Assembly: GCA_022843265.1 (NCBI GenBank)
Contig: JALHNZ010000002.1
Location: forward strand, 1-64,000
Direction of reading: 5' to 3'
From: Gemmatimonadaceae bacterium
Lineage (GTDB): Bacteria > Gemmatimonadota > Gemmatimonadetes > Gemmatimonadales > Gemmatimonadaceae
Length of the DNA: 64,000 nucleotides
In this document: positions 1 to 64,000 of the stretch, piece after piece
Layout of the letters: each line of letters starts with the position of its first letter
How positions within the stretch are numbered: position 1 is the stretch's first letter
The notes under the pieces: model-generated
Database searches by the model: none
What the model was told of the DNA's origin: nothing
What the model saw: only the letters and a program-made list of their open reading frames with translations
Position numbers and translations under genes: made by a program

Positions 1-314
1 GTCGCCTGCTGCAGATCCTTTTCGAACACAAACGTCGTGACGACCTGCGCAAAACCATCACGAGCTTCACTGGTGATCTTGTCGACACCCGAGATGCCCT
101 GAATGGCTTCTTCAATCGGCTCAAGAATCTCGCGCTCGACCTGATCCGGCGACGCGCCCGGATAGATGATCGTGGTCAGCACAACGGGTGGCTGCACATC
201 GGGGAATTCGTCGGTCTGCAGCAGGAGCAGCGACACACCGCCCGCCGCGACCAGCGCGAGCATGGCCACAACAGTGAGCAGTGGTCGTTTGATAGCGTAA
301 TCAGAAATGAACAT
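1..314 (-). CDS. RND efflux transporter, inner-membrane pump (N-terminal part only)
   Basis: This is the first 104 residues of an AcrB-type (HAE1) resistance-nodulation-division pump; the rest lies beyond the left edge. The translation starts MFISDYAIKRPLL, runs into the first transmembrane helix (about residues 12-33), and continues with the periplasmic porter start DEFPDVQPPVV and PGASPDQVEREI, a very typical AcrB-family opening. The start ATG is at 314, 48 bp after the adaptor gene's stop. It is the last visible gene of a TetR - TolC - adaptor - pump operon. In this family the trimeric pump moves drugs or metabolites from periplasm or membrane into the TolC channel using the proton gradient. 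The substrate cannot be told from this fragment. Confidence 0.93.
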   Translation of the reverse strand, partial: MFISDYAIKRPLLTVVAMLALVAAGGVSLLLLQTDEFPDVQPPVVLTTIIYPGASPDQVEREILEPIEEAIQGISGVDKITSEARDGFAQVVTTFVFEKDLQQA

Positions 315-362
315 CGATCCGGTGCCTCGAGGCAGATGTGCGGTGCGGCGCGAAGCCGGAAA

Positions 363-1553
363 TCAACGAATGGAGGAGTCGGCGGGTGCCGGCGTTGCTG
401 CCGTCGGCGCCGCGGGCGACGCCGGTGCACGCGTGGCATCACTCGGCTCATTCACTTTCACAGACGTCCCAACGGAAATCGCACGCGCGGCGCCGAGCAA
501 CAGCGTATCGCCGAGACTGACGCCAGTGAGAATTTCCAGGCGCTCATTGGCAGCGTCGCGCACACCGAGCGTGACGTCAACGCGCTCGACCTGCCCATTG
601 CGCAAGCGCACCGCGAAGGGATTCACACCACGCTGGTCAATGGCCGACTCAGGCACCACAACGCCTTCGTGCGTTTCAGTGGCCACACGACCTTCGGCGA
701 ACAGTCCTCCCACAAGCGTGCCCGTCAGATTGGGAAGCGTGGCGATAATGCGCACCTGACGCGTGACCGGATCAGCAACCGGATTAACCTGTGATACACG
801 ACCGGCAAACACGCGCCCCGGGTATCCATTCAGCGAGAAATCCACCGTCGCACCAACCGCTACTCGCCCAGCCGCTTCCGCGGGCACCGAGCCTTCAAGA
901 CGCAAGCTCGACGGATCAACAATCGTGAACATCGCCGCACCCGGTGTCACAATGTCACCGGCATTGACCGAACGCTCACTCACGACGCCGGCAAACGGCG
1001 CGCGCAATACCGTGTTGCCGAGCGCTTTCGCGCGCGCTGCAACACGCGCCTTGGCATCATCAAGTCCGGCCTTGGCCTGCAGTGCTGCGCGTTCCGCGCT
1101 TTCCACGTCACGCACCGCAATTGCACCCGCTTTGGCCAGTGTGCGCGCACGCTCCAACTCACGTTCGGCCTGCGTGTACGTGAGTTCCGCCGTGGTGAGT
1201 CCCGAGCGCGCCGACAGCGCATCATCAGCCAGCGACGCATCATCGATGCGCGCGAGCACGGTGCCCGCTGAGACGCGTTGTCCGGCTTCGATGGACGTAC
1301 TCAATACACGCCCCGCAACCTCGGCGCGAATCCGTGCCTCACGCGACGGCACAAGCGCACCGGTGAGCAGCGGACCACCCACAATGTTGTCAGACGTCGC
1401 GACAACAATATTTTCGCTGCCGATTTGCTGTGTCACAGGTGCGGTGTCAACCGGCGCCGCGTCCGAACCCCCGCAGGCCGCGACCGCACTCAGCATCAAC
1501 ACACCCATCATATTCTGAAGCGGCGCTACAACGCGCCGAGTACGCGTACTCAT
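363..1553 (-). CDS. RND efflux periplasmic adaptor (membrane fusion protein), lipoprotein
   Basis: A 396-residue HlyD/AcrA-type membrane fusion protein that links the inner-membrane pump to the outer-membrane channel. The N-terminus has a signal ending in a lipobox (LSAVAAC, Cys near residue 27), so it is probably lipid-anchored. The middle shows the biotinyl-lipoyl-like half motif REARIRAEVAGRVL, a coiled-coil hairpin rich in Ala, Glu and Arg, and the second half motif around NTVLRAPFAGVVSER, followed by beta-barrel segments. I chose the ATG at 1553 because it overlaps the upstream TolC gene's TGA by 4 bp (ATGA) and gives a sensible signal peptide; the reading frame stays open further upstream but only inside the TolC gene. 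The pump gene follows 48 bp downstream. Confidence 0.93.
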   Translation of the reverse strand: MSTRTRRVVAPLQNMMGVLMLSAVAACGGSDAAPVDTAPVTQQIGSENIVVATSDNIVGGPLLTGALVPSREARIRAEVAGRVLSTSIEAGQRVSAGTVLARIDDASLADDALSARSGLTTAELTYTQAERELERARTLAKAGAIAVRDVESAERAALQAKAGLDDAKARVAARAKALGNTVLRAPFAGVVSERSVNAGDIVTPGAAMFTIVDPSSLRLEGSVPAEAAGRVAVGATVDFSLNGYPGRVFAGRVSQVNPVADPVTRQVRIIATLPNLTGTLVGGLFAEGRVATETHEGVVVPESAIDQRGVNPFAVRLRNGQVERVDVTLGVRDAANERLEILTGVSLGDTLLLGAARAISVGTSVKVNEPSDATRAPASPAAPTAATPAPADSSIR

Positions 1554-3151
1554 TCGAAAAAGCCTCCGCTCGGCGTGCCGGGCTGGGTGGAACCGCCGGG
1601 GGCGCCGGCGGGCTGGGACTGACGTGATGGAGTGGGAGACTGCTGCGGCATGCTGGCGGCACCCGCTTGTGACAACGGCAAATCGCGCAGCAGCGTCAAA
1701 CGAACACGCGCCACCTGCAGATCTCGAGCGGCCTGCGCGCGATTTGCGAGTGCCTGCTGTAACTGCACGCGCGTTTCGGAGAGTTCCACCTGGGTGGAGA
1801 TGCCTTCGCGATAGCGCACTTCTGCAATGTCGTAACCACGCTGGGCCTGATCCGCCGTGCCCACGCTGGCCTGCCACGCCGACTGCGCCTGCTCGAGCTG
1901 CATCACGCTTTGCTGCGCGTCGAACAGAGCGGCTTCCCGCGCTTGCTGCAAACGTATCCGTGCTTCTTCGATACCGGCTTCCGCCGCCATGATTTCACCC
2001 TTCACCCGGCCACCGGTAAAGAGCGGCACCGATGCGCCAACGCTCACCGACCAGTTTGGAAAGAAGTCGGCCAGTGATCGCGGCACTCCGTCATCCGGAT
2101 AAGCAAAGCGCTGGTAGTTGGTGCTGACCGAAAGCTGCGGCCACCGCTGCGCCTTCGTGGACTTGAGCTGTTGCTGCGCCACGTTCACACCAAGCTCAGC
2201 CTGTTTGACGGGCAGGCGAACATTCACACTGGTATCGACGCTCTGCAGGACGCTGTTTACCGCTTCACGAATGCGGGGATCGGTCCCGATCACTTCATCT
2301 CGTGTCACGTTGAGTGAGGTGGGCTCCGCCGCGGCCGCGATCGCGCGCTCTGGTGCCTCCTGAATGGGGCTCGTGAGCGTGAGCGGCTGATCGAGCGGCA
2401 AGTCGAGCAACTGCTTGAGGCGCAGGTGTGCAAGATCGCGCTGCGTGCGCGTTTGCAAATACTGTGGCCGCTGATTGTCGCGTGTCACGCGCGCGCGAAT
2501 CAGTTCAAACTCTGAGGTGTTACCCACGTTGAATGTGAGTTGCACCTGACGCAGTGTGCGCTCCGACTGTACCAGCGATGACTCGGCAATGGCTACGAGC
2601 CGCTCCGCAAGCACCGCGTCGTAATAGGACTGCGTAATGTCGAGCCTGACCTGCGCTTCCGCGCTGGTGAGGCCGAGCTCCGATGAAGTGCGTCCGAGGC
2701 GCGCGGCTTCGATATTGGCGCGGGCCCGTCCACCGGTGAAAATCGGTTGTGTAGCCTGCAACGTGAACGTGGTGGTGTACGGCGACGCAAAAATTCGCGT
2801 GATCGGATTGTCGGCGAGATCGCCACCACCGCTCGAATCACTGCCGCCGCCAGTATTGCCACTGGCAAAGCGCCTCGTGATGGCTTCGAACTGATTCTGC
2901 AGCTGCTTCTGATAGTTCACCGAGGTCGACACCTGCGGCAGGATCTGCGAACGCGCCTGAAACTGCTGTCCGCGCGAACGTGTGATACCGGCGCGCGCGA
3001 GGCCGAGCGTTTCACTGCTGCCGCCGGCGAGCGAAAGCGCCTCTTCGATCGACAGTGAACGAGGCGCCGCAGACTGTGCGTCTGCATTCTGCGAAACCAT
3101 CAGCATGATCGCGCCGAGCCAGACGGGCGAGATGCGCATACGAAAGGACAT
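1550..3151 (-). CDS. Outer-membrane efflux channel, TolC family
   Basis: A 533-residue outer-membrane factor. It has a Sec signal peptide (MSFRMRISPVWLGAIML, cleavage probably after NADA), then the two structural repeats of TolC-type proteins: long alternating helices with heptad-like Ala, Gln and Glu patterns and short beta segments such as TTTFTLQATQPIFTGGRA and NWSVSVGASVPLFTGGRV. The paired 'PxFTGGR' motifs at roughly one third and two thirds of the protein are a hallmark of the family. It trimerises to form the exit duct for the RND pump encoded downstream. It sits directly after the tetR gene (8-bp gap) and overlaps the adaptor gene. The C-terminal tail is rich in Pro, Gly and Ser. Confidence 0.94.
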   Translation of the reverse strand: MSFRMRISPVWLGAIMLMVSQNADAQSAAPRSLSIEEALSLAGGSSETLGLARAGITRSRGQQFQARSQILPQVSTSVNYQKQLQNQFEAITRRFASGNTGGGSDSSGGGDLADNPITRIFASPYTTTFTLQATQPIFTGGRARANIEAARLGRTSSELGLTSAEAQVRLDITQSYYDAVLAERLVAIAESSLVQSERTLRQVQLTFNVGNTSEFELIRARVTRDNQRPQYLQTRTQRDLAHLRLKQLLDLPLDQPLTLTSPIQEAPERAIAAAAEPTSLNVTRDEVIGTDPRIREAVNSVLQSVDTSVNVRLPVKQAELGVNVAQQQLKSTKAQRWPQLSVSTNYQRFAYPDDGVPRSLADFFPNWSVSVGASVPLFTGGRVKGEIMAAEAGIEEARIRLQQAREAALFDAQQSVMQLEQAQSAWQASVGTADQAQRGYDIAEVRYREGISTQVELSETRVQLQQALANRAQAARDLQVARVRLTLLRDLPLSQAGAASMPQQSPTPSRQSQPAGAPGGSTQPGTPSGGFFE

Positions 3152-3159
3152 AAGAAAAC

Positions 3160-3840
3160 TCAGAGGGATGATGAAGCGGACGCACCGTTCCGTACGGTAC
3201 GTGCGGGTGCTTCATCGGGAGACGGGTCGGATGTCCCATTTTCCTGCGCGCGATAGCCGATAGCACGCAGAAAAACACGGACGTATGCAGCCGCGGCTTT
3301 GTCGGCCGGCGAGGGGAACATGTCGGGCATCATCTGGCGACTCATGGCGTCACCGAAGTAGGCGTTCATGAGCATGGCCACGGCGGCGTTGACTTCGAGC
3401 GGCTTGAGCCCCACGCCGGGGCGCGTATCAAGCAGTCCGTGTCGGCGCAGGCGTACCACATAGTCGCGCAGCTGGTTGGCCGCATCGACAGGTCCGTGCC
3501 CAACACACGGTCCCATATCTGGCCGCTCCTGCAGTTCGCTCATGGCCTGCAGGATCAGCAAACGAATGGCCCGCGTATGATCCATCCGGGCCTGAATCCA
3601 GGCGGTCAGCTCGGCCTGCGGATCAACCGGTTTCGTGGGGAGCGGCGGTGCTTTGTCAGCGATGCCGCACTCCTGCACCACGGAATCGAGCAGTGCGCCC
3701 TTGCTGCCGAAATGGCGAAAGACCGTGATCTCGTTGACCCCAGCCTCGTCGGCGATGCGGCGTGTTGTTGCTCCGCGGTAGCCATGTTGGGCGTAGACGC
3801 GGGCAGCGGCCTCAATGATTCGGTCTCGGTTTCCTTGCAT
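3160..3840 (-). CDS. TetR-family transcriptional repressor of the efflux operon
   Basis: A 226-residue TetR/AcrR regulator. The N-terminal DNA-binding domain is clear: DRIIEAAARVYAQHGYRGAT, then TRRIADEAGVNEITVFRHF as the helix-turn-helix, residues about 8-50. The rest is the helical ligand-binding and dimer domain, too variable to name a ligand. It is the first gene of the minus-strand efflux operon. Fourteen bases upstream of its start lie two head-to-tail inverted repeats that are probably its binding sites, so it likely represses its own operon and may also affect the divergent quinone oxidoreductase. The C-terminal tail is Ser/Ala-rich and probably disordered. Confidence 0.92.
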   Translation of the reverse strand: MQGNRDRIIEAAARVYAQHGYRGATTRRIADEAGVNEITVFRHFGSKGALLDSVVQECGIADKAPPLPTKPVDPQAELTAWIQARMDHTRAIRLLILQAMSELQERPDMGPCVGHGPVDAANQLRDYVVRLRRHGLLDTRPGVGLKPLEVNAAVAMLMNAYFGDAMSRQMMPDMFPSPADKAAAAYVRVFLRAIGYRAQENGTSDPSPDEAPARTVRNGASASSSL

Positions 3841-3853
3841 GGGGGGACTTTAA

Positions 3854-3889
3854 TGCAAGCACCTGCTTGCATGCAAGTAACAACTTGCA
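3854..3889. promoter_or_regulatory. Tandem TetR-type operator: two copies of TGCAAG-N6-CTTGCA
   Basis: Two perfect inverted repeats lie end to end: TGCAAG 3854-3859 with CTTGCA 3866-3871, and TGCAAG 3872-3877 with CTTGCA 3884-3889, each with a 6-bp spacer (cacctg, taacaa). Where they meet, CTTGCATGCAAG is itself a 12-bp palindrome. The site is in the divergent space between tetR (start 3840) and the oxidoreductase (start 3964). Its position and symmetry fit cooperative binding of TetR dimers; this is inference from sequence. Confidence 0.8.
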
Positions 3890-3963
3890 TACAGCTGAGG
3901 CCGCTTGGGCGGGAGCCCGCGGCGGTGCGATCTTCCGTGATGCCTTCTTCCCTGCCCTCCTCC

Positions 3964-4962
3964 ATGCGCGCCGCCGTGATCACCCAGCCGGGTGGCCCCG
4001 ATGTACTCTCGGTGCAAATGCGGCCGCTGCCGCCGCTGACCGACAACCACGTACTCGTTCGTGTGATCGCGTCGGCTCTGAATCGGGCCGATCTGGTCCA
4101 GCGTGCGGGGCACTATCCCGCGCCTCCGGGTGCGCCACCCGACATTCCGGGGCTTGAGTTCGCCGGCGAGATCGCGGCGCTTGGGCCCGGCGTGTCGGGC
4201 TGGTCGTTGGGTGACCGGGTGTTCGGACTGGTGCCCGGTGGCGCGCACGCGGAGTATCTGGCCACGCATGCGGATACAATTGCCCGCGTGCCGGACGCAC
4301 TGTCGTTTGACGATGCAGGCGCGCTCCCGGAAGCCTGCATCACGGCCCACGACGCGTTACGACAAGCGGCGTTCGTGGCTGGCGAAACGGTCCTGATTCA
4401 CGCGGTCGGCAGCGGCGTCGGACTGGCGGCGGTGCAGATCGTGCGCGCGCTCGGCGGCATTCCCTACGGCACGGCGCGATCCGAGCGTAAACTCGACGCG
4501 GCCCGCGCATGGGGGCTTGAGGATGGTGTGGTACCGGTGATGACTGAGGCGAAGCTCCCGCAGTTTGCCGCGGAGATCATGCAGTGCACGACGGGTCGCG
4601 GTGTTGATGTGATTCTCGATCTCGTGGGTGGCGCGTACGTGGGCGAAGGCGTGCGCGCCCTCGCGCCGCGTGGCCGGCTCATTCTGATTGGGCTGCTTGC
4701 GGGACGGGACACGACGGTCGATCTCAGTCGCGTGCTATCTCGCAGGCTTTCCGTGCGGGGCACCGTGCTGCGTGCACGAGAGGTCGCAGAGCGCATCGCG
4801 TTTACGCAAGCGTTTGCGGAGGAGATTGTGCCGTTGCTCGCTGACGGGCGGGTGAAGCCGGTGATCGAACGCAGCTATTCGTTGGAGGAGATCGCGGAGG
4901 CGCATGCGATGCTCGGCGGCAATGACGTGATTGGTAAAGTGGCGGTGCGTATCGGTCTCTGA
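3964..4962 (+). CDS. NAD(P)H:quinone oxidoreductase, zinc-free MDR (zeta-crystallin-like)
   Basis: A 332-residue member of the medium-chain dehydrogenase/reductase superfamily. The start MRAAVITQPGGPDVL, the GroES-like segment with DLVQRAGHYPAPPG and PGLEFAGEI, and the Rossmann motif VLIHAVGSGVGLAAVQIVRALG are typical of the quinone oxidoreductase / PIG3 branch, which binds NADPH and lacks the zinc ligands of alcohol dehydrogenases. The reaction is expected to be reduction of quinones or other electrophiles. An in-frame ATG at 3940 is possible, but 3964 matches the family start. It is divergent from the tetR-efflux operon and shares its operator region, so a joint response to reactive compounds is plausible. 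Confidence 0.9.
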   Translation: MRAAVITQPGGPDVLSVQMRPLPPLTDNHVLVRVIASALNRADLVQRAGHYPAPPGAPPDIPGLEFAGEIAALGPGVSGWSLGDRVFGLVPGGAHAEYLATHADTIARVPDALSFDDAGALPEACITAHDALRQAAFVAGETVLIHAVGSGVGLAAVQIVRALGGIPYGTARSERKLDAARAWGLEDGVVPVMTEAKLPQFAAEIMQCTTGRGVDVILDLVGGAYVGEGVRALAPRGRLILIGLLAGRDTTVDLSRVLSRRLSVRGTVLRAREVAERIAFTQAFAEEIVPLLADGRVKPVIERSYSLEEIAEAHAMLGGNDVIGKVAVRIGL

Positions 4963-5023
4963 GCGGTGCTCGGCGTACGAGCGATCGTTGAAGCGATCCG
5001 CGTTGCCTGGCAGGCATCGTGAA

Positions 5024-5262
5024 CTGCATGGAACGCAGAGACGCAGAGACGCAGAGACGCAGAGACTGCCTGCTCGCGCGGCATCGCGGCTCAACACATT
5101 CAAAAAAATGAAAATGTCGCGGTGCAGTGACGCCGTCTGACGGTGCATGCTGTCTCCGCGTCTCTGCGTCTCTGTGTTCATGCCGTTCCGATCCCAGCCC
5201 ACGCACTCGTCTCGCGGATGAGCAAACTGCATTGACCACGGAGACACGGAGGCACGGAGAAC
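5024..5262. repeat. Intergenic inverted-repeat element built from ACGCAGAG tandem units
   Basis: The gap 4963-5280 holds no convincing gene. It carries four perfect tandem copies of ACGCAGAG at 5033-5064. At 5151-5182 there is an inverted counterpart (gtctccgcgtctctgcgtct and following bases), so the left arm (5024-5066) and right arm can pair over about 30 bp. A third, related direct block (CCACGGAGACACGGAGGCAC) lies at about 5236-5262. It resembles the short purine-rich 'cagag' hairpin repeats found between genes in many bacterial genomes. Because it lies between the convergent ends of the oxidoreductase and prfC it could also act as a bidirectional terminator. Confidence 0.75.
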
Positions 5263-5280
5263 AGCACGCAGTTCCCCGAC

Positions 5281-6912
5281 CTAATCCGGGAACTCCCGCA
5301 TCACCAACCCATCACTCTCCCGCTCCGCCCAGCGCATCGCAAACTGATTCGCGAACAGCAACACGATCTGCCCCTTGGCGTCATACAACACCATGCGATC
5401 CCGCATGGACGTCGCCTTCTGAATCGCCGCCGGCGTGCCACTGATCCACCGCGCGTGCGACATGCCAAGGCTCACCAGCTTGGCCGGCACGCCGTATTCA
5501 TGCTCAAGCCGGTGAATCAACACATCAAACTGCAGCTGACCAACGGCTCCAACGATGTCGGGAACACTCGCCTGCGGATCACCGCGAAAGAGCTGCACCG
5601 CGCCTTCTTCGGCGAGCTGACGCAGCCCCGTGTCGAGATGCGGACGACGCAGCGGATCCCTCACGCTGATGCGCGAAAAATGTTCGGGCGGAAAGCGCGG
5701 AATGTCATCGAAGACCACCGGCTTGCCGGTAAAGAGCGCGTCGCCAATTCGCAGATTGCCACGATCGTGCACACCAATGACGTCACCCGCCCACGCGTCT
5801 TCCACGTGAATGCGTTCCTGCGCCAGAAAGGACTGCGGCAAGTTCAATCGCAGCATTTTGTTCGTGCGTCCGTGCGTCACCTGCAGGCCGGCTTCAAAAT
5901 GGCCGGAGCAGACCCGCACAAACGCAATTCGATCGCGATGTTTCGGATCCATATTCGCCTGGATCTTGAATACAAAACCCGTGAACGCATCATCGCCCGG
6001 ATACACCATGCCATCTTCTACTTTGCGCGGGGCTGGCACCGGTGCGAGGCGCAGGAAGTCATCGAGAAACGGCTCAATACCAAAGTTCGTGAGCGCGCTG
6101 CCAAAATAGAGCGGAATCAACTCGCCCGCGGTGATCTTCGCGTCGTCGAGCTGATTGCCCGCTTCTTCGAGCAGTGTCAGTTCATCGAACGTGCGATCGG
6201 ACACGCTCTGACTGGTATGTTTGGCAATGTCTTCACGCGAAAGCGGACTGGTTTCCACCGCGACGCGCGACGCACCGTGGTCCGTGCCGCGCTGAAACCA
6301 GTGCACAATCTTGCGGCGGCGATCCACCACGCCTTGTAGCGTGTCGTTCTCCATGACCGGCCACATGGCTGCCGCGACCGGCAATCCGAGCTCTTCTTCG
6401 AGCAGGCCAAGCAGTTCGAGCGGATCACGTCCTACACGGTCACACTTGTTGACGAACGCAAAAATCGGCAACCGGCGGCGGCGACACACCGCATACAGCT
6501 GACGGGTGCGCTCTTCCACGCCTTTGCGATTGTCGACGAGCATGATCGCGCAGTCTGCGGCCACGAGCGTGCGGTACGTGTCTTCCGAGAAGTCTTCGTG
6601 ACCCGGCGTATCAAGCAGATTGACGCGAAAGCCGTGGTAGTCGAACTGCATCACGGAGGTCGTGACCGAGATACCGCGCTCTTTTTCCATCGCCAGCCAG
6701 TCGGACGTCGCGTGCCGGTCGGCTCGGCGCGCCTTGACGGTGCCAGCCATGTGCAGCGCACCACCGTAGAGCAACAGCTTCTCGGTGAGCGTGGTTTTTC
6801 CGGCGTCCGGGTGCGAAATGATCGCAAACGTGCGTCGGCGCGCGATCTCTGGATGGAGCGCGGCGTACGGGCTGTGTTCGGAAATCGTAGCTTCTGGCTG
6901 ACTTTGGGACAT
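5281..6912 (-). CDS. prfC: Peptide chain release factor 3 (RF3)
   Basis: A 543-residue translational GTPase that recycles RF1/RF2 from the ribosome after termination; the E. coli protein is 529 residues. GTPase motifs are intact: SHPDAGKTT (G1, residues 33-41), DTPGHEDF (G3, 101-108) and NKCD (G4, 155-158). The switch-I region with MEKERGISVTTSVM is RF3-specific and separates it from EF-G. The later part has the expected beta-barrel domain II and a C-terminal domain III. The start at 6912 (MSQSQPEATISEH) fits the family, although the frame is open further upstream. It is a single gene, divergent from the S9 peptidase. Confidence 0.95.
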   Translation of the reverse strand: MSQSQPEATISEHSPYAALHPEIARRRTFAIISHPDAGKTTLTEKLLLYGGALHMAGTVKARRADRHATSDWLAMEKERGISVTTSVMQFDYHGFRVNLLDTPGHEDFSEDTYRTLVAADCAIMLVDNRKGVEERTRQLYAVCRRRRLPIFAFVNKCDRVGRDPLELLGLLEEELGLPVAAAMWPVMENDTLQGVVDRRRKIVHWFQRGTDHGASRVAVETSPLSREDIAKHTSQSVSDRTFDELTLLEEAGNQLDDAKITAGELIPLYFGSALTNFGIEPFLDDFLRLAPVPAPRKVEDGMVYPGDDAFTGFVFKIQANMDPKHRDRIAFVRVCSGHFEAGLQVTHGRTNKMLRLNLPQSFLAQERIHVEDAWAGDVIGVHDRGNLRIGDALFTGKPVVFDDIPRFPPEHFSRISVRDPLRRPHLDTGLRQLAEEGAVQLFRGDPQASVPDIVGAVGQLQFDVLIHRLEHEYGVPAKLVSLGMSHARWISGTPAAIQKATSMRDRMVLYDAKGQIVLLFANQFAMRWAERESDGLVMREFPD

Positions 6913-7009
6913 CCCCTGAAGATAATCACCCACACGGGCGTGACGCGGGGTTCCTGATGCTGTAGGCTTCATGTGTAGAAGGCCAAATCCCACCTCTGGA
7001 GCCCCTCTC

Positions 7010-9505
7010 ATGCTGCGACGGCCGCTGACCTCGCCTCGATACTGTGCGTTTCTCCTGTCCACCACGCGCGCCGCAGTGGCCGTGGCCGCCCTGAGCACCG
7101 TGGCCGCAGCGCAGAGCGGATACCAACAGCCGCCGCCGGCGATTGCCAGCGTGCTCGATGCGCCGCTCACGCCACTTGTCAGCCCAAGCCCGTCTCGCAC
7201 GCGTCTGTTGCTCTCCGAGCGCGCGGGGTACCCGTCCATCGCCGAAGTGGCCGCCCCGGAGTTCAAGCTGGCGGGGCTGCGCTTTGATCCGCGTTCGAAT
7301 GGACCGTCGCGCGGTTCCGGCATGCGGGCATTGTCGATCATGCCCATCACTGGCGGTGAATCCAAGCGCATCACGGTGCCGTGGCCCGCAGGCACGGATA
7401 CCACGGGCGGACCGATCAGCAACGTGAGCTGGTCTCCCTCTGGTGATCATACGTTTTTTACCGTGACATCTGAGACGGGCATCTATCCGTTTGTGGTTGC
7501 ACATCCGGCCACCACCGCGCGACAGCTGAGCACCCGTCCGCTCAATGCCGTGCTGGGTGCACCGTGCACGTGGCTCAGTAGCGAGCCAGCGCTTGTGTGT
7601 CGTTTTGTGCCGTCTGGACGAGGTGCTGCGCCGCAAGCACCCACCACGCCCGATGGCCCGATCGTTCAGGAAACAGGTGGTGGTTCCGCCGATCGTGTCG
7701 CCACCTACCAGGACTTGCTGAAGTCGCCGCATGACGAAGCCGTGTTTCAGCATTACGCCACGAGTCAGTTGGCGCGCGTGGCGCTTGACGGGACCGTCAC
7801 TGATATCGGCGCGGTTGGCATTCACAGCGGCGTGAGCCCAAGCCCGGACGCGCGTTATCTGTTGGTCACCACGATGTCACGTCCGTTTTCGTATGTGGTG
7901 CCGCTCAACTTCTTTCCCACGGTAACGGCGGTGTGGGATATGAACGGACGGGAAGTGAAACGCGTGCACACGCTGCCATTGCGCGAAAGTGTGCCGTGGG
8001 GTGGCGACGTGGTGGCGGAAGGCCCGCGCGCCATTCGCTGGCGTTCCGATAGCGACGCCACATTGGTGTGGTCGGAAGCACCGCGCACTGACACGATTGC
8101 CGTCAACGGAATTCGTGATCGTGTGATGATGCTTCCCGCGCCGTTCACCGGTACAGCCAGCGCGCTGGTTTCCGTGGGCTGGCGCGCGAGCACGGTGCTC
8201 TGGGCGAAGCCTGATCTCGCGATTGTGCGCGAAGGATGGCAGCGCACGCGCACCGAAAAATACTGGGCGGTGAATCCACTCAAGCCTGACGCCGCGCCGC
8301 GTTTATTGTGGGAGCGCAGCACGGAAGATCGCTACCAGGATCCGGGCGCTTTTGTCAGCACGACCAATGCCAATGGGCAGTCCGTACTCAAGACAACGCC
8401 CGATGGCCGCTACGCATTCCTGCAGGGCAATGGCGCGTCAGACGAAGGCGATCGTCCGTTTGTTGATCGCTACGAACTCGCGACCGGTAAAACGCTGCGC
8501 CTCTTTCAGTCATCAAACACCGCGTACGAAAGTGCGGTCGCGCTATTGAATGACAACGGCGACCGGTTGCTCACGCGTCGCGAGAGCAAGACCGAAGTCC
8601 CGAACTATTGGCTGCGTGAAACGCGTACGCGCATGGCGCCGCGTCAGCTCACGTTCTTTACCGATCCTGCGCCGGCGTTCGCTGGCGTGACGTCGGAGTT
8701 GATTACCTACAAGCGCAAAGACGGTGTGCAGCTCTCGGCCACGTTGTACCTGCCCGCTGGATACAACAAGGAACGCGATGGGGCGTTGCCGTTCTTCCTT
8801 TGGGCGTATCCGCAGGAGTTCCGTTCCGCAGCGGCCGCGGCGCAGGTGCAGGGTTCGCCGAACCGATTTGTGCGGCCGTCAGGCTCAAGCCATCTGTTTC
8901 TGTTGGCGCAAGGCTACGGTGTGCTCGACGGACCAGCCATGCCGATTATTGGCGAGGGCACAGCGGAGCCAAACGATACGTATCGGCAGCAGCTGGTGAG
9001 CAGTGCCGAAGCGGCGGTCGACGCGATTGTATCACGCGGCGTGGCGGATCGTGATCGCATTGGTGTGGGCGGACATTCGTATGGCGCATTCATGACGGCC
9101 AATCTGCTGGCGCACTCACGACTGTTCCGCGCCGGCATCGCGCGCAGCGGCGCGTACAATCGCACGCTCACACCGTTTGGATTTCAGGCGGAAGAACGCA
9201 CGTACTGGCAGGCGCAGGAGATCTACACCACGATGTCGCCGTTCACGTACGCCAATCAGATCAAGGATCCGATTCTGCTGGTGCACGGCATGGCGGACAA
9301 CAACACCGGCACCTTCCCGGTGCAGAGTGAGCGCATGTACGCGGCACTCAAGGGCAACGGAGCGACGGTGCGCTACGTGCAGTTGCCGGCCGAATCACAT
9401 GGATACTCGGCGCGAGAAAGCATCGGTCACACCTTGTACGAAATGGTGGCGTGGATGGACAAACACGTAAAGCCAAAGAAGCCACTCACCACCATGAATC
9501 AGTAG
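7010..9505 (+). CDS. Exported S9-family (prolyl oligopeptidase-like) serine peptidase
   Basis: An 831-residue protein with a signal peptide (cleavage probably after VAAAQS), a long beta-propeller-like N-terminal region, and a C-terminal alpha/beta-hydrolase domain. The catalytic triad can be assigned: Ser690 in GGHSYGAFM, Asp763 in HGMADNNTG and His797 in ESHGYS. The serine motif and the preceding GVLDGPAMPI segment are typical of S9 peptidases that act as periplasmic or secreted aminopeptidases/oligopeptidases. The start at 7010 follows TCTC and gives a good signal; an in-frame ATG at 6971 is less likely. xdhC begins 3 bp after its stop, so they may share a transcript, though no functional link is obvious. 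Confidence 0.92.
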   Translation: MLRRPLTSPRYCAFLLSTTRAAVAVAALSTVAAAQSGYQQPPPAIASVLDAPLTPLVSPSPSRTRLLLSERAGYPSIAEVAAPEFKLAGLRFDPRSNGPSRGSGMRALSIMPITGGESKRITVPWPAGTDTTGGPISNVSWSPSGDHTFFTVTSETGIYPFVVAHPATTARQLSTRPLNAVLGAPCTWLSSEPALVCRFVPSGRGAAPQAPTTPDGPIVQETGGGSADRVATYQDLLKSPHDEAVFQHYATSQLARVALDGTVTDIGAVGIHSGVSPSPDARYLLVTTMSRPFSYVVPLNFFPTVTAVWDMNGREVKRVHTLPLRESVPWGGDVVAEGPRAIRWRSDSDATLVWSEAPRTDTIAVNGIRDRVMMLPAPFTGTASALVSVGWRASTVLWAKPDLAIVREGWQRTRTEKYWAVNPLKPDAAPRLLWERSTEDRYQDPGAFVSTTNANGQSVLKTTPDGRYAFLQGNGASDEGDRPFVDRYELATGKTLRLFQSSNTAYESAVALLNDNGDRLLTRRESKTEVPNYWLRETRTRMAPRQLTFFTDPAPAFAGVTSELITYKRKDGVQLSATLYLPAGYNKERDGALPFFLWAYPQEFRSAAAAAQVQGSPNRFVRPSGSSHLFLLAQGYGVLDGPAMPIIGEGTAEPNDTYRQQLVSSAEAAVDAIVSRGVADRDRIGVGGHSYGAFMTANLLAHSRLFRAGIARSGAYNRTLTPFGFQAEERTYWQAQEIYTTMSPFTYANQIKDPILLVHGMADNNTGTFPVQSERMYAALKGNGATVRYVQLPAESHGYSARESIGHTLYEMVAWMDKHVKPKKPLTTMNQ

Positions 9506-9508
9506 CAC

Positions 9509-10711
9509 GTGACGCACACCGAACTCGTCGCACTGATTCAGGCAGCGCGCTCTGCGGTGACGGCGCGCCCTGGCGTGCCACTCGCGTTGGCTACGCTGGT
9601 TGCGGTTGACGGATCGTCGTACCGTCAGCCCGGGGCACGCATGCTGTGCGACGGCGAGGGACGTGTGCTTGCGGGTGCGATCAGCGGTGGTTGTCTCGAA
9701 GGGGATGTCGCGCTGCGTGCCGGAGAGGTGTGCACGCGCGGCGCAGCATCACTGATTGCGTACGATCTGCGCGAAGATCTCGAAACCATCTGGGGATTTG
9801 GCTCTGGCTGCGAAGGGGTGGCGCATATCATGCTCGCGCCACTCGCTGACCTGCGTGAACTCGAAGCGGCGTGCGGCAGCGCCGAGTTGCGACAGAGCGG
9901 CGTCTTGCTCACCACCATTGAGTCATCAGACGTTTCGTGCGTTGGTCGCACATTGTTTGTACGCGATGCGGCGCCCGCGCTCGCCCTGCGTTCGGAAATG
10001 AACGCGCGAGTGCAGGATACGGTGCGTCATACGGATCAGCCGTTTCTCGGACAGCAGACCACACCAAACGGAACGGAACGCACGTTTGGCGCGCCTGTGC
10101 GACCGCCGGTGCACGTAGTCGTGGTTGGCGCGTCGCGGGGCGCGGAATCGTTTGCTCGTCTTGCCGTCGCGACCGGCTGGCGTGTCACGGTGATTGATGA
10201 TCGCCCCACGTTGCTCGATGCTCTCGAGCTGCCAGCAGGTGTTCAGCGGATGCAGATCGCACCCACGAATGCGTTTGATGCCATGAAGGCGCACGTATGT
10301 CCGGTAGACGCGCGCACCACGTTTGCGCTGTGCACGCATCGTTTCGACGCCGATCTTGCGTGGCTGCAAGCCGCGTTGGCCACGGAGTCGCCGTATGTCG
10401 GCGTGTTGGGTTCCCGTCAGAGAGCCGCTCGACTCGTACGCTCACTCGTTGACGCGAAACCAGACATGCGCGCGCGAGATCGGGCCCGTCTCTTTGCACC
10501 CATCGGTCTCGATCTGGGCGGCGACTCACCAGACGAAGTCGCGTTGGCGGCGCTCGCGGAAATGCAGGCGGTGCTGCAGTCGCGTCCTGGAGGTTCGTTA
10601 CGAGAACGTCAGACACCGCTGCACACGCGAAGCGAAACACCGAAGCTGGCCGGCGAACAGATCGCAGCGACCTGCACAACACCAACAGTCACGCCGCGCG
10701 AGCGTCGGTAG
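9509..10711 (+). CDS. XdhC/CoxI-family molybdenum-cofactor insertion protein
   Basis: A 400-residue XdhC/CoxI protein. The N-terminal XdhC/CoxI domain shows the typical ATLVAVDGSSYRQPGARML and GAISGGCLEGDV segments, and the C-terminal domain has a Rossmann-type strand (HVVVVGASRGAESFARLA) and the late motif TPYVGVLGS-like (SPYVGVLGSRQRAARL). Family members bind molybdopterin cofactor, help add the terminal sulfido ligand and deliver it to xanthine-dehydrogenase-type molybdenum hydroxylases. The start is GTG, 3 bp after the S9 peptidase stop. The next gene, a MobA-like nucleotidyltransferase, starts 1 bp after the stop, a pairing often seen in cofactor maturation. No molybdenum hydroxylase is encoded in this window. 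The C-terminal tail is poorly conserved. Confidence 0.9.
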   Translation: MTHTELVALIQAARSAVTARPGVPLALATLVAVDGSSYRQPGARMLCDGEGRVLAGAISGGCLEGDVALRAGEVCTRGAASLIAYDLREDLETIWGFGSGCEGVAHIMLAPLADLRELEAACGSAELRQSGVLLTTIESSDVSCVGRTLFVRDAAPALALRSEMNARVQDTVRHTDQPFLGQQTTPNGTERTFGAPVRPPVHVVVVGASRGAESFARLAVATGWRVTVIDDRPTLLDALELPAGVQRMQIAPTNAFDAMKAHVCPVDARTTFALCTHRFDADLAWLQAALATESPYVGVLGSRQRAARLVRSLVDAKPDMRARDRARLFAPIGLDLGGDSPDEVALAALAEMQAVLQSRPGGSLRERQTPLHTRSETPKLAGEQIAATCTTPTVTPRERR

Positions 10712-10712
10712 C

Positions 10713-11360
10713 GTGCGCACGCGCCAGGTGGCGGCCGTGCTGCTTGCGGCTGGTGCGTCTCGCCGGATGGGATCCGCGAAACAACTGTTGCGCGATGCGA
10801 ACGGCGAGGCGTTGCTGGTTCGCCTTGTGCGAGACGCACGCGAGGGTGGGTGCACGCCCGTGGTGGTGGTGCTCGGCGCGTACGCCGAGAGTGTGCGCGA
10901 CGTGCTGCGCGATGCGCTGCACGATGAGATTCGCAATGTGACGCCGGATAAGACAGGCGCTGCCGAGTCGATTGTGTGTGTGGAGAACGCCGATTGGGCC
11001 GATGGCATGTCGGGTTCGATCCGTGCGGGGTTGCAGGCGCTTGAACCGGGTACCGCCACCGCCATGATGTTGCTGACCTGCGACCAGCCGTCGGTTGATG
11101 TCGCGCATATACGCGCCCTGCTGGCCGCGCATGAACACGATGGCGGGCGCGTGGTGTCGCAGTATGATGAGGTGTGTGGAGTTCCCGCGATCTGGCCGCG
11201 CGCGGAATGGCCGTTGCTCGCATCACTTGAGGGAGATCGGGGTGCCCGATCGTTGCTCCGCGGCGAGGAATCCGCCGTCCCACTCCCGGGCGGTGCGATG
11301 GATCTTGATACTCCCGAAGATGTGTATCGCTGGCGACGCACTGAACCGCGCATTGATTGA
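10713..11360 (+). CDS. MobA/MocA-like molybdenum cofactor nucleotidyltransferase
   Basis: A 215-residue NTP-transferase-like protein. The nucleotide-binding signature LLAAGASRRMGSAKQ lies at residues 10-24, and the metal-binding acidic motif LLTCDQPSVD comes at mid-length. This pattern is that of MobA-like enzymes such as MocA, which join CTP or GTP to molybdopterin to make the dinucleotide cofactor. I chose the GTG at 10713 because it follows the xdhC stop by 1 bp and brings the signature to the expected place near the N-terminus. Together with xdhC it implies a molybdenum hydroxylase elsewhere in the genome. Whether CTP or GTP is used cannot be read from the sequence. Confidence 0.87.
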   Translation: MRTRQVAAVLLAAGASRRMGSAKQLLRDANGEALLVRLVRDAREGGCTPVVVVLGAYAESVRDVLRDALHDEIRNVTPDKTGAAESIVCVENADWADGMSGSIRAGLQALEPGTATAMMLLTCDQPSVDVAHIRALLAAHEHDGGRVVSQYDEVCGVPAIWPRAEWPLLASLEGDRGARSLLRGEESAVPLPGGAMDLDTPEDVYRWRRTEPRID

Positions 11361-11412
11361 CCTCGCGACTGCCCGTTCGATTGACCGCTCGATTGACCGA
11401 TCGATTTGCACC
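11353..11412. repeat. 12-bp tandem repeat across the mocA-like stop codon
   Basis: Units of 12 bp follow each other: TTGATTGACCTC (11353), a diverged unit gcgactgcccgt (11365), TCGATTGACCGC (11377), TCGATTGACCGA (11389) and a partial unit TCGATT... (11401). The first unit contains the TGA stop of the preceding gene (11358-11360). No gene is visible in the 99-bp gap up to the flavoprotein. The function is unknown; slippage or a protein-binding array are both possible. Confidence 0.7.
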
Positions 11413-11459
11413 GCACGCAGCGGGAATTCTCCGGCATCCAGCGAACTACGTCTGAACGT

Positions 11460-12992
11460 ATGACTCACATGCCCGGAACCCCCTTGATGCTTCCAGATGA
11501 TGTGCACAATCGTGCCCTCATCGCGCACGTTCATCCGCCAGACTGGAAGAACCCCACGGCGGCCGCTCGATATCAGCTGGTCGTGATCGGTGGCGGCACC
11601 GCAGGACTGGTGAGCGCGGCAATTGCAGCGGGCCTTGGCGCAAAAGTGGCGCTGATCGAACGGCACCTGCTTGGTGGCGACTGCCTCAATGTGGGGTGTG
11701 TTCCGTCCAAGGCGGTGTTGCGCGCTTCGCGAGCATGGCATCAGGCACGTTCGGCGCAGGCCGAGTTTGGCGGTCCTGCGGCTGTTGGCGAGGGCGACTT
11801 TGCGGCGGTTATGGAGCGACTGCGCAAACTTCGCGCGGGTATTGCGCCGATTGATGGTGCGCCACGCTTTGCCTCATTGGGTGTGGATGTTTTTCTCGGG
11901 GACGCACGGTTTACTGGTCATGAGACCATTGAAGTGGCCGGCCAAACGCTTCGCTTCCGGCGGGCGATGATTGCCACCGGTGCGCGCGCGGCGCTGCCGC
12001 CCATTCCCGGCCTCGCGGACGCGAATCCGCTCACGAACGAAACCGTGTTCTCGCTGACGGCACGACCGAAACGGCTGGCCATCATCGGTGCCGGGCCGAT
12101 TGGGTTGGAAATGGCGCAGTCATTTGCCCGGTTCGGAAGCCACGTCACCGTGCTGAACGCCGATGCGCGGGCCATGCCGCGTGATGACGCGGATGCGGCC
12201 AGAGTGGTAGAAGCGTCATTGACGCGAGACGGCGTGGTGTTTCACCACGACGTGACCATCACACAGGTTGCACGCGAAGGTAACGTCACCACCTTGCAGG
12301 CTACGCACGACGGGCAGCGCATTGCGCTTGCGGTGGACGCGCTCCTGGTGGCGGCCGGTCGCACGCCCAACACCGATAGTCTCGGTCTCGACGCGGCTGG
12401 TGTACAGTTCACAAAAACCGGCGTCACGGTTAACGAGAAATTTCGCACCAGTAATTCGCGTGTCTACGCCATCGGTGATGTTTCGTCGCGTTTTCAGTTC
12501 ACACACGCCGCCGACGCGCAGGCGCGTCTGGCCGTGCCCAACGCGTTGTTCTTTGGATTGGGTGGTGGAAAGTCGTCCTCACTGGTGATTCCATGGACGA
12601 CCTACACGTCGCCGGAAGTGGCGCACGTGGGGCACACAAGCGAAGCGCTCGAGCGCGCGGGCACACCGTTCGATACGATTACCATGCCAATGCACGACAA
12701 CGATCGTGCCATCCTCGAAAGTGATACCGAAGGATTCTTTCGCGTGCATCTGGCACGCGGAACCGATCAGATGCTGGGCGCCACACTCGTATGCGAAGGT
12801 GCGGGCGACATGATCGGTGAAGTGGTGAGCGCGATGAAACGCGGCGATGGATTGCGCTCGTTCAGCGGCGTCATTCGACCGTATCCAACGCGCGCTGCGA
12901 TTCTGGGTCGCGCAGCTGACCAGTACAACCGTGGTCGACTCACACCCACCGCCAAACGTGTGTTCGCCGCGTTTTTTCGAGCAACCACATGA
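11460..12992 (+). CDS. MerA-like FAD-dependent pyridine nucleotide-disulfide oxidoreductase
   Basis: A 510-residue class-I flavoprotein disulfide reductase. It has the FAD-binding GGGTAG (residues 44-49), the redox-active CLNVGC pair (Cys75 and Cys80), the NAD(P)-binding AIIGAGPIGLEMAQ segment, the ATG-type motif AIGDV and a C-terminal dimerisation domain. It lacks the N-terminal heavy-metal-associated domain, and the C-terminus (FAAFFRATT) has no Cys pair, so mercury reduction is unlikely despite the overall likeness to mercuric reductase and dihydrolipoamide dehydrogenase. It overlaps the TVP38 gene by 4 bp (ATGA); the two families are often adjacent or fused in other genomes. Its true substrate is not established. 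Confidence 0.88.
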   Translation: MTHMPGTPLMLPDDVHNRALIAHVHPPDWKNPTAAARYQLVVIGGGTAGLVSAAIAAGLGAKVALIERHLLGGDCLNVGCVPSKAVLRASRAWHQARSAQAEFGGPAAVGEGDFAAVMERLRKLRAGIAPIDGAPRFASLGVDVFLGDARFTGHETIEVAGQTLRFRRAMIATGARAALPPIPGLADANPLTNETVFSLTARPKRLAIIGAGPIGLEMAQSFARFGSHVTVLNADARAMPRDDADAARVVEASLTRDGVVFHHDVTITQVAREGNVTTLQATHDGQRIALAVDALLVAAGRTPNTDSLGLDAAGVQFTKTGVTVNEKFRTSNSRVYAIGDVSSRFQFTHAADAQARLAVPNALFFGLGGGKSSSLVIPWTTYTSPEVAHVGHTSEALERAGTPFDTITMPMHDNDRAILESDTEGFFRVHLARGTDQMLGATLVCEGAGDMIGEVVSAMKRGDGLRSFSGVIRPYPTRAAILGRAADQYNRGRLTPTAKRVFAAFFRATT

Positions 12993-13738
12993 ATGATCGT
13001 TCAGGTGAGTTGCCACAGCGCAGAGTTCCAGACGTGCCGCCGGCTGACGCCGCGAAATCCTCGCGCTCATCCGCCCTGTTGCGACTTGGCATTCTGGCGC
13101 TTGTGCTCGTAGCAGCCGGTTACGGCGCCTCGCGCGCCGGCCTGCTTGATTTGCGCGACTCGGCCGCGTTGCTTGCCGCCATTGAGCGGGCGCGCGAGGT
13201 GCCATACATCCACGTGGTGTTCGTGTTGGTCTACATCGTTGTTGCGACGTTTGGTCTACCGGCCACCCCGTTCACACTCGCGGGCGGCATCCTGTTTGGT
13301 ACGGCACTTGGATCTGGCCTCAACTGGCTCGGCGCGACGGTGGGGGCCACGGGCACCTACCTGCTCGCGAGAACGTTGGGTGGAGACGCTTTGCGAAAGC
13401 TGCTCGGCGGTCAGGCAGCGCGGCTCGACCTGCTCGCGGGCGAGCGTGGATTCAGCACGCTTTTTCGCTTGCGATTGTTACCGGTGATCCCGTTCAACGC
13501 GCTCAGCTTCACCGCCGCGCTCTCAGGAATTCCGATTCGTCCGTACGTGGCGGCCACGGGACTTGGGATTCTGCCTGGCACCATCATCTATACGTATTTT
13601 GCCGGCAGTCTGGTCGGCGGTGTGAGTGGTGCGTCGTCTACGGCGCGCACCAATCTGATCATTGCGTCTGTACTGCTGTTGGCCTTGTCATTTCTTCCAT
13701 CCATGGTGCAACGGATACGGCGTGGAAATACCAGTTGA
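12989..13738 (+). CDS. TVP38/TMEM64 (DedA-superfamily) membrane protein
   Basis: A 249-residue inner-membrane protein. After a polar N-terminus there is a helix at about residues 32-48, then the conserved core: TFGLPATPFTLAGGILFG (re-entrant loop), NWLGATVGATGTYLLAR, and FRLRLLPVIPFNALSFTAAL, followed by AATGLGILPGTIIYTYF. These are the signature segments of the TVP38/TMEM64 family, which is related to DedA and thought to act in lipid or ion transport. The start overlaps the flavoprotein stop by 4 bp, so both are likely made together. The gene's end overlaps the start of the next gene, an ECF sigma factor. Confidence 0.9.
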   Translation: MNDRSGELPQRRVPDVPPADAAKSSRSSALLRLGILALVLVAAGYGASRAGLLDLRDSAALLAAIERAREVPYIHVVFVLVYIVVATFGLPATPFTLAGGILFGTALGSGLNWLGATVGATGTYLLARTLGGDALRKLLGGQAARLDLLAGERGFSTLFRLRLLPVIPFNALSFTAALSGIPIRPYVAATGLGILPGTIIYTYFAGSLVGGVSGASSTARTNLIIASVLLLALSFLPSMVQRIRRGNTS

Positions 13739-14303
13739 CAAACACGTTGCGTTTCACGACCTCGCGTTACGTTGGCTTCCCGACGTCACGCGTTTCGCAC
13801 ACTCGCTAACGCGGAACGAATCCGACGCGGAAGATCTTGTGCAGGAGACGTATTTGCGCGCCTGGCGACATTGGGATTCGTTCAGAGTGGGGAGCGAAGC
13901 GCGGGCCTGGCTCTTTACCATTGCGCGCAACGCGTGGCGTAAACGTGCGCCACGCGATGCACGGCTTGTTGCGGTCGAAGACGATACGCTGCAAGCGCTG
14001 GCCGACGAACACTTCCCGCTCGGCGCGCCCAACGACGTGCTGCAGCGACTCAGTGACGCCGATTTGCGGCCAGCAATTCATCAGGCAATCGCCGCATTAC
14101 CCGAAGCCTTCCGCGAAGTGGTGGAGCTTGTGGAGCTCCAGGAACTACCGTACGCCGAAGCCGCGGCGGTTTTGGAAATCCCGGTTGGTACCGTAAGATC
14201 GCGGCTGTTTCGCGCCCGTCGGTTACTGCAGACGTCGTTGCTTGAATACGCGAGAGACGCTGGCCTCGCGCCGGTCCACGCTGAGAAGGAGTCATCACAA
14301 TGA
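13722..14303 (+). CDS. ECF-type RNA polymerase sigma factor
   Basis: A 193-residue extracytoplasmic-function sigma factor. Region 2 includes the core-binding and -10 recognition helices (SDAEDLVQETYLRAWRHW, then ARAWLFTIARNAWRKR), and region 4 holds the helix-turn-helix YAEAAAVLEIPVGTVRSRL for -35 recognition. No extra C-terminal domain is seen. I chose a GTG at 13722, which overlaps the TVP38 gene by 17 bp; the frame is open further upstream only inside that gene. The next gene overlaps by 4 bp and encodes its probable anti-sigma factor. Its targets probably include the downstream TonB receptor and transporter genes, but no promoter motif could be proved. Confidence 0.92.
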   Translation: MEIPVDKHVAFHDLALRWLPDVTRFAHSLTRNESDAEDLVQETYLRAWRHWDSFRVGSEARAWLFTIARNAWRKRAPRDARLVAVEDDTLQALADEHFPLGAPNDVLQRLSDADLRPAIHQAIAALPEAFREVVELVELQELPYAEAAAVLEIPVGTVRSRLFRARRLLQTSLLEYARDAGLAPVHAEKESSQ

Positions 14304-14581
14304 TCACAGACACCGATCGCAAGACGCCTGACATGCCATCGCTCGACTGCGGCGCGGCCGTTCGCATGTTATGGGACTATCTGGACGGGAACCTGGATTC
14401 GGTCAACGAAGCGGAGGTCCGCGCGCACGTGACACGATGCTCGCATTGTTTTCCGCACGCCAACTTCGGACAGATTGTGATCGACGCGATGGCGCAGGTG
14501 CGCAATACACCCGACAACGAGGCGACGGTGCGCGCGGGTGTGCTGTCGCGGCTTCGTGCGGAAGGCTACGAGGGGTCCTGA
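14300..14581 (+). CDS. Zinc-finger (zf-HC2) anti-sigma factor
   Basis: A 93-residue small protein with the ZAS-type zinc motif: Cys in SLDCGAA, then HVTRCSHC giving the H-x3-C-x2-C pattern, within a helical domain (WDYLDGNLDSVNEAEV). It has no transmembrane segment, so it should be a soluble anti-sigma factor, possibly redox or metal responsive as in the RsrA group. It overlaps the sigma factor gene by 4 bp (ATGA), the usual arrangement for such pairs. A good ribosome-binding sequence (AAGGAG) precedes the start. Confidence 0.85.
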   Translation: MITDTDRKTPDMPSLDCGAAVRMLWDYLDGNLDSVNEAEVRAHVTRCSHCFPHANFGQIVIDAMAQVRNTPDNEATVRAGVLSRLRAEGYEGS

Positions 14582-14683
14582 GCGCTGGAGATCCGCGTTC
14601 AACCTTTGGATCGTACATCCTCCACGCCACTCCATTGATCCGGCGACCTGTCATGCCGCCGAACCTTTTCGAATGAACACTCC

Positions 14684-17506
14684 ATGATGTTGCCAAGGCA
14701 TGCATTGTTTTGGGCTGCGCTGTGCGCGCCGCTCCCTCTCACCGCGCAGGATGCGGGTACGGTCACTGGCGTCGTTCGTTCGGCGGCGGGACTGCCAATC
14801 CGCGGCGCGCAGGTCACCTTGAATGCCGGCTCGGCGAGCACAGACTCGTCCGGACGCTTTGCACTCGCCGTCACGAGCGAAGCAACGGGATACGTGGTCG
14901 TGCGTGCGCTTGGTTTCCTTCCGGATTCCGTCCGCATCGAGTCGATAGCACGCGGTTCCGCGCGCACCATTGCGCTCACGCTGCGTCCCCTCGCCTCGCT
15001 CGGTGTGGTGTCGGTCGTCGCACCGTTGCCTCGTCCACTGCTCAATACACAGGATGCCGCCACTGGCGGCACGGTAGAGCGCGCGGAGCTTGAGCGACTT
15101 CCCACAGACTCGCGCGACCCGATCGCACTTGCCTACACAATTCCGGGCGTTTCAACCGCGACGGGATTCTTTGGCGATGCGCCACGCCTGTCGATCAACG
15201 GTTCGAACGCGCTCTACACACAATATTCGTTGGACGGTCTGGAAAACAACGAAGGCTTTCTCGGCGGCGCACGCGTAGAAGTACCGCTGTCGGCGTTGCA
15301 ACGCTTTGGCGTATTGGCCAACACGTATGGTGCGGAGTTCGGTCGCAGCTCGAACGGTGTTGTGAATATGGAAACGCGCGCCGGCGGTGCGAAATGGCAA
15401 GGGGAGGCGTTTGTCTACAATCGCCCCGGGCTGCCGGTAGACGCGCGTTCCGCAATCGTGCCGTCCGGCCAGAACCCTGAAGATTTCCGTCGTGCGCAGG
15501 AGGGCTTTCGGCGTTCGCAGATTGGCGCGGCCGGGGGTGGTCCGCTGCGCGCTGATCGCACTTTTGTCTTTGGTGCGCTTGAATACACCAACGAGAACGA
15601 AGATCGCATTGCGTCCACAGCAAATACCACATTCACGGGACGTGAAGTGCGCGGCACGGTGAAAGGATTCGGGCGCATTGATCACGGGTGGTCGCCGAAC
15701 CAGACGTCAACACTGCGCATGGCCGCGAGCCGCGTCGATCGCGAAGGACGCGGCAGCGGTATTGTTGCGCCGGAGGCCGACATTGTCACGCAACGCATCG
15801 GAACGGTCACCGCACTCATGCATCGTTCTGCACTGCGTGAGGGCCGCGCCAGCAATGTGTTTGCCGCGCAGCTTGGTACGTTCCGCTGGAATTTTCCGCC
15901 GGCGCAAAGCAGCTTCGATATTCCGCAGGTGACCATCCGCCGCGTGCAGGGTATCGACACCGTCTCCGTAGGCGTTGTTGGCTCCAGCAACTTCGTCTTT
16001 GATGAAGCGGAAACGCAGGTGCAGCTGCGCAATGTGTTTGAGACGTTTGTCGGCGACAAGCATCAGCTGCGCATTGGCGCCGACGGCTGGCGCTCCAACT
16101 TTACGCTCTCCGGTTCGCAGACCAACCCGTCGGGGTCATACGTTGTGCTGGATGAAGGCAACATTCCGCAGCGCGGCAATCGTTTTGCGTTTGCCGATGT
16201 GCCGCAGAACGTGCGTGTACTCAGCTACACGGTGGACGCGGCACAGAAGCAGGTTGATTTATCCCAGACACTCATCGGTGCGTTCATTGAAGACGCGTGG
16301 CGCTTGTCCCCTGCCTTCACGCTCACACTCGGATTGCGCTGGGACTACGACGATCTCACGTCGCGCGGTCAGAGCTCGCCGGATCTCGACAACTGGCAGC
16401 CACGCGCATCGATCAACTGGCTTGTTGGTCCATCATCCGTACTGCGCGCCGGCGCCGGTTTGTACGCCGGCAAGTTCCCGTACGCGGTGTACTCTGACGC
16501 TGTGCAGTTCGGGCCCGATGGCAATCAGACCGTGACCTTTGCCGGCGCCGATGTGCCGACGTATTTGCAAGGTCCGCGCACCGCGGCGCTGGATCGCTCG
16601 CAGCTGCCACCGGGCGAAGTGCGCGAGCTGTTTGCACTGGGACTTGAGCAGCCAATGAGCCGTCAGTTCTCCGCTGGTTGGCAGCAGCAGATCGGCACAC
16701 GTATCGCGATTGGCATGGACGCCGTGTACATGGACACGCGCAACCTGCCGCGTTCGTGGGATTTGAATGCCAATACGCGTGGCGTTGGTCCGGCCGACAC
16801 CATCAGCCTGTCCGTGACAACGGGCGACGCATTTCGCCCGGTCGCGCCGGTCACTGGGGGGTTCCGCCGTCGTACCACCACCGAAAGTGGTGGTCGCTCC
16901 ACGTACGCTGGTCTGTACACCACCGCACGCTGGATCGCCGATAACGCATGGTTGATTGATGCGAACTGGATCTGGTCGCGCGCACGCACGAACACTGAAG
17001 ACATCAACTTCAACGCGACCCAGGGCAACAACTTTGACGCCGAGTGGGCTGACGCGATCAACGATCGTCGTCATCGCGTGGCCATGCGTGCCACGTACAC
17101 CGGCTTCCGACATCTGGCGCTCTCTGGAGTTGCCGATTGGCAGACGGGGCAGCCGATCAATCGCATTGCGTTCTTCCGCGATCTTGATGGTTCGGGTGAC
17201 ACCTTCGGTAACGGATTCCTCGGCAATCAGGATCGATTTTTTGGCGTGTCGCGCAATAGCGAACGTCTGCCGAGTGCGCTGTTCACCAGCGCGAGTGTGT
17301 CGTACGAGTTGCGGGTGCGCAATCAGGGCGTAGAGCTGCGCGCTGATGCGTTCAATCTGCTTAACAGTACCAATGCGGGCGGTTACGCCAATGGCCTGCC
17401 GGGCGGTGGGACGCGCACGCAGGTGGGACGCCCTGGAGATCCGATCGTGACGTCGGCCGTGGCGCCGCCGCGTCAGCTACAGTTTTCGGCGCGTTGGTTG
17501 TTTTGA
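14684..17506 (+). CDS. TonB-dependent outer-membrane receptor with carboxypeptidase-regulatory-like N-terminus
   Basis: A 940-residue outer-membrane protein. A signal peptide (cleavage near PLTAQ) is followed by a CarboxypepD_reg-like beta-sandwich of about 85 residues (GTVTGVVRSAAGLPIRG), then a plug domain (LERLPTDSRDPIALAYTIPG) and a large 22-strand-type barrel with many aromatic-ended strands. The last strand ends RQLQFSARWLF with the C-terminal Phe used for BAM recognition. It lies between the sigma/anti-sigma pair and a complete ABC importer, which suggests that it carries the importer's substrate across the outer membrane. Neither the substrate nor a TonB box could be identified with confidence. 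The next gene starts 5 bp downstream. Confidence 0.92.
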   Translation: MMLPRHALFWAALCAPLPLTAQDAGTVTGVVRSAAGLPIRGAQVTLNAGSASTDSSGRFALAVTSEATGYVVVRALGFLPDSVRIESIARGSARTIALTLRPLASLGVVSVVAPLPRPLLNTQDAATGGTVERAELERLPTDSRDPIALAYTIPGVSTATGFFGDAPRLSINGSNALYTQYSLDGLENNEGFLGGARVEVPLSALQRFGVLANTYGAEFGRSSNGVVNMETRAGGAKWQGEAFVYNRPGLPVDARSAIVPSGQNPEDFRRAQEGFRRSQIGAAGGGPLRADRTFVFGALEYTNENEDRIASTANTTFTGREVRGTVKGFGRIDHGWSPNQTSTLRMAASRVDREGRGSGIVAPEADIVTQRIGTVTALMHRSALREGRASNVFAAQLGTFRWNFPPAQSSFDIPQVTIRRVQGIDTVSVGVVGSSNFVFDEAETQVQLRNVFETFVGDKHQLRIGADGWRSNFTLSGSQTNPSGSYVVLDEGNIPQRGNRFAFADVPQNVRVLSYTVDAAQKQVDLSQTLIGAFIEDAWRLSPAFTLTLGLRWDYDDLTSRGQSSPDLDNWQPRASINWLVGPSSVLRAGAGLYAGKFPYAVYSDAVQFGPDGNQTVTFAGADVPTYLQGPRTAALDRSQLPPGEVRELFALGLEQPMSRQFSAGWQQQIGTRIAIGMDAVYMDTRNLPRSWDLNANTRGVGPADTISLSVTTGDAFRPVAPVTGGFRRRTTTESGGRSTYAGLYTTARWIADNAWLIDANWIWSRARTNTEDINFNATQGNNFDAEWADAINDRRHRVAMRATYTGFRHLALSGVADWQTGQPINRIAFFRDLDGSGDTFGNGFLGNQDRFFGVSRNSERLPSALFTSASVSYELRVRNQGVELRADAFNLLNSTNAGGYANGLPGGGTRTQVGRPGDPIVTSAVAPPRQLQFSARWLF

Positions 17507-17511
17507 GACGG

Positions 17512-18807
17512 ATGCGCACGTCAATGATCGGTTGTGCACACCGCCGAGTGCTGGTGCGAGCACTGCGGTCCGTTGTGCTCGCACTCGGTGTGACGGTATT
17601 CGTCGCCTGTGCGGGCGAAACATCACAGCAGTCGGCCCAGCTGGAAGTTGCAGCTCTGGTGGCGCTACCGTGGGACAGCGTTGAAGCACGCGCCCGCGGC
17701 ACAACGGTCACATGGCGCAAGTGGCGCGGCGATCCGGCGATTAACGCCTATGTGGACGGCTGGCTCGCGCCACGTTTACGCAGCCTGTACGACATCACGC
17801 TTGAAGCGGTTGAAGGACAGGGACCAGAGATTGTGAACCAGCTCGTGCTCGAACGCGAGGCTGGTCGCGGGCGAGGCACGGCGAGCCTTGTCTGGATCAA
17901 CGGCGAAACATTCTCCAATCTGCGCGCTGAGTCGCTGCTCGCAGGACCGTGGGCCGGTGTGTTGCCGAACGCTGCGTTTGTCGACTCCGCATCACCCATC
18001 ATTTCGCGCGACTTTGAGCAGGATCCGAGCGGCTTCGAAAGCCCGTGGGGCTCGGTGCAGTTCGCACTCATCTACGACACGGTGCGCACGCCCAAGCCGC
18101 CCCGGTCATTCGATGAGTTGTCTGCGTGGATTCGAGCCAACCCTGGTCGGTTCACCCATGATCAGGGGTTTTCCGGCATCACGTTCCTGAAGATGCTGAT
18201 GTACGCTCGCGGTGGTGGTGTGAACGCTTTTGCGAATGGGTTCACCGAGGAGCGCTACGCCGCCGGCCAACAGGTGGTGTTTGCGTGGCTCGATTCCACG
18301 AGCAGCAGCTTCTGGCGAAACGGCAGTACGTATCCGCCAGATGTCGCGGCCATGCACCGGCTGTTTGCCAACGCCGAGATCGATTTCTCCATGTCGAACA
18401 ATCAGCACGATGTGGTGAACAAGGTGCGACAGGGTGTGTTGCCACCGACCGCGCGTGCGCTGGTGTTGCGTGACGGCACCATTGCGAATTCGCATTACGT
18501 GGGCATTCCGTTCAACGCGCCCAATCCGGCTGGCGCGATGGTTGTCGCAAACCTGCTGCTGTCGCCCGAAGCGCAGTTCGAAAAACAGAAGCCCAGCGTG
18601 TGGGCCGATGGAACCGTGCTGAATGTTCGTATCGTCCCTGAACCGTGGCGCGCTCGTTTCGCAAACGCGGAAGCCGATCCGCAGGCGATCCCCCGGGACA
18701 CGCTCAGCCGCTACGCCGTTCCCGAGGTATCGCCGCGCTATCACGAGCGACTCAACGCCGACTGGCGCGACTGGGCGCGTGCCGCAACGTCGTCTCGCGA
18801 GCCGTGA
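17512..18807 (+). CDS. ABC importer substrate-binding protein, YnjB-like
   Basis: A 431-residue exported solute-binding protein, probably a lipoprotein (signal ending VTVFVAC, Cys near residue 34). The body has the type-II periplasmic binding protein pattern: TVTWRKWRGDPAINAYVDGWL near the N-terminus, a middle with PWGSVQFALIYD, and a C-terminal half with VLPPTARALVLRDGTIAN. The overall order of motifs and the neighbours match the E. coli YnjB protein, whose ligand is not firmly known. Start 17512 (MRTSMIGCAHRR) is 5 bp after the TonB receptor stop; a second ATG at 17524 is also possible. Two permease genes and an ATPase follow in the same direction. Confidence 0.82.
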   Translation: MRTSMIGCAHRRVLVRALRSVVLALGVTVFVACAGETSQQSAQLEVAALVALPWDSVEARARGTTVTWRKWRGDPAINAYVDGWLAPRLRSLYDITLEAVEGQGPEIVNQLVLEREAGRGRGTASLVWINGETFSNLRAESLLAGPWAGVLPNAAFVDSASPIISRDFEQDPSGFESPWGSVQFALIYDTVRTPKPPRSFDELSAWIRANPGRFTHDQGFSGITFLKMLMYARGGGVNAFANGFTEERYAAGQQVVFAWLDSTSSSFWRNGSTYPPDVAAMHRLFANAEIDFSMSNNQHDVVNKVRQGVLPPTARALVLRDGTIANSHYVGIPFNAPNPAGAMVVANLLLSPEAQFEKQKPSVWADGTVLNVRIVPEPWRARFANAEADPQAIPRDTLSRYAVPEVSPRYHERLNADWRDWARAATSSREP

Positions 18808-18832
18808 GCTCGTTCATGGCGTAAGTTCGAAC

Positions 18833-19687
18833 ATGCTTCGGCGTGTTCCTTTTCCCGTGTTGCTTGCGATGTTGGTGGCCACGCCTGTGCTCTTCGGCGT
18901 GGCCTACTCTGCATTGGCGGTGTTGGGGATCGCAGGCGCGGGCGCGTCAGCGGTTGCCGATTCCGACCGGTTGTTTTCAGTGCTCACCGATCGCACCACG
19001 TGGCGCGCCACGGGGTGGTCTCTGTACGTGGCGTTCAGCAGCACCGCGATTGCCGCGACCGCCGCGGGAGCCGTTGCGCTGCTCTTCCCAACACACAAGC
19101 GCAGCGATCGTTTCGCCCGTTCGTTAGCAACGCTGCCACTTCCCGTACCGCACCTTGTCGCCGCTGCCACCGCGCTCTTTGTCTTGAGTCAAAGCGGACT
19201 GCTTGCCCGCGTGCTGCACGCGCTGGGCCTGATCGACGCGCCCGCCAACATGCCGGCCTTAGTCTACGATGCCGGTGGCATCGCACTGATCCTCGCGCTG
19301 GCGTGGAAAGAACTGCCGTTTCTGGCCGTTGTGGCCATCGCACTGCGCGCAGGCATTGCGCGCGACTTGGAAGACGCGGCTCGAACGCTGGGCGCATCAC
19401 CACGAACCGTGGCGCGAACAGTTACCTGGCCGTTGTTATGGCGCGGTCTTTTTCCCGCGGTGATTGCCACGTTTGTGTTTGCCTTCGGAAGCTTCGAATC
19501 GGCGGTGTTATTGGCCCCGATTGATCCTGCGGCGCTTCCAGTGCTCACGATGGAGCGTTTTGCCGATCCGCTGCTCGCTCGCCGCGGCGAAGCCTACGGA
19601 CTGGCGTTGATCGCACTCGGTGTTGCGGCAGTGGCTGTTGCAGCACACGAAGTCACGCGTGCGCGATGGGGATCACTCGTCAGATGA
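18833..19687 (+). CDS. ABC importer permease, first half (YnjC-like)
   Basis: A 284-residue integral membrane permease with about six helices (first at residues 8-30). The EAA-type loop that contacts the ATPase is readable as DLEDAARTLGASPRTVARTVTWPLL. In E. coli, YnjC is a single long protein with two permease halves; here the halves are two genes. The start at 18833 follows the binding-protein gene by 25 bp. The stop TGA overlaps the next permease start (ATGA at 19684-19687). It should form a heterodimer with the second permease in the inner membrane. Confidence 0.86.
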   Translation: MLRRVPFPVLLAMLVATPVLFGVAYSALAVLGIAGAGASAVADSDRLFSVLTDRTTWRATGWSLYVAFSSTAIAATAAGAVALLFPTHKRSDRFARSLATLPLPVPHLVAAATALFVLSQSGLLARVLHALGLIDAPANMPALVYDAGGIALILALAWKELPFLAVVAIALRAGIARDLEDAARTLGASPRTVARTVTWPLLWRGLFPAVIATFVFAFGSFESAVLLAPIDPAALPVLTMERFADPLLARRGEAYGLALIALGVAAVAVAAHEVTRARWGSLVR

Positions 19688-20502
19688 TGCCCCCCGCGCT
19701 GGTACCGCAGTCAAGAGTGCTGACATCACCGTGGCGTGCGATGGCGATTGCCGCGCTGGCCATCTCCACTGTTCTGCCATTTGTGATTCTCCTGTTGCAA
19801 TCCTTCGGAGAAAGTTGGCGGTGGCCGGATGTCTTGCCGAGTGGCCTGACCGGGTCGGCTTGGAGAGCCGTTGCAGGCGGTTCGCTCGGGCGCGCGGCGG
19901 TAAACAGCGCCGCGCTGGGCGTTGCGACCGCAGTCGCCGCCGTGTGCGTCGCACTGCCCGTTGGTCGATCACTCGCGCAACTGCAGGGGGCGTGGCGACA
20001 TGTTGCAGCCGCACTCGTGTTTCTTCCGGTCGCTGCACCGCCCATTGCGCTCGGTGCGGGCCTGCAGATTGTCACGCTGTGGCTCGGTATCGCCAGCACG
20101 TCGGTGGGGGTATGGTTTTCGCACACCGTGCCCGCGATTGGTTATGTCTCGTTGCTCTTTCTCGGCGTATTTACCTCGCGCGGTACCGAAGCTGAAGAAG
20201 CGGCGCGCACGCTTGGTGCATCAACGTGGCATACGTGGACGATGGTGGTGATTCCCTCGTTGCGCGCACCCATCACCGAAGCACTCGCGATCGCATTCCT
20301 TATATCATGGACTCAAGTGGCGCTGACACTTGTGGTAGGCGGCGGTGCATTGCGCACCTTGCCGCTTGAAGTGCTGACGCTCGTACGCGCTGGACAGGAT
20401 CGACCGGCTGCTGTTGGTGCATTGTTGCTCATTGTGCCGGCGATTGCAGCGCTGGCCGCCTTGCGCCTTGGCGCGCGACGTACAGACGCGCTGCCAACAT
20501 GA
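19684..20502 (+). CDS. ABC importer permease, second half (YnjC-like)
   Basis: A 272-residue permease with about six membrane helices (first at residues 18-40) and a clear EAA loop, EAEEAARTLGASTWHTWTMV. It is the partner of the upstream permease and corresponds to the C-terminal half of E. coli YnjC. The ATG at 19684 gives the ATGA overlap; an in-frame ATG at 19666 and one at 19687 are alternatives. The ATPase gene overlaps its end by 4 bp. Close packing of the four transporter genes points to one operon. Confidence 0.86.
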   Translation: MMPPALVPQSRVLTSPWRAMAIAALAISTVLPFVILLLQSFGESWRWPDVLPSGLTGSAWRAVAGGSLGRAAVNSAALGVATAVAAVCVALPVGRSLAQLQGAWRHVAAALVFLPVAAPPIALGAGLQIVTLWLGIASTSVGVWFSHTVPAIGYVSLLFLGVFTSRGTEAEEAARTLGASTWHTWTMVVIPSLRAPITEALAIAFLISWTQVALTLVVGGGALRTLPLEVLTLVRAGQDRPAAVGALLLIVPAIAALAALRLGARRTDALPT

Positions 20503-21653
20503 CGCGCGCTGCCAATGCACTATCAGTGGAAGGGCTTGCAGTGCCGTTTGCGACGCCCGCTTCACTCAGCAGCACGGCCGGCCCGCAGGGGCTGCACCTT
20601 ATATCGCTCGAAGTAGCACGAGGCGAGCGTGTTGTTCTGCTCGGACCGTCCGGTGAGGGCAAAACATCATTGCTACGTGCCATCGCAGGCCTCACACCAG
20701 TCAGTGCCGGCCGCATTCAGGTTGGCGATCTTGATGTCACGCACATGTCCGCTGAATCACGCGGCACGGTGTACCTGCATCAAACGCCGGTCCTGTTCCC
20801 GCATTTGAGCGTTGAGGCGAACGTTGCGTTCCCGCTCACCATACGCCGCGTGCCAGCCGCTGAACGCACGCGCACGGTGCACACGCTGCTTGAACGGCTC
20901 CACCTCGGTGAGCTTGCCAAGCGTGCCCCACACACGCTGAGCGGCGGTCAAAAACACCGGGTGGCGTTGGCCCGTGCACTGGCAGCGAAGCCGAACGTAT
21001 TGTTGCTCGACGAGCCGCTCTCTGCACTCGACCCTGTCTTGCGCCGCGATGTACGCGACGCGATTCGAGAGGCGCATGCCGAGAGTGATGCCGGCTTGTT
21101 GCTCGTGACACACGATCTTGATGACGCTACTTCGCTCGGTGACAGGCTGGCCATCATGCTCGATCGCACGATTGCGCAGGTGGCAACGGCCGAGGTGCTG
21201 TTCGCGTCTCCTGTGTCAGTAGCGGTGATGCGATTCGTGGGATTGCATCAGGAGTTCGCGGGCGTGGTTCGTGACGCGCAGTCTGTTGACACGCCGCTGG
21301 GCGCAGTGCCTATGCCACGCGGTGCAACGGCTTCACGTGACGCGTTGTCCGACCCGCACGTTTCCAGCCTTTCGAGTGGCCAGCGCGTGGTACTCGGTAT
21401 TCGGAGCGACGCAATACGTTGCCAATCAAGTGCACCGCGCAGCAGCGCTGATCGCCGTGAGCTCACCAACACTCTCACGCTTCCCAGTGCGCGCGTGCTG
21501 AGCATCAGTCACCGTTCGGGTGGTACGACCGCGGCGGTGCAGCTGTCAGACGTTGTCATGCATGCGCTCGTCGACCCGATGTCCCTGCCGCCGATCGACT
21601 CACTGGTGACCGTGCACATTGATGTGCGTGGCCTGATCGTGTTTCCCGAATGA
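20499..21653 (+). CDS. ABC importer ATP-binding protein (YnjD-like)
   Basis: A 384-residue ATPase. Walker A GPSGEGKT is at residues 49-56, the signature LSGGQ at 147-151, Walker B LLLDE at 168-172, and the switch histidine in LLVTHDLDD near 206. The 'SGEGKT' form and the HQTPVLFPHLSVEANVAFPL Q-loop region fit the YnjD/ThiQ/PotA-type importer ATPases. A C-terminal extension of about 140 residues resembles a regulatory TOBE-like domain and makes it longer than E. coli YnjD (217 residues). It supplies energy to the two permeases encoded just upstream. It overlaps the second permease by 4 bp. Confidence 0.88.
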   Translation: MTRAANALSVEGLAVPFATPASLSSTAGPQGLHLISLEVARGERVVLLGPSGEGKTSLLRAIAGLTPVSAGRIQVGDLDVTHMSAESRGTVYLHQTPVLFPHLSVEANVAFPLTIRRVPAAERTRTVHTLLERLHLGELAKRAPHTLSGGQKHRVALARALAAKPNVLLLDEPLSALDPVLRRDVRDAIREAHAESDAGLLLVTHDLDDATSLGDRLAIMLDRTIAQVATAEVLFASPVSVAVMRFVGLHQEFAGVVRDAQSVDTPLGAVPMPRGATASRDALSDPHVSSLSSGQRVVLGIRSDAIRCQSSAPRSSADRRELTNTLTLPSARVLSISHRSGGTTAAVQLSDVVMHALVDPMSLPPIDSLVTVHIDVRGLIVFPE

Positions 21654-21662
21654 GACGGTGCC

Positions 21663-22274
21663 ATGTTTGACGAATGGTTCCGCATTCGAAAGGAGCGTTG
21701 GTTCGGGCCACTTGCGCAGTGGCTGGGTACCTGGTGCTCGCCGTTGGCGCTGACGCTGCTCGCGTTGCTCGTTGGCATTGCCGCAGCAGTAGCGGCGAGC
21801 CAATCCGCGTGGCGGCTCGCGTTCGCGCTTTGGATTACCAACCGACTGCTCGACGGAATCGACGGCACCGTTGCCCGTCTGCACAATCGTCAGACGGACA
21901 TGGGCGGTTACCTCGACATCCTGCTCGACTTCATAGTCTACGCGCTGATGCCCATTGGTATCGCGCTCGCCTTCGACGTGCGCACCAGCTGGCTCGCAAG
22001 CAGCGTGCTGCTGGCCTCATGGTTCGTAAATGCCGCGTCGTGGATGTACCTCTCAGCCGTTCTCGAACGCCGCGGTGCTGGCGCCAGCTCACGTGGTGAA
22101 CTCACCACGGTGACCATGCCGCGCGGTCTCGTAGCCGGAACCGAAACCGTCATCTTCTTTTCGCTCTTCCTGCTCTTGCCTGAATACTACGTGACGCTCG
22201 CGTGGATCATGACAGTCGGTGTGATGATCGGTGTGTTGCAGCGTCTCGTCTGGGCTTCACGGCATCTTCGGTGA
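21663..22274 (+). CDS. CDP-alcohol phosphatidyltransferase (YnjF-like)
   Basis: A 203-residue membrane enzyme with the full CDP-alcohol phosphotransferase signature D-G-x2-A-R-x8-G-x3-D-x3-D, readable from DGTVARLHNRQ (near residue 66) to GGYLDILLD. Several membrane helices follow. The family transfers a CDP-linked phosphatidyl or similar group to an alcohol to make phospholipids. In E. coli, the ynjB-C-D-E-F cluster also ends with such an enzyme (YnjF), so the association is conserved across distant phyla. It begins 9 bp after the ATPase stop and ends the long plus-strand run. The acceptor alcohol is unknown. Confidence 0.87.
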   Translation: MFDEWFRIRKERWFGPLAQWLGTWCSPLALTLLALLVGIAAAVAASQSAWRLAFALWITNRLLDGIDGTVARLHNRQTDMGGYLDILLDFIVYALMPIGIALAFDVRTSWLASSVLLASWFVNAASWMYLSAVLERRGAGASSRGELTTVTMPRGLVAGTETVIFFSLFLLLPEYYVTLAWIMTVGVMIGVLQRLVWASRHLR

Positions 22275-22300
22275 CATCCAGCCCGGGGCGGGCATGCTCC

Positions 22301-22490
22301 TGATGCTGCGGGAACTGCGGGCGGGAAGGGCACGAAAACACGAAGGACACCAAAACAGCAAGTGATTCTGAGGGGAAGTCCACTCGATCATTTGCTGTTT
22401 TCCAATGCAGCTGTTGCCGTTGCTCTTCTTCGTGCCCTTCGTGCCCTTCGTGCTTTCGTGTCCTTCCCGCCCGCAGTTCCCTCAGCATTA
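22301..22490. repeat. Long intergenic inverted repeat with CACGAAGG-type units
   Basis: Left arm 22301-22361 and right arm 22391-22490 are inverted copies with small indels. The outer parts match closely (tgctgcgggaactgcgggcg against the complement of 22460-22490), followed by repeated 'cacgaagg' units; the right arm has extra units. A 30-bp loop separates them. No protein-coding gene is visible in 22275-22509. It lies between two convergent operons and resembles the repeat at 5024-5262 in design: short reiterated purine-rich units in a hairpin. It may be a non-autonomous repeat and may also stop transcription from both sides. Confidence 0.78.
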
Positions 22491-22509
22491 GACGCAACTC
22501 AGCGCCGAG

Positions 22510-25500
22510 CTAATCGCCAGCCACGGGGACAGGCATTTCAGAAGTGTTAGAGCTCCGGCCCGTGCGACGCAGTTTTGAAAGCACCCATGCACCGAGGTCG
22601 TCGAGGTAGGTGTAGGCAACCGGAACCACGAGCAGCGTAAGGGCGGTACTCGTGATCAGTCCACCGATGACCGCGCGCGCCATTGGTGCACGAAAGCCGC
22701 CGCCCTGGCCCATGGCGAGTGCGATGGGCAACATGCCGAAGATCATGGCCAGCGTGGTCATCATGATGGGACGCAATCGCACGGCGCCCGCTTCAATCAG
22801 CGCTTCAAAACGGGGCATGCCGTCGCGACGCCGCTCATTAGCGTTGTCAACCAGAAGAATCGCGTTCTTGGTGACCAGACCAAAGAGCATGATCACGCCA
22901 ATCATGGACATGATGTTGATCGTATCACCCGTGAGCAGCAGTGCGATCAACACACCAATCAACGACAGCGGGAGCGACAACATGATCGCGATCGGCTGTG
23001 TAAACGACTCGAACTGCGAGGCAAGGATCAGGAAAATCAGGACCACGGCCAGCAAGATCGCTTCGATTACGTAGCCGCCGGTTTCCTCGAGCTCTTTCGT
23101 TTCACCACCGAGCTGAAAACGATAGCCCTCAGGGAGCGTGAGCGTATTGAGCGCCTCGTTCAGTTTGGCACTCGCCACCGAGATGGACACGCCAGGCGCG
23201 GGACTGCCTTCCACGATCACCGTGCGCTGCAAATCCTGGCGACGGATTTCAGCAGGTGCAAACCCGTCTTCAAGCCGAGCGATATCACCGAGTGGAACGC
23301 TAGCGATACCGTTCGCATTGCCGGTGGCCGTGGGCACGGGGATCTGCGCGAGATCGGTGCGTGACACGCGTGATTCCGGGGCGAGTTGCACGCGCACATC
23401 GCGCTCTTCACCTGTGGGATCTTCCCAACGCGTTGCCACTTCACCGGCAAAGAGCGGGCGAATCGTCGCGGCGAGCGAACCCACATCCAGCCCAACACGA
23501 TTGGCAACATCACGATCAAGATCGACGCGCACTTCGGGACGCGGCGCCCCGAGTGTGGTGCGTGAGTCCACGACCTCTGGTAGTGCACGCACCGCAGCCA
23601 GCGCCTGTGCCGAGATCATGGTGAGTGTATCGAGGTCGCGCCCCCGCAGTTCGACTTGCAGCGGTGCCACCGGTCCACCAAGACCACCACTTAACAACAC
23701 CTGTGACTGCACGCCTGCCACGTCCTGCATGGCCGTACGCGCCTCGGCAATCATTTCGAGTTGAGAGCGCGTGCGCTCGTTGCCAGGCACCAGCTTGACA
23801 TACGCTTCACCGGTGGTGACGGTACCAATCGCACCGGCACCAACTGTGGTATATACGTACGACACTTCCGGCATGGCGGTGAGCATTGCGTCAATCTGCT
23901 CAGCCTTGGCCTGCGTGTACGGCAGGCTTGCCCCCTGCGGCGTTTCAAATTTTACAATGAATTCGCCGTCATCACTGTCTGGCGAGAACGAGCCGCCAAC
24001 AAGCGGGAACAGCGCCATCGCACCAACAAACGCCACCACGGCCATGAGTACCGTGCTGCGCCGGTGTCCAAGCGCCCAGCGAAGCAGCCCGCGATAGCGT
24101 AGCGCCTGCTGATCGAACCAGCGATTGAAACGGCTGATCGTCCGGGTGATCACATTGCCGCCTTCGCCCGTGTGCGGCGAGACGCCCCACCACGCGCTGA
24201 GCATGGGCGTAAGTGTGAACGACACGAACAGCGACACGAGCACGGCCCACGCCACGGTGAGACCGAACTCAAAGAAGAATCGACCAATGATGCCTTTCAT
24301 AAAGGCCACCGGTACGAACACAGCTACAATCGACAGCGTGGTCGCCAGCACGGCGAGTACGATTTCGCGTGTGCCTTCGCGCGCCGCAGTGAACACGTCA
24401 TCGCCCAGCTGTCGTCGACGCACAATGTTTTCTACCACAACAATCGCGTCGTCAATCAGAATACCAATTGAGATCGAGAGGGCGAGCAGCGTGAGCACGT
24501 TAAGCGTAAAACCCAGAATGCCCATCAGCACGAATGCGGAGATCACCGACACCGGCAAGGCCAGCGCGGTAATAGCCGTGGCCTTGATGTCGTTGAGGAA
24601 CAGCATCACGATCAACACCGTGAGAATCGCGCCGAGCACCAGCTCGTGAATCACGTCGTCTACCGACTGACGGATCATGGTGGAATTGTCGCGCACCACT
24701 TGCAGCGTCGCACCTTGCGGCAGCAACGCCCGCGCTTCGTCGAGCGCTTCGGCGACGCCATCGGCCACTTCCACCGTGTTGGCGCCTGACACTTTCAGCA
24801 GGTCGAGCGCGACCGCCACTTCGCCGTTCACCAGTGCCACGGAGCGCTTTTCTTCCACGCCGTCTTCTACGCGGGCGACATCACGCAGGCGAACGGGGTT
24901 CGTACCGCGCGTCGCAATGATCACATCTTCAAAGCCGGCCGGATCCTCAATGCGGCCAGTGACGCGAACGAGTTGTTCGGCCAAACCGCGCTCAAGCCGA
25001 CCTGCAGGTACCTCAAGGTTCTGTCGTTGCAACGCACCCATTACTTCGGGCACCGTGATGCCGAGCGCGCGCATGCGCTCCGGCTGCAGATACACGTTGA
25101 CCTGACGGCGCACACCGCCTGACACACGCACTTCACCCACGCCCGCGACTGCTTCCATGCGCCGACGCAGCGGCTCGTCGGCGATTGTGGTCAGCTCGCT
25201 CAGCGGCACCGTTTTGGAACGCAGCGCGAGCGAAATGATCGGCAGATCCGACGCGTTGAACTTCTGGACGATGGGTGGATCGATGTCCGTTGGCAGATCG
25301 CGTCGAATGAGCTCGAGCTTGGACCGCAGGTCCTGCGACGCCGCGTCGGCGTCACGTCCGAGATCAAACTCCACCGTAACCTGCGACACGCCTTCAAGCG
25401 AAATCGACGTGAGTTTCTTCACGCCTTGCACAGGATTAAATGCTTCTTCAAGTCGCCGTGTGACCTCGCGCTCTACGGTTTCCGCGCTCGCACCCGGGTA

Positions 25501-25716
25501 CGTGGTTTGCACCGATACGACGGGAATGCTCACATCCGGAAACTGATCGATCGGCAGTCCGCGATAGGCGAACAGGCCGAGCACCACCAGCCCGAGCATG
25601 ATCATGGTAGTGAACACCGGACGGCGAATGGCGACGCCGCTCAGTCCTCCACCCTGCTCCACCGCACGCTTCTCGCCGCCCTCACCGGCGGCGCGTCCTT
25701 CCTCGTGCTGAGACAT
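22510..25716 (-). CDS. RND efflux transporter, inner-membrane pump (complete)
   Basis: A 1068-residue AcrB/HAE1-type pump. After a polar N-terminus comes RRPVFTTMIMLGLVVLGLFA as the first helix, then PDVSIPVVSVQTTYPGAS and the porter domain. Helix 4 carries the proton-relay pair in GILIDDAIVVVENIV, and the second half repeats the helix bundle. It works as a trimer with the adaptor and TolC genes directly upstream, and the operon order (regulator, channel, adaptor, pump) is the same as at 1-3840. Its start overlaps the adaptor stop. The polar extension before the first helix is about 25 residues longer than usual. The substrate cannot be told. Confidence 0.95.
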   Translation of the reverse strand: MSQHEEGRAAGEGGEKRAVEQGGGLSGVAIRRPVFTTMIMLGLVVLGLFAYRGLPIDQFPDVSIPVVSVQTTYPGASAETVEREVTRRLEEAFNPVQGVKKLTSISLEGVSQVTVEFDLGRDADAASQDLRSKLELIRRDLPTDIDPPIVQKFNASDLPIISLALRSKTVPLSELTTIADEPLRRRMEAVAGVGEVRVSGGVRRQVNVYLQPERMRALGITVPEVMGALQRQNLEVPAGRLERGLAEQLVRVTGRIEDPAGFEDVIIATRGTNPVRLRDVARVEDGVEEKRSVALVNGEVAVALDLLKVSGANTVEVADGVAEALDEARALLPQGATLQVVRDNSTMIRQSVDDVIHELVLGAILTVLIVMLFLNDIKATAITALALPVSVISAFVLMGILGFTLNVLTLLALSISIGILIDDAIVVVENIVRRRQLGDDVFTAAREGTREIVLAVLATTLSIVAVFVPVAFMKGIIGRFFFEFGLTVAWAVLVSLFVSFTLTPMLSAWWGVSPHTGEGGNVITRTISRFNRWFDQQALRYRGLLRWALGHRRSTVLMAVVAFVGAMALFPLVGGSFSPDSDDGEFIVKFETPQGASLPYTQAKAEQIDAMLTAMPEVSYVYTTVGAGAIGTVTTGEAYVKLVPGNERTRSQLEMIAEARTAMQDVAGVQSQVLLSGGLGGPVAPLQVELRGRDLDTLTMISAQALAAVRALPEVVDSRTTLGAPRPEVRVDLDRDVANRVGLDVGSLAATIRPLFAGEVATRWEDPTGEERDVRVQLAPESRVSRTDLAQIPVPTATGNANGIASVPLGDIARLEDGFAPAEIRRQDLQRTVIVEGSPAPGVSISVASAKLNEALNTLTLPEGYRFQLGGETKELEETGGYVIEAILLAVVLIFLILASQFESFTQPIAIMLSLPLSLIGVLIALLLTGDTINIMSMIGVIMLFGLVTKNAILLVDNANERRRDGMPRFEALIEAGAVRLRPIMMTTLAMIFGMLPIALAMGQGGGFRAPMARAVIGGLITSTALTLLVVPVAYTYLDDLGAWVLSKLRRTGRSSNTSEMPVPVAGD

Positions 25717-26921
25717 CAGTTCTTCTCTCCGACTGGCGCTACCGGTGGACGACCACTGTCATTCGGTGTGCTGGTATTGACCACGCGGACCTGCGTGCCA
25801 TGATCAAGGCCACTGCCGGGCATCACGAGAATTCGCGCACCGGCTTCGAGGCCGCTGGACAGGCCAACAAGACCGCGCGCTTCATCACGCGTTACGATCG
25901 TCACGTCCTGCAGGCGAATTTGACCGTCAGCAACAACCGCGACCATCGACTTGCCATCGCGCATGCGCACGGCGACGTTCGGCACAACAACAAGCGCACG
26001 TGGCGCGCCGAGCAAGACGCGCCCGGTTGCATACTGTCCGGCCGTGAGTTCGCGCGACGCATTGGGCAACTGCACGTACACACCAACCTGACGCGTGCCC
26101 GGATCCGCCTCCGGATCAATGCGCGCCACGCGCCCGCGGTATGACTGATCCGGACGCGATTCCACCGTAAACTCTACGCTCATGCCAGTGTTGAGCTGCG
26201 ACGCCACATCCACGCCAACCTGACCGGCGAGTTCGAGCGTTCGCACATCGACCACCGTCAACAGTTGTCCACCATTGCTCACGGGCTCACCCACCTGCAC
26301 CTGTCGTTCGCTGATGACGCCATCAATCGGCGATGTGACGCGAGTGCGGGATGCGGATTCCTGTGCACTTGTGGCGCCGGCTTGCACAGCCACCAGATCG
26401 GCGACTGCGGCTTCGTACTGTGCTTCCGCGGCGCGAAGATCCAGTTCCGAGATCGCGCCCTTGGCGTACAACGCGCGTGAACCGTCGCGACGTTGCTCCG
26501 CGACGGCAACACCGGCTTTCGCAGCGGCAATGGCTGATGCTGAGCTCGCGGCCTGATCTCTGATGCCTTCCGCATTGATGGTGAGCAGCAGTTGTCCTTG
26601 GCGCACCGCAGAGCCACGATCAACGAGCAGCGAACCAACCGTGCCATCGATTTGTGCCTTTAACATGACACGACGCGCTGGCTCGAGCGCGCCACTGAGC
26701 AGCACACCTCCGGCAATGGTATCAAGTCGGGCTTCGCCAATGTCGGCGGGGGTCAGTGCAATGACGGAGGGCGTAGCGGCACCGGTGCCAGGAGCGGCAT
26801 CACTGTCGCCACCGCACGCGAAGACGCTCGCGGCGAGCGCAAGCAGCGTGATGGAGCGAGCGCGGTGCGACGTGCGCGCCGGAGTTCTGGACATGGTAGC
26901 GGGAACGAGGAGAGCAGTCAT
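25716..26921 (-). CDS. RND efflux periplasmic adaptor (membrane fusion protein), lipoprotein
   Basis: A 401-residue HlyD/AcrA-type adaptor. The signal ends in a lipobox-like SVFAC (Cys near residue 36). The lipoyl half motif LKAQIDGTVGSLLVDRGSAV and its second half SRTRVTSPIDGVISER flank a helical hairpin, and a beta-barrel domain follows (VEFTVESRPDQSYRGRV). It connects the pump to the channel encoded on either side. The ATG at 26921 is 5 bp after the channel gene; a second in-frame ATG at 26894 would give a shorter, equally plausible signal. The stop overlaps the pump's start by 1 bp. Confidence 0.93.
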   Translation of the reverse strand: MTALLVPATMSRTPARTSHRARSITLLALAASVFACGGDSDAAPGTGAATPSVIALTPADIGEARLDTIAGGVLLSGALEPARRVMLKAQIDGTVGSLLVDRGSAVRQGQLLLTINAEGIRDQAASSASAIAAAKAGVAVAEQRRDGSRALYAKGAISELDLRAAEAQYEAAVADLVAVQAGATSAQESASRTRVTSPIDGVISERQVQVGEPVSNGGQLLTVVDVRTLELAGQVGVDVASQLNTGMSVEFTVESRPDQSYRGRVARIDPEADPGTRQVGVYVQLPNASRELTAGQYATGRVLLGAPRALVVVPNVAVRMRDGKSMVAVVADGQIRLQDVTIVTRDEARGLVGLSSGLEAGARILVMPGSGLDHGTQVRVVNTSTPNDSGRPPVAPVGEKN

Positions 26922-26926
26922 ATGAT

Positions 26927-28393
26927 CTATCGGTTGCGTCCAGTCGTACCCGCGAGCGCACGCGCGACATCAGCGTCGGCGAGCAGCAGGTCGGCGACAG
27001 ACTGGGCGTAGTTGGTTCGGGCCTGCAGAAGCGCGAGACGCGCGTCGGACACTTCGAGTTGCGTGGACAACCCGCGCTCGAATCGCAGCACGGTGAGGGA
27101 ATACACACGATCCGCCTGATCCACAGTGCGAGCACGGGCAGAAATCGCCGATGCCGCACGCTGTCGTTCGCCGATCGCCTGTTCGAATTGCAATCGCAGT
27201 GACTCGCCGAGCTGCGACAGTCGCAGTCGCTCCTGATCAAGAGTGATCTGCGCCTGCGCCTTTTCGGAGTTGCGACGGAAACCATCAAAGATCGGGACCG
27301 TCAGCGCGAGTGTTGCCGTCCAGTCGGTTCGCCACGGCGTGCTGTTAAAGCCAAACACCGTCGACGGGAAAAGCTGTCTGCCATACGCCATGCGAAAATC
27401 GAGTGACGGCAACCACGCTTTGCTCGCGATATCCAGCTGCGCTTCACGAATTTTCACTGTTCGTTCCGCGGCGCGCATCGCGGCACGATCCATGAGCAGT
27501 CCCGCGTTTCCGCCACGAGCGGCCGCCGCGAGCTGCGCTTCTGAGACCGCGAGTGATGTGGTGAGCTGCAGCGGGGTGTCAACGCTCAGATTCACCAGTC
27601 GCTTGAGTTCGAGCACTGCGAGGGAGGCACTGTTCCGGGCTTCGATGAGTTGCGGCTGGATGTTTTCCAGCGATACGTCAGCGCGCAGCAGATCGAGCTC
27701 TGAGGCCTGTCCGGCGTCGAGTTGTAGTCGCACGACGTCACGAAACTTTGTGGCCTGTGAGAGCGACGTGTCGGCAATGCGTTCGAGCTCCTGCGCGAGC
27801 AACGCGGTGAAGTACGCGCGTCGCACATTTCGTTCGGCTTCGGCCAGCTGTTCGGCGAGTTCGTATTCAGTGGCAGCCTTGTACTCGCGCGCAATCTTGA
27901 GCGCGGCGCCCACCCGTCCCGCGGTGTAGAGTGGCTGCGAAAGCGACAACGACGCGATATAAGTATTGGCCTGACCGAATGGCAGGTTGCCGAAAAGCGC
28001 GCCGAGTCCCCCGAGCCCGGCCAGGTCGGCGTTCTGCTCGAGGTACGCCACACGGTCCGGAAGCGGCAGCGTGGGATCGGGATTGAATCGAAGTGAATCA
28101 GGGGTCGGCGCGGCGCGCACCGCAAACGGCGTGGCAAACGTGCGGGTGTACGTCGCGTTGCCGTCGAGTTGGGGTAAGGCGGACGCGACGGCAGCCTTCA
28201 CCTGTGCATTCGCCATTTGAACGCCGCTTCGTGCGAGGCGTACTTCTTCCGACTCACCGGTCACGCGTTCAAGGGCGAGCTCGATTGAGAGACGAATTGT
28301 ATCGGTGGATTGCGCGCGCGGTGCACCTTGTGCGAACAGCGTGGCCGGCGCGATCACGCTGCAGAGCAGCGCAATCGTGATGCGAAAAGGCAT
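26927..28393 (-). CDS. Outer-membrane efflux channel, TolC family
   Basis: A 488-residue TolC-type outer-membrane factor with signal peptide (cleavage after ATLFA). The two-repeat design is visible from IASLSLSQPLYTAGRVGAAL and ATLALTVPIFDGFRRNSEKA, the paired strand-to-helix motifs of the family, with long Ala/Glu/Gln-rich helices between them. It is the outer-membrane exit for the RND pump downstream. It begins 12 bp after the regulator gene. It is only distantly similar to the channel at 1550-3151, so the two efflux operons are not recent copies of each other. Confidence 0.94.
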   Translation of the reverse strand: MPFRITIALLCSVIAPATLFAQGAPRAQSTDTIRLSIELALERVTGESEEVRLARSGVQMANAQVKAAVASALPQLDGNATYTRTFATPFAVRAAPTPDSLRFNPDPTLPLPDRVAYLEQNADLAGLGGLGALFGNLPFGQANTYIASLSLSQPLYTAGRVGAALKIAREYKAATEYELAEQLAEAERNVRRAYFTALLAQELERIADTSLSQATKFRDVVRLQLDAGQASELDLLRADVSLENIQPQLIEARNSASLAVLELKRLVNLSVDTPLQLTTSLAVSEAQLAAAARGGNAGLLMDRAAMRAAERTVKIREAQLDIASKAWLPSLDFRMAYGRQLFPSTVFGFNSTPWRTDWTATLALTVPIFDGFRRNSEKAQAQITLDQERLRLSQLGESLRLQFEQAIGERQRAASAISARARTVDQADRVYSLTVLRFERGLSTQLEVSDARLALLQARTNYAQSVADLLLADADVARALAGTTGRNR

Positions 28394-28405
28394 TGGTAAT
28401 GAGTT

Positions 28406-28900
28406 TCAGGAGGAGTGTCGTTTCTTCTTGTCCGGCTGCTTGCCTGATTCCATGGCTTCGAGGTCCCGCTCCAGGGAGTCGATCCCCTTTTCAAAGACGG
28501 CTTCGAAGTCGCGCAATCGTTTCTGAATGCGCATCGGCGCAATCAGTCCCGCCTGCGCATCGTGCATGGCGTCGCGCAGCTTGCGAATTCGTTCGACCTG
28601 ACGGCGCATGGAGCGGAGCATGAAGTCCGCCGCCAGCTCGTAGTAATCCCGGCGATCACCGGGGCGGCTCACGCGCACCAGAAATCCCATGTGCTCTAGT
28701 CGTCTGGCATCGGTACTGATCGACGCTTTAGATACCCCGAGTTTCGCGGCCATGTCATCGAGTGACAGCGAGTCTTCGCTGATGAGCATGAGGCCGAAAA
28801 TGCGGCCCATGATGCGCGACATGCCTTCGGCTTCGGTCAGCAGCCCCATCGTTTCGACAATGCGGGCGCGTTTTTCCTGCTGTTCGTCTGGAAGAGTCAT
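28406..28900 (-). CDS. GbsR/MarR-type winged-helix repressor of the second efflux operon
   Basis: A 164-residue regulator. The winged helix-turn-helix is clear at about residues 45-85: LSLDDMAAKLGVSKASIST followed by the wing RVSRPGDRRDYYEL. The C-terminal part is a long coiled helix (MRRQVERIRKLRDAM) used for dimerisation, and the lysine-rich tail is probably disordered. The layout matches the GbsR-like branch of the MarR superfamily. It is the first gene of the minus-strand efflux operon, and a perfect inverted repeat lies 25 bp upstream of its start, so autoregulation of the operon is likely. Confidence 0.88.
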   Translation of the reverse strand: MTLPDEQQEKRARIVETMGLLTEAEGMSRIMGRIFGLMLISEDSLSLDDMAAKLGVSKASISTDARRLEHMGFLVRVSRPGDRRDYYELAADFMLRSMRRQVERIRKLRDAMHDAQAGLIAPMRIQKRLRDFEAVFEKGIDSLERDLEAMESGKQPDKKKRHSS

Positions 28901-28914
28901 TTAGAATGATTAGT

Positions 28915-28944
28915 ACGTTCAGTACGTTCAGTCAATACTGAACG
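28915..28944. promoter_or_regulatory. Operator for the GbsR/MarR-type repressor
   Basis: CGTTCAGT (28925-28932), spacer caat, ACTGAACG (28937-28944) form a perfect inverted repeat. The left half is also part of a 9-bp tandem repeat ACGTTCAGT at 28915-28923 and 28924-28932, so three half sites are present. It is placed between the divergent repressor (28900) and lipoprotein (29028) genes. Binding by the adjacent regulator is inferred from position and symmetry. Confidence 0.78.
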
Positions 28945-29027
28945 ACGTGGTGAGCCAATTCCCGCGGATCCAGCGCGTCTCAGGAAGACTGAGTTGCACC
29001 GACCATTCTCACACCGGGATTCGGATC

Positions 29028-29474
29028 ATGAGTTTTCATAGACAGCTACGACGCAGCCGGGTGCTACTCGCGCTCGTCATCGCGCCTATCGTCCTGGCCT
29101 GCTCGGGCAGCACGGAGCCAGACGCCGGCTGTACGAACTGCGGCACGGGAGCCGTTCAAATCGCGTCCGCCACTGTGAGCCCACGAACCGCCACCATCGC
29201 GCGCGGCGGTACAGCAACCGCGACGGTTACTTATACCGCCTCACCGAATCTGAGAATCACGGCCTTTCATCAACAGCGTCAACCGACCGGGATCACCATT
29301 ACGCAAAGCAGCACGCAGGGCACGGGTAACACCATTGTGCGATCGTACGCCATCAGGGCTGACGCGACGGTACCACTCGGCACGCACCTGATCACGCTCT
29401 GGATCACGGTGGACGGCGCCACGAGCACTGTGCAGACAACGCGCGCCGAGTTCAGCCTGACGGTCACGCAATAA
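29028..29474 (+). CDS. Putative lipoprotein with Ig-like beta fold
   Basis: A 148-residue exported protein. The signal peptide ends in the lipobox VLAC (Cys at residue 25). After a short Cys-containing linker (CTNCGTG) the rest is Thr/Ala-rich with alternating hydrophobic strands (SATVSPRTATIARGGTATA, EFSLTVTQ), as in bacterial Ig-like or BACON-type domains. I do not recognise a family with known function. It is divergent from the MarR-type repressor and could be under the same operator. It converges on the desaturase gene, with only 9 bp between the stops. Confidence 0.75.
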   Translation: MSFHRQLRRSRVLLALVIAPIVLACSGSTEPDAGCTNCGTGAVQIASATVSPRTATIARGGTATATVTYTASPNLRITAFHQQRQPTGITITQSSTQGTGNTIVRSYAIRADATVPLGTHLITLWITVDGATSTVQTTRAEFSLTVTQ

Positions 29475-29483
29475 AAGCAGGAG

Positions 29484-30689
29484 CTACGCGGTCAGGCCGG
29501 CTCCGCCGAGCCGTTCAGCGACGCGTTCGGCCAGCAGCTGATGCGCCCGTTCGGCGATTGCATCGAGCGAGGGAGTGTTCGGCAACATCGCCTGCGCCCG
29601 CGCCCGGAGGTCATCGCGCGTGGGGAACGTGGGCCAATGCACGTGAGACATGGCGTCGGTCATCTGCCCGCGCATGTGCGCGAGTGCGTCTCCAGCCTGC
29701 GCCCGCGCGTCGGTCACGAGCTGCTCCACGTTGAACGACGCGGCGAGCTGGCGCGCGACCTTTTCGAGCACTGCTTTGCCTACGGGGCGCTCGTTGCGTA
29801 CCACCTCAGCTGGTGGGGCGCCCAGTTCCCACACGAGTCCGACCCAGGACATGGCACGCAAGACATAAAACGTGGGATCGAATTCGTACCAACGAAATCC
29901 CTGGCGCGTGGAGCGCTGATACGCGTGATGATTGTTGTGCCAGCCTTCACCAAGCGTGATGATGGCCAGCCACCAATTGTTGCGCGAGTCGTCGCCGGTC
30001 ACGTAGCGCTGCTTGCCACTCACGTGCGCGAGCGAGTTGATCATGAACGTGCCGTGCCACGTTGCCACGGTGCTCCACACAAAACCCACCACGAGTCCGG
30101 TCCAACTCTCAATCCAGAAGCAGAGCGCCATCAGGGCAACGGTCGGCACATGCTCGTACTTGTTCAGCCACACGAGCTCTGGATACGCCGTGAGGTCGGG
30201 CACCGCGTCAAAGTTTGTTTTGTCCCACCGCGGTTCAAAGATCCAGCCAAGGTGCGAGTGCCAGAAACCGCCGTGCAGTGGCGAATGCACATCGTTCTCG
30301 GTGTCGCTGTGGCGATGATGATGTCGATGATGTGATGCCCACCAGAGCGTTCCCTTCTGCGCCGTTGATTGCGCGAGAAACGCCAGCAGGAACTGCATCA
30401 CACGACTCGTTTTGAACGTGCGGTGCGAAAAGTATCGGTGGTATCCGGCCGTGACGCCGAACATGCGCACCACATACAGGGTGAGTGCGAGTGCCACAGC
30501 CGACGCCGTGACTCCGGTCCAGATCGCGGCGAAACACGCCACGTGCATGACAATGAACAGCGCCTTGCCCGGGTACACGGTGTCGTCGTGCGCGTGTTCG
30601 GCGTGGTTATCGTGCACCGAAGGCGAGGATGATGTTACGGCGACAGTGTTCGCCGAATTTGTGTGATGAGTCGAACTGGACAACGGCAC
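29484..30689 (-). CDS. Membrane acyl-CoA/acyl-lipid delta-9-type fatty acid desaturase
   Basis: A 401-residue di-iron membrane desaturase. The three histidine boxes are intact: HRYFSH, the H-x2-HH box in SHHRHHHRH, and EGWHNNHH. Hydrophobic segments flank them as in stearoyl-CoA desaturases. It introduces a double bond into fatty acyl chains using oxygen and reducing power, which tunes membrane fluidity. I chose a GTG at 30689 (MPLSSSTHHTN), just after the tetR stop; the frame is open further upstream only inside tetR. The C-terminal 100 residues form an Ala/Arg-rich amphipathic tail that most desaturases lack. It is probably cotranscribed with and controlled by the TetR gene upstream. Confidence 0.9.
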   Translation of the reverse strand: MPLSSSTHHTNSANTVAVTSSSPSVHDNHAEHAHDDTVYPGKALFIVMHVACFAAIWTGVTASAVALALTLYVVRMFGVTAGYHRYFSHRTFKTSRVMQFLLAFLAQSTAQKGTLWWASHHRHHHRHSDTENDVHSPLHGGFWHSHLGWIFEPRWDKTNFDAVPDLTAYPELVWLNKYEHVPTVALMALCFWIESWTGLVVGFVWSTVATWHGTFMINSLAHVSGKQRYVTGDDSRNNWWLAIITLGEGWHNNHHAYQRSTRQGFRWYEFDPTFYVLRAMSWVGLVWELGAPPAEVVRNERPVGKAVLEKVARQLAASFNVEQLVTDARAQAGDALAHMRGQMTDAMSHVHWPTFPTRDDLRARAQAMLPNTPSLDAIAERAHQLLAERVAERLGGAGLTA

Positions 30690-30720
30690 TCCGGTCAGCC
30701 CTTGGGCATGGGTGAAATAG

Positions 30721-31335
30721 TCATGACACGACCGCTGCTGGCGGCAACACCAACGCCTGCAGTGTCGCCATGGCGCGCACAGCATCGAAGCGCGTAGGAT
30801 CAAGAATTGTTTGTGTAGCGCAGCCCTCAATGAACGCGGCGCACACACCGGCCAGATCATCGGCAGAAACACCGCGATACCGCTCGGGATATGCCGCGAT
30901 GATGGCGTGAGCAGCTGGACGAAACGCGTCGCGGTACCGATGCAGCGCGCGACGAATCAAACGACGAATCACCGGGTGCCTGGTGCCAAGTACCCAGTAG
31001 TCATAGAAGAGCTCCACCCGCTCGCGTTGTTTCAGCAAGTGTGCGAGATCGCGTTCCACGACCGCGAGCAACCACTGCACGGGTTGTGCGTCGGACGGTG
31101 GACGACGATGGAGTTCGCCGGCGACGATCGTGTGGGCGAGCATCCAGTCCAGCAGATCGACCAGCAGTCCGTCTTTCGATTCAAAGTGAAAGAGCAGCAG
31201 ACCAGAGCTTACGCCTGCTTCTGTTGCAACGGCGCGGATGGTGAGCCCGCCCAACCGATCCCGCGCCGCCACGCGATACGCGGCGCGCAGGATTTCATCT
31301 CGTCGGATGGCTTCGGGGGCTTTGTGACCGGGCAT
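30721..31335 (-). CDS. TetR-family regulator of the desaturase (BetI-like)
   Basis: A 204-residue TetR regulator. The DNA-binding domain spans RRDEILRAAYRVAARDRLGG and RAVATEAGVSSGLLLFHFES (residues about 11-55). The C-terminal helical domain (ELFYDYWVLGTRHPVIRRL) resembles the BetI/TetR_C_6 type. It lies 31 bp upstream of the desaturase in the same direction, so control of unsaturated lipid synthesis is likely; several bacterial desaturases are controlled by TetR proteins that sense acyl-CoA. A perfect inverted repeat 56 bp upstream of the start is its likely operator. The ligand is not known. Confidence 0.9.
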   Translation of the reverse strand: MPGHKAPEAIRRDEILRAAYRVAARDRLGGLTIRAVATEAGVSSGLLLFHFESKDGLLVDLLDWMLAHTIVAGELHRRPPSDAQPVQWLLAVVERDLAHLLKQRERVELFYDYWVLGTRHPVIRRLIRRALHRYRDAFRPAAHAIIAAYPERYRGVSADDLAGVCAAFIEGCATQTILDPTRFDAVRAMATLQALVLPPAAVVS

Positions 31336-31390
31336 CGAATCGGGGACAGGAGCGCGACCGACCGGAGCATTCGGCCTGTCCCTGAACTCT

Positions 31391-31410
31391 CATTGAACGT
31401 GTGTTCAATG
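31391..31410. promoter_or_regulatory. Perfect TetR-type operator CATTGAAC-N4-GTTCAATG
   Basis: CATTGAAC (31391-31398), gtgt, GTTCAATG (31403-31410): a 20-bp perfect inverted repeat upstream of the tetR-desaturase operon (start 31335) and 166 bp upstream of the plus-strand membrane protein. Size and position fit a TetR dimer site for autoregulation; no promoter hexamers are obvious. Confidence 0.78.
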
Positions 31411-31575
31411 TCAACGCCGTTTGGTCGAGAAAGGTGCCTGTAGGGCCTTTTGGGTATCGAACTCGAGCCCGACCGGTCGAATGACTCCACGGGGCGGAAA
31501 CCGAGGCTTGGGCCCGGCGTAGTTGAGGGACCGGCTCGCGTCCGTCCGCCTCCTTTCGCCTCATCCCTGGCCGCC

Positions 31576-32223
31576 ATGTTGACCACCGCCACTGCCCCGC
31601 GCTCCCTCGACGAACAACGCGCCGAATATCAGCGCCGTCGATTGCTGGCCATGCCCCTCGCCGGCACGATTGCCTGGGCCGTCATCGGTGTTGCCGGCGC
31701 GACGCTTCCCCCGCAAGGCGCGGTGTGGGCCGTCTGGATTGGCACCGGCATGATTGCCTACCTGGGCATGTTCATTTCGAAGTTCACGGGCGAAAACTTT
31801 CTTGATCGCTCGCGACCCAAGAACACCTTTGACGCGTTGTTCATGTACACCGTGGGCATGTCGCTGCTCGTGTACGCGATTGCAATTCCGTTTTTCCTGG
31901 CCGATTACACATCACTGCCGCTGACCGTAGGCATTCTGAGCGGGCTGATGTGGTTGCCGATTTCCTGGGTGCTGCAACACTGGATTGGCGTTGCGCACGG
32001 TGTCGCGAGAACGGTACTGATTCTGGCGGCGTGGTACCTTTTCCCCGATCACCGCTTTGTCGTCATTCCAGCGGTGATCGTAGCGCTATATCTGGGTGCG
32101 ATCGCAGTACTCGAAGCCCGTTGGCGGCACGTAATTCGCCTGCCGTTCGAATCAACTACTTCGTCACCATCGCCTGCAAAGCCTGCTGCACGCGCGGCTC
32201 CTCTCGGCGCGACAGCAGACTGA
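31576..32223 (+). CDS. Multi-pass membrane protein of unknown function (DUF7010-like)
   Basis: A 215-residue membrane protein with about six hydrophobic helices (for example LLAMPLAGTIAWAVIGVAGA, then VWAVWIGTGMIAYLGMFI). A cytoplasmic-type loop contains GENFLDRSRPKNTFD. I recall similar sequences annotated only as a domain of unknown function, possibly DUF7010; I am not certain. The C-terminus is a Ser/Pro/Ala tail. Its last 68 bp overlap the convergent HEAT-repeat gene, so the tail is encoded antisense to that gene's end. It may share the operator region with the tetR-desaturase genes. No enzymatic motif is seen. Confidence 0.7.
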   Translation: MLTTATAPRSLDEQRAEYQRRRLLAMPLAGTIAWAVIGVAGATLPPQGAVWAVWIGTGMIAYLGMFISKFTGENFLDRSRPKNTFDALFMYTVGMSLLVYAIAIPFFLADYTSLPLTVGILSGLMWLPISWVLQHWIGVAHGVARTVLILAAWYLFPDHRFVVIPAVIVALYLGAIAVLEARWRHVIRLPFESTTSSPSPAKPAARAAPLGATAD

Positions 32224-33460
32224 TCGCACGACGACGGATCTGCACGTCGGTGTCACGCGAGGCGATCTCCAGCAGTTTGGTGGTGCCGGTTTCTGTGCCA
32301 CCCGATGCCAACACGGTGAGCAGTGCTTCACGCAACTCGCGCGCTTCAAGCTTGTCGTAGAGTTGCGCGAGATCGCGCACCGGCACGCCGGCACGATCAC
32401 TCATCGTGATGGCCTGGCGACGCTGTGCAGTAGACAGCGACGAATTCGACGCGACACCAAGCAACCATGCTGCGTTCGTGCGACCGCCCATCGAAGCCAG
32501 TGCGCTGACCGCGGCGGCGCGCGACTTCTCGCCCGTCATGCTCGCGAAGCGTGCACGCAACAGTTCAGCGTCCGCAGCGGTTGCGAAGTTTTGCATGCTC
32601 GCCGTGACCGCTGCCGCGCGAATACCATCCGAGAGCTCGGCGCGCGCAATCAGTACACGAATCGCGTTCCGTGCCTGCGGCTCGCTCATGCGACCCAGCG
32701 CTTCGATCGCCTGCTGCGCGGCCCACGGATCGGCTTCGTTTTGGGCCAGCTGCACCAGCGGGGAAATGGCTCGCGTTGCGTCAACCCTCGCCACGGCGCT
32801 GATCGCCGCACCGCGCACGATTTGTTGCTCGTCTGCATCGCGGGCGATCGCTAGTAGCGCATCACCCACCGCGCCGCTGTTCTCCTCGCGTGCCAGCCAG
32901 GAAATAGCGGATCGACGCGTTTCACGCGGCCGATCGCGATCGCGTGCAATAGACAGCAGCGCGTTTGTGGGTTGCGCACCATCGGCTAACATCGCCGGCA
33001 ACAACGCCGCACGAGATGGTTTGCCATCGCTTCGCGCCACCAGCTGCAGCAAGTACGCGGAGGCGTCCGCTCCGCTCACGCTGCCGAGATCGTGCGCTCG
33101 GGAATCCGGAGACAGCGGGCCCACCTGCACCGCGACATCCACCACTTCGCGATCCATGCGAACCAGCGTGACCCGCACGGGTCCGCTCTGACAGTCGACA
33201 CGCGAGCCTGATTCATTCATGTTCGCGTTGATGAACTGCGAGCTCCCGCTGCTGCCGTACCAACTGCCGCTGCCTGTGCTGAACCAAGTGCGCCCATCAC
33301 CGCACGCGCCCGCACGGGCCGCGTAGTTGAACTGCAGTGAGCCCGCAGGTGCTGCGGCGATTCGGTCGCTGAGTGTCTGCGCTTCAAGTGTACGATGCGC
33401 GGGCAGCAGCACGCCGAACAGCAGCGTCGCCTTCATGAAGTACCGCGCATGGTGGGTCAT
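32156..33460 (-). CDS. Exported HEAT-repeat protein, second paralogue
   Basis: A 434-residue exported protein (signal to about HRTLEAQ). After an N-terminal beta-rich part with a Gly/Ser patch (STGSGSWYGSSGSSQ) and two Cys, the remainder is a string of helical HEAT/armadillo repeats, for example RRSAISWLAREENSGAVGDA and GAAISAVARVDATRAISPLV. The C-terminal repeat (TKLLEIASRDTDVQIRRRAI) closely resembles the end of the upstream paralogue, so the two arose by duplication. Such repeats bind proteins; no enzyme motif is present. Its ATG overlaps the upstream gene's stop by 4 bp. It is the last gene of a sigma - anti-sigma - HEAT - HEAT operon. Confidence 0.85.
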   Translation of the reverse strand: MTHHARYFMKATLLFGVLLPAHRTLEAQTLSDRIAAAPAGSLQFNYAARAGACGDGRTWFSTGSGSWYGSSGSSQFINANMNESGSRVDCQSGPVRVTLVRMDREVVDVAVQVGPLSPDSRAHDLGSVSGADASAYLLQLVARSDGKPSRAALLPAMLADGAQPTNALLSIARDRDRPRETRRSAISWLAREENSGAVGDALLAIARDADEQQIVRGAAISAVARVDATRAISPLVQLAQNEADPWAAQQAIEALGRMSEPQARNAIRVLIARAELSDGIRAAAVTASMQNFATAADAELLRARFASMTGEKSRAAAVSALASMGGRTNAAWLLGVASNSSLSTAQRRQAITMSDRAGVPVRDLAQLYDKLEARELREALLTVLASGGTETGTTKLLEIASRDTDVQIRRRAISLLSRREEPRVQQALQAMVTK

Positions 33461-35130
33461 TTGTTGATGATCTCCAGAAGCAGACGCGTGGTGCGCGGAT
33501 CGTTCTTGCGCGAGAGGGCGGAGATGGCCATGCGACGCAGGTTCGGATCGGTGCCGGAGCGTGCGATGTCCAGCAGCTTATCCGTTGCTTCTGGTTCCGT
33601 TCGACGGCCCATGGAGCCCACCAACTGTTCGCGCAGGGAACGCTCTGACAGCGAATCGTAGAGCGCCGCTAGCGTAGCGATCGGTGTTTTTGACGTGTTA
33701 ATCGCGCCGAGTGCCGCGTTGCGAACATCGATCGGTTCCGACGGGTTGCGCACCATCGCGGCCAGCCACTGCTGGTTTTCTTCGCCGCCCACACGTACAA
33801 GCGAGCTGACGATAACGCTTTTCAGGCGCACGTCGCCAATCACGCCGTGCAGCTGGCGAAGCCACGCACTCTCCTCCGCGGTCACCCGCGAGGAGCTTGT
33901 GAAACTACTGATTGCGGCTCGACGCACACTGTAAGGCGTGTTACCGCGCTCGATAATCGAACGCAGTGCCAGCCGACTGCGTGGTAAGTCACTCGTGGAC
34001 AGCGCCATGACGGCGGAGACTTGCGTCTTTTCGTCAGACGATGTTCGGACGAGCTCTTCAAGCATCGGAATCGCCTGCTCGGGGAGCTGCCGCGCCAACG
34101 TGCTCATCGCCGCAGCGCGCACTTCGTAGCGGGGATCGTTTCGGATCACATCGATCAGCAGATTCTCGTGCGCTTTGTCCTTGGTCGCCGCGAGCAACGA
34201 GACCGCACGCAGGCGGAGTTGTGCCGAACACTCGTCACGGCGCTGCAGGACAGCCTGCAGCGTTGGCAGCGACTGTTCGGGATTTGCTTTCACCACCGCA
34301 CTGAGCGCTTCGCCGCGCACCGACTGATCTTCCGCATCACACGAGCTACCCGTGGCCGTTGGTCGTGCACGCAGCGCCTGCTGCGCGTCCGCATCACCAC
34401 GAGTCGCCAGCGCACCAAGTATGCGTGTACTCAGCGCTTCGGCATCAGTCTGCGTGCGTGCATTCGGGTATTTGGATGTCTGCGATTGCAGCACGGCGCG
34501 CGCAGCACGCAGCTCCTCAGTGCCACCAATGCGATACAGCGCGAAGGCCTGCCAATACAGTGCATCTGATGCGTAGCGTGACGACGCAAAGCGTACCGGA
34601 ATGTCGCGAAATGCATCTGATGCACGGCGATATTCGCCGCGATTGAGTGCCTCACGCGCCACGCGATACAACGAATCCGCCGGATCATCCTGTACCCACG
34701 GTGCCGGCGGCGCGAGCGTTGGCTGCCCGCTCATGCTGTGTGCGAATCCTGCCACATTCACGGCGTGCGCTGCAGCTTCTGCGGCGTAGAGAGAGTTGAG
34801 AGCTTCGGCGCGGGCCTGTCCGGCAATCGACAGACTGGTACGCACCTCGTCGTTCATTCGCATTTCGAGCGCGAGGTCGCGTCCAAACTCCTGATTAAAC
34901 CGCCACCCTAAACCATCGACCGCCAACGGAGCACCAGCCACACCATATGGCTGCTGCATGGGACGCGCTGCCGGTGTTGGTGCTGCCGCCTCCGCGGGGC
35001 GCTCGGGCGGGCGAGGCCGTGGAGCACTGCCGCCAGTCTGCTGCGCGGACAACGCCACCGGTGCAAACGCGAGCAGAGCCAGCGCGCTGCAGTACACGGT
35101 GCGATCGATTCGCGTGTTGAGAATATTCAT
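33457..35130 (-). CDS. Exported HEAT-repeat protein with N-terminal TPR-like region
   Basis: A 557-residue exported protein. The start at 35130 has a strong ribosome-binding site (GAGGAG) and a signal peptide cut after VALSAQQ; the frame is open further upstream only inside the anti-sigma gene. A Pro-rich linker (PRPRPPERPAEAAAP) leads to a TPR-like segment (YRVAREALNRGEYRRASDAF, then YASDALYWQAFALYRIG) and then about eight HEAT repeats, e.g. RYEVRAAAMSTLARQLPEQA. The last repeats match those of the downstream paralogue. It is probably a periplasmic scaffold or substrate-binding protein. The position behind the sigma/anti-sigma pair suggests a part in envelope signalling. Confidence 0.85.
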   Translation of the reverse strand: MNILNTRIDRTVYCSALALLAFAPVALSAQQTGGSAPRPRPPERPAEAAAPTPAARPMQQPYGVAGAPLAVDGLGWRFNQEFGRDLALEMRMNDEVRTSLSIAGQARAEALNSLYAAEAAAHAVNVAGFAHSMSGQPTLAPPAPWVQDDPADSLYRVAREALNRGEYRRASDAFRDIPVRFASSRYASDALYWQAFALYRIGGTEELRAARAVLQSQTSKYPNARTQTDAEALSTRILGALATRGDADAQQALRARPTATGSSCDAEDQSVRGEALSAVVKANPEQSLPTLQAVLQRRDECSAQLRLRAVSLLAATKDKAHENLLIDVIRNDPRYEVRAAAMSTLARQLPEQAIPMLEELVRTSSDEKTQVSAVMALSTSDLPRSRLALRSIIERGNTPYSVRRAAISSFTSSSRVTAEESAWLRQLHGVIGDVRLKSVIVSSLVRVGGEENQQWLAAMVRNPSEPIDVRNAALGAINTSKTPIATLAALYDSLSERSLREQLVGSMGRRTEPEATDKLLDIARSGTDPNLRRMAISALSRKNDPRTTRLLLEIINK

Positions 35131-35140
35131 GGTCAACTCC

Positions 35141-35782
35141 TCAGTTGCCTTGTGGGGCGTAGTCAATCGCCGCGAGACGCAGGCGCGGCACAACATCGCG
35201 TGCCAGAATCGCTTCGTTAATGAACTCGAGTTCTTCGTTGTCGCGCCGAGCGGGCAGCCGTGCGATTTGCGCCAGCACCAGTTCCAGATCGCTCAGGAGG
35301 GCGCGGAGTTCCGGATCCCCGGCCGCTGGTGCATCAATCAACAAGCGCGTGGTCGAAAGCAGCGATGACGCATCGGACGCAAAGCGGGCGCTCACCGCGC
35401 CATCATGTGCATCGCGTTCAAGTGACGCGAGCAGTGCCGATGTTTCGCCGAGATATTCCGACGTGGTCAGCGACAGTGGATTGTCGCGGCGATCGCGTGA
35501 TGCTTCGGGAACGTTCGATTCCACGACAACGGGGCCTGGCACCGTCGGGGCGGAGTAGCGGCCAATGCCGGCACCCACGGCCAGTGCTGCGGCAGCCACC
35601 CACGTGAGCGTGCGCCAGCCAGGAGCCGCGCGTCCGGGTTGTACCGCAGGCGTGTCGAACGCCTCGTGCTCAATGCGGGACCAAAGTGCATCGTGATCCG
35701 GGGCGTCTGACACGCGCCACGAGTCACGTGCTTTGGCCAGCAGTTGATCCAGTTGTTCGTCGTTCAGTTCAGGTGTTGTCAT
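35141..35782 (-). CDS. Membrane-anchored anti-sigma factor candidate
   Basis: A 213-residue protein with an acidic N-terminal cytoplasmic part (ELNDEQLDQLLAKARDSW), one transmembrane helix at about residues 57-75 (LTWVAAAALAVGAGIG) and a periplasmic part of helices (LASLERDAHDGAVSARFA). It lacks the zinc-finger motif, but the single-helix layout and the place between an ECF sigma gene (36 bp upstream) and exported proteins are those of transmembrane anti-sigma factors. The ribosome-binding and start choice (MTTPELNDEQ) look good. The next gene starts 10 bp downstream. Confidence 0.72.
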   Translation of the reverse strand: MTTPELNDEQLDQLLAKARDSWRVSDAPDHDALWSRIEHEAFDTPAVQPGRAAPGWRTLTWVAAAALAVGAGIGRYSAPTVPGPVVVESNVPEASRDRRDNPLSLTTSEYLGETSALLASLERDAHDGAVSARFASDASSLLSTTRLLIDAPAAGDPELRALLSDLELVLAQIARLPARRDNEELEFINEAILARDVVPRLRLAAIDYAPQGN

Positions 35783-35818
35783 ACGTTACCACGCCATGCG
35801 TTGAAGCGAGTGTGACCG

Positions 35819-36421
35819 CTAGTGTTGAACATCAGGAGCGAGATCAGCGAGGGTGCGGCGAAGGGCGTTGCGTGCCATGAACAGTCGTGACTTGCTGGTG
35901 CCTTCGGCGACGCCAAGCGTGGTTGCGATTTCCTGATGCGTATAGCCTTCAAGGTCGTGCAAAATCAGTGTTGATCTTTGAGACTCCGGCAGTGCTTCCA
36001 GCGCCGCGTGTAACCGTTGTTTGAGTGCGTGGTCTGTGCCGTGCTCCCACGCCCCCATTTCTCCGGCGTGCTCCAGCGCAACCTCGCGGTCCCGAATGCG
36101 TTTGACCTTTCGCAGTCCGTTCATTGCGGTGGTCACGGCCACCCGATGTAACCACGTTGCAAACGACGATTCCCCGCGAAACTTGGCCAGCTGCTGAAAC
36201 GCGCGGACAAACGTGTCCTGCGTGAACTCACCCGCCAGCTCGGCGTCTCCACACAACCGGAAGACCACGCGGTGCACACGACTCACGTGCGCATCGTAGA
36301 GCGCACGTGCCGCTGATCGGTCGCCGAGCAGCACCCGCGCGATCAAGTCGCGCTCGTCTGCCCGGTCCGGTGATTCGAGGGGAGTTGCCGGGATGGTCAT
36401 CTGGTTCGCAGGGTTTGACAC
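35819..36421 (-). CDS. ECF-type RNA polymerase sigma factor
   Basis: A 200-residue sigma-E-like factor. Region 2 is seen in AGEFTQDTFVRAFQQLAKF and SSFATWLHRVAVTTAMNGLR, and region 4 in YTHQEIATTLGVAEGTSKSR, with the recognition helix intact. It heads the minus-strand operon containing the anti-sigma candidate and the two HEAT proteins. The start is GTG at 36421; an in-frame ATG at 36400 (MTIPATPLESP) is the alternative. The two ECF factors in this window are clearly different subtypes, with different partner types (soluble zinc-finger versus membrane protein). Confidence 0.92.
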   Translation of the reverse strand: MSNPANQMTIPATPLESPDRADERDLIARVLLGDRSAARALYDAHVSRVHRVVFRLCGDAELAGEFTQDTFVRAFQQLAKFRGESSFATWLHRVAVTTAMNGLRKVKRIRDREVALEHAGEMGAWEHGTDHALKQRLHAALEALPESQRSTLILHDLEGYTHQEIATTLGVAEGTSKSRLFMARNALRRTLADLAPDVQH

Positions 36422-36532
36422 CGCCTGTTACGAAGGCGTTCATTCGAGGGTATGTCAGGCCGGTGGCCTGTTGTGTAATGCGTCTCGCCTCGAGGGCCGG
36501 ACGTCCCTTCCTCCTCAGAACCGAGGCGCTTC

Positions 36533-37858
36533 ATGTCGTTTGTTCGCTCATCGTCTGCCCACTGGGGCACCCTTGTTGTGTTGACTGTCCTGAGCACAGC
36601 GATCGTGTCCTGCAGCGGTGAAGAGAGTGGAGGCACCGACCGTGGAACGGCCTGGACCACCACCATGAGCACCAGTGGCGATACGACCGTGGCCCGCACC
36701 ACGGGTGTGATTCCAGACAGCGGCACGCATATTCTGGAGGAGATCTGGCGTGTGGGAGACGCGGACGCGCTCGACTCAACCATTACGTTCGGTCGCGTGA
36801 GTGCATTCGCGGTCCACACCGATAACACGATTGCGGTATTCGACCCGAGCGCGCCGACGCTGCGAATGTTCGACGCCAATGGCGCGTACATTCGAACACT
36901 CGGTCGCAAAGGCTCAGGGCCCGGCGAATATGGATCCGCGAATGGCCTCGCTTTCCTTCCTGACGGTCGACTGGCCATCTGGGATTCACCCACGTCACGC
37001 GTCACGGTGTTTACGCCAACGGGTGACGTTGACCGGGAGTGGCGACCACCGGTGATGGGTTGGGGCGTGAGCAATGCAGTATCGACAAGCCGCCGGTATG
37101 CACTCGCCATTCGCGCGGGCATTCGGGATTCATCGAGCGGTTCAAGCACCGGACCATCACCGATGCGCGGCGCGCACTTTTTCTACGATACCGCGGGACG
37201 CATTGTCGACACGGTGGCGGAACCGGCGCGCCAAAAGGAGCCCGCAATGCTTGTGTCGCAAACCAATGGCGGCATCGCCATGTACAGCGTGCCGTACACG
37301 CCGGGGCGGCCCGGTGTGATGCTGACGGACGACCGGCTGGCCATTGGCGAGGGTGACACGTATCGCATTCACGTGTCGGGAGGCAGCGCACCGCTGCGCA
37401 TTGAGCGCGAGGCAGTTGCCGTAGCGGTGCGCAGTGAAGAGCGAGACCAGCAACGCGCTGTGGTGGAGCGCGCCATGATGCGTAACGATCCCAAGTGGAG
37501 CTGGAACGGACCACAGATTCCCTCGGTTAAACCTTTGGTTAACACGCTGTTGTCCGGCGCTGACGGTCGGTTGTGGGTTCGTGTCTCTGCACCGGGTGAA
37601 CTGATTCCTGAAGCGGAGCGCGATGAACCACGCGCCGCGCAACCCAACGAACCAGCACCGATTGTTATCGCGTGGCGCGAACCGACATGGTACGATGTGT
37701 TTGAAACAGACGGTCGGTTTCTTGGTCGCATTGTGATGCCTGCACGTTCCACGTGGCTGGGTGCACGCGGCAATTTGGTGTGGGGTGTCACGCGCGATGA
37801 AAACGACGTACCGTTTGTGACGCAGTGGCGAATCTCGCCAAGTTGGAGTAGTCGGTAA
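36533..37858 (+). CDS. 6-bladed beta-propeller lipoprotein
   Basis: A 441-residue lipoprotein (signal ending TAIVSC, Cys near residue 27). It has the repeated blade pattern of NHL-type 6-bladed propellers found in large numbers in Gemmatimonadota and Bacteroidota: AVFDPSAPTLRMFDANGAY, LGRKGSGPGEYGS and FLPDGRLAIWD. The GxGPGE motif is at about residue 124. The last blade ends with a WGVTRDENDVP motif, also found in the paralogue at 48173. Function is not known for this family; many are thought to bind ligands at the cell surface. A GAGG ribosome-binding site precedes the start. It is divergent from the sigma operon. Confidence 0.85.
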   Translation: MSFVRSSSAHWGTLVVLTVLSTAIVSCSGEESGGTDRGTAWTTTMSTSGDTTVARTTGVIPDSGTHILEEIWRVGDADALDSTITFGRVSAFAVHTDNTIAVFDPSAPTLRMFDANGAYIRTLGRKGSGPGEYGSANGLAFLPDGRLAIWDSPTSRVTVFTPTGDVDREWRPPVMGWGVSNAVSTSRRYALAIRAGIRDSSSGSSTGPSPMRGAHFFYDTAGRIVDTVAEPARQKEPAMLVSQTNGGIAMYSVPYTPGRPGVMLTDDRLAIGEGDTYRIHVSGGSAPLRIEREAVAVAVRSEERDQQRAVVERAMMRNDPKWSWNGPQIPSVKPLVNTLLSGADGRLWVRVSAPGELIPEAERDEPRAAQPNEPAPIVIAWREPTWYDVFETDGRFLGRIVMPARSTWLGARGNLVWGVTRDENDVPFVTQWRISPSWSSR

Positions 37859-37880
37859 CCTTTTGCACACGCGGTCCCAC

Positions 37881-38525
37881 GTGACATCTCGCTCGCTACC
37901 GATTTTCCCGCTTGGCATGGTGCTGTACCCCGGCACCACGGTGCCGCTGCACCTCTTCGAGCCGCGCTATCGGCAGATGCTGATCGACATTGGCAAAGGT
38001 GACAGTCAGTTCGGATTGTTGTGTGCCATCCCCGGAGTGTCGGAACTCGATTTGCCGTCGGGGCGCGTGGGCTGTGTTGCGGAAGTGACGGAAACCGAAA
38101 CGCTTGAGGACGGCCGCTCCAACATTCTCATCGTGGGACGCGAGCGATTTGTACTCGATCGGTTTGTGGAGCAGGAGGCGCCGTATCACGTTGCCGAGGT
38201 CACGTTGATTTCGGACAGCGCGGCCGCATCGCCGGTGGCGCTGGCCGTGCTCAGTGACGACGTGATCTCAAATTTTCGGCGGATTGTGCGTGCCGTACAA
38301 ACGCTGAACGACGAAAGTGATCCACCGCCCACGTTGCCCGACGACGGCGCGCAGCTGAGTTTTGCGATTGCCTCCATGATCGATTTTGATCTTGAAGAGC
38401 GTCAGGCGGTGCTCTCGGAGCGTTCGGCATTGGCGCGACTGGAGCGGGTCGACGCGGTTTTGCGTCGGGTGCTGCCGGATCTTGAACTGCAGGCGGCGAT
38501 GCACGAGGCGCGGAAGTCGCAGTAG
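37881..38525 (+). CDS. Lon N-terminal-domain (substrate-binding) protein
   Basis: A 214-residue stand-alone protein of the Lon substrate-binding (LAN) family. The family start SRSLPIFPLGMVLYPGT is followed by PLHLFEPRYRQML, QFGLLCAI, GRVGCVAEV and GRERFVLDRF, the order seen in the N-domain of Lon protease. The ATPase and protease domains are absent. Proteins of this sort are thought to bind unfolded segments or partner proteins, but their role is not established. I chose GTG at 37881; a TTG at 37863 in the same frame is possible. It starts 22 bp after the propeller stop and precedes the HEAT-cyclophilin gene. Confidence 0.87.
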   Translation: MTSRSLPIFPLGMVLYPGTTVPLHLFEPRYRQMLIDIGKGDSQFGLLCAIPGVSELDLPSGRVGCVAEVTETETLEDGRSNILIVGRERFVLDRFVEQEAPYHVAEVTLISDSAAASPVALAVLSDDVISNFRRIVRAVQTLNDESDPPPTLPDDGAQLSFAIASMIDFDLEERQAVLSERSALARLERVDAVLRRVLPDLELQAAMHEARKSQ

Positions 38526-38590
38526 ATTTGGGCGCAGATCGCGGTTGTGTACCGTCGCCTGAAACGCGTGTCGCCCTCCGAACCTCCCCA

Positions 38591-40114
38591 ATGCGCACTT
38601 CGCTGATCGTTCGTCGCGCCGTTTGCCGTGTTCTGCTCACATCGGCATCCCGGTCGGGCATGTTGTTCACGCTTGCGGCCGCCGCCGTCGTGCTGCTCTC
38701 AACGGCAACATCACACGTGCTGCACGCACAGGCTCGCGCGTTGTCGCGGAGCGACTCGGTGCTTGTGGGTCGCATTCTGCTCGCCGAAGACGCGCGCAGC
38801 GCGAGTGATGCATCCATTGCAGCGGGCCGGTCGCACACCGACGCGCGTGTCCGCGCGATCGCCGAGCGCGCCGCCGAGCGCATTCGTGATCCGCAGTTTG
38901 CACGGCGCGATTCGTTGCCGGCGGTGACGCCGAATCCAGCGCCGGCGGTGTACGCCGATCCCGCGTGGCGCCTGCGGCTTCGCGGGCTTACCGCGCAGCG
39001 GAACGACTGCGGTGCACTGCGTACGGCGCTGAATGACAGCGTGTGGCCGGTGCGCTTTCGTGCCCTGGCCCTGCTTTCGGCGCCGTGTGCATCGGACGCG
39101 GGTATGACGGCGCTGTTGCAGCGCTGGATTGACGACGTGCCGGCTGATGCATCGCGTCGCTCGGTGGGCAATGTGTCATGGCACGGTGCAGCGCACGCGC
39201 TGGTGGCACTGGCGCGTATTGCGCCGAGCGAGGCGCGTTCGCGAGTGAGCAAACTCGCGTCGCATACGCAGCCCGAGCTTCGCGAGTATGTCGCACGTGC
39301 GGCCGCGCAGTTGTCGGACACGGCCACGCTGCGATCGCTGCTGCGCGATGCGAACGCCAACGTGCGCGCGCTGGCCATTGAATCGCTGCAGAAGTTGGTT
39401 GGGCACACCGATGATGAGCGTTATCTCAATGCGATTGATGACACCGCGGCGCAGGTGGCTCGTGCGGCCGCGTTGGCGCTTGCTGGTTCGCCGCGCGCTG
39501 ACGTGGCGGCTCGCGCGAATGCGGCGCACGCGCGCTGGGTCGCACGCGCGAATGCATCAGCGCGTGATGTGCGTCTCGCGCTGCTCGCGGCGGCTGGGCG
39601 CGATAGCGGCGAGGATATCGCGGCGCCGCGTTTTGCGAGTTTACCGTCGCGCGCGGTGCCGCTCGTGCTCGGCGAAGTGATACACGTTCGTGTGACCATG
39701 GACGCCGCGAGCGGCGGTGGTTCGTTTGTTGTGCGCATGCGCGGTGATGCGGCGCCTATGATGGCGTCACGCGTGCTCGATCTCGTCGACGCGAAGTACT
39801 ACGACGGCCTCAAGTGGCACCGCGTGGAGCATGACTTTGTAGTGCAGGGCGGCGGACCCGGCTCGAACGAATACGTGGGTCTGTCAACGTTCCTGCGCGA
39901 CGAGCTCGGCACCGTGCCGCACGTGCGCGGCACGGTAGGCATGAGCACGCGCGGTCATGATACGGGTGACGCGCAGTGGTTCTTCAATGTGCGCGACAAC
40001 CTGCGACTGAATCGCGATTACACGGTGTTCGCGGAAGTGACCGAGGGGATCGAGGTCGTTGACGGGATTCTGGAAGGCGATCGGATTGCGACCATGCGCG
40101 TGCAGCGGCGGTAG
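38591..40114 (+). CDS. Exported HEAT-repeat protein fused to cyclophilin-type peptidyl-prolyl isomerase
   Basis: A 507-residue exported protein. A long signal-anchor (FTLAAAAVVLLSTATSHVLHA) is followed by about 270 residues of HEAT repeats (DARVRAIAERAAERIRD, RSLLRDANANVRALAIESL) and a C-terminal cyclophilin domain of about 150 residues. The cyclophilin part shows LVDAKYYDGLKWHRVEHDFVV and QGGGPGSNEYVG, plus GMSTRGHDTGDAQWFF, the catalytic core (the Arg of 'F-R/H-R' is HRVE here). It should catalyse proline cis-trans isomerisation in the periplasm, with the HEAT region presenting clients. The fusion parallels the HEAT-only proteins nearby. It follows the Lon-N-domain gene by 65 bp. Confidence 0.88.
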   Translation: MRTSLIVRRAVCRVLLTSASRSGMLFTLAAAAVVLLSTATSHVLHAQARALSRSDSVLVGRILLAEDARSASDASIAAGRSHTDARVRAIAERAAERIRDPQFARRDSLPAVTPNPAPAVYADPAWRLRLRGLTAQRNDCGALRTALNDSVWPVRFRALALLSAPCASDAGMTALLQRWIDDVPADASRRSVGNVSWHGAAHALVALARIAPSEARSRVSKLASHTQPELREYVARAAAQLSDTATLRSLLRDANANVRALAIESLQKLVGHTDDERYLNAIDDTAAQVARAAALALAGSPRADVAARANAAHARWVARANASARDVRLALLAAAGRDSGEDIAAPRFASLPSRAVPLVLGEVIHVRVTMDAASGGGSFVVRMRGDAAPMMASRVLDLVDAKYYDGLKWHRVEHDFVVQGGGPGSNEYVGLSTFLRDELGTVPHVRGTVGMSTRGHDTGDAQWFFNVRDNLRLNRDYTVFAEVTEGIEVVDGILEGDRIATMRVQRR

Positions 40115-40127
40115 GGGCGCGTTGCAT

Positions 40128-40253
40128 GTGGGCGCGCGGTCCCCTCCCTCCCCGCGCGCTATCGGGCGGCCAGCGCCGGGCGGGTTCCGCCCGCTCCCGG
40201 CGCGCCCGGCCGAACGTCTGCGCGCGGGGTGGGAGGGGATCGGGCGCCCCCAC
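40128..40253. terminator. Nested GC-rich hairpins between convergent genes
   Basis: The gap 40115-40272 separates two convergent stops. An outer pair, 40128-40158 and 40221-40253, is complementary over about 30 bp with a few mismatches. Inside it, GCGCCGGG (40173-40180) pairs with CCCGGCGC (40196-40203), extended by CGGG/CCCG across a 5-base loop with a 2-base bulge. There is no U-tract, so a classical Rho-independent terminator is not certain, but a bidirectional stop or cruciform is plausible. Confidence 0.65.
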
Positions 40254-40272
40254 GCCACCGCAGTCTCACCTG

Positions 40273-42069
40273 CTACTGCTTCGCCGCACCCGCATCACGA
40301 TCCCGTTTGTCTGGCCCACCCGTTCGCACGCCGCGGCTATCGACATGAATGGAATGCGCGGTGCCCTGCCGTCCGCCCATGCGCACCGTGTGCCCCATAG
40401 CCTCGAGCGCACTCACCGTTGACGCGGGCACACCGTCGCCTTCAATGCTCAAGCGGTCCGGCAACCACTGATGATGAATGCGCGCAGCAGCGACTGCGCT
40501 GTCGATCGGCATACCAAACTCGGTCACGTTGAGTACGACCTGCAGCACGGTGTTGATGATCGTGCGACCACCAGGACTTCCGGTCACCACCACCAGCTTG
40601 CCGTCCTTCGCCACAATGGCTGGTGTCATGCTTGAGACCATGCGTTTGCCCGGGCGCGCCACATTCGCCGCGGTGCCGATCAGACCGGTGCTGTCGGTAA
40701 GACCAGGCTTGCCGTTAAAGTCCCCCATCTCGTTGTTCAGCAAGAAGCCCGCGCCCGCGACCACTGCACCGAGTCCGTAACCCGCCTCAAGCGTGTACGT
40801 GACAGACACGGCCATACCATTCGCGTCTACCACGGAGTAATGCGTGGTCTCGTCACTTTCGTAGTCCGCGACCAGTTCAGTGGCGCGCGATACTGACGCA
40901 CGGTTTTCATCAATCGTTTTGCGCAGCTCCGTTGCATAGGCCTTGCTTGTAAGCTTGTCGACCGGCGGCTTCACGAAATCGGGATCACCAATGTGCTGCG
41001 CACGATCGCGAAACGCGCGGCGCATGCTTTCGGTGACGAGATGGATATAGCGCGGTGAGTTGTGCCCTGCACTCTTGAGATCGTAGCCTTCAAGAATGTT
41101 CAGCATCTGAATCATGGCCACACCGCCTGAACTCGGCGGTGGCATGGAGATGATCTCAAATCCGCGGTACGTGCCGCGCACCGCCGGCCGCTCTTTTGCT
41201 TGATAACCCGCCAGATCTTTCGCGGTGATCAAACCACCGCCACGCTCCATCTCGGCAACGATCAAGCGCGCCGTTTCGCCCGTGTAGAATCCATCGCGTC
41301 CGTTGTCACGAATGCGCTCCAGCGTGCGCCCAAGATCCGAGAGAATGAGGCGATCACCGGCCGCGTACGGTTCACCATTCTTGTAGTACGCTGCGAGCGA
41401 CGCCGGATAGCGCGCAAGTTTGTTGCGCGTACCACGCAGTGAACCGGCGAGGCCCTCAGGAATGACAAAGCCGTCAACCGCCAGTCGCACTGCGGGCTCA
41501 ACCAGCGACTTCCACTCGCGCGAACCATACTTGCTGTGCGCCAATGCAAAACCGGCTACGGTACCCGGCACGCCAACCGCAATGTGCGTGTTGTGATGAC
41601 GCGACGCGGAATACGCGCCCGTAGAATCCACGAACATGTTCGGCGACGACGCAGCCGGCGCCATTTCGCGGAAATCAAGCGTGGTGGTCCGCCCGTCGGG
41701 AAAACGAATCACCATGAATCCGCCGCCACCAATGTTGCCGGCGGTGGGATACGTCACGGCCAATGCGAGGCCCGTGGCAATTGCTGCGTCAACGGCGTTG
41801 CCACCCGCCGCGAGTACATCGCGACCGGCGTTGCTGGCGATCGCACTCGCCGACACCACCATGCCGCGTGTGCTCTGCGTTTCGCTGAGCACCACGTTGG
41901 CGGGAACTGACGATGCGGGCGGGCGCGAACAGGCAACGCCGAAAGCCAAGGCTGGTACGAGCACAAGCGCTCGAACCAGTGACGAGGACCGAGCGCGCGT
42001 CTGAGAGGTGAGCAGAAATGGAGGGAGCAGACCGGCCGTGCTGCTGCGGCGAATTCGGCTTAAGTTCAT
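40273..42069 (-). CDS. ggt: Gamma-glutamyltransferase / glutathione hydrolase, lipoprotein
   Basis: A 598-residue gamma-glutamyltransferase. The signal ends in a lipobox (FGVAC, Cys47). The family markers are present: AGNIGGGGFMVI near residue 110, GVPGTVAGFALAH, PPPSSGGVAMIQMLNI, and the autoprocessing site DETTHYSVVD, where Thr408 would become the N-terminal nucleophile of the small subunit. The late substrate motif is SSMTPAIV with VTGSPGGRTI. It cleaves the gamma-glutamyl bond of glutathione and related peptides, probably in the periplasm. It is a single gene, convergent with the HEAT-cyclophilin gene and divergent from the zinc-ribbon protein. Confidence 0.95.
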   Translation of the reverse strand: MNLSRIRRSSTAGLLPPFLLTSQTRARSSSLVRALVLVPALAFGVACSRPPASSVPANVVLSETQSTRGMVVSASAIASNAGRDVLAAGGNAVDAAIATGLALAVTYPTAGNIGGGGFMVIRFPDGRTTTLDFREMAPAASSPNMFVDSTGAYSASRHHNTHIAVGVPGTVAGFALAHSKYGSREWKSLVEPAVRLAVDGFVIPEGLAGSLRGTRNKLARYPASLAAYYKNGEPYAAGDRLILSDLGRTLERIRDNGRDGFYTGETARLIVAEMERGGGLITAKDLAGYQAKERPAVRGTYRGFEIISMPPPSSGGVAMIQMLNILEGYDLKSAGHNSPRYIHLVTESMRRAFRDRAQHIGDPDFVKPPVDKLTSKAYATELRKTIDENRASVSRATELVADYESDETTHYSVVDANGMAVSVTYTLEAGYGLGAVVAGAGFLLNNEMGDFNGKPGLTDSTGLIGTAANVARPGKRMVSSMTPAIVAKDGKLVVVTGSPGGRTIINTVLQVVLNVTEFGMPIDSAVAAARIHHQWLPDRLSIEGDGVPASTVSALEAMGHTVRMGGRQGTAHSIHVDSRGVRTGGPDKRDRDAGAAKQ

Positions 42070-42174
42070 GGTAGGTCCCCGCGGAACATGCGGATGGTGG
42101 GAGCCGTGTGACGTCGTGTACAGACCATCACAACTACTGGTAAGTCCGCCGTTGGCGGCTGGGAGAATTGCATC

Positions 42175-42222
42175 ATGCAGTTCAGCAGCGACGCTCGCAA
42201 GCAGGAGCCTGTCAGGCCGTGA
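42175..42222 (+). CDS. Possible 15-residue leader peptide
   Basis: A short frame MQFSSDARKQEPVRP starts at ATG 42175 with a well-spaced GGGAG at 42161-42165. Its TGA (42220-42222) overlaps the GTG start of the zinc-ribbon gene (42219-42221). It may couple translation of the larger gene. It could equally be chance; there is no homology evidence. Confidence 0.3.
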   Translation: MQFSSDARKQEPVRP

Positions 42223-43322
42223 CCAACACGCCCATGGCTGGGCGTGCGTTTCCGTGTTCGAACTGCGGTGCGTCGCTCACGTTTGCGCCCGGCGTAGGTC
42301 GACTCTCGTGCGCCACGTGTGGCACGAGCAACGACCTGCCGGCAGTTGACGACGCGTCGCTCGCCGAAGCGCACGAAGAACTCGATTTCCGCGAGCATCT
42401 GCAGCGGCTGGCTGGCAATGAGCCCGCGCTGGTGCAGCAGATTGTGGATTGTCCGCAGTGTGGTGCGCAAACGGTGTTTGATCCGAATGTGGTCGCGTCG
42501 CACTGCGCGTTTTGCGCGTCGCCGATGGTGTCGGTAAAGGCGCATGCGGAGCGTCAGATCAAACCGCGTGGTGTGGTGCCGTTTGCGCTTGAGCCGTCGA
42601 GTGCGCAGCAGCTGTTTCGCGATTGGATTGCCGGTCGCTGGTTTGCGCCGAACGCACTCAAACACACGGTGAAGTCCGCGCAGGGTGTGCGTGGTGTGTA
42701 TGTGCCATGCTGGACGTTTGATGCGGAAACCACGAGCGACTACACGGGGCAGCGTGGCATCAATCGCACGGTCACTGATACGCGTCGCAACTCGCAGGGA
42801 CAGATGGAGCAGTACACGCGCATTGAAACCGACTGGTACCCTGCGCAGGGGCGTGTGTACGTCACGTTTGACGACGAACTCGTGCTTGCGTCGCACAGCA
42901 TTCCGAAACATCTCGCCGGCGTGCTGGAGGGGTGGGACACGTCAAAGTTGGTGCCACCCGCGGATGATTACATGGCGGGGTTTACGGTCGAGGCGTATCA
43001 GGTGGGGCTGGAGGCGGGATTCGCTGAAGCGCAGGAGCGGTTCGCGAGCGCGATTGACGGTGCGGTGCGCGCGGATATTGGCGGGCATCAGCAGCGTGTG
43101 TTCAACATTGACACGCACTACGGGGCGATTCAGTTCAAGCACCTGTTGCTGCCCGTGTGGATCGCGTCGTACAAGTTTGGCGAGAAATCGTACCGCGTGG
43201 TGGTGAACGGTCAGACGGGCAAGGTGCAAGGCGACCGCCCGTGGTCAGTGTGGAAGATTGCGGGGGCGGTGATTGCGGTCGCGATTGTCGCAGCGGTAGT
43301 GTTTGCGATGCTGCAGCGGTAA
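42219..43322 (+). CDS. Double zinc-ribbon protein with C-terminal membrane anchor
   Basis: A 367-residue protein. Two zinc ribbons lie at the N-terminus: CSNCG...CATC (residues about 11-32) and CPQCG...CAFC (about 78-100). The middle shows a conserved segment (VPCWTFDAETTSDYTGQRG) typical of a family annotated as TFIIB-type zinc-ribbon / DUF proteins, and one hydrophobic helix at the end (AGAVIAVAIVAAVVFAML). Function is unknown; similar proteins are described as primosomal-helicase-like only because of the ribbons. The GTG start has an AGGAG 11 bp upstream; a TTG further upstream in frame is less likely. It is divergent from ggt. Confidence 0.78.
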   Translation: MTNTPMAGRAFPCSNCGASLTFAPGVGRLSCATCGTSNDLPAVDDASLAEAHEELDFREHLQRLAGNEPALVQQIVDCPQCGAQTVFDPNVVASHCAFCASPMVSVKAHAERQIKPRGVVPFALEPSSAQQLFRDWIAGRWFAPNALKHTVKSAQGVRGVYVPCWTFDAETTSDYTGQRGINRTVTDTRRNSQGQMEQYTRIETDWYPAQGRVYVTFDDELVLASHSIPKHLAGVLEGWDTSKLVPPADDYMAGFTVEAYQVGLEAGFAEAQERFASAIDGAVRADIGGHQQRVFNIDTHYGAIQFKHLLLPVWIASYKFGEKSYRVVVNGQTGKVQGDRPWSVWKIAGAVIAVAIVAAVVFAMLQR

Positions 43323-43347
43323 CCCTGCGCCACGCTTCGCGACAGCA

Positions 43348-44274
43348 TCAGAACCTGACCTCAGCGATCTCGATCGGGTCGCGTTTCTCCTGAAGCACCA
43401 CCAGCACATCACCGAGCGATTCCGTCAGTACTCGCTTGGTCACACTTCCGAGCAGTAAACGCTCGGCGAACATGGGATTGTGACGACCCATCACGATCAG
43501 GTCGCACTCGTATCCCGTTTCGTGCTCGAGGATCTGCGTAGCGGGATCGCCGAACGTGACCAGTGTGGTCGCTTCACCCACCGCAAGTCCAAGGTCCGAC
43601 GTCAGCTCGCGAAGTCGCTGCTCGGCGCGTTCGCGGGCCCTCACGCGCAACTCGTACCTCGTTTCGTCCGTTACTCCGGCAACGTGCAGCTTGCCTTCAA
43701 AGGGCACTTCACACGTATGCAACAGCACGATCGAAGCGCCTGGTGCAACACGCCGAGCCGCGTGAACCAGAGCGCTGCCGTCGGGGGAAAAGTCCACGGC
43801 AATCAGTGCACGCTGGTACGCACCAAACACGGGTTTCTTGACCGTCAGCACGGGACACAGGCTGGTTCGTTGCAACTGCGAAGCCGTGGAGCCCATAATG
43901 GCGCGAAACGCCATATCGGCGCTGGATCCTCCGAGCAGTAGCAAGTCTGCGTTTCGTTCTGCTGCAATTCTGGATACGAATGTACTGGCTTTGCCCGTGT
44001 CTACTTCGACGGCAGCTTTCGCAGCAAATCGTCGCGCGCCCTCGTCAGCCTGCTCATTGATTCTCTGCGTCGCTTCGTTGATCAACGACGCGGTAACGTC
44101 TGGCAACTTGTCCGCGAGCAGCCCCTGCAACAGCGTCAGGTCATCAATTCCGACTCCATGCGCGATGGTGTAGCCGGCACCTGTGCTCGCGGCAAGCTGA
44201 AAACCGCGTTCAATCGCGGCCCGTGAGCCGTCGGAACAGTCGGTGGCGGTGACAATCTGTCGGAGTTTGTTCAT
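43348..44274 (-). CDS. Tandem universal stress protein (UspA), two domains
   Basis: A 308-residue protein of two Usp domains. Domain 1 starts QIVTATDCSDGSRAAIERGF and domain 2 starts ALIAVDFSPDGSALVHAARR. The ATP-type motif G-x2-G-x9-G-S/T is seen in domain 2 as MGRHNPMFAERLLLGSVTKRV and in variant form in domain 1 (LGGSSADMAFRAIMGSTAS). It starts 4 bp inside the end of the antiporter gene (ATGA), so the two are cotranscribed; a Usp protein next to a monovalent cation:proton antiporter is a recurring arrangement, and Usp may regulate the transporter by sensing nucleotides. The stop faces the zinc-ribbon gene's stop, 25 bp apart. Confidence 0.9.
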   Translation of the reverse strand: MNKLRQIVTATDCSDGSRAAIERGFQLAASTGAGYTIAHGVGIDDLTLLQGLLADKLPDVTASLINEATQRINEQADEGARRFAAKAAVEVDTGKASTFVSRIAAERNADLLLLGGSSADMAFRAIMGSTASQLQRTSLCPVLTVKKPVFGAYQRALIAVDFSPDGSALVHAARRVAPGASIVLLHTCEVPFEGKLHVAGVTDETRYELRVRARERAEQRLRELTSDLGLAVGEATTLVTFGDPATQILEHETGYECDLIVMGRHNPMFAERLLLGSVTKRVLTESLGDVLVVLQEKRDPIEIAEVRF

Positions 44275-45926
44275 GCGGGCTGCCTCGTTCGCTGCATGGC
44301 GTGGCTCAGCGTATCAATGGTGCGGTCCACGGCATCGCTGACCGGCTCCAGTATGAGATCTACATCAAGCGACTGCAGTTCGATATCATCGCCAGGCTCA
44401 CGCGCCACGATCGCGATGGAACCACGAAATCCGTGCTCTCGCAACGCTTCAACCAGCGAGCGCGTGGAGGCCACGTCTGGCAGAGCAGAGACGACCCAGT
44501 GCGCGCCCGCGAGCGGCAGCTCGTCGAGAAACGCGCGCTCGGTCACATCTCCATATCGTACCGACAAGCCATCGCGCCGAAGGCTGCGCGTGCGATCCGG
44601 ATCGAAATCGGCCCCGAGCACAGAAAATCCTGCTCTCTCCAACCCACGGAGCAGTCTGATCCCGTAGCGGCCAAGCCCCAGCACCACCACCTCGGGTGCG
44701 CCACTCGTGATTGACATGCCATCTGTCCCTGCCAGTTCACGGTGCGGCACCTTTCGTTGAAAGCGCTGCAGCCAGGGCGCAAGCCGATCGTACAGCGGAT
44801 GCGAGAACAGAATGAGATAGGTGGACAGCGCAATCGTTATCAGTCCGACCAGCGTGACAAGACCGAGCGTATCGCTGCCCACGTGACCAAACGACACGCC
44901 CATGGCAATGAAGATGATCGAGAACTCGCTGATTTGTGCCACCGTGAGGCCCGCGAGAAATCCCGTGCGCGAGCGGTAGCCCATGAAGCCCATGATCGCC
45001 ATCACGATGAGCGGATTGCCGATGAGTACAAACACGGCGAGCACTATTGAAGGCATCACTTCACCGCTCAGTGCCGACAAATCAAGCTTGGCGCCGAGGT
45101 CAAGAAAGAAAAAGAGCAACAGGAAATCGCGCAGTCCAGAAAGTCGCGCACCTATTCCATCACGATACGCGGTGGATGCCAGCGAAAACCCGGCCAGAAA
45201 CGCGCCGGCCTCTCTGGAAAAGCCGGCCCACTCGCCGAGCGCGGCGAGTCCCGTGCCCCAGGCCACGGCGAAGACGAGCAGCAGTTCCTGTGAGCGCGCC
45301 ATCGCGGCGACCAGCGGCGGAAGCACCCAACGCATGAGTACAAACATGCCCACAGCGGCCACGGCGATGCGCCAGCCGAGTGAAAGAAAAATCTGGGTAA
45401 GGCCCTGATCTGCATTCCCGCCGGTGGCACTCATGACCATCATGGCCAGCACCACCGCGAGGTCCTGCACGATGAGAAATCCGACCGCTATTCGGCCGTG
45501 CAGACTTTCGAGTTCGCGTTTGTCCGAGAGCAGTTTGACAATGATGATCGTGCTCGAAAACGTCAGCGCGATCGCGATGTAGAGTGCTTCGAGCGGCGGG
45601 CGGCCAAGCACGCGGGTCAGCACAAACCCAAAGACAATCGTGAAGGCGAGCTGACCGAGCCCGGTGGCGAGCGCTACGGGGCCGAGATGCTTGATTTCCT
45701 TGATGTCGAGCTTGAGGCCGACCAGGAACAACAGCACCGCTACACCCACCTGGGCGAGCAGGTCGACTTCGCCTTGTGCGCTGACCAGGCCGAGCACGGC
45801 CGGTCCGGCCACAATGCCCACCACGATGTACGCGATCAGCACCGGCTGACGCAGGCGAAGCGCAATGGCGCCCGCCGCCGCAGAAATCAGCAGCAGTATC
45901 GCGAATTCAGTGAATGCTTCGTGCAT
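44271..45926 (-). CDS. CPA2-family monovalent cation:proton antiporter (KefB/KefC-like) with TrkA-N domain
   Basis: A 551-residue membrane protein. About 12 helices cover residues 5-390, with the conserved ion-binding segment FLAGFSLASTAYRDG-like region and the CPA2 signature FLIVQDLAVVLAMMV. The C-terminal part (about 405-545) is a Rossmann RCK/TrkA-N domain beginning VVVLGLGRYGIRLLRGL, which binds NAD(H) or nucleotides and gates transport. It is expected to exchange K+ or Na+ for protons and help with pH or stress adaptation. I chose ATG 45926 (MHEAFTEFAILLL), which fits the first helix; the frame is open for 15 more codons. UspA follows in the same operon. Confidence 0.9.
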   Translation of the reverse strand: MHEAFTEFAILLLISAAAGAIALRLRQPVLIAYIVVGIVAGPAVLGLVSAQGEVDLLAQVGVAVLLFLVGLKLDIKEIKHLGPVALATGLGQLAFTIVFGFVLTRVLGRPPLEALYIAIALTFSSTIIIVKLLSDKRELESLHGRIAVGFLIVQDLAVVLAMMVMSATGGNADQGLTQIFLSLGWRIAVAAVGMFVLMRWVLPPLVAAMARSQELLLVFAVAWGTGLAALGEWAGFSREAGAFLAGFSLASTAYRDGIGARLSGLRDFLLLFFFLDLGAKLDLSALSGEVMPSIVLAVFVLIGNPLIVMAIMGFMGYRSRTGFLAGLTVAQISEFSIIFIAMGVSFGHVGSDTLGLVTLVGLITIALSTYLILFSHPLYDRLAPWLQRFQRKVPHRELAGTDGMSITSGAPEVVVLGLGRYGIRLLRGLERAGFSVLGADFDPDRTRSLRRDGLSVRYGDVTERAFLDELPLAGAHWVVSALPDVASTRSLVEALREHGFRGSIAIVAREPGDDIELQSLDVDLILEPVSDAVDRTIDTLSHAMQRTRQPA

Positions 45927-46336
45927 GTCCCTGAAGCGGGGGTGAACGGTCGAGTCGCAGCCACAACGCAACGAGTCGTTCGAACGCGAAAGTCACTCAC
46001 AGAATAACCCAAAGGCAGGTTGGTCGCCCGAGCGTACGTCAACGACTCATCCAGCGAATACTGCAGCGGCCTGCCGCCAGTCTTAGCTGATGCATCGGCC
46101 CCAGCTCCGATTTCTCTCACCTGACCATCGCCGAGCGGTTACAGTTGGTTTCGGAATCGAAGGTGTCAGGCGCGTCGTCAATTCGCGCGTGTAGTGCACG
46201 ATCGGCACTGATCGCCCGCAAAAAAATGCGATCGCAAGCGGCGCCCATGAATCGCGCTCGGCGAAGACGCCCCAACCTTTGCGCCATGAGCACAAACCAA
46301 CGGCGTCGGTTTATCCAGGTCGTCGCCGGCCCGCTC
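45927..46336. other. Intergenic region with an antitoxin gene remnant
   Basis: No intact gene is visible between the antiporter and the BlaI-like gene. At 46109-46150 the sequence encodes DFSHLTIAERLQLV, identical in all 14 residues to residues 8-21 of the antitoxin at 49506. It is preceded by an in-frame stop (46088-46090) instead of a start. After residue 14 the match ends. The rest (about 46160-46336) shows no recognisable feature. Confidence 0.7.
46109..46150 (+). pseudogene. Remnant of an addiction-module antitoxin gene
   Basis: Forty-two bases match the intact antitoxin (49527-49568) at 37 positions, and all five differences are at synonymous sites (Ser, Ile, Arg and two in one Leu codon). 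The upstream start codon is missing in frame and the downstream frame is unrelated. This is the only part left, so it cannot make a working antitoxin. Confidence 0.7.
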
Positions 46337-46385
46337 TTGACAGTCCGGCCGGAGCATGACAGTATCTCCGAAATCTTTCGGAGAT
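46337..46385 (+). promoter_or_regulatory. Sigma-70-type promoter with BlaI-like operator
   Basis: A near-consensus promoter is visible: -35 TTGACA (46337-46342), 17-bp spacer, -10 CAGTAT (46360-46365). Overlapping the -10 and continuing to 46385 is a 22-bp perfect palindrome: ATCTCCGAAA, tc, TTTCGGAGAT (46364-46385). The BlaI-like start ATG is at 46390. A bound repressor would cover the -10 and the transcription start. The GGAG of the palindrome's right half may also be the ribosome-binding site. Confidence 0.85.
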
Positions 46386-46389
46386 CGAA

Positions 46390-46842
46390 ATGGCAGCTGG
46401 TTTTACGGAACGCGAGCTCGACATCATGGCGGTGCTCTGGGCGCGGGGGCCATCCACTGCGGCTGAGGTGCGGGGCGCCCTAAATGACGTCGTCACGCAC
46501 AATACCGTGCAGAAGATGCTCACGATCCTTGAGGACAAAGGGTGCGTGGCGCACACGGAAGAAGGCCGCATGCATCGCTTTCATGCGCTCGTGGCGCGCG
46601 AGCAGGCCGGTTCCAGCGCGTTCGGACGATTGATTGACAAAATGTTTGCGGGCTCCGCCGAGGCGCTGCTCACACACTTCGTGCGCGACAAACGATTGAC
46701 CCGCGCAGAGCTTGAGCGCGTGCGCGATTTGCTGGATGCGCAAATCGACGAGGAAGCCGAGGCGCCAAAGACACACACGTCTGGCAAGTCGCGAGCCCTC
46801 GTGTCGCACCAGCGGAAGCGTGCGGGAGGACGCGACGAATGA
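46390..46842 (+). CDS. BlaI/MecI/CopY-family repressor
   Basis: A 150-residue winged-helix repressor. The N-terminal half shows the family pattern: FTERELDIMAVLWARGPSTA, then VTHNTVQKMLTILEDKGCV (recognition helix) and HRFHALVAREQAG (wing). The C-terminal dimerisation helices follow, and a basic, probably disordered tail ends the protein. In known systems the protein is cleaved after a signal from a BlaR1-type protease, which releases the operator. The next gene overlaps by 4 bp and encodes such an M56 protease. A 22-bp palindrome sits immediately upstream. No beta-lactamase gene is nearby. Confidence 0.92.
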   Translation: MAAGFTERELDIMAVLWARGPSTAAEVRGALNDVVTHNTVQKMLTILEDKGCVAHTEEGRMHRFHALVAREQAGSSAFGRLIDKMFAGSAEALLTHFVRDKRLTRAELERVRDLLDAQIDEEAEAPKTHTSGKSRALVSHQRKRAGGRDE

Positions 46843-48176
46843 TGATCAACTGGCTGCTGTATACGGCGTTGTCGTCGATGCTGCTCCTGCTCGCCGGTTA
46901 TTGCGCAACATACGCTGCCCGCTCGCTCCGTCTTCCCACGCGCCATGTGTGGGCGGTTGTGCTGTTGTTCAGCGTCGTGCTCTCGGGGTTGTCACTTTGG
47001 TCGCGCACGCACGACGCTCGCGCACAACGCACCGCGGCGAATGCTGCGCCCGAGGCATCGGGTACGCCAGGTGTTGCTTCGCTCAGCTCACCGCGCACCA
47101 CTCCGCCGAGTGATGAAGCTCAGCTGAACCCTTCACCAGTCGCGACAGCGCTTGCCCTGCCCTTCGGCGTTGACGAACTGACTACACAACGGTTCGACGG
47201 CCCGTTGCGGCTGGCCTGCGCTGGTGCGGCACTGCTTGCACTCGGCATGCTCGGATTCTCGATGACGCGATTGCGCCGCAAAACGGCGGCGTTCGAACGC
47301 GCTCGTGCATTGGACACGCCGGTGCTCGTGTCGCCGGACATTGGTCCCGCATTAACCGGTGTGTTCAGATACACAGTGGTGCTCCCGCGCTGGTCACTTG
47401 AACTGCCGCCGTCTGAGCTGCGAACCATTCTCGCACATGAACAGCAGCACGCGCAGGCGCGGGATCCCGCGCTGTTACTGTTCGGTTTGCTGATGGTGGC
47501 GCTGCAGCCGTGGAACATCGTGTTGTGGGCTGCGTGGTCACGTCTTCGTCTCGCGATAGAAGTTGATTGTGATGCGCGCGTGTTGGCGATGCATGGCGAT
47601 CCGCGGGCGTACGGTCACTTGCTCGTCCGCGTGCACGAACGCTCAATGCGACGCATGCTGCCGCTGTCCTCGCTTGTGTCGAGACAGTCAGACCTGGAAA
47701 CGCGCATTCGGCGCATGATGCAGGGCCCACGGCCAGCCTCAGCGCTTCGTGCGGTGAGCGCACTTGTAAGCGCGCTGATCGCAGGCACCGCAGCGGCTTC
47801 GTGCGACGTGGCGCCGCAAGCATCACGTTCCATCCAAGACGCGAGCGCAAGAATAGCAACGGCGGACCCGAGTCACCCCGACAGCATCCTGCAGTTTTTT
47901 GTCGACGGTGAAAGAGCGAAACCCGAGCGCGTCGCGCGGCTCGCGCTAGAGGATATGGCGACGATAGAACCAGTTGTCGAGAATGGCCGTGTGAAGTTCC
48001 ATATCGGCACGATGATCGCGGCGACGTTGGACAGCGGCGGCGTCACACCTCGCATTATAGGAGATTCGACGGAGGTGTTTGTGATGGGCTTCCGCCTCAA
48101 GTTCTACGCGCGTCGCCACATGCCGACTGTACGACTGCCTGGTGAAGGGGAGTTCCTGCAGCGGTTGTCACCATGA
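46839..48176 (+). CDS. BlaR1/MecR1-like M56 membrane metallopeptidase
   Basis: A 445-residue membrane protein. Helices are at about 5-25, 37-55, 124-142 and 211-232. The zinc motif HEXXH is present as HEQQH (residues 200-204) after the conserved segment VVLPRWSLELPPSELRTILA, as in BlaR1. Unlike BlaR1 it has no penicillin-binding domain; the part after the last helix is about 130 residues with no STxK-type motif, so it must sense something else. It is expected to cleave, directly or indirectly, the BlaI-like repressor. It overlaps that gene by 4 bp and the next gene (propeller) by 4 bp. Confidence 0.87.
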   Translation: MMINWLLYTALSSMLLLLAGYCATYAARSLRLPTRHVWAVVLLFSVVLSGLSLWSRTHDARAQRTAANAAPEASGTPGVASLSSPRTTPPSDEAQLNPSPVATALALPFGVDELTTQRFDGPLRLACAGAALLALGMLGFSMTRLRRKTAAFERARALDTPVLVSPDIGPALTGVFRYTVVLPRWSLELPPSELRTILAHEQQHAQARDPALLLFGLLMVALQPWNIVLWAAWSRLRLAIEVDCDARVLAMHGDPRAYGHLLVRVHERSMRRMLPLSSLVSRQSDLETRIRRMMQGPRPASALRAVSALVSALIAGTAAASCDVAPQASRSIQDASARIATADPSHPDSILQFFVDGERAKPERVARLALEDMATIEPVVENGRVKFHIGTMIAATLDSGGVTPRIIGDSTEVFVMGFRLKFYARRHMPTVRLPGEGEFLQRLSP

Positions 48177-49351
48177 TGCCCACGTTGAAAGTTGCTGCGT
48201 GTGCAGCGGCGATGTCGGCGTTGAGTATCAGGGCGCTCGCAGCGCAATCAAGCGTACCCGCGCGCACACTCGTCGCCGAGTTTCGCATTGACGGCAATCA
48301 GGAAGAGCTGAGTCTGGTCATGGGCACGTTGCCACTGTCAGACGGCGATCTGCTCGTAATGACCGCCGACGATCCGATGGTTCGCGTGTACGCGCGCAGT
48401 GGCGCACTCAAGACGCGTTTTCTCCGAAAGGGCGCCGGCCCCGGCGAGGCCCGAAACATTGGCTCGTTCGGTCTGCTGCGCGATACACTCTGGACGTACG
48501 ACTACACGCTCAAGCGGCTGAGCTTCTTTGCGCCGGACGGGTCGCTGCTTCGCAGCCTTCAGAACACAGGCGCAGGACCGTGGAGAGACACCACGCCGGC
48601 GCACAACGTCTTTCTGTCGACCGTCACACCCATTGCCGTGCTCGCGGGCAACGTAGCCATTGGGCAGGTCTCAGCGGCGAGCCGAGCCCAAGCCAGCGGC
48701 GACGTGCGCTCGCAGCCGATGGTGCGCATGACGTGGAATGGCACTGTGACAACAATGATCGACCCACAACCGCAGGCCGCGCGGGCCCTGATGGTGCGAG
48801 TCGGTGACAGCAAACGCGGTACCGATTTGTATGGCCAGCAACCGTTTGACAACAGTCCGGTGTATGGCGTCTCGGAAGACGGTAAGCGCATCGCAATTGT
48901 GGACATGACACGCGCGGGAAACGAGCCGATCGTGCACGTCACGCAGATTTCGCCGCGCGGCGATACACTGCTGCGCGCGACGGTACCGTTTACGCCGGTT
49001 CCAGTCACGAATCGGATGCTCGACAGCACCGCGAAGGTGACAGCGGCGCGTTGGTCGCGGCCGGATCTTGAGCGAGACGTCCGCGCTGCGACGTACGCAC
49101 CGCGGTTCATTCCACCAGTGCAGCGTATCGTCTCGGCGAACGACGGCACCATGTGGCTCCGCATGTTCGTGCCCGATGGCACGCGCAGATGGCTCGTGCT
49201 CTCTCCGCAAGGCCGACCGACAATGACGATCGATGCGCCGAAGAACTTTGAGTTGATGAGCGTCGAGCGTGGTGTATGGGGCGTAGAACGCGACGACGAT
49301 GATGTACCGAGTGTGGTTCGCTACCGGATCGGACCGTCAGGGGCCAGGTAG
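48173..49351 (+). CDS. Exported 6-bladed beta-propeller protein
   Basis: A 392-residue exported protein (signal cleaved after ALAAQ). The blade motifs MVRVYARSGALKTRFLRKG and KGAGPGEARN (GxGPGE near residue 85) followed by RLSFFAPDGSLLRSL place it in the same 6-bladed propeller family as 36533-37858, and both end with a WGVERDDDDVP-like blade. It is coupled to the BlaR1-like gene by ATGA, so it is probably the output or ligand-binding partner of that sensor. A stem-loop (49380-49423) follows its stop and may end the transcript. Confidence 0.85.
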   Translation: MMPTLKVAACAAAMSALSIRALAAQSSVPARTLVAEFRIDGNQEELSLVMGTLPLSDGDLLVMTADDPMVRVYARSGALKTRFLRKGAGPGEARNIGSFGLLRDTLWTYDYTLKRLSFFAPDGSLLRSLQNTGAGPWRDTTPAHNVFLSTVTPIAVLAGNVAIGQVSAASRAQASGDVRSQPMVRMTWNGTVTTMIDPQPQAARALMVRVGDSKRGTDLYGQQPFDNSPVYGVSEDGKRIAIVDMTRAGNEPIVHVTQISPRGDTLLRATVPFTPVPVTNRMLDSTAKVTAARWSRPDLERDVRAATYAPRFIPPVQRIVSANDGTMWLRMFVPDGTRRWLVLSPQGRPTMTIDAPKNFELMSVERGVWGVERDDDDVPSVVRYRIGPSGAR

Positions 49352-49379
49352 GCGCTTCGAGCCTTCACGAACGAGGTGA

Positions 49380-49423
49380 TTTGCTCAGAGCATTGAGCAT
49401 TTTTACTCAATACGCTGAGCAAA
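49380..49423. terminator. Stem-loop after the BlaI/BlaR operon
   Basis: An 18-base arm (49380-49397, TTTGCTCAG...ATTGAG) pairs with 49406-49423 (CTCAAT...CTGAGCAAA) with two mismatches and an 8-base loop (cattttta). No U-tract follows. It may be a terminator for the propeller operon, or an operator or structure upstream of the toxin-antitoxin pair starting at 49506. Confidence 0.6.
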
Positions 49424-49505
49424 CGGTCATTTGTTCCGCCCCGATGATGAAATGGTATGGTGGGTGAATCTTGATCCCTTGCCTGGCAGGCGACAGGTTT
49501 AGACC

Positions 49506-49739
49506 ATGAGCTCGCGCCCCGCACCCGATTTCTCGCACCTGACCATTGCCGAGCGACTGCAGTTGGTTGAGGAGCTATGGGACAGCATCGCCGTTGACGC
49601 AGACGTCGAAGCGTTGCCGCTGTCAGAAAGCGAGCGCGCGCTCGTTGACGAGCGCCTTGATGAGCTGCGCGAGAATCCCGACGCTGGACGCCTCTGGTCA
49701 GATGTGCGAGCCGACATTCTCGGGAAGCATCGCGGGTGA
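49506..49739 (+). CDS. Type II antitoxin (addiction-module component family)
   Basis: A 77-residue protein of the putative addiction-module component family (TIGR02574-like). It has the family layout HLTIAERLQLVEELWDSI followed by LSESERALVDERLDELRENP, a helical fold that wraps the partner toxin. The toxin gene overlaps it by 4 bp (GTGA at 49736-49739). Such antitoxins neutralise the toxin and usually repress their own operon. Part of its N-terminal coding sequence is found again as a remnant at 46109-46150. Confidence 0.87.
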   Translation: MSSRPAPDFSHLTIAERLQLVEELWDSIAVDADVEALPLSESERALVDERLDELRENPDAGRLWSDVRADILGKHRG

Positions 49740-50029
49740 TCAGACTCATCGTCCGTCCGCTCGCTGAAGCGGATATCGACGAAGCGTTTGCATGGTATGA
49801 GAGCAGATCGGTGGGACTTGGCGTGGACTTCCCGCGCGCCGTGGACGATTGCTTGGCCTCCATTGAAGCCAGCCCGCTCGCATATCCGATAGTCCATCGA
49901 AACGTGCGCAGAACTCTGCTTCGGCGATTCCCCTACGCGATGCTTTTCGTTGTGGACGCGGATCGCGTGCAGGTCATTGCGTGCGTTCACACGAAGCGAC
50001 ATCAGAGGCGTTGGCGACAGCGCGTGTGA
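49736..50029 (+). CDS. Type II toxin, RelE/ParE superfamily
   Basis: A 97-residue toxin with the ParE/RelE fold signature: LIVRPLAEADIDEAFAWYES, then PLAYPIVHRNVRRTLLRRFPY and VIACVHTKRHQRRW at the C-terminus. In this family, members either cut mRNA on the ribosome or block gyrase; the conserved residues here do not settle which. The start is GTG overlapping the antitoxin's stop. The pair looks intact and therefore probably active. Confidence 0.88.
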   Translation: MIRLIVRPLAEADIDEAFAWYESRSVGLGVDFPRAVDDCLASIEASPLAYPIVHRNVRRTLLRRFPYAMLFVVDADRVQVIACVHTKRHQRRWRQRV

Positions 50030-50056
50030 TGGGCGAGCGGCCACCGCCGTGCCCCA

Positions 50057-51170
50057 TTACCAAGGCAACAGGTGCTTCCGGATCGATTTGAGATCATCGT
50101 CATCCGTGTGCACCACGTACACGTGACGCGCGCCGAAACCGATGATCTGCTCGTTCGGCCCCAACAGAATGATGCGTTTGATTCTCGCCTGCCGATCGAC
50201 AACATCGTATCGTCGAGTCGGTGATTCAACGGTTCGAAGTCGCTCGATGAGCACGTTGCCTTCCGTGTCGGCTTGCAGCGTGGGAATTCTGCTACTGGCC
50301 AGCTGAACAAACGGGGGAACAACGCTCGGCCAGTCGTTGAACGCGTCGGTTTCACAGGAGAACCTGTCCACCATCACTTGAATCGTGAAGCATTTGTCGC
50401 GCGCGGTAGTCGCCCTGGGTACGTACGTGGGAAGTGCAGTCCCGCGAATCCATTGACCATTCGGTTGTCGCCAGTCTACGCGGTACGGTCGAAGTCTTGC
50501 CACCGCGATCCATCCATCGGGGAGCAACAATCCCTTTTCTGCCACAGCAAGTGGATTGGTTGGGAACACATGGTTGAGCCGCGTCGGCGTCGCCGGGACC
50601 CAGGAGCCGGGCGACGGTATCGATAGCGACTGCTCGCCAGTTTGCACGAATCAGCACGAACGTATCCGCAGTTGATGGAAATCGTCGCGCTCCCTTGGCG
50701 TAGATGTGAGCCTGTGTGGAAACTACGTGGCCGTCGCGGCTGGCGCCGTCAAGCCTGCCACGCAACAGCAGGTTTGCAGGCTCCTGCTCGGCGAACGTTT
50801 TCGTAATCTTTGTCCCGACAAGTACGAACCAACGGCCGGTATACGCATCGGTAAGCAGCGAGGAATCAGCGCCGAGCGCGAAGAGCCACCCGACTGTCCG
50901 ATATTCGCCGGGCCCGCTGCCGGTACGCCCGATGTTCGTGGAAGCACCGGTGGCGAAGTTGTAGTGCAGCAGTCGATTTTCGCTCTGATCTGCGATCAGC
51001 GCTGTACCGTCTGGAAGCTCGCGTATAGCGATGGGCCGGACAAATTCGTACGGCGTTGCTGCGACGGGTGTGGCGAAGCGTACGGTGGGTTGCGTGTGCG
51101 CAGGATGAATCGCTGCGATACCCGCGAATAGTACTTGGGTCTGTAGACGCAAGCAGAAACGAGTCGGCAC
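50057..51170 (-). pseudogene. 6-bladed beta-propeller protein with apparent frameshift
   Basis: Two overlapping frames together make one propeller. The upstream frame runs from GTG 51170 (signal VLFAGIAAIHPAHTQ) through LHYNFATGASTNIGRTG and GSGPGEYRTVGW to about DTVARLLG near 50605. The continuing sequence (WVPATPTRLNHVFP, KGLLLPDGWIAVARLRPY, VVHTDDDDLKS, stop at 50057) is in a frame one base different. A single inserted base at about 50590-50612 (gggacccaggagcc, a run-rich spot) would explain it. A sequencing error is possible; otherwise the gene is broken or made by frameshifting. It starts 4 bp after the DsbA-like stop. Family as at 36533 and 48173. Confidence 0.75.
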
Positions 51171-51174
51171 GGCG

Positions 51175-51846
51175 CTACCTCGGAAAGGGTTCGCGGTTCC
51201 GCAGCAGGTCTCGTATTGCACGACTGATTGAACCACGATGCGGCGGTGCGGTGTAGCGCCAACCATTAACCAACACGGTGGGCGTTACGCGAACACCCCG
51301 ACTGCGTGCGAACTCACGTGCAGACTCCGCGCTCCGCGATGGGTCATTCCGCTGATGGCAATCAACAATTTCCTCCGAGCGAGGTATGTGCGCTTCACTC
51401 AGCATGCTCAGCCACTCTGTCTGTCCGAGAATAGCCTGATTCGCATACAGCATCGAATCTACGGCGCTAAACTGACCGACCGTCTCGGCGCAGTCCGCGA
51501 TGCTGGCGGCATCAGCAGCAAAAGGGTGCGTAGGAAGAGGAAAATCGATATGCGTGACCGCGAGCATACCCGGAAACTCTCGCCGTAGCTGAGCTGCATC
51601 TTCATGAAAGCTCCTGCAGAACGGGCACTGGTAGTCAGCGAAGACTACGGGGTGCACCTTCGCCGATTGCGCACCGAGTTGCTTTCCTCGTGGCAGAAGC
51701 GTGCTCCAGTCTTCCTCGTACGTGGCTACTTGATTTGCAACAGGCGGATCAACTAGCACTAATCGATACACTGCAACGGCTGCCAAGGTAATGGCACTCA
51801 AGGCGACGGCAACCGAGAGTACACTTTCAACTTTCTCTTTTAGCAT
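51175..51846 (-). CDS. DsbA-like thioredoxin-fold protein, membrane-anchored
   Basis: A 223-residue protein with an N-terminal signal anchor (VAVALSAITLAAVAVYRLV) and a DsbA-type thioredoxin domain. The redox motif is CPFC (Cys74-Cys77) in VVFADYQCPFCRSF, and the cis-Pro loop is VTPTVLVNG. A helical insertion between them contains two more Cys (IADCAE, IVDCHQ). It should act outside the cytoplasm as a disulfide oxidase or reductase. It is followed 4 bp later by the (frameshifted) propeller gene and preceded, after 86 bp, by the S1 protease. The Cys-rich protease next door could be a substrate. Confidence 0.87.
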   Translation of the reverse strand: MLKEKVESVLSVAVALSAITLAAVAVYRLVLVDPPVANQVATYEEDWSTLLPRGKQLGAQSAKVHPVVFADYQCPFCRSFHEDAAQLRREFPGMLAVTHIDFPLPTHPFAADAASIADCAETVGQFSAVDSMLYANQAILGQTEWLSMLSEAHIPRSEEIVDCHQRNDPSRSAESAREFARSRGVRVTPTVLVNGWRYTAPPHRGSISRAIRDLLRNREPFPR

Positions 51847-51932
51847 CTTGGACTCCCATTTGCTGCCGTGGCACCGAGCCCTAACGACCGCCGATTGAAG
51901 CGCAACCGCGATTGTCCGCGCTGATCAAGTAT

Positions 51933-52792
51933 CTATTGAACGTTCCCTGCGCACACAAAGAAGTACGCTTCGCCGGAGCACTGACCGTTGTCCCCGCAGG
52001 CCCCTCCCGTCGTTTGAGGGCAAAGCTCGGAACATACTCTGGTGATGTCGGCTATTTCACAGCCGCCTGAAACGACGCAACCCGAGAAACAGTCGCAGGG
52101 TTGTAGTAGAACACTGGTCCGCCGCTGTCGCCGCCAGAGCCGACCGCCCAGAGGGAGTACGCGCATCGCAGCGCTCTGCCGTTGTTGAAAAATGTGTAGC
52201 ACGTTCGCAGAACCTCTCCATAGGTCCATCCGGAAGTCGCGCCGATTTTGTCCATGGTACTGCCTTGCACAATCGAGGATGTCTGGTCGGCTACTGCAAT
52301 GTAGGTGCCCTTGACGATTGTCGTGTCAAAGCTTGGTAGTAAGGCTGATCGCGTATTTGGTTTCGCGAGATAGCCCACCTTCACATCTCGCCCCGTCACA
52401 ACGTAGAAATTCGCGTCGCTGTAGCGGTAAGTTCCGCACGGCCAGAATAGCGGGCAGGTGCCTGGACTAGGATCGTACAGTTCATATCCTGTCGGACTTG
52501 TCGCAAACCCAGGCTGCCCAAAAACGCCCCCAGTGGCATTGGTTGCCCACATATTGGGTGAGCAATGCGCTGCTGAAACGAAGCCTTTCATTCCACCAGC
52601 GGCCTGAGCCGTAAATCCAATCGTGCAAATGCCGCCAGACGACGGATTCGGCACGTGCCATACGTATCGGAATCCCCCCACGAGCGTATCTGCGTACACA
52701 CCAAGATTTGTTGCGCTTTGCGTGCGAGAAACTGGCAGACTTCTGTCCTGCGCTAGGCTCATCTCAATCGCCCGGACGGCGGCGAAAGGCAC
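51933..52792 (-). pseudogene. Chymotrypsin-like (S1) serine protease with likely frameshifts
   Basis: The longest frame (52052-52792, 246 residues from a GTG) has a chymotrypsin-type triad: His76 in FVSAAHC, Asp126 in YRYSDANFY and Ser223 in GGDSGGP. It ends 23 residues after the serine. The adjacent frame continues with SGCVVSGGCEIADITRV to a stop at 51933 and restores the post-serine 'VVSGG' substrate-pocket strand seen in streptogrisin-type proteases; loss of one base at about 52082-52092 would explain this. The 5' end also lacks a signal peptide, and coding-like sequence (TSTFAAQLARLN) lies upstream of the GTG with no start. Either a decaying gene or base-call errors. Confidence 0.7.
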
Positions 52793-53039
52793 GTTCAGTC
52801 GGGCGAGTTGCGCCGCGAATGTAGAAGTAGGCGAATAATCGCCACTGGTACTCGGAGCCGCTTCTGTGTCGAGAGTGCGAAGGTCGGTTCAGCAAAACCG
52901 AAGCGTATTTCACGGATGTTTGGCAGCATCCAACCAAGCGAATTCGCCCTGAGACAATCGAGGAAGGCACGTGCAACGACATCGCTGGCCCGCCTTCGTT
53001 CACAACCATTTGTTATGAATGGCTGCAGCCGAGCGCAGC
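52793..53039. other. Non-coding or decayed region upstream of the protease
   Basis: No complete gene is seen. The first 100 bp probably hold the lost 5' end of the S1 protease on the minus strand (open frame without a start from about 52895). At 53003-53046 the plus strand reads ttgttatgaatggctgcagc and then gagcgcagcGTTAGGC, which resembles the right end of an integron attC site. Confidence 0.5.
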
Positions 53040-53046
53040 GTTAGGC
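53040..53046 (+). other. Possible integron attC core site (GTTAGGC)
   Basis: GTTAGGC fits the GTTRRRY right core of attC sites and is preceded by gctgcagccgagcgcagc, a sequence of typical attC composition. The start codon of the DUF433 gene comes 55 bp later. It is the left limit of a possible one-unit gene cassette (see 53621-53627). A full folded attC could not be shown. Confidence 0.4.
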
Positions 53047-53065
53047 ACCGCGCCAACTTTTGGTG

Positions 53066-53071
53066 TATACT
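53066..53071 (+). promoter_or_regulatory. -10-like TATACT upstream of the DUF433/DUF5615 pair
   Basis: TATACT lies 30 bp before the ATG at 53101. No convincing -35 is found at 16-18 bp. GAGG at 53089-53092 is a suitable ribosome-binding site for that ATG. Confidence 0.5.
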
Positions 53072-53100
53072 GAAGGAGACCGCTTCTCGAGGACATGCCC

Positions 53101-53322
53101 ATGGACCTTTCTCACGCGATTCACAGCGATCCCGATACACTCGGCGGCACTCCGGTATTTGTCGGAACCCGAGTCCCTGTGCAGTCGCTCTTCGATTATC
53201 TCGAAGGAGGCGACACGCTGGACGAGTTTCTGCGGCAATTCCCCGCGGTGTCAAAGGAGCAAGCGGTGACAGCGTTGGACGCCGCCCGCGATTCGTTGCT
53301 CGCCGGTGCGCGTTCTTCTTGA
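53101..53322 (+). CDS. DUF433 antitoxin
   Basis: A 73-residue DUF433 (VapB-like) antitoxin: it contains the family's GGTPVFVGTRVPVQSLFDYL and GDTLDEFLRQFPAVSKEQAV segments, a helix-turn-helix-type fold. It pairs with the DUF5615 toxin, which overlaps its end by 17 bp. I chose ATG 53101 because it is spaced 8 bp from GAGG; the ATG at 53095 is too close. The pair is preceded by an attC-like core and followed by another. Confidence 0.88.
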   Translation: MDLSHAIHSDPDTLGGTPVFVGTRVPVQSLFDYLEGGDTLDEFLRQFPAVSKEQAVTALDAARDSLLAGARSS

Positions 53323-53626
53323 CGAGAACCTGCCGCTCGAGTTTGCGGCAGAGATCGTGGGATTTTCCGTTGCGACGGTGCGCGGCTTGGGGTGGTCTGG
53401 CACGAAGAATGGAGAATTGATGCGCCGCGCCGCGCCCATCTGCGACGTATTTGTCACGATGGATCGCAATCTCCCGTATCAACAGAATATTCCCGCACTG
53501 TCGTTCGGCGTCGTTATTGTCTACGCCCATTCGAATCGGCTCGCCGACCTCCGACCGATCGTGCCGGCATTGTTGGACGCCATTCCCACTGCAGCTCCGG
53601 GGACTTCAGTGCGCGTCGGTGTCTAA
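53306..53626 (+). CDS. DUF5615 PIN-like toxin
   Basis: A 106-residue PIN-like protein (DUF5615). It starts VRVLLDENLPLEFAAEIVGF with the first acidic residues of the active site (LLDEN), and has the second acidic set in DVFVTMDRNLPYQQ. It should be a metal-dependent RNase kept in check by the DUF433 protein. The GTG start overlaps the antitoxin gene. Its stop TAA lies inside GTCTAAC (53621-53627), which would match the left core of an attC site. Confidence 0.88.
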   Translation: MRVLLDENLPLEFAAEIVGFSVATVRGLGWSGTKNGELMRRAAPICDVFVTMDRNLPYQQNIPALSFGVVIVYAHSNRLADLRPIVPALLDAIPTAAPGTSVRVGV

Positions 53627-53627
53627 C
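53621..53627 (+). other. Possible attC left core (GTCTAAC) at the toxin stop
   Basis: GTCTAAC fits RYYYAAC and would pair with the GTTAGGC at 53040-53046 (complement GCCTAAC) with one difference, as expected for the two cores of one cassette in circular form. Stop codons inside this core are usual in cassettes. However, no GTTRRRY right core is found within 130 bp downstream, so the end is missing or the match is chance. Confidence 0.35.
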
Positions 53628-53746
53628 GAGCTTTCCCCCTTCATAGCTTAGCGTAGGGAGCAACGTCGTCCGTTCGCCGGTATTCGTGGTACCGCGCACC
53701 GAACCCCCCGTGCGTGCGAACGTACGAAACAGCCGAGGATGGCGGG

Positions 53747-53752
53747 TATAAT
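53747..53752 (+). promoter_or_regulatory. Perfect -10 box TATAAT, probably giving a leaderless mRNA
   Basis: TATAAT ends 8 bp before the ATG at 53761, so transcription should begin at or next to the start codon. No good -35 is visible (acgaaa at the 17-bp position) and no ribosome-binding site can fit. This suggests a leaderless transcript for the small membrane protein. Confidence 0.6.
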
Positions 53753-53760
53753 CTCACAAC

Positions 53761-54009
53761 ATGACAGCCGAAATGTGGCTCACCATCAGCGCAGTTGCCG
53801 TAGTCCTGCTCGCGGCCGCCGTGCCGCTGCTCGATCGGCTCACTGACGCACCAATCATGCGTCGTGATGTCAACGCTGGCACCAAGTCGTGGCGGTTGCG
53901 AGCAGCACTGCGGCGGCGTGAAGATCCACCGCTCTCGATGGGCGCGGGTCTCGACGAGGCGCGCGTGGGTGACGTTGTTGCCACACCGCGCGCACGCGAC
54001 AATCGATAG
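53761..54009 (+). CDS. Small single-pass membrane protein, unknown
   Basis: An 82-residue protein with one hydrophobic helix at residues 5-24 (MWLTISAVAVVLLAAAVPLL) followed by a basic, Arg-rich tail (RRDVNAGTKSWRLRAALRRR). I recognise no family. Support comes from the precise -10 box just upstream and a coding-like composition. Its stop is 40 bp from the convergent stop of the gene at 54049. Confidence 0.6.
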   Translation: MTAEMWLTISAVAVVLLAAAVPLLDRLTDAPIMRRDVNAGTKSWRLRAALRRREDPPLSMGAGLDEARVGDVVATPRARDNR

Positions 54010-54048
54010 TAGTGCGCCGTAGATCCCAGCGCGCGACGTTTGTTTTGC

Positions 54049-54840
54049 CTACTGCGTGTACACCGCCAACACCGTACACGCCGTCGAGTACACAAACGGA
54101 CGCCATGCATCAGGCAGCGGATTGCCCGGCGTGCGCACCATTACGAGCTTGAGATTCTGTACCGGAATCTGACTCACCGACACATTGCCCTGCGGGAAAT
54201 CATTCAGTAGCACCTGAGCGCAACGCGACGCCGTGCGCAAAGGCTCACGCGGAAACCCAGGCAACAGATTCAGTAAATCACCTGTGAACGATGTTTTCGC
54301 GAGCTCAAAGTCAGCGGGCAGCAGCACACCACTCGGCACTGAAACGTTCATCGCACGATCATACAACTCGAGGTCGCGGCGCCAGCTCTGCTCCACTTTC
54401 CGCTCCTGCTCTTCATCATCCACATGCGCGAGCGTCAGATCGAGCGCCCCGTTTGGCACCGCGCGGAGCAACCGCGCAACCGGTGCAAAACCGGTCTGGC
54501 GCGCGCCAATCGCAAAGAGTGCATCTGGCACCTTCGTGAGCTGATAGCGACCTGATGCATCAGTTGTCACGATGCTGACTTCACCAGTCTTGTCGCGCAA
54601 CGTCACTTCGACGCCCGCAATCGGACGGCCGGCGTCATCAGTGATGGTACCATACAGTTGACGCACATCCTGTGCGCTGCTGTACGCGACAGTTCTCAGC
54701 GCCGGCGTCTGCGCGAGCAGCGTGCCCGCGAGCAGTGTGCCCACCGTGAGCGCGGCAATCACCACCAGACGGCGCACAGAGGCCTCGCGGGCCGCGGTCT
54801 CCGTCTCTTCAATCGCCTCGGCTTTGGCTGTCGGCTTCAT
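54049..54840 (-). CDS. Membrane-anchored protein with carboxypeptidase-regulatory-like domain
   Basis: A 263-residue protein. A cytoplasmic N-terminus of about 24 residues leads into one helix (LVVIAALTVGTLLAGTLLAQ). The following domain is a CarboxypepD_reg-like beta-sandwich (YGTITDDAGRPIAGVEVTLR, TTDASGRYQLTKVPDALFA). The C-terminal half has a plug-like segment (TGDLLNLLPGFPREPLRTA) reminiscent of TonB-receptor plugs but with no barrel. It resembles the gene at 59649-60419 in layout. Function is not known; it may present a ligand-binding domain to the periplasm. A GAGGAAT ribosome-binding site precedes the start. Confidence 0.72.
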   Translation of the reverse strand: MKPTAKAEAIEETETAAREASVRRLVVIAALTVGTLLAGTLLAQTPALRTVAYSSAQDVRQLYGTITDDAGRPIAGVEVTLRDKTGEVSIVTTDASGRYQLTKVPDALFAIGARQTGFAPVARLLRAVPNGALDLTLAHVDDEEQERKVEQSWRRDLELYDRAMNVSVPSGVLLPADFELAKTSFTGDLLNLLPGFPREPLRTASRCAQVLLNDFPQGNVSVSQIPVQNLKLVMVRTPGNPLPDAWRPFVYSTACTVLAVYTQ

Positions 54841-54937
54841 TGGCTGATTCCTCAGGCATCATGTGAACGTGAGACGCACTCGTCTCGCAATTCTTTATAC
54901 CTGTTCTACCCTCAGCGTCGGTCTGCGATCCGCGCCC

Positions 54938-55387
54938 TTAGCGCGTGAGCACCAACCCCAGCTCGGCGCGCGTGGTACGCCGCACTTCACCAGCAAACAT
55001 GGCGTGCGATCGAATTGTGAGACGCGGACCAATACCGCGGCGCACTCCCGCACTCACCGCGCCGCCCACTCCGGCAGTCGAAGCGCCAAACGTCGTGTAG
55101 GCCACGCTTGGTCCGACAAAAACGCCCCACGCTTCATCAGGCGACGTCACGAGCCAGAGCGCGGACACATCCAGCGCGACTCCCGCGTCAGGACAACTGC
55201 CCGCGCAGCCGCCAGGCAACGCGCCAGCGGCGGCCGACGACGCCACGCTCAGCCTCGGTGTGAGCGCGTACTCCGCACTCACACCGACCACCGGCATCGT
55301 GTACCTCGACTGCCCCGTCTCGATGTTGGCACCGGTAACAAGTGAGCCAATCCCGATAAACGGGGCCCACAACAAAAACCGATTCAC
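54938..55387 (-). CDS. Small exported beta-rich (outer-membrane-like) protein, unknown
   Basis: A 149-residue protein with a signal-like N-terminus (MNRFLLWAPFIGIGSLVTGA) and alternating hydrophobic strands (TMPVVGVSAEYALTPRLSV, WGVFVGPSVAYTTFGAS, AELGLVLTR), as in small outer-membrane barrels. Two Cys are close together (GGCAGSC). I do not recognise a family. The GTG start overlaps the stop of icd by one base (TAGTG), so it is probably translated with icd. Confidence 0.6.
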   Translation of the reverse strand: MNRFLLWAPFIGIGSLVTGANIETGQSRYTMPVVGVSAEYALTPRLSVASSAAAGALPGGCAGSCPDAGVALDVSALWLVTSPDEAWGVFVGPSVAYTTFGASTAGVGGAVSAGVRRGIGPRLTIRSHAMFAGEVRRTTRAELGLVLTR

Positions 55388-56604
55388 TACGCCATCTTCG
55401 CTTGCAACCGGCGATCAAGTGCGTCAAGGAAATCTTCCGTGTTCAGATACGGCGCGTCCTTCGAAATCAGCAGCGACAGATCCTTTGTCATCTCGCCCGA
55501 TTCCACCGCGTCAATGCACACCGCTTCAAGAGCTTCCGCAAACGCGACGACATCAGGCGTGCCATCAAGCCGCCCGCGATGCGCGAGTCCACGCGTCCAC
55601 GCAAAGATGGACGCAATCGGATTCGTGGACGTCTTGTTGCCCTTCTGATGCTCGCGGAAATGACGCGTCACCGTGCCGTGCGCCGCTTCGGCTTCCATTG
55701 TTTTGCCGTCGGGCGTAAGCAGCACACTCGTCATGAGTCCGAGTGAACCAAAGCCCTGCGCCACAATGTCCGACTGCACGTCACCGTCGTAGTTCTTGCA
55801 CGCCCACACGTAGCCGCCTTCCCACTTGAGTGCGGCGGCCACCATGTCGTCAATCAAGCGGTGTTCGTACGTGAGCCCCTTGCTATCGAAATCCGCTTTG
55901 AACTCCTGCTCAAACACGTGCGCAAAAATGTCCTTGAACGCACCGTCGTACGCCTTGAGAATGGTGTTCTTGGTGCTCAGGTACACCGGATAGTTGCGCT
56001 GCAAACCATACGTAAAGCTGGCGCGCGCAAAATCACGAATCGAATCGTTGTAGTTGTACATGCCCATGGCCACACCACCGTCGGCGCCAAACTTGGCGAC
56101 TTCAAACTCCATGGGCGCGCTGCCATCCTGCGGCGTATACGTCATGGTGAGCGTGCCCGGACCGGCCACCTTGAAATCAGTGGCCTTGTACTGATCACCG
56201 TGCGCGTGACGTCCGACAACAATCGGCTTGGTCCACCCCGGCACGAGCTTGGGAATGTTCTTCATGATGATTGGCTCGCGGAAAATCACGCCGCCGAGGA
56301 TGTTGCGAATGGTGCCGTTCGGACTGCGCCACATCTTTTTCAGCTTGAACTCTTCCACGCGCGCCTCGTCGGGCGTGATGGTCGCGCACTTGACCGCCAC
56401 ACCGTGTTTCTTCGTGGCTTCGGCCGAATCAATCGTGACCTGATCGTTCGTGGCGTCGCGATGTTCAATGCCGAGATCGTAGTAGTCGATCTCAAGATCG
56501 AGGTACGGCAGGACGAGTTTGTCCTTGATGAACTTCCAGATGATGCGCGTCATCTCGTCGCCGTCCATCTCGACGATGGGATTCGCAACCTTGATCTTGG
56601 CCAT
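55387..56604 (-). CDS. icd: NADP-dependent isocitrate dehydrogenase, eukaryotic-type (IDH1-like)
   Basis: A 405-residue homodimeric isocitrate dehydrogenase of the type shared with mitochondrial and cytosolic eukaryotic enzymes and some bacteria, not the E. coli type. Markers: [17 protein letters not shown] at the N-terminus, the substrate motif [14 protein letters not shown] near residue 94, [16 protein letters not shown], and [17 protein letters not shown] near the C-terminus. It turns isocitrate into 2-oxoglutarate and makes NADPH in the citric acid cycle. A large nested palindrome lies 49 bp upstream of its start. Confidence 0.95.
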
Positions 56605-56652
56605 GATGCGGTGTGTGGGAACTGGGGAGGGTCGTGGCGCGGGGGCGCGCCG

Positions 56653-56683
56653 TTTCAGCGAATAGTCCGACTATCCCCTGAAA
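56653..56683. promoter_or_regulatory. 31-bp nested palindrome upstream of icd
   Basis: TTTCAG (56653-56658), 3 bp, ATAGTC (56662-56667), c, GACTAT (56669-56674), 3 bp, CTGAAA (56678-56683): both inner and outer half sites are perfectly symmetric around 56668. It lies 49 bp upstream of the icd start on the minus strand and is a good candidate operator for a dimeric or tetrameric regulator of this citric acid cycle gene. Confidence 0.72.
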
Positions 56684-56779
56684 ATGCACAGGCGCAGCGA
56701 AAGGGGCCACCGGCCGGCGCACAATGAGTGCGGTCCAGTGACCCCGTCGCTCTGAGGAACTTCATCCGAGCGGCACCAA

Positions 56780-56797
56780 GGCGGGATTATCCCCGCC
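56780..56797. terminator. Short GC hairpin after the subtilase gene
   Basis: GGCGGG (56780-56785), loop attatc, CCCGCC (56792-56797) lies 20 bp beyond the S8 gene's stop on the minus strand. Without a U-tract it is only a weak terminator candidate. Confidence 0.45.
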
Positions 56798-56817
56798 CTC
56801 GTTCTGCGCCAGACGCC

Positions 56818-59514
56818 CTACATCAGGTTGATCGCCTCCATCTTGATTTTCTGGGCTTCGAGCTGTGCTTTGGTGGATGCCGGGTTACTGCGCACCAGTT
56901 CCGCTTCGGCGATCGCCGCGGCAAACGGTGTGTCCGGGATTTTGTCGCCGTTTGTGTCGACAAGATCGTTCCAGCCGTACGCGCCATTGGCAAAGTTGAT
57001 CCACGCCGCCAGCAGCTGCTGGTCGAGGATGAAGCGCATATCTCCGCCGCCGCCACTGTTCTGCAGTATCGCGCCTGCTTTGGAGAGCGTTGAGGCGTCG
57101 CGAATCTCGTTGTACACCGAGGAGAGCTGCGCCGCAATCTGCAGATAGCAGAGCAAAGCGCCTTCACCGACGGCGCTGCTGCGCACGTTCCGGTACTGCG
57201 TTTGCCAATACCCCGAGCTGCGTGCACGTCCTGAGTTACCGGCAATCACGACGTTTGCCGTTTGCGTTGTTACCCCGCCGTCGTCATCGGTGGCACGGAG
57301 CGAAATCTGCCTGAAGCAGGCCTGCGAGAAACTCTTGCTCTGCGCGTTGTTGAACGAGCGAGGGTTTACCGACGGGCTCAACGCGGGGTCCGGGTTCGGC
57401 GCAAGATTCAGTGACACTGCGGACGCCGTAGTGCCGTCCTTCCAGTCCCAAAGCAGTGACAGATCGTCGCTTCCGGGGTCTGTTGTGACTGAGCTGAATG
57501 CGGTCGGCGTATTGATCGACGTGAAGACCGTGGGCACACCGTTCACGAGCGTGGTGTTGTCTCCGCCCATGGTGACCGTTGGCTTCACATTGCTGATGTC
57601 CACTTCACGCTGCGCTGATCCTTTCGCACCGTCTTTGTCAGTGACCGACAGCTCCAAGGTGTACTTGCCATTGTCCCCGTACTGGCAACCCGAGGACGAC
57701 AGACTTCCTGTCACCTTTCCATTCACCACAGACAGGCTTCCCACCGTCACGGAGACAATTCGTTGCTCCCCACCGGCCAGTGTGTAGCACGTGGCATTCG
57801 CGGTGAACAGACCGTCATTCACGCCGGGGTCGGAAAGCGTGGCGTTGATGGCAATCGTTCCACCTTCATTCACCGTTGACATCTGGCCGGCGGCAAATGT
57901 CACCGTTGGCGCGACGTTCTTGACGTCGAGCTGAAAGGTTTTTGTGGACGACGCGCCGTAGTTGCTCGCGACGGTGATTGTGACCGTCTGGCTTTGCGCG
58001 GGGCCGTCCGATGTGACAAAGCTCCAGTTCCACGTGCCTGATGCGCCGAGACTGACCGTGCCCACAGACGCGCTAATCGACGCGACGACTCCCTGGGCGG
58101 CACTCGCGGTCCCGGAGTTTGTGGCCGTTGCACCTTCGTTCACGGTAACGGTGCCTGCGCCCACGCTGATGCTCGGTGGTGATTGCCCCGCCGCGAGCGC
58201 GGCCGCGAGATCAAGCCTCGGCGTGGTGACGGTCGCGCCGCCACTCTGATAGCTGATATCCACGCCTGTTGTTGTCATGCGTGCGAGCAGATCACCAACC
58301 CCCTCCGTTGGATACGCACTGCGAAGTACGGCAAAAGCGCCCGCGACATGCGGAGCGGCCATGGACGTACCATTAAAGCTCGCATACGTGTCGTTGTTGA
58401 TGGACGAGATCACATCCGTACCGATCGCGAACAAGTCCAACAAGACGCCGCGATCTGTACGATTTGCAAGTTGATCGGTGTCCGTCGTGTTGCCGACGGC
58501 CACCACGTTGCTGAGGCACGCAGGTAGCGACACGCCGTTCGTGTTGCTGTTGTTACCAGCGGCCGCAACGGGCATGATGTTGGCTGACAACAACGTCGAC
58601 ATGGCCACCACCAGCGACAAGTTGTTCGCATCGCATGCGACCGCGCTGGCGCCTCCTCCCAGACTCATGTTCAAACTGGCAATATTGTAGCTGTTGCGAA
58701 GCCCGTAGACGTAGTCGATACCAGCGATCACATCGCTCCAGCTGGTGAGGGTGCACGGCGCCGGACGCATGCCGCATGCGGAGTTCTCGCGATGAAACAC
58801 CTGCACGAGAATCAGATTCGCGTCGGGTGCGACGCCCGCGGATGGAGCGCCAGTAATGCCGGCGCCATTGCCCGCGGCAATGCCTGCGACATGCGAGCCG
58901 TGCGTGCACAGGTTATTCGCGCCGTTTGTACACGGTGTCACCTCGAGCGACGCGGAGTTTGGACCGGTCAATGATGTGACCTCACTGGGGCAGAGCGAGA
59001 CCCTGGTGCCGCCGGTCGGTTGCGAAAAACACGCTTCTTCAACAACGCGTCCGGCGAGAAACGGATGATCCCGATCGAATCCGTTATCGAGGACGGCAAT
59101 CGTCTGGCCCGCTCCGCGAAAACCAAGTGCGTGCACAGTGTTGATGCGCATCACCGCGAGGCTCTCATCGAGATCAATACCGAAAACCCCATCCTCATCG
59201 ATGCTTCGTACACCTTCAAGGGCCGCAATGCGGGCGCGCAGATCAGGAGAATCGGGGATGCGGAACGCCAACACGGGAAAGTTCCGATATTCCCGCGTGA
59301 TCGAGCCGCCGGCATCGACAATGGTCTGGATCAGCTGGGACTTGTTGTCACCGCGATCGAAGAACGTGACGAGAAGTGTTGCATTCGTCTGAGGGGTGAC
59401 ATCGGCGCGCACGGCGTTCTCGGGCTCCGTGGCAATCGGGCGGCGTTCAGTATCCTGACAGGCAGCCAGTAAAATCGCGCCTGTCACAAGCAGCAAAGAG
59501 CGGGTGTGACGCAT
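56818..59514 (-). CDS. S8 (subtilisin-like) serine peptidase lipoprotein with C-terminal Ig/PKD-like domains
   Basis: An 898-residue protein. The signal ends in the lipobox LLAAC (Cys19). An inhibitor-I9-like propeptide (residues about 45-115) precedes the catalytic domain, whose triad is Asp143 in IAVLDNGFD, His205 in CTHGSHVAGI and Ser384 in NGTSMAAPHV, with the oxyanion Asn321 in AAAGNNS. Cys pairs in inserted loops suggest disulfides. Residues about 450-760 form Ig/PKD-like repeats (NEGATATNSGTAS, FAAGQMSTVNEGGTIAI), followed by a helical C-terminal part. It probably digests proteins at the cell surface. The gene stands alone, with hairpins on both sides. Confidence 0.92.
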   Translation of the reverse strand: MRHTRSLLLVTGAILLAACQDTERRPIATEPENAVRADVTPQTNATLLVTFFDRGDNKSQLIQTIVDAGGSITREYRNFPVLAFRIPDSPDLRARIAALEGVRSIDEDGVFGIDLDESLAVMRINTVHALGFRGAGQTIAVLDNGFDRDHPFLAGRVVEEACFSQPTGGTRVSLCPSEVTSLTGPNSASLEVTPCTNGANNLCTHGSHVAGIAAGNGAGITGAPSAGVAPDANLILVQVFHRENSACGMRPAPCTLTSWSDVIAGIDYVYGLRNSYNIASLNMSLGGGASAVACDANNLSLVVAMSTLLSANIMPVAAAGNNSNTNGVSLPACLSNVVAVGNTTDTDQLANRTDRGVLLDLFAIGTDVISSINNDTYASFNGTSMAAPHVAGAFAVLRSAYPTEGVGDLLARMTTTGVDISYQSGGATVTTPRLDLAAALAAGQSPPSISVGAGTVTVNEGATATNSGTASAAQGVVASISASVGTVSLGASGTWNWSFVTSDGPAQSQTVTITVASNYGASSTKTFQLDVKNVAPTVTFAAGQMSTVNEGGTIAINATLSDPGVNDGLFTANATCYTLAGGEQRIVSVTVGSLSVVNGKVTGSLSSSGCQYGDNGKYTLELSVTDKDGAKGSAQREVDISNVKPTVTMGGDNTTLVNGVPTVFTSINTPTAFSSVTTDPGSDDLSLLWDWKDGTTASAVSLNLAPNPDPALSPSVNPRSFNNAQSKSFSQACFRQISLRATDDDGGVTTQTANVVIAGNSGRARSSGYWQTQYRNVRSSAVGEGALLCYLQIAAQLSSVYNEIRDASTLSKAGAILQNSGGGGDMRFILDQQLLAAWINFANGAYGWNDLVDTNGDKIPDTPFAAAIAEAELVRSNPASTKAQLEAQKIKMEAINLM

Positions 59515-59548
59515 GGTGAGAACTCCGGAGAGGCGAAGGAAGGCAGGC

Positions 59549-59579
59549 TCCGGAGCAGCAGCACTGCTGCCACTCCGGA
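59549..59579. other. Hairpin between two minus-strand exported-protein genes
   Basis: TCCGGAG (59549-59555) and CAGCAG (59556-59561) pair with CTGCTG (59564-59569) and CTCCGGA (59573-59579), with a 2-base loop and a 3-base bulge. CTCCGGAG recurs at 59523-59530, near the subtilase start. It may end transcription of the upstream gene or form structure in the subtilase leader. Confidence 0.5.
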
Positions 59580-59648
59580 CGCTTCAATCGCGCAATCCGG
59601 GCGCGAAAGCGGACATGAGTCCGCGAACGCACGCGCTCAAACGCTTTC

Positions 59649-60419
59649 CTACACCGTGAAAATCGCGATCACGCCGCAGTTGGGGTTTCCGTCAATCAGC
59701 TGCAGTTGCGCCGGAATCGTGCTCGCGCTGCGATAGGCAATCAGCAACTTGATAAACTGCGGCGACATGTCGTTGATATTGAATCCGCGCGCGACTTGGC
59801 CATCGAGGAAGATCGTTGGCAAACAACGCCCTCGGCTGCCCACTACACGACTCCCGTTGCCGCTGCCGACGACCGTAAACCCCGGTTGCGTGAGAAACAG
59901 ATCGCTCACGAACAGCGGCGACCGATTGATGATATCTTCTTCCGTAATCACGTTGCCGAACCGAGACGCTTCAATGGCCAGCGCAAAACGCCGTAGCTCG
60001 CGCTCCAGCATGGCGTCTGATCGCTTCTGAATCTTGACGCTGTCCTTGTCGGCGCCGATTTCTTCAAGCAGCACGCCGAGCGTGGAACCGAGTTTGAAGC
60101 GCAACAGATCAGCGCTGCCGCGATAGCCGTGTTTACGCACGCCGTAGTAGTACAGGCCGTACGACACGTCGGGCACGGTGAACATGCCGTCGCTGTCTGT
60201 AAACACCCCGTCCGAAAACTTGTTGACCAGCACCTCGGCGCCGGCGACCGGTGCGCCTGACTCGTCGGTCACGCGCCCCGTAAGCGGCGCCTGCGCCGCC
60301 AAGAGCGACGGCGCCACGGCGAGCGCCGCACTCACCAGAATCGTCAGGGCACGAAGACGGACGCGAGACTGCCCCACGGTGACACCGAGCCGGCCTGCCA
60401 ATGCGGCCATCCGTTGCAT
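59649..60419 (-). CDS. Exported protein with carboxypeptidase-regulatory-like and plug-like domains
   Basis: A 256-residue exported protein. After a signal (LTILVSAALAVAPSLLAAQ) comes a CarboxypepD_reg domain (LTGRVTDESGAPVAGAEVLV, FTDSDGMFTVPDVSYG) and a C-terminal part like a TonB-receptor plug (NVITEEDIINRSPLFVSDLF, CLPTIFLDGQVARGFNINDM), but with no barrel. It has two Cys (GRCLPTI, NPNCGVI). I chose ATG 60419, spaced 6 bp from GGGAG; 60425 and 60410 are alternatives and the frame is open further upstream. Similar short 'plug-only' proteins occur in this phylum; the role is unknown. Confidence 0.72.
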   Translation of the reverse strand: MQRMAALAGRLGVTVGQSRVRLRALTILVSAALAVAPSLLAAQAPLTGRVTDESGAPVAGAEVLVNKFSDGVFTDSDGMFTVPDVSYGLYYYGVRKHGYRGSADLLRFKLGSTLGVLLEEIGADKDSVKIQKRSDAMLERELRRFALAIEASRFGNVITEEDIINRSPLFVSDLFLTQPGFTVVGSGNGSRVVGSRGRCLPTIFLDGQVARGFNINDMSPQFIKLLIAYRSASTIPAQLQLIDGNPNCGVIAIFTV

Positions 60420-60988
60420 GACCATCTCCCGCGTTGCGAACGCGCCTCGAGCCTGCAGTGAGTGCCAGCGGAGAGCGTGGAGATGCCCTCGAACGGGCGG
60501 ATCGCACAGCACTCGTTGTTGAGTGCGTGCGGTGACGCTCATTACACGGGTGGGCCGTCGGAGTGCCTTGGTGTCAGGAAGGTGGGCACTCAAGCTTCGG
60601 GCGTTAGGTTTCAGGTAAATAGTACAACTGGCTTTATTGTGTCGCTTTTTTGCACCGTAACTGTCTTTAAATATTGACCACCTGTGTCGAATTCCTCTCG
60701 TCCGGTCCAAAGCCAATGCGGCACCGGATGGCCCGTCGGCCCTCCGATGGCACATTCTTTTGGCCTGCGCCCTTAACGTTGCAGGTACTCGGCGGTCTGG
60801 ACTATCACCACGTGTGAGTCCCTCCTGCCGCTCCGTCACACGCCCCGGTGTCTGGTCCCATCGTGCCGCACAATCCGGTTCGCGTGCGGTACGTTCTCAT
60901 GTGTGGTGCCTGTCGACGGGCTCCTGCGCGCTGCCAGACGGCGCACCCGGTGCCAGCGCGATTGCCACGCAGTACGTAATGAAACGCC
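60420..60988. other. Intergenic region with an AT-rich patch
   Basis: About 570 bp between divergent genes without a convincing coding sequence. An AT-rich patch at about 60610-60690 (contains ggctttattgtgtcgctttt and ctttaaatattgacc) stands out from the GC-rich surroundings and is a likely promoter area for one or both flanking genes. No clear operator was found. Confidence 0.5.
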
Positions 60989-63280
60989 GTGCCCTCCTTC
61001 CTCGAATCCTTCCTTACCTTCCTGTTCAAGTACTCGCCCCGCGTTTACGAACGCGGTGAGTTTGTACTGACCCCGGTCCTGCCAGTCGCGCTGATTCTCG
61101 CCGGCGCCGTGGCGGTGCTGGTCATGGTGGGACTGCTCTACTCGCGCCTGCAATCCGTGCGGCCGGTAGATCGGGCCGTGCTGGGCACGCTGCGGGCGGT
61201 GGCCTTGCTCGTGGTGCTGGCGTGCCTGCTGCGGCCGGCGCTTGTCGTGGCGTCTGCAGTGCCGCAGCGCAATGTGCTCGCGATTTTGCTCGACGATTCA
61301 CGCAGCCAGCGCATTGCCGATATGGACGGCCGCACGCGTTTGGCCGCGATGCAATCCACCTTTGCTGATTCAAGCGCGCTGGTGCGCGCGCTGGCACAAA
61401 AGTTTGCGCTACGGTTCATTCGTTTTGGCGCCGATACACGCAGCATCGATAGTGTCACTGGGCTGCAGGCCACGAGTTCGCGCACCGATATCGCCCACGC
61501 ACTAGACGCCACGCGCCAGGAACTCACGGGCGTGCCCTTGGCGGGCATTGTGGTGGTATCAGACGGCGCCGACAATGGTGGCGGCGATCTTGATGCCGCG
61601 CTGCTTGGACTGCGCGCGCGCAAGGTGCCTGTGTACACCGTGGGCGTTGGGCAGGAACGCTTTGAGCGCGATGTGGCCGTTGAACGCGTGACCGCTTCTT
61701 CAAATGCGCTCGCTGGCGGCACCGTGCTCGTAGATGCATCGGTACGTTTGCGCGGCACCGGAAGCGACGCAATCACCGTGACGGCTGAAGCGGACGGACG
61801 CATCGTTGCGACGGAAAATGTGCGCGCGCCCAAGAATGGCGATGTGGTTGCCGTCCGGCTTCGTGTACCACCGCTTCCGGCCGGCACGTATCGCCTCTCG
61901 GTTCGCGCGACACCCATGGCCAACGAGTTGGTGCCCGAGAACAATGTGGCCCACACGGTGCTGCAAGTGCGCCGCGGTCCGGATCGTGTTCTTTATATAG
62001 AAGGCGAACCGCGTCCTGAGTTTGCGTTTCTTCGCCGAGCGATTGCCGCCGACAGCGGACTGCAGCTGGTGGGCTTGCTGCGCAGTGCAGAAGGCAAGTT
62101 CCTTCGGCTTGGCGTGAAGGACAGTCTTGAGCTGCTCACCGGATTTCCATCCACGCGCGAAGAGCTCTTCGGCTATCGCGCGCTCGTGATTGGTAGCATT
62201 GAAGCGTCGTTCTTCACCGGCGATCAGCTCCGCATGCTGGCCGACTTTGTGAATGTACGCGGTGGTGGATTGTTGGCGCTTGGTGGACGCAGTTCGCTCA
62301 CCGAAGGCGGATATCGCGGCACACCATTCGCTGATGTACTGCCGATTTCGCTTGACCGCGCGCCGAGGAATGTTGACGTAGCGCCTGTTGCGTACACGTT
62401 GCGGCCCACCGCTGCTGGTCGATCACACGCTGCACTGCAAATCGCCGACAACGACGCAGCATCCACAGAGAAGTGGACCAAACTGCCACCGCTCACGGCC
62501 GTCAACGCACTCGGTGCACTGCGACCTGGCGCCACGTCACTGCTGAGCGGCCGTGCAGGTGAAGGTACGAGCGAACAACCACTATTGGCGTATCATCGGT
62601 ATGGACGTGGTATCGGGGCGATTTTTGGGGTGCAGGATTCGTGGCTGTGGCGTATGCACGCCGATATGGCGGTGGAAGACCAGACGCATCTCACACTCTG
62701 GCGCCAGTTGCTGCGCTGGTTGGTGGACGGCGTGCCCGACCGGATTGCTGTGGCAGCGTCTCCAGATCGCGTTGGCACATCCGAACCCGTAGCCATTCGC
62801 GCGCAAATCGCCGACGAATCGTTTCTGGATGTCAACGACGCCACAGTGAGCACCACCGTGATTTCGCCCACTGGCGTGGCGACAGATGTTGGACTCGACT
62901 GGTCGGTACGCGCTGACGGTGTGTACAGTGGCCGTTTCGTGCCCACCGAAACCGGAGTGCACACACTTGCGACGCAGGTGGTGCGTGGACGCGATACGTT
63001 GCGCACCACCAACGGTACGCTGCTGGTAGACGATGCGGACGCCGACGTGACACAAGCCGAGCAGCGTGTTGCACTGCTGCGTCGCGTGGCGCAGGAAACG
63101 GGTGGGCGCTACGTGCCGCTCGCTGACGCCGCGCGCCTTGAGGACGATGTGTCGTACACAGAAGCGGGTGTTGTAGTACGTGATACGAAGGACCTCTGGG
63201 ACATGCCAGCGGTATTCCTGTTGCTAGCGCTGTGCCTCGGCGCGGAGTGGACCTGGCGTCGCTGGCGGGGGTTGGCATGA
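60989..63280 (+). CDS. Large membrane protein with VWA-like and glutamine-amidotransferase-like domains
   Basis: A 763-residue inner-membrane protein. Two N-terminal helices (LPVALILAGAVAVLVMVGLL, and LGTLRAVALLVVLACLL) are followed by a VWA-like domain starting VLAILLDDSRSQRIAD and continuing GIVVVSDGADNGGGDLD, a CARDB/Ig-like domain, and a class-I glutamine-amidotransferase-like segment (FADFVNVRGGGLLALGGRSS) without a catalytic Cys. One helix is at the C-terminus (MPAVFLLLALCLGAEWTW). This layout is that of proteins found in MoxR/BatA-type operons. The GTG at 60989 starts the first helix region well. It overlaps the next gene by 4 bp. Confidence 0.83.
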   Translation: MPSFLESFLTFLFKYSPRVYERGEFVLTPVLPVALILAGAVAVLVMVGLLYSRLQSVRPVDRAVLGTLRAVALLVVLACLLRPALVVASAVPQRNVLAILLDDSRSQRIADMDGRTRLAAMQSTFADSSALVRALAQKFALRFIRFGADTRSIDSVTGLQATSSRTDIAHALDATRQELTGVPLAGIVVVSDGADNGGGDLDAALLGLRARKVPVYTVGVGQERFERDVAVERVTASSNALAGGTVLVDASVRLRGTGSDAITVTAEADGRIVATENVRAPKNGDVVAVRLRVPPLPAGTYRLSVRATPMANELVPENNVAHTVLQVRRGPDRVLYIEGEPRPEFAFLRRAIAADSGLQLVGLLRSAEGKFLRLGVKDSLELLTGFPSTREELFGYRALVIGSIEASFFTGDQLRMLADFVNVRGGGLLALGGRSSLTEGGYRGTPFADVLPISLDRAPRNVDVAPVAYTLRPTAAGRSHAALQIADNDAASTEKWTKLPPLTAVNALGALRPGATSLLSGRAGEGTSEQPLLAYHRYGRGIGAIFGVQDSWLWRMHADMAVEDQTHLTLWRQLLRWLVDGVPDRIAVAASPDRVGTSEPVAIRAQIADESFLDVNDATVSTTVISPTGVATDVGLDWSVRADGVYSGRFVPTETGVHTLATQVVRGRDTLRTTNGTLLVDDADADVTQAEQRVALLRRVAQETGGRYVPLADAARLEDDVSYTEAGVVVRDTKDLWDMPAVFLLLALCLGAEWTWRRWRGLA

Positions 63281-64000
63281 CACGGATTTCAGTGGTTCGC
63301 GCAACGGTGTTTGCGGCGATTGTGTGCGTGGCGAATGCGTTTGCACCGACGGCGCACGCGCAGCAGCAACACGCCATCATCATTACTGGCCTGGGTGGTG
63401 AACCCGCGTATCGCGATGCGTTCTTTGGCGCGGCGGTGCTGCTTCACGATGTCGCCAAAACCAAATGGAATGTGGCCGACTCCAGTTTGATCGTGCTCAC
63501 AGAAGATGCAACGCGTGACAGCAAGCGCTTTCGTGGCAAGTCTACCAAGGAAGCAGTGGCGGCCGCGTTTGCCACGATCGGTCGACGTGCAAAGCCTGGC
63601 GATGTGGTCTTTGTCTTTCTGCACGGCCACGGCAGTGGTCAGGGTGCGGAATCGCGCGTGAATTTGCCCGGACCCGATCCGAGCGCTGCCGACTACAACA
63701 TGTGGCTCGCCGGCTTTGCGCAGCAGACCGTGGTGTTTGTGAATGCGGCCAGCGCCAGCGGTGATTTTGTCCGCGTGCTCGCAGGCCCGCGTCGCGTGAT
63801 TCTGACCGCCACCAAGAGCAGTGTGGAGCGCAACGACACCCGCTTTGCCACGTATTTTGTGCGAGGCCTTAACTCGGGTGAGGCAGACGCGAACAAAGAC
63901 GGCCGTATCTCCGTACTTGAGTCGTTCGCGTTTGCGCAGCGCGAAGTTGCCCGCGAGTACGAAACAGACAGTCGCATGCTCACCGAGCACGCCATACTGA
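63277..64000 (+). CDS. Exported caspase/legumain-fold (C13-like) protein, C-terminus missing
   Basis: The first 241 residues of an exported protein; the rest lies beyond the window. The signal is cut after PTAHAQ. The domain has the C13/caspase-like order: HAIIITGLGGEPAYRDAFFG, then KPGDVVFVFLHGHGSG (with the expected catalytic His) and QQTVVFVNAASASGDFVRVL, where a Cys is normally found before 'SxSG'-type residues but Ala-Ala-Ser stands here. The following RVILTATKSSVERNDTRFAT segment is conserved in bacterial relatives. An EF-hand-like acidic stretch (EADANKDGRISVLE) comes near the end. It is coupled (ATGA) to the VWA protein and may act as its partner. Confidence 0.8.
   Translation, partial: MTRISVVRATVFAAIVCVANAFAPTAHAQQQHAIIITGLGGEPAYRDAFFGAAVLLHDVAKTKWNVADSSLIVLTEDATRDSKRFRGKSTKEAVAAAFATIGRRAKPGDVVFVFLHGHGSGQGAESRVNLPGPDPSAADYNMWLAGFAQQTVVFVNAASASGDFVRVLAGPRRVILTATKSSVERNDTRFATYFVRGLNSGEADANKDGRISVLESFAFAQREVAREYETDSRMLTEHAIL

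Follow-up and report, generated by a model that had tools for sequence, protein, structure and literature searches.

A YnjBCD-type importer cassette of a Gemmatimonadaceae bacterium and its association with a CDP-alcohol transferase, a TVP38 protein and a MerA-like flavoprotein

A gene cassette combining a YnjBCD-type ABC importer with a CDP-alcohol transferase, a TVP38/VTT membrane protein and a MerA-like flavoprotein was identified in the window (the whole 64,000-nucleotide stretch of DNA analysed here), and the same set is found again across Gemmatimonadota, Acidobacteria, Bacillota and Gammaproteobacteria, and in a single alphaproteobacterium (locus L115). The order of the partner genes differs between lineages. 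It is highly probable that the genes of the cassette form one functional unit. Several major lineages keep the importer together with a transferase of the lipid head-group type, a flavoprotein reductase and a TVP38 protein, and many Gram-negative lineages also have a TonB receptor with it. The best explanation found, offered as a possibility rather than a probability in its full mechanism, is that a scarce compound is imported and then becomes the head group of a membrane lipid. The orphan transporter ynjBCD thereby becomes a defined set of parts with testable chemistry, several of them common to very different bacteria and in part to Escherichia coli, and the cassette offers a setting in which the role of bacterial TVP38 (COG0398) proteins can be asked.

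Organization of the locus

A Pfam/NCBIfam profile search of the window placed ten close-set ORFs on the + strand between positions 11460 and 22274. The host of this cluster is a soil bacterium. Neighbouring genes overlap or lie no more than 17 bp apart, the exception being the 102 bp between the anti-sigma and TonB receptor genes. The preliminary description had counted nine packed plus-strand genes; its named genes, packing and strand were all borne out, and the number is corrected to ten.

The first gene (11460..12992, +; the true start may be the ATG at 11487) encodes a MerA-like FAD flavoprotein of the disulfide-reductase type, which matches Pyr_redox_2 and NF004991 (FAD-containing oxidoreductases; 670 bits, cut-off 620) and has the CxxxxC redox site (GGDCLNVGCVPSK). 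It is followed by a TVP38/VTT membrane protein of the DedA superfamily (12989..13738, +; PF09335, 81.5 bits versus a cut-off of 33.9), which is COG0398-like, homologous to YdjX/YdjZ and 39% identical to E. coli YdjZ. An ECF sigma factor with Sigma70_r2 and r4 domains (13722..14303, +; probable GTG start at 13722, overlapping the VTT gene) precedes a soluble zf-HC2 zinc-finger anti-sigma factor (14300..14581, +; 36.8 bits versus a cut-off of 22.2), and a TonB-dependent receptor comes next (14684..17506, +; CarboxypepD_reg, plug and OMP_b-brl_4).

The importer begins with a YnjB-family substrate-binding lipoprotein (17524..18807, +) that matches NF008633 at 382 bits (cut-off 203) over residues 33–416 of 427 and shares 35% identity with E. 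coli YnjB across 328 aa. The two BPD_transp_1 permease domains are separate genes, permease A (18812..19687, +) being equivalent to the N-terminal half of YnjC and permease B (19666..20502, +) to the C-terminal half. With the ABC_tran ATPase equivalent to YnjD (20499..21653, +), they constitute an E. coli-type YnjBCD importer: a binding protein, two permease domains and an ATPase, in the order B-C-D. The last gene (21663..22274, +) encodes a CDP-alcohol phosphatidyltransferase, a YnjF homologue with 34% identity to YnjF (PF01066, 47.6 bits versus a cut-off of 22) and an intact catalytic motif.

The sigma and anti-sigma genes overlap, which suggests that they are co-transcribed, and their domains (r2 plus r4, and zf-HC2 with HxxxCxxC) are those of an ECF pair. 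As had been proposed, this pair is plausibly the driver of the operon. A candidate ECF-type promoter of two boxes (GGGAAT-N16-GAACTACGTC, 11422..11452, +) lies upstream of the MerA-like gene as a variant of the GGGAAC-N16-GACTTGYCG of congeners, and the motif had 0 matches in 100 shuffles of the window. A scan for sigma-70 promoters and terminators gave none above chance. Outside the window's genus, such a pair was observed beside the Ynj cassette at a single Gemmatimonadota locus, so that the adjacency is nearly confined to this genus. The C...HxxxCxxC residues of the anti-sigma factor appear compatible with redox or metal sensing; an RsrA-type redox anti-sigma factor was rejected (TIGR03988, 33.6 bits, cut-off 62.5).

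Distribution of the cassette and comparison with E. coli

Among 298 Gemmatimonadota genomes, the MerA-like family was found in 14 of the 16 that carry YnjB and in 40 of the 282 others (p=8e-10). VTT genes were present at 6/10 Gemmatimonadota Ynj loci and at all 11 Bacillota Ynj loci with full flanks; the corresponding figures for PF01066 were 8/10 and 7/11. Each genome has 3–8 VTT and 4–6 PF01066 genes, counts that predict one in about 2% of 17-kb stretches, so the co-location is far above chance. These frequencies uphold the earlier suggestion that a lipid-type transferase is conserved beside the importer in distant phyla. The condition set beforehand as refuting the proposal, a lack of co-occurrence outside this lineage, was examined as well, and the co-occurrence held. 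In the YnjB tree, carriers of the cassette are spread over distinct deep branches.

The MerA-like and VTT genes are fused at four Ynj loci (L060, L065, L069 and L115) and remain a pair even apart from Ynj in two genomes (G108 and G112). 'MerA' matches at L067 and L072 were dropped, their CVNTGT site being transhydrogenase-like. In the part of PMC10127716 drawn on here, pyridine nucleotide-disulfide oxidoreductases are the most frequent fusion partners of COG0398 members; the window has the same two families as adjacent genes, whereas the fusions are given in that part of the source without connection to a YnjBCD importer.

Several YnjBCD loci lack a CDP-alcohol transferase in the surrounding 8 kb (most Alphaproteobacteria, Halomonas, Bacteroidota and Desulfobulbia), and Halobacillus-type loci have VTT and TIGR03169 genes without YnjF. 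The TIGR03169 profile also matched MerA proteins, its genuine matches being confined to L032, L047, L115 and the Bacillota; ORFs at the loci, GC-rich ones included, were called by codon usage. The Bacillota cassettes (for example Bacillus timonensis L076 and Shouchella L073) resemble the window in having binding protein, two permease genes, ATPase, VTT, YnjF and MerA in one run. They differ in that no ECF pair was seen, in an extra TIGR03169 flavoprotein and, these being Gram-positive bacteria, in having no TonB receptor.

In E. coli K-12 the operon is ydjX(TVP38)-ydjY-ydjZ(TVP38)-ynjABCD, with ynjE and ynjF nearby, and it shares with the window the YnjB binding protein, both YnjC halves, YnjD, YnjF and TVP38 proteins. 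The E. coli cluster differs in its fused permease, AhpD-like YnjA, YdjY, rhodanese YnjE and FNR/BaeR control, and it is flanked by neither a TonB receptor nor a MerA-like gene nor an ECF pair. It had been stated that the last five genes of the window match the order ynjB-C-D-F; this is correct for B-C-D, but E. coli ynjF lies on the opposite strand, convergent with ynjE. Nor is YnjC 'split in two' in the window, since two permease genes are the form of most lineages and a fused YnjC is what the Alphaproteobacteria/E. coli branch typically has. The absence of YnjE was correctly noted, but its replacement by TVP38 does not stand: ydjX and ydjZ belong to E. coli's own operon, so TVP38 is a part common to both and no substitute for YnjE. 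Queries with E. coli YnjE, YnjA and YdjY found no matches in the first set of Gemmatimonadota loci, and a YnjE-like protein within a few genes of Ynj was seen only at L048. According to PMC9184624, ynjC is little known and direct substrate studies are absent; a search of the open literature, with subscription papers outside its scope, found no paper on YnjBCD function.

Candidate substrates of the importer

For ferric, polyamine, thiamine/molybdenum, selenium and arsenosugar roles, tests failed or support was absent. A PDB sequence search with the window YnjB alone gave no meaningful match, a YnjB profile retrieved only remote FbpA/PotD relatives from the PDB, and a fold search returned generic binding proteins only, which indicate no ligand class. 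PotD binds its ligand with a Trp/Asp pair in the ligand loop, which aligns to Asn322/His324 in the window protein. For selenium, suggested by TIGR03169 (Nterm_to_SelD), SelD did not reach its cut-off in the window genome, nor in at least five genomes whose Ynj genes have TIGR03169 as a neighbour.

Uptake of a metal or metal chelate would run through the TonB receptor to a binding protein of ferric/metal type, with the MerA-like protein reducing the metal or its ligand for release and the lipid enzymes as accessories. A TonB receptor with an ECF sigma factor is the usual metal-uptake pattern, FutA, FbpA and SfuA are among the fold neighbours of YnjB, the VTT-MerA fusion of Rhodanobacter-type loci has bufferin-type genes (DUF2282, MNIO enzyme) as neighbours, and some MerA/RclA-type flavoproteins reduce metals. 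The adjacent Tyr pair with which FbpA holds Fe(III) is, however, Gln294/His295 in the window, and the MerA-like protein has no C-terminal Cys pair (RVFAAFFRATT), the element by which mercuric reductase MerA binds Hg; it was rejected as MerA (TIGR02053, 353 bits, below 454). Metal uptake also leaves the most constant partners, the CDP-alcohol transferase and VTT, unexplained, and is considered unlikely.

A further proposal, that a disulfide, sulfane-sulfur or related compound is imported and reduced by the flavoprotein, with the rhodanese YnjE as the alternative handler in E. coli, is judged decidedly improbable. It would accommodate the CxxxxC flavoproteins of disulfide-reductase type in several phyla, the rhodanese adjoining Ynj in E. 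coli and at L064, the DoxX gene between the VTT and CDP-alcohol genes at L042 and the zinc-finger cysteines of the anti-sigma factor. The window's cassette and most others are nevertheless devoid of rhodanese, the anti-sigma factor is under the RsrA cut-off, and the CDP-alcohol transferase is given no role.

There is still less to recommend, as a very unlikely reading, an importer of thiamine, molybdate or sulfate whose neighbours have nothing to do with it. The permeases and ATPase do give scores with models of the Thi/Mod/Cys/Pot superfamily, the window's genus has XdhC- and MocA-like genes (molybdenum enzymes) immediately upstream, and YnjE serves as a sulfurtransferase for molybdopterin synthase (PMC3688515). 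Every such model, ThiP and ThiQ of ThiBPQ included, was nonetheless far under its cut-off, TPP and Moco riboswitches were absent at the 13 sources scanned, XdhC has no linkage outside the window's genus, and the neighbours recur across lineages and hence are not unrelated.

Arsenosugar or organoarsenic metabolism, in which the cassette would import or process arsenosugars and YnjF would make an arsenosugar phospholipid, was brought to attention by ArsS, both 'arsenosugar' glycosyltransferases and an ArsM-like methyltransferase near Ynj in Rhodanobacter L060. TIGR04282/TIGR04283 genes adjoin Ynj in Desulfobulbia and Bacteroidota, and VTT lies near ArsS at 7/20 Gemmatimonadota ArsS loci, with MerA-like genes at three. 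The window genome, however, has no ArsS (TIGR04167) match over cut-off, ArsS occurs in 0/16 Gemmatimonadota YnjB genomes (about 1 expected from 24/298, p=0.63), and it is absent from 12 of the 16 other YnjB genomes tested. This explanation is regarded as extremely improbable.

Import for a lipid head group

Under the head-group model, the locus would be an inducible cassette for import through both membranes. The zinc-finger anti-sigma factor would release the ECF sigma factor, and transcription would run from the ECF-type promoter before the MerA-like gene through the whole block. Judging from the protein families, the TonB receptor would carry the scarce compound over the outer membrane, and the YnjB lipoprotein would capture it for delivery to the cytoplasm by the two permeases and the ATPase. 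The CDP-alcohol transferase may then link the compound or its product to CDP-diacylglycerol, yielding a phospholipid whose head group is unusual and which the VTT protein could shift between leaflets; the MerA-like flavoprotein would perform a linked thiol/disulfide-type reduction. More doubtful is the broader proposal that YnjBCD-YnjF-TVP38-MerA is a widespread undescribed pathway, with a version in E. coli K-12, in which TonB/ABC scavenging supplies the head group of a dedicated, TVP38-flipped phospholipid.

The joint importer and lipid reading is drawn from the recurrent linkage of the partners, the VTT-MerA fusions, the co-occurrence of the MerA-like family and the separate YnjB branches. 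Its import side is supported by TonB receptors of differing subfamilies, which adjoin YnjBCD in Gemmatimonadota (next to the binding protein at nearly all loci), Acidobacteria, Gammaproteobacteria and Bacteroidota; one further receptor lies near L115. Against the model, the MerA-like enzyme has no obvious role in head-group chemistry, and a TonB receptor would be no less suited to a large compound or a metal chelate than to a small alcohol. The YnjBCD loci without a nearby CDP-alcohol transferase, the position of E. coli ynjF off the ynjABCD strand and a binding-protein fold that points to no ligand class also argue against it.

The lipid side of the head-group model is supported first by the YnjF group itself, in which the DxxDGxxAR...GxxxDxxxD motif residues are invariant across 18 aligned proteins and whose nearest solved relatives are inositol-phosphate-type transferases. 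The YnjF homologue has its family and CDP-alcohol motif in common with the phosphatidylinositol-phosphate synthases (5D92, 6H53) and IPCT-DIPPS (4MND), but it is under the NCBIfam cut-off of every named synthase; as a phosphatidyl or archaetidyl synthase of known type it was rejected, the best head-group-specific model being NF040950 (57 bits, cut-off 180). DedA-family relatives of the VTT protein are described as scramblases or undecaprenyl-phosphate flippases in the part of PMC10127716 used here. The ynjC P213S substitution confers fitness under colistin in E. coli (PMC9184624), and ynjA/ynjB belong to the BaeR regulon (PMC2731931). The same side is favoured by the APH-type kinase, CofC-like (DUF2064) and glycosyltransferase genes found directly after the ATPase gene at Desulfobulbia loci, and, at two Bacillota loci, by nearby genes with an MprF-type flippase domain.

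Composition and surroundings of the gene block

Ten plus-strand genes lie in series at positions 11460-22274 of the window, which derives from a 4.6-Mb draft genome. The genes overlap or are separated by gaps of no more than 17 bp, with the sole exception of 102 bp in front of the TonB receptor gene. By Pfam and NCBIfam, the products are an NF004991 flavoprotein (MerA-like), a VTT (TVP38/DedA-type) membrane protein, an ECF sigma factor, a zf-HC2 anti-sigma factor, a TonB receptor with an OMP_b-brl_4 barrel, a YnjB substrate-binding protein (382 bits against a cut-off of 203), two BPD permeases, an ABC ATPase and a CDP-alcohol transferase (YnjF). The grouping of import genes reported in the preliminary description is thereby borne out. 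The closest YnjB relatives are found in Gemmatimonas MAGs.

Immediately 5′ of the cassette, on the same strand (6971-11360), are prolyl-oligopeptidase-like, XdhC-like and MocA-like genes, named from reading the translations; the peptidase-XdhC order is conserved in the congener loci L030 and L031 and not in other genera. Genes for an RND-type efflux pump and a membrane-fusion protein, similarly named, lie on the minus strand at 22510-26921, convergent with the cassette and outside it.

Conservation of the cassette

In E. coli K-12, ydjX-ydjY-ydjZ-ynjA-ynjB-ynjC-ynjD-ynjE lie on a single strand, with ynjF convergent. The window proteins resemble YnjB (35% identity), YnjF (34%), YnjD (36%) and YdjZ (39%, the VTT protein), and each permease weakly matches one half of YnjC. 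YdjX and YdjZ are DedA/TVP38 proteins (PMC7818093), and their genes form one FNR-activated unit with ynjABCD (PMC3688515). TVP38 is therefore a shared member of the locus and not a substitute for YnjE, as had been proposed; the earlier observation was right and its interpretation partly so. The importer is of a kind already known yet uncharacterised, and the cassette is a new variant of it; its value lies in a cross-phylum list of parts and a testable lipid hypothesis.

A profile search placed YnjB above the cut-off in 15 of 298 Gemmatimonadota genomes, all of one order; G130 has an additional YnjB fragment at a contig end. The flanks read TonB receptor-SBP-permease-permease-ATPase, almost always with a CDP-alcohol gene, which precedes the TonB receptor in three loci. 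Nine loci in addition to the window have MerA-like and VTT genes near the importer, in differing orders and orientations, and in G108 and G112 the pair is away from the Ynj locus yet mutually adjacent. The MerA-like family exceeds its cut-off in 14 of 16 YnjB genomes, against 40 of the remaining 282 (p=8e-10 by Fisher's test, optimistic because the genomes are related). An additional YnjB genome, the congener G185, has a broken MerA-like gene at the locus (L030:4600-6105); it matches in two parts, a pattern that a frameshift or a fault in the assembly would give.

Other phyla were compared through the best 80 of 192 loci, an uneven sample because the query came from the window's lineage. Among full-flank loci in that set, VTT is near the importer in 11/11 from Bacillota, 6/10 from Gemmatimonadota, 2/3 from Acidobacteria and 3/7 from Gammaproteobacteria, and YnjF in 7/11, 8/10, 3/3 and 3/7, respectively. 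Background densities of 3-8 VTT and 4-6 PF01066 genes per genome give an expectation of about 2% per 17 kb. No partner genes were found at nine full-flank Alphaproteobacteria loci of the same set, so the importer can exist without them. Several Bacillota have the order SBP-permease-permease-ATPase-VTT-YnjF-MerA, the partner set surrounds the importer in an Acidobacteria locus (L047), and VTT-MerA is a single protein in Rhodanobacter-type Gammaproteobacteria and one alphaproteobacterium. The conserved grouping is very probably real.

In the YnjB tree, separate supported branches hold Bacillota; Gemmatimonadota, Acidobacteria, Rhodanobacter and Bacteroidota; and Alphaproteobacteria with E. coli. 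Acidobacteria are nested within Gemmatimonadota, which suggests horizontal transfer. A fused YnjC occurs mainly in the Alphaproteobacteria/E. coli group, with two permease genes elsewhere.

Further genes were seen beside these loci. Bufferin-like genes adjoin the VTT-MerA fusion and importer in two Gammaproteobacteria (L060:440-3518, with an MNIO enzyme; L069:5272-7743, with a DUF2282 peptide), together with DoxX-like and ECF sigma genes. In L042 the VTT and CDP-alcohol genes are separated by a DoxX gene (5616-6035), and L054 has a comparable gene at 5766-6173. A DUF3047 gene adjoins the cassette at L060:6292-7035, and its cluster, c42, is also present in L021, L054 and L057.

Regulation

The sigma/zinc-finger pair adjoins the cassette in the window's genus and at one other locus, L042; different ECF genes are near some other loci, one (L054) with an RskA-type anti-sigma factor. 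The motif GGGAAC-N16-GACTTGYCG lies 5′ of the MerA-like gene in the congeners G145 and G185, and also 5′ of the TonB receptor gene in G185. Its presence at these sites is not independent evidence, because the motif was built from them; independent support comes from its rarity and from two non-homologous sites in one genome. Exact matches were absent elsewhere in G145 and G185 and throughout the window's genome and G243, and the reversed-motif control gave one match, in G185. A variant, GGGAAT-N16-GAACTACGTC, is situated at 11422-11452 of the window (0 matches in 100 shuffles). The motif suggests a single operon, with the sigma gene as one of its members. The C...HxxxCxxC of the anti-sigma factor is kept in three congeners; judged from sequence, redox sensing is possible, but the RsrA score falls under the cut-off.

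Protein properties and candidate substrates

A VFVAC lipobox-like stretch, seen by eye, indicates that the YnjB protein is probably a lipoprotein. Its structure model (pLDDT 94) has STM0429 and polyamine, ferric and hexose-phosphate binders as fold neighbours. Metal-chelate uptake, the main rival to uptake of a lipid head group, is judged somewhat less likely; ferric binders are among these neighbours, but the Tyr pair of FbpA is absent. The Trp/Asp pair of PotD is absent as well. Polar, charged or aromatic residues invariant across 40 YnjB proteins include W67, N74, W124, N126, E128, F130, D163, E172, F210, F216, W264 and N322. None is an Arg, so a simple inorganic anion is mildly disfavoured as ligand.

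With its CxxxxC redox site, no C-terminal Cys pair and a score under the MerA cut-off, the MerA-like protein was rejected as a mercuric reductase and reads as a disulfide-reductase-type flavoprotein. The CDP-alcohol enzyme retains every motif Asp, and its closest solved relatives are inositol-phosphate-type transferases.

Membrane-lipid chemistry is the remaining common theme of the cassette partners. It is represented by the CDP-alcohol transferase, by the VTT protein, whose family counts scramblases and undecaprenyl-phosphate flippases among its members (PMC10127716), by MprF-type flippase-domain genes close to two Bacillota loci and, in Desulfobulbia Ynj loci, by an APH-type kinase gene followed by CofC-like and glycosyltransferase genes. 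In E. coli, ynjC mutation gives higher fitness under colistin (PMC9184624), and the BaeR envelope-stress regulon includes ynjA and ynjB (PMC2731931). A scarce or bulky ligand is implied by the TonB receptors, of differing subfamilies, that stand next to YnjBCD in several phyla. From the lipid-chemistry partners, the E. coli data and the receptors, the reading favoured here, although tentatively, is that the cassette takes up a compound that would become a lipid head group.

A riboswitch scan gave no support for thiamine or molybdenum as substrate, and a selenium link was likewise tested and unsupported. A TIGR03169-type (Nterm_to_SelD) flavoprotein gene adjoins the Ynj cassette in L047, L115, L032 and 13 Bacillota loci, SelD-less genomes included. 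An arsenosugar substrate was also tested and unsupported. A VTT/TVP38 gene is near 7 of 20 Gemmatimonadota ArsS loci (L122, L124, L133, L135, L139, L140 and L141), where YnjB is absent; three of the seven also have a MerA-like gene nearby. In the Desulfobulbia loci L067 (13876-16339), L072 and L075, from genomes without ArsS, the APH-type kinase, TIGR04282 and TIGR04283 genes lie immediately 3′ of YnjBCD; the 'arsenosugar' label of the two TIGR families may be too narrow.
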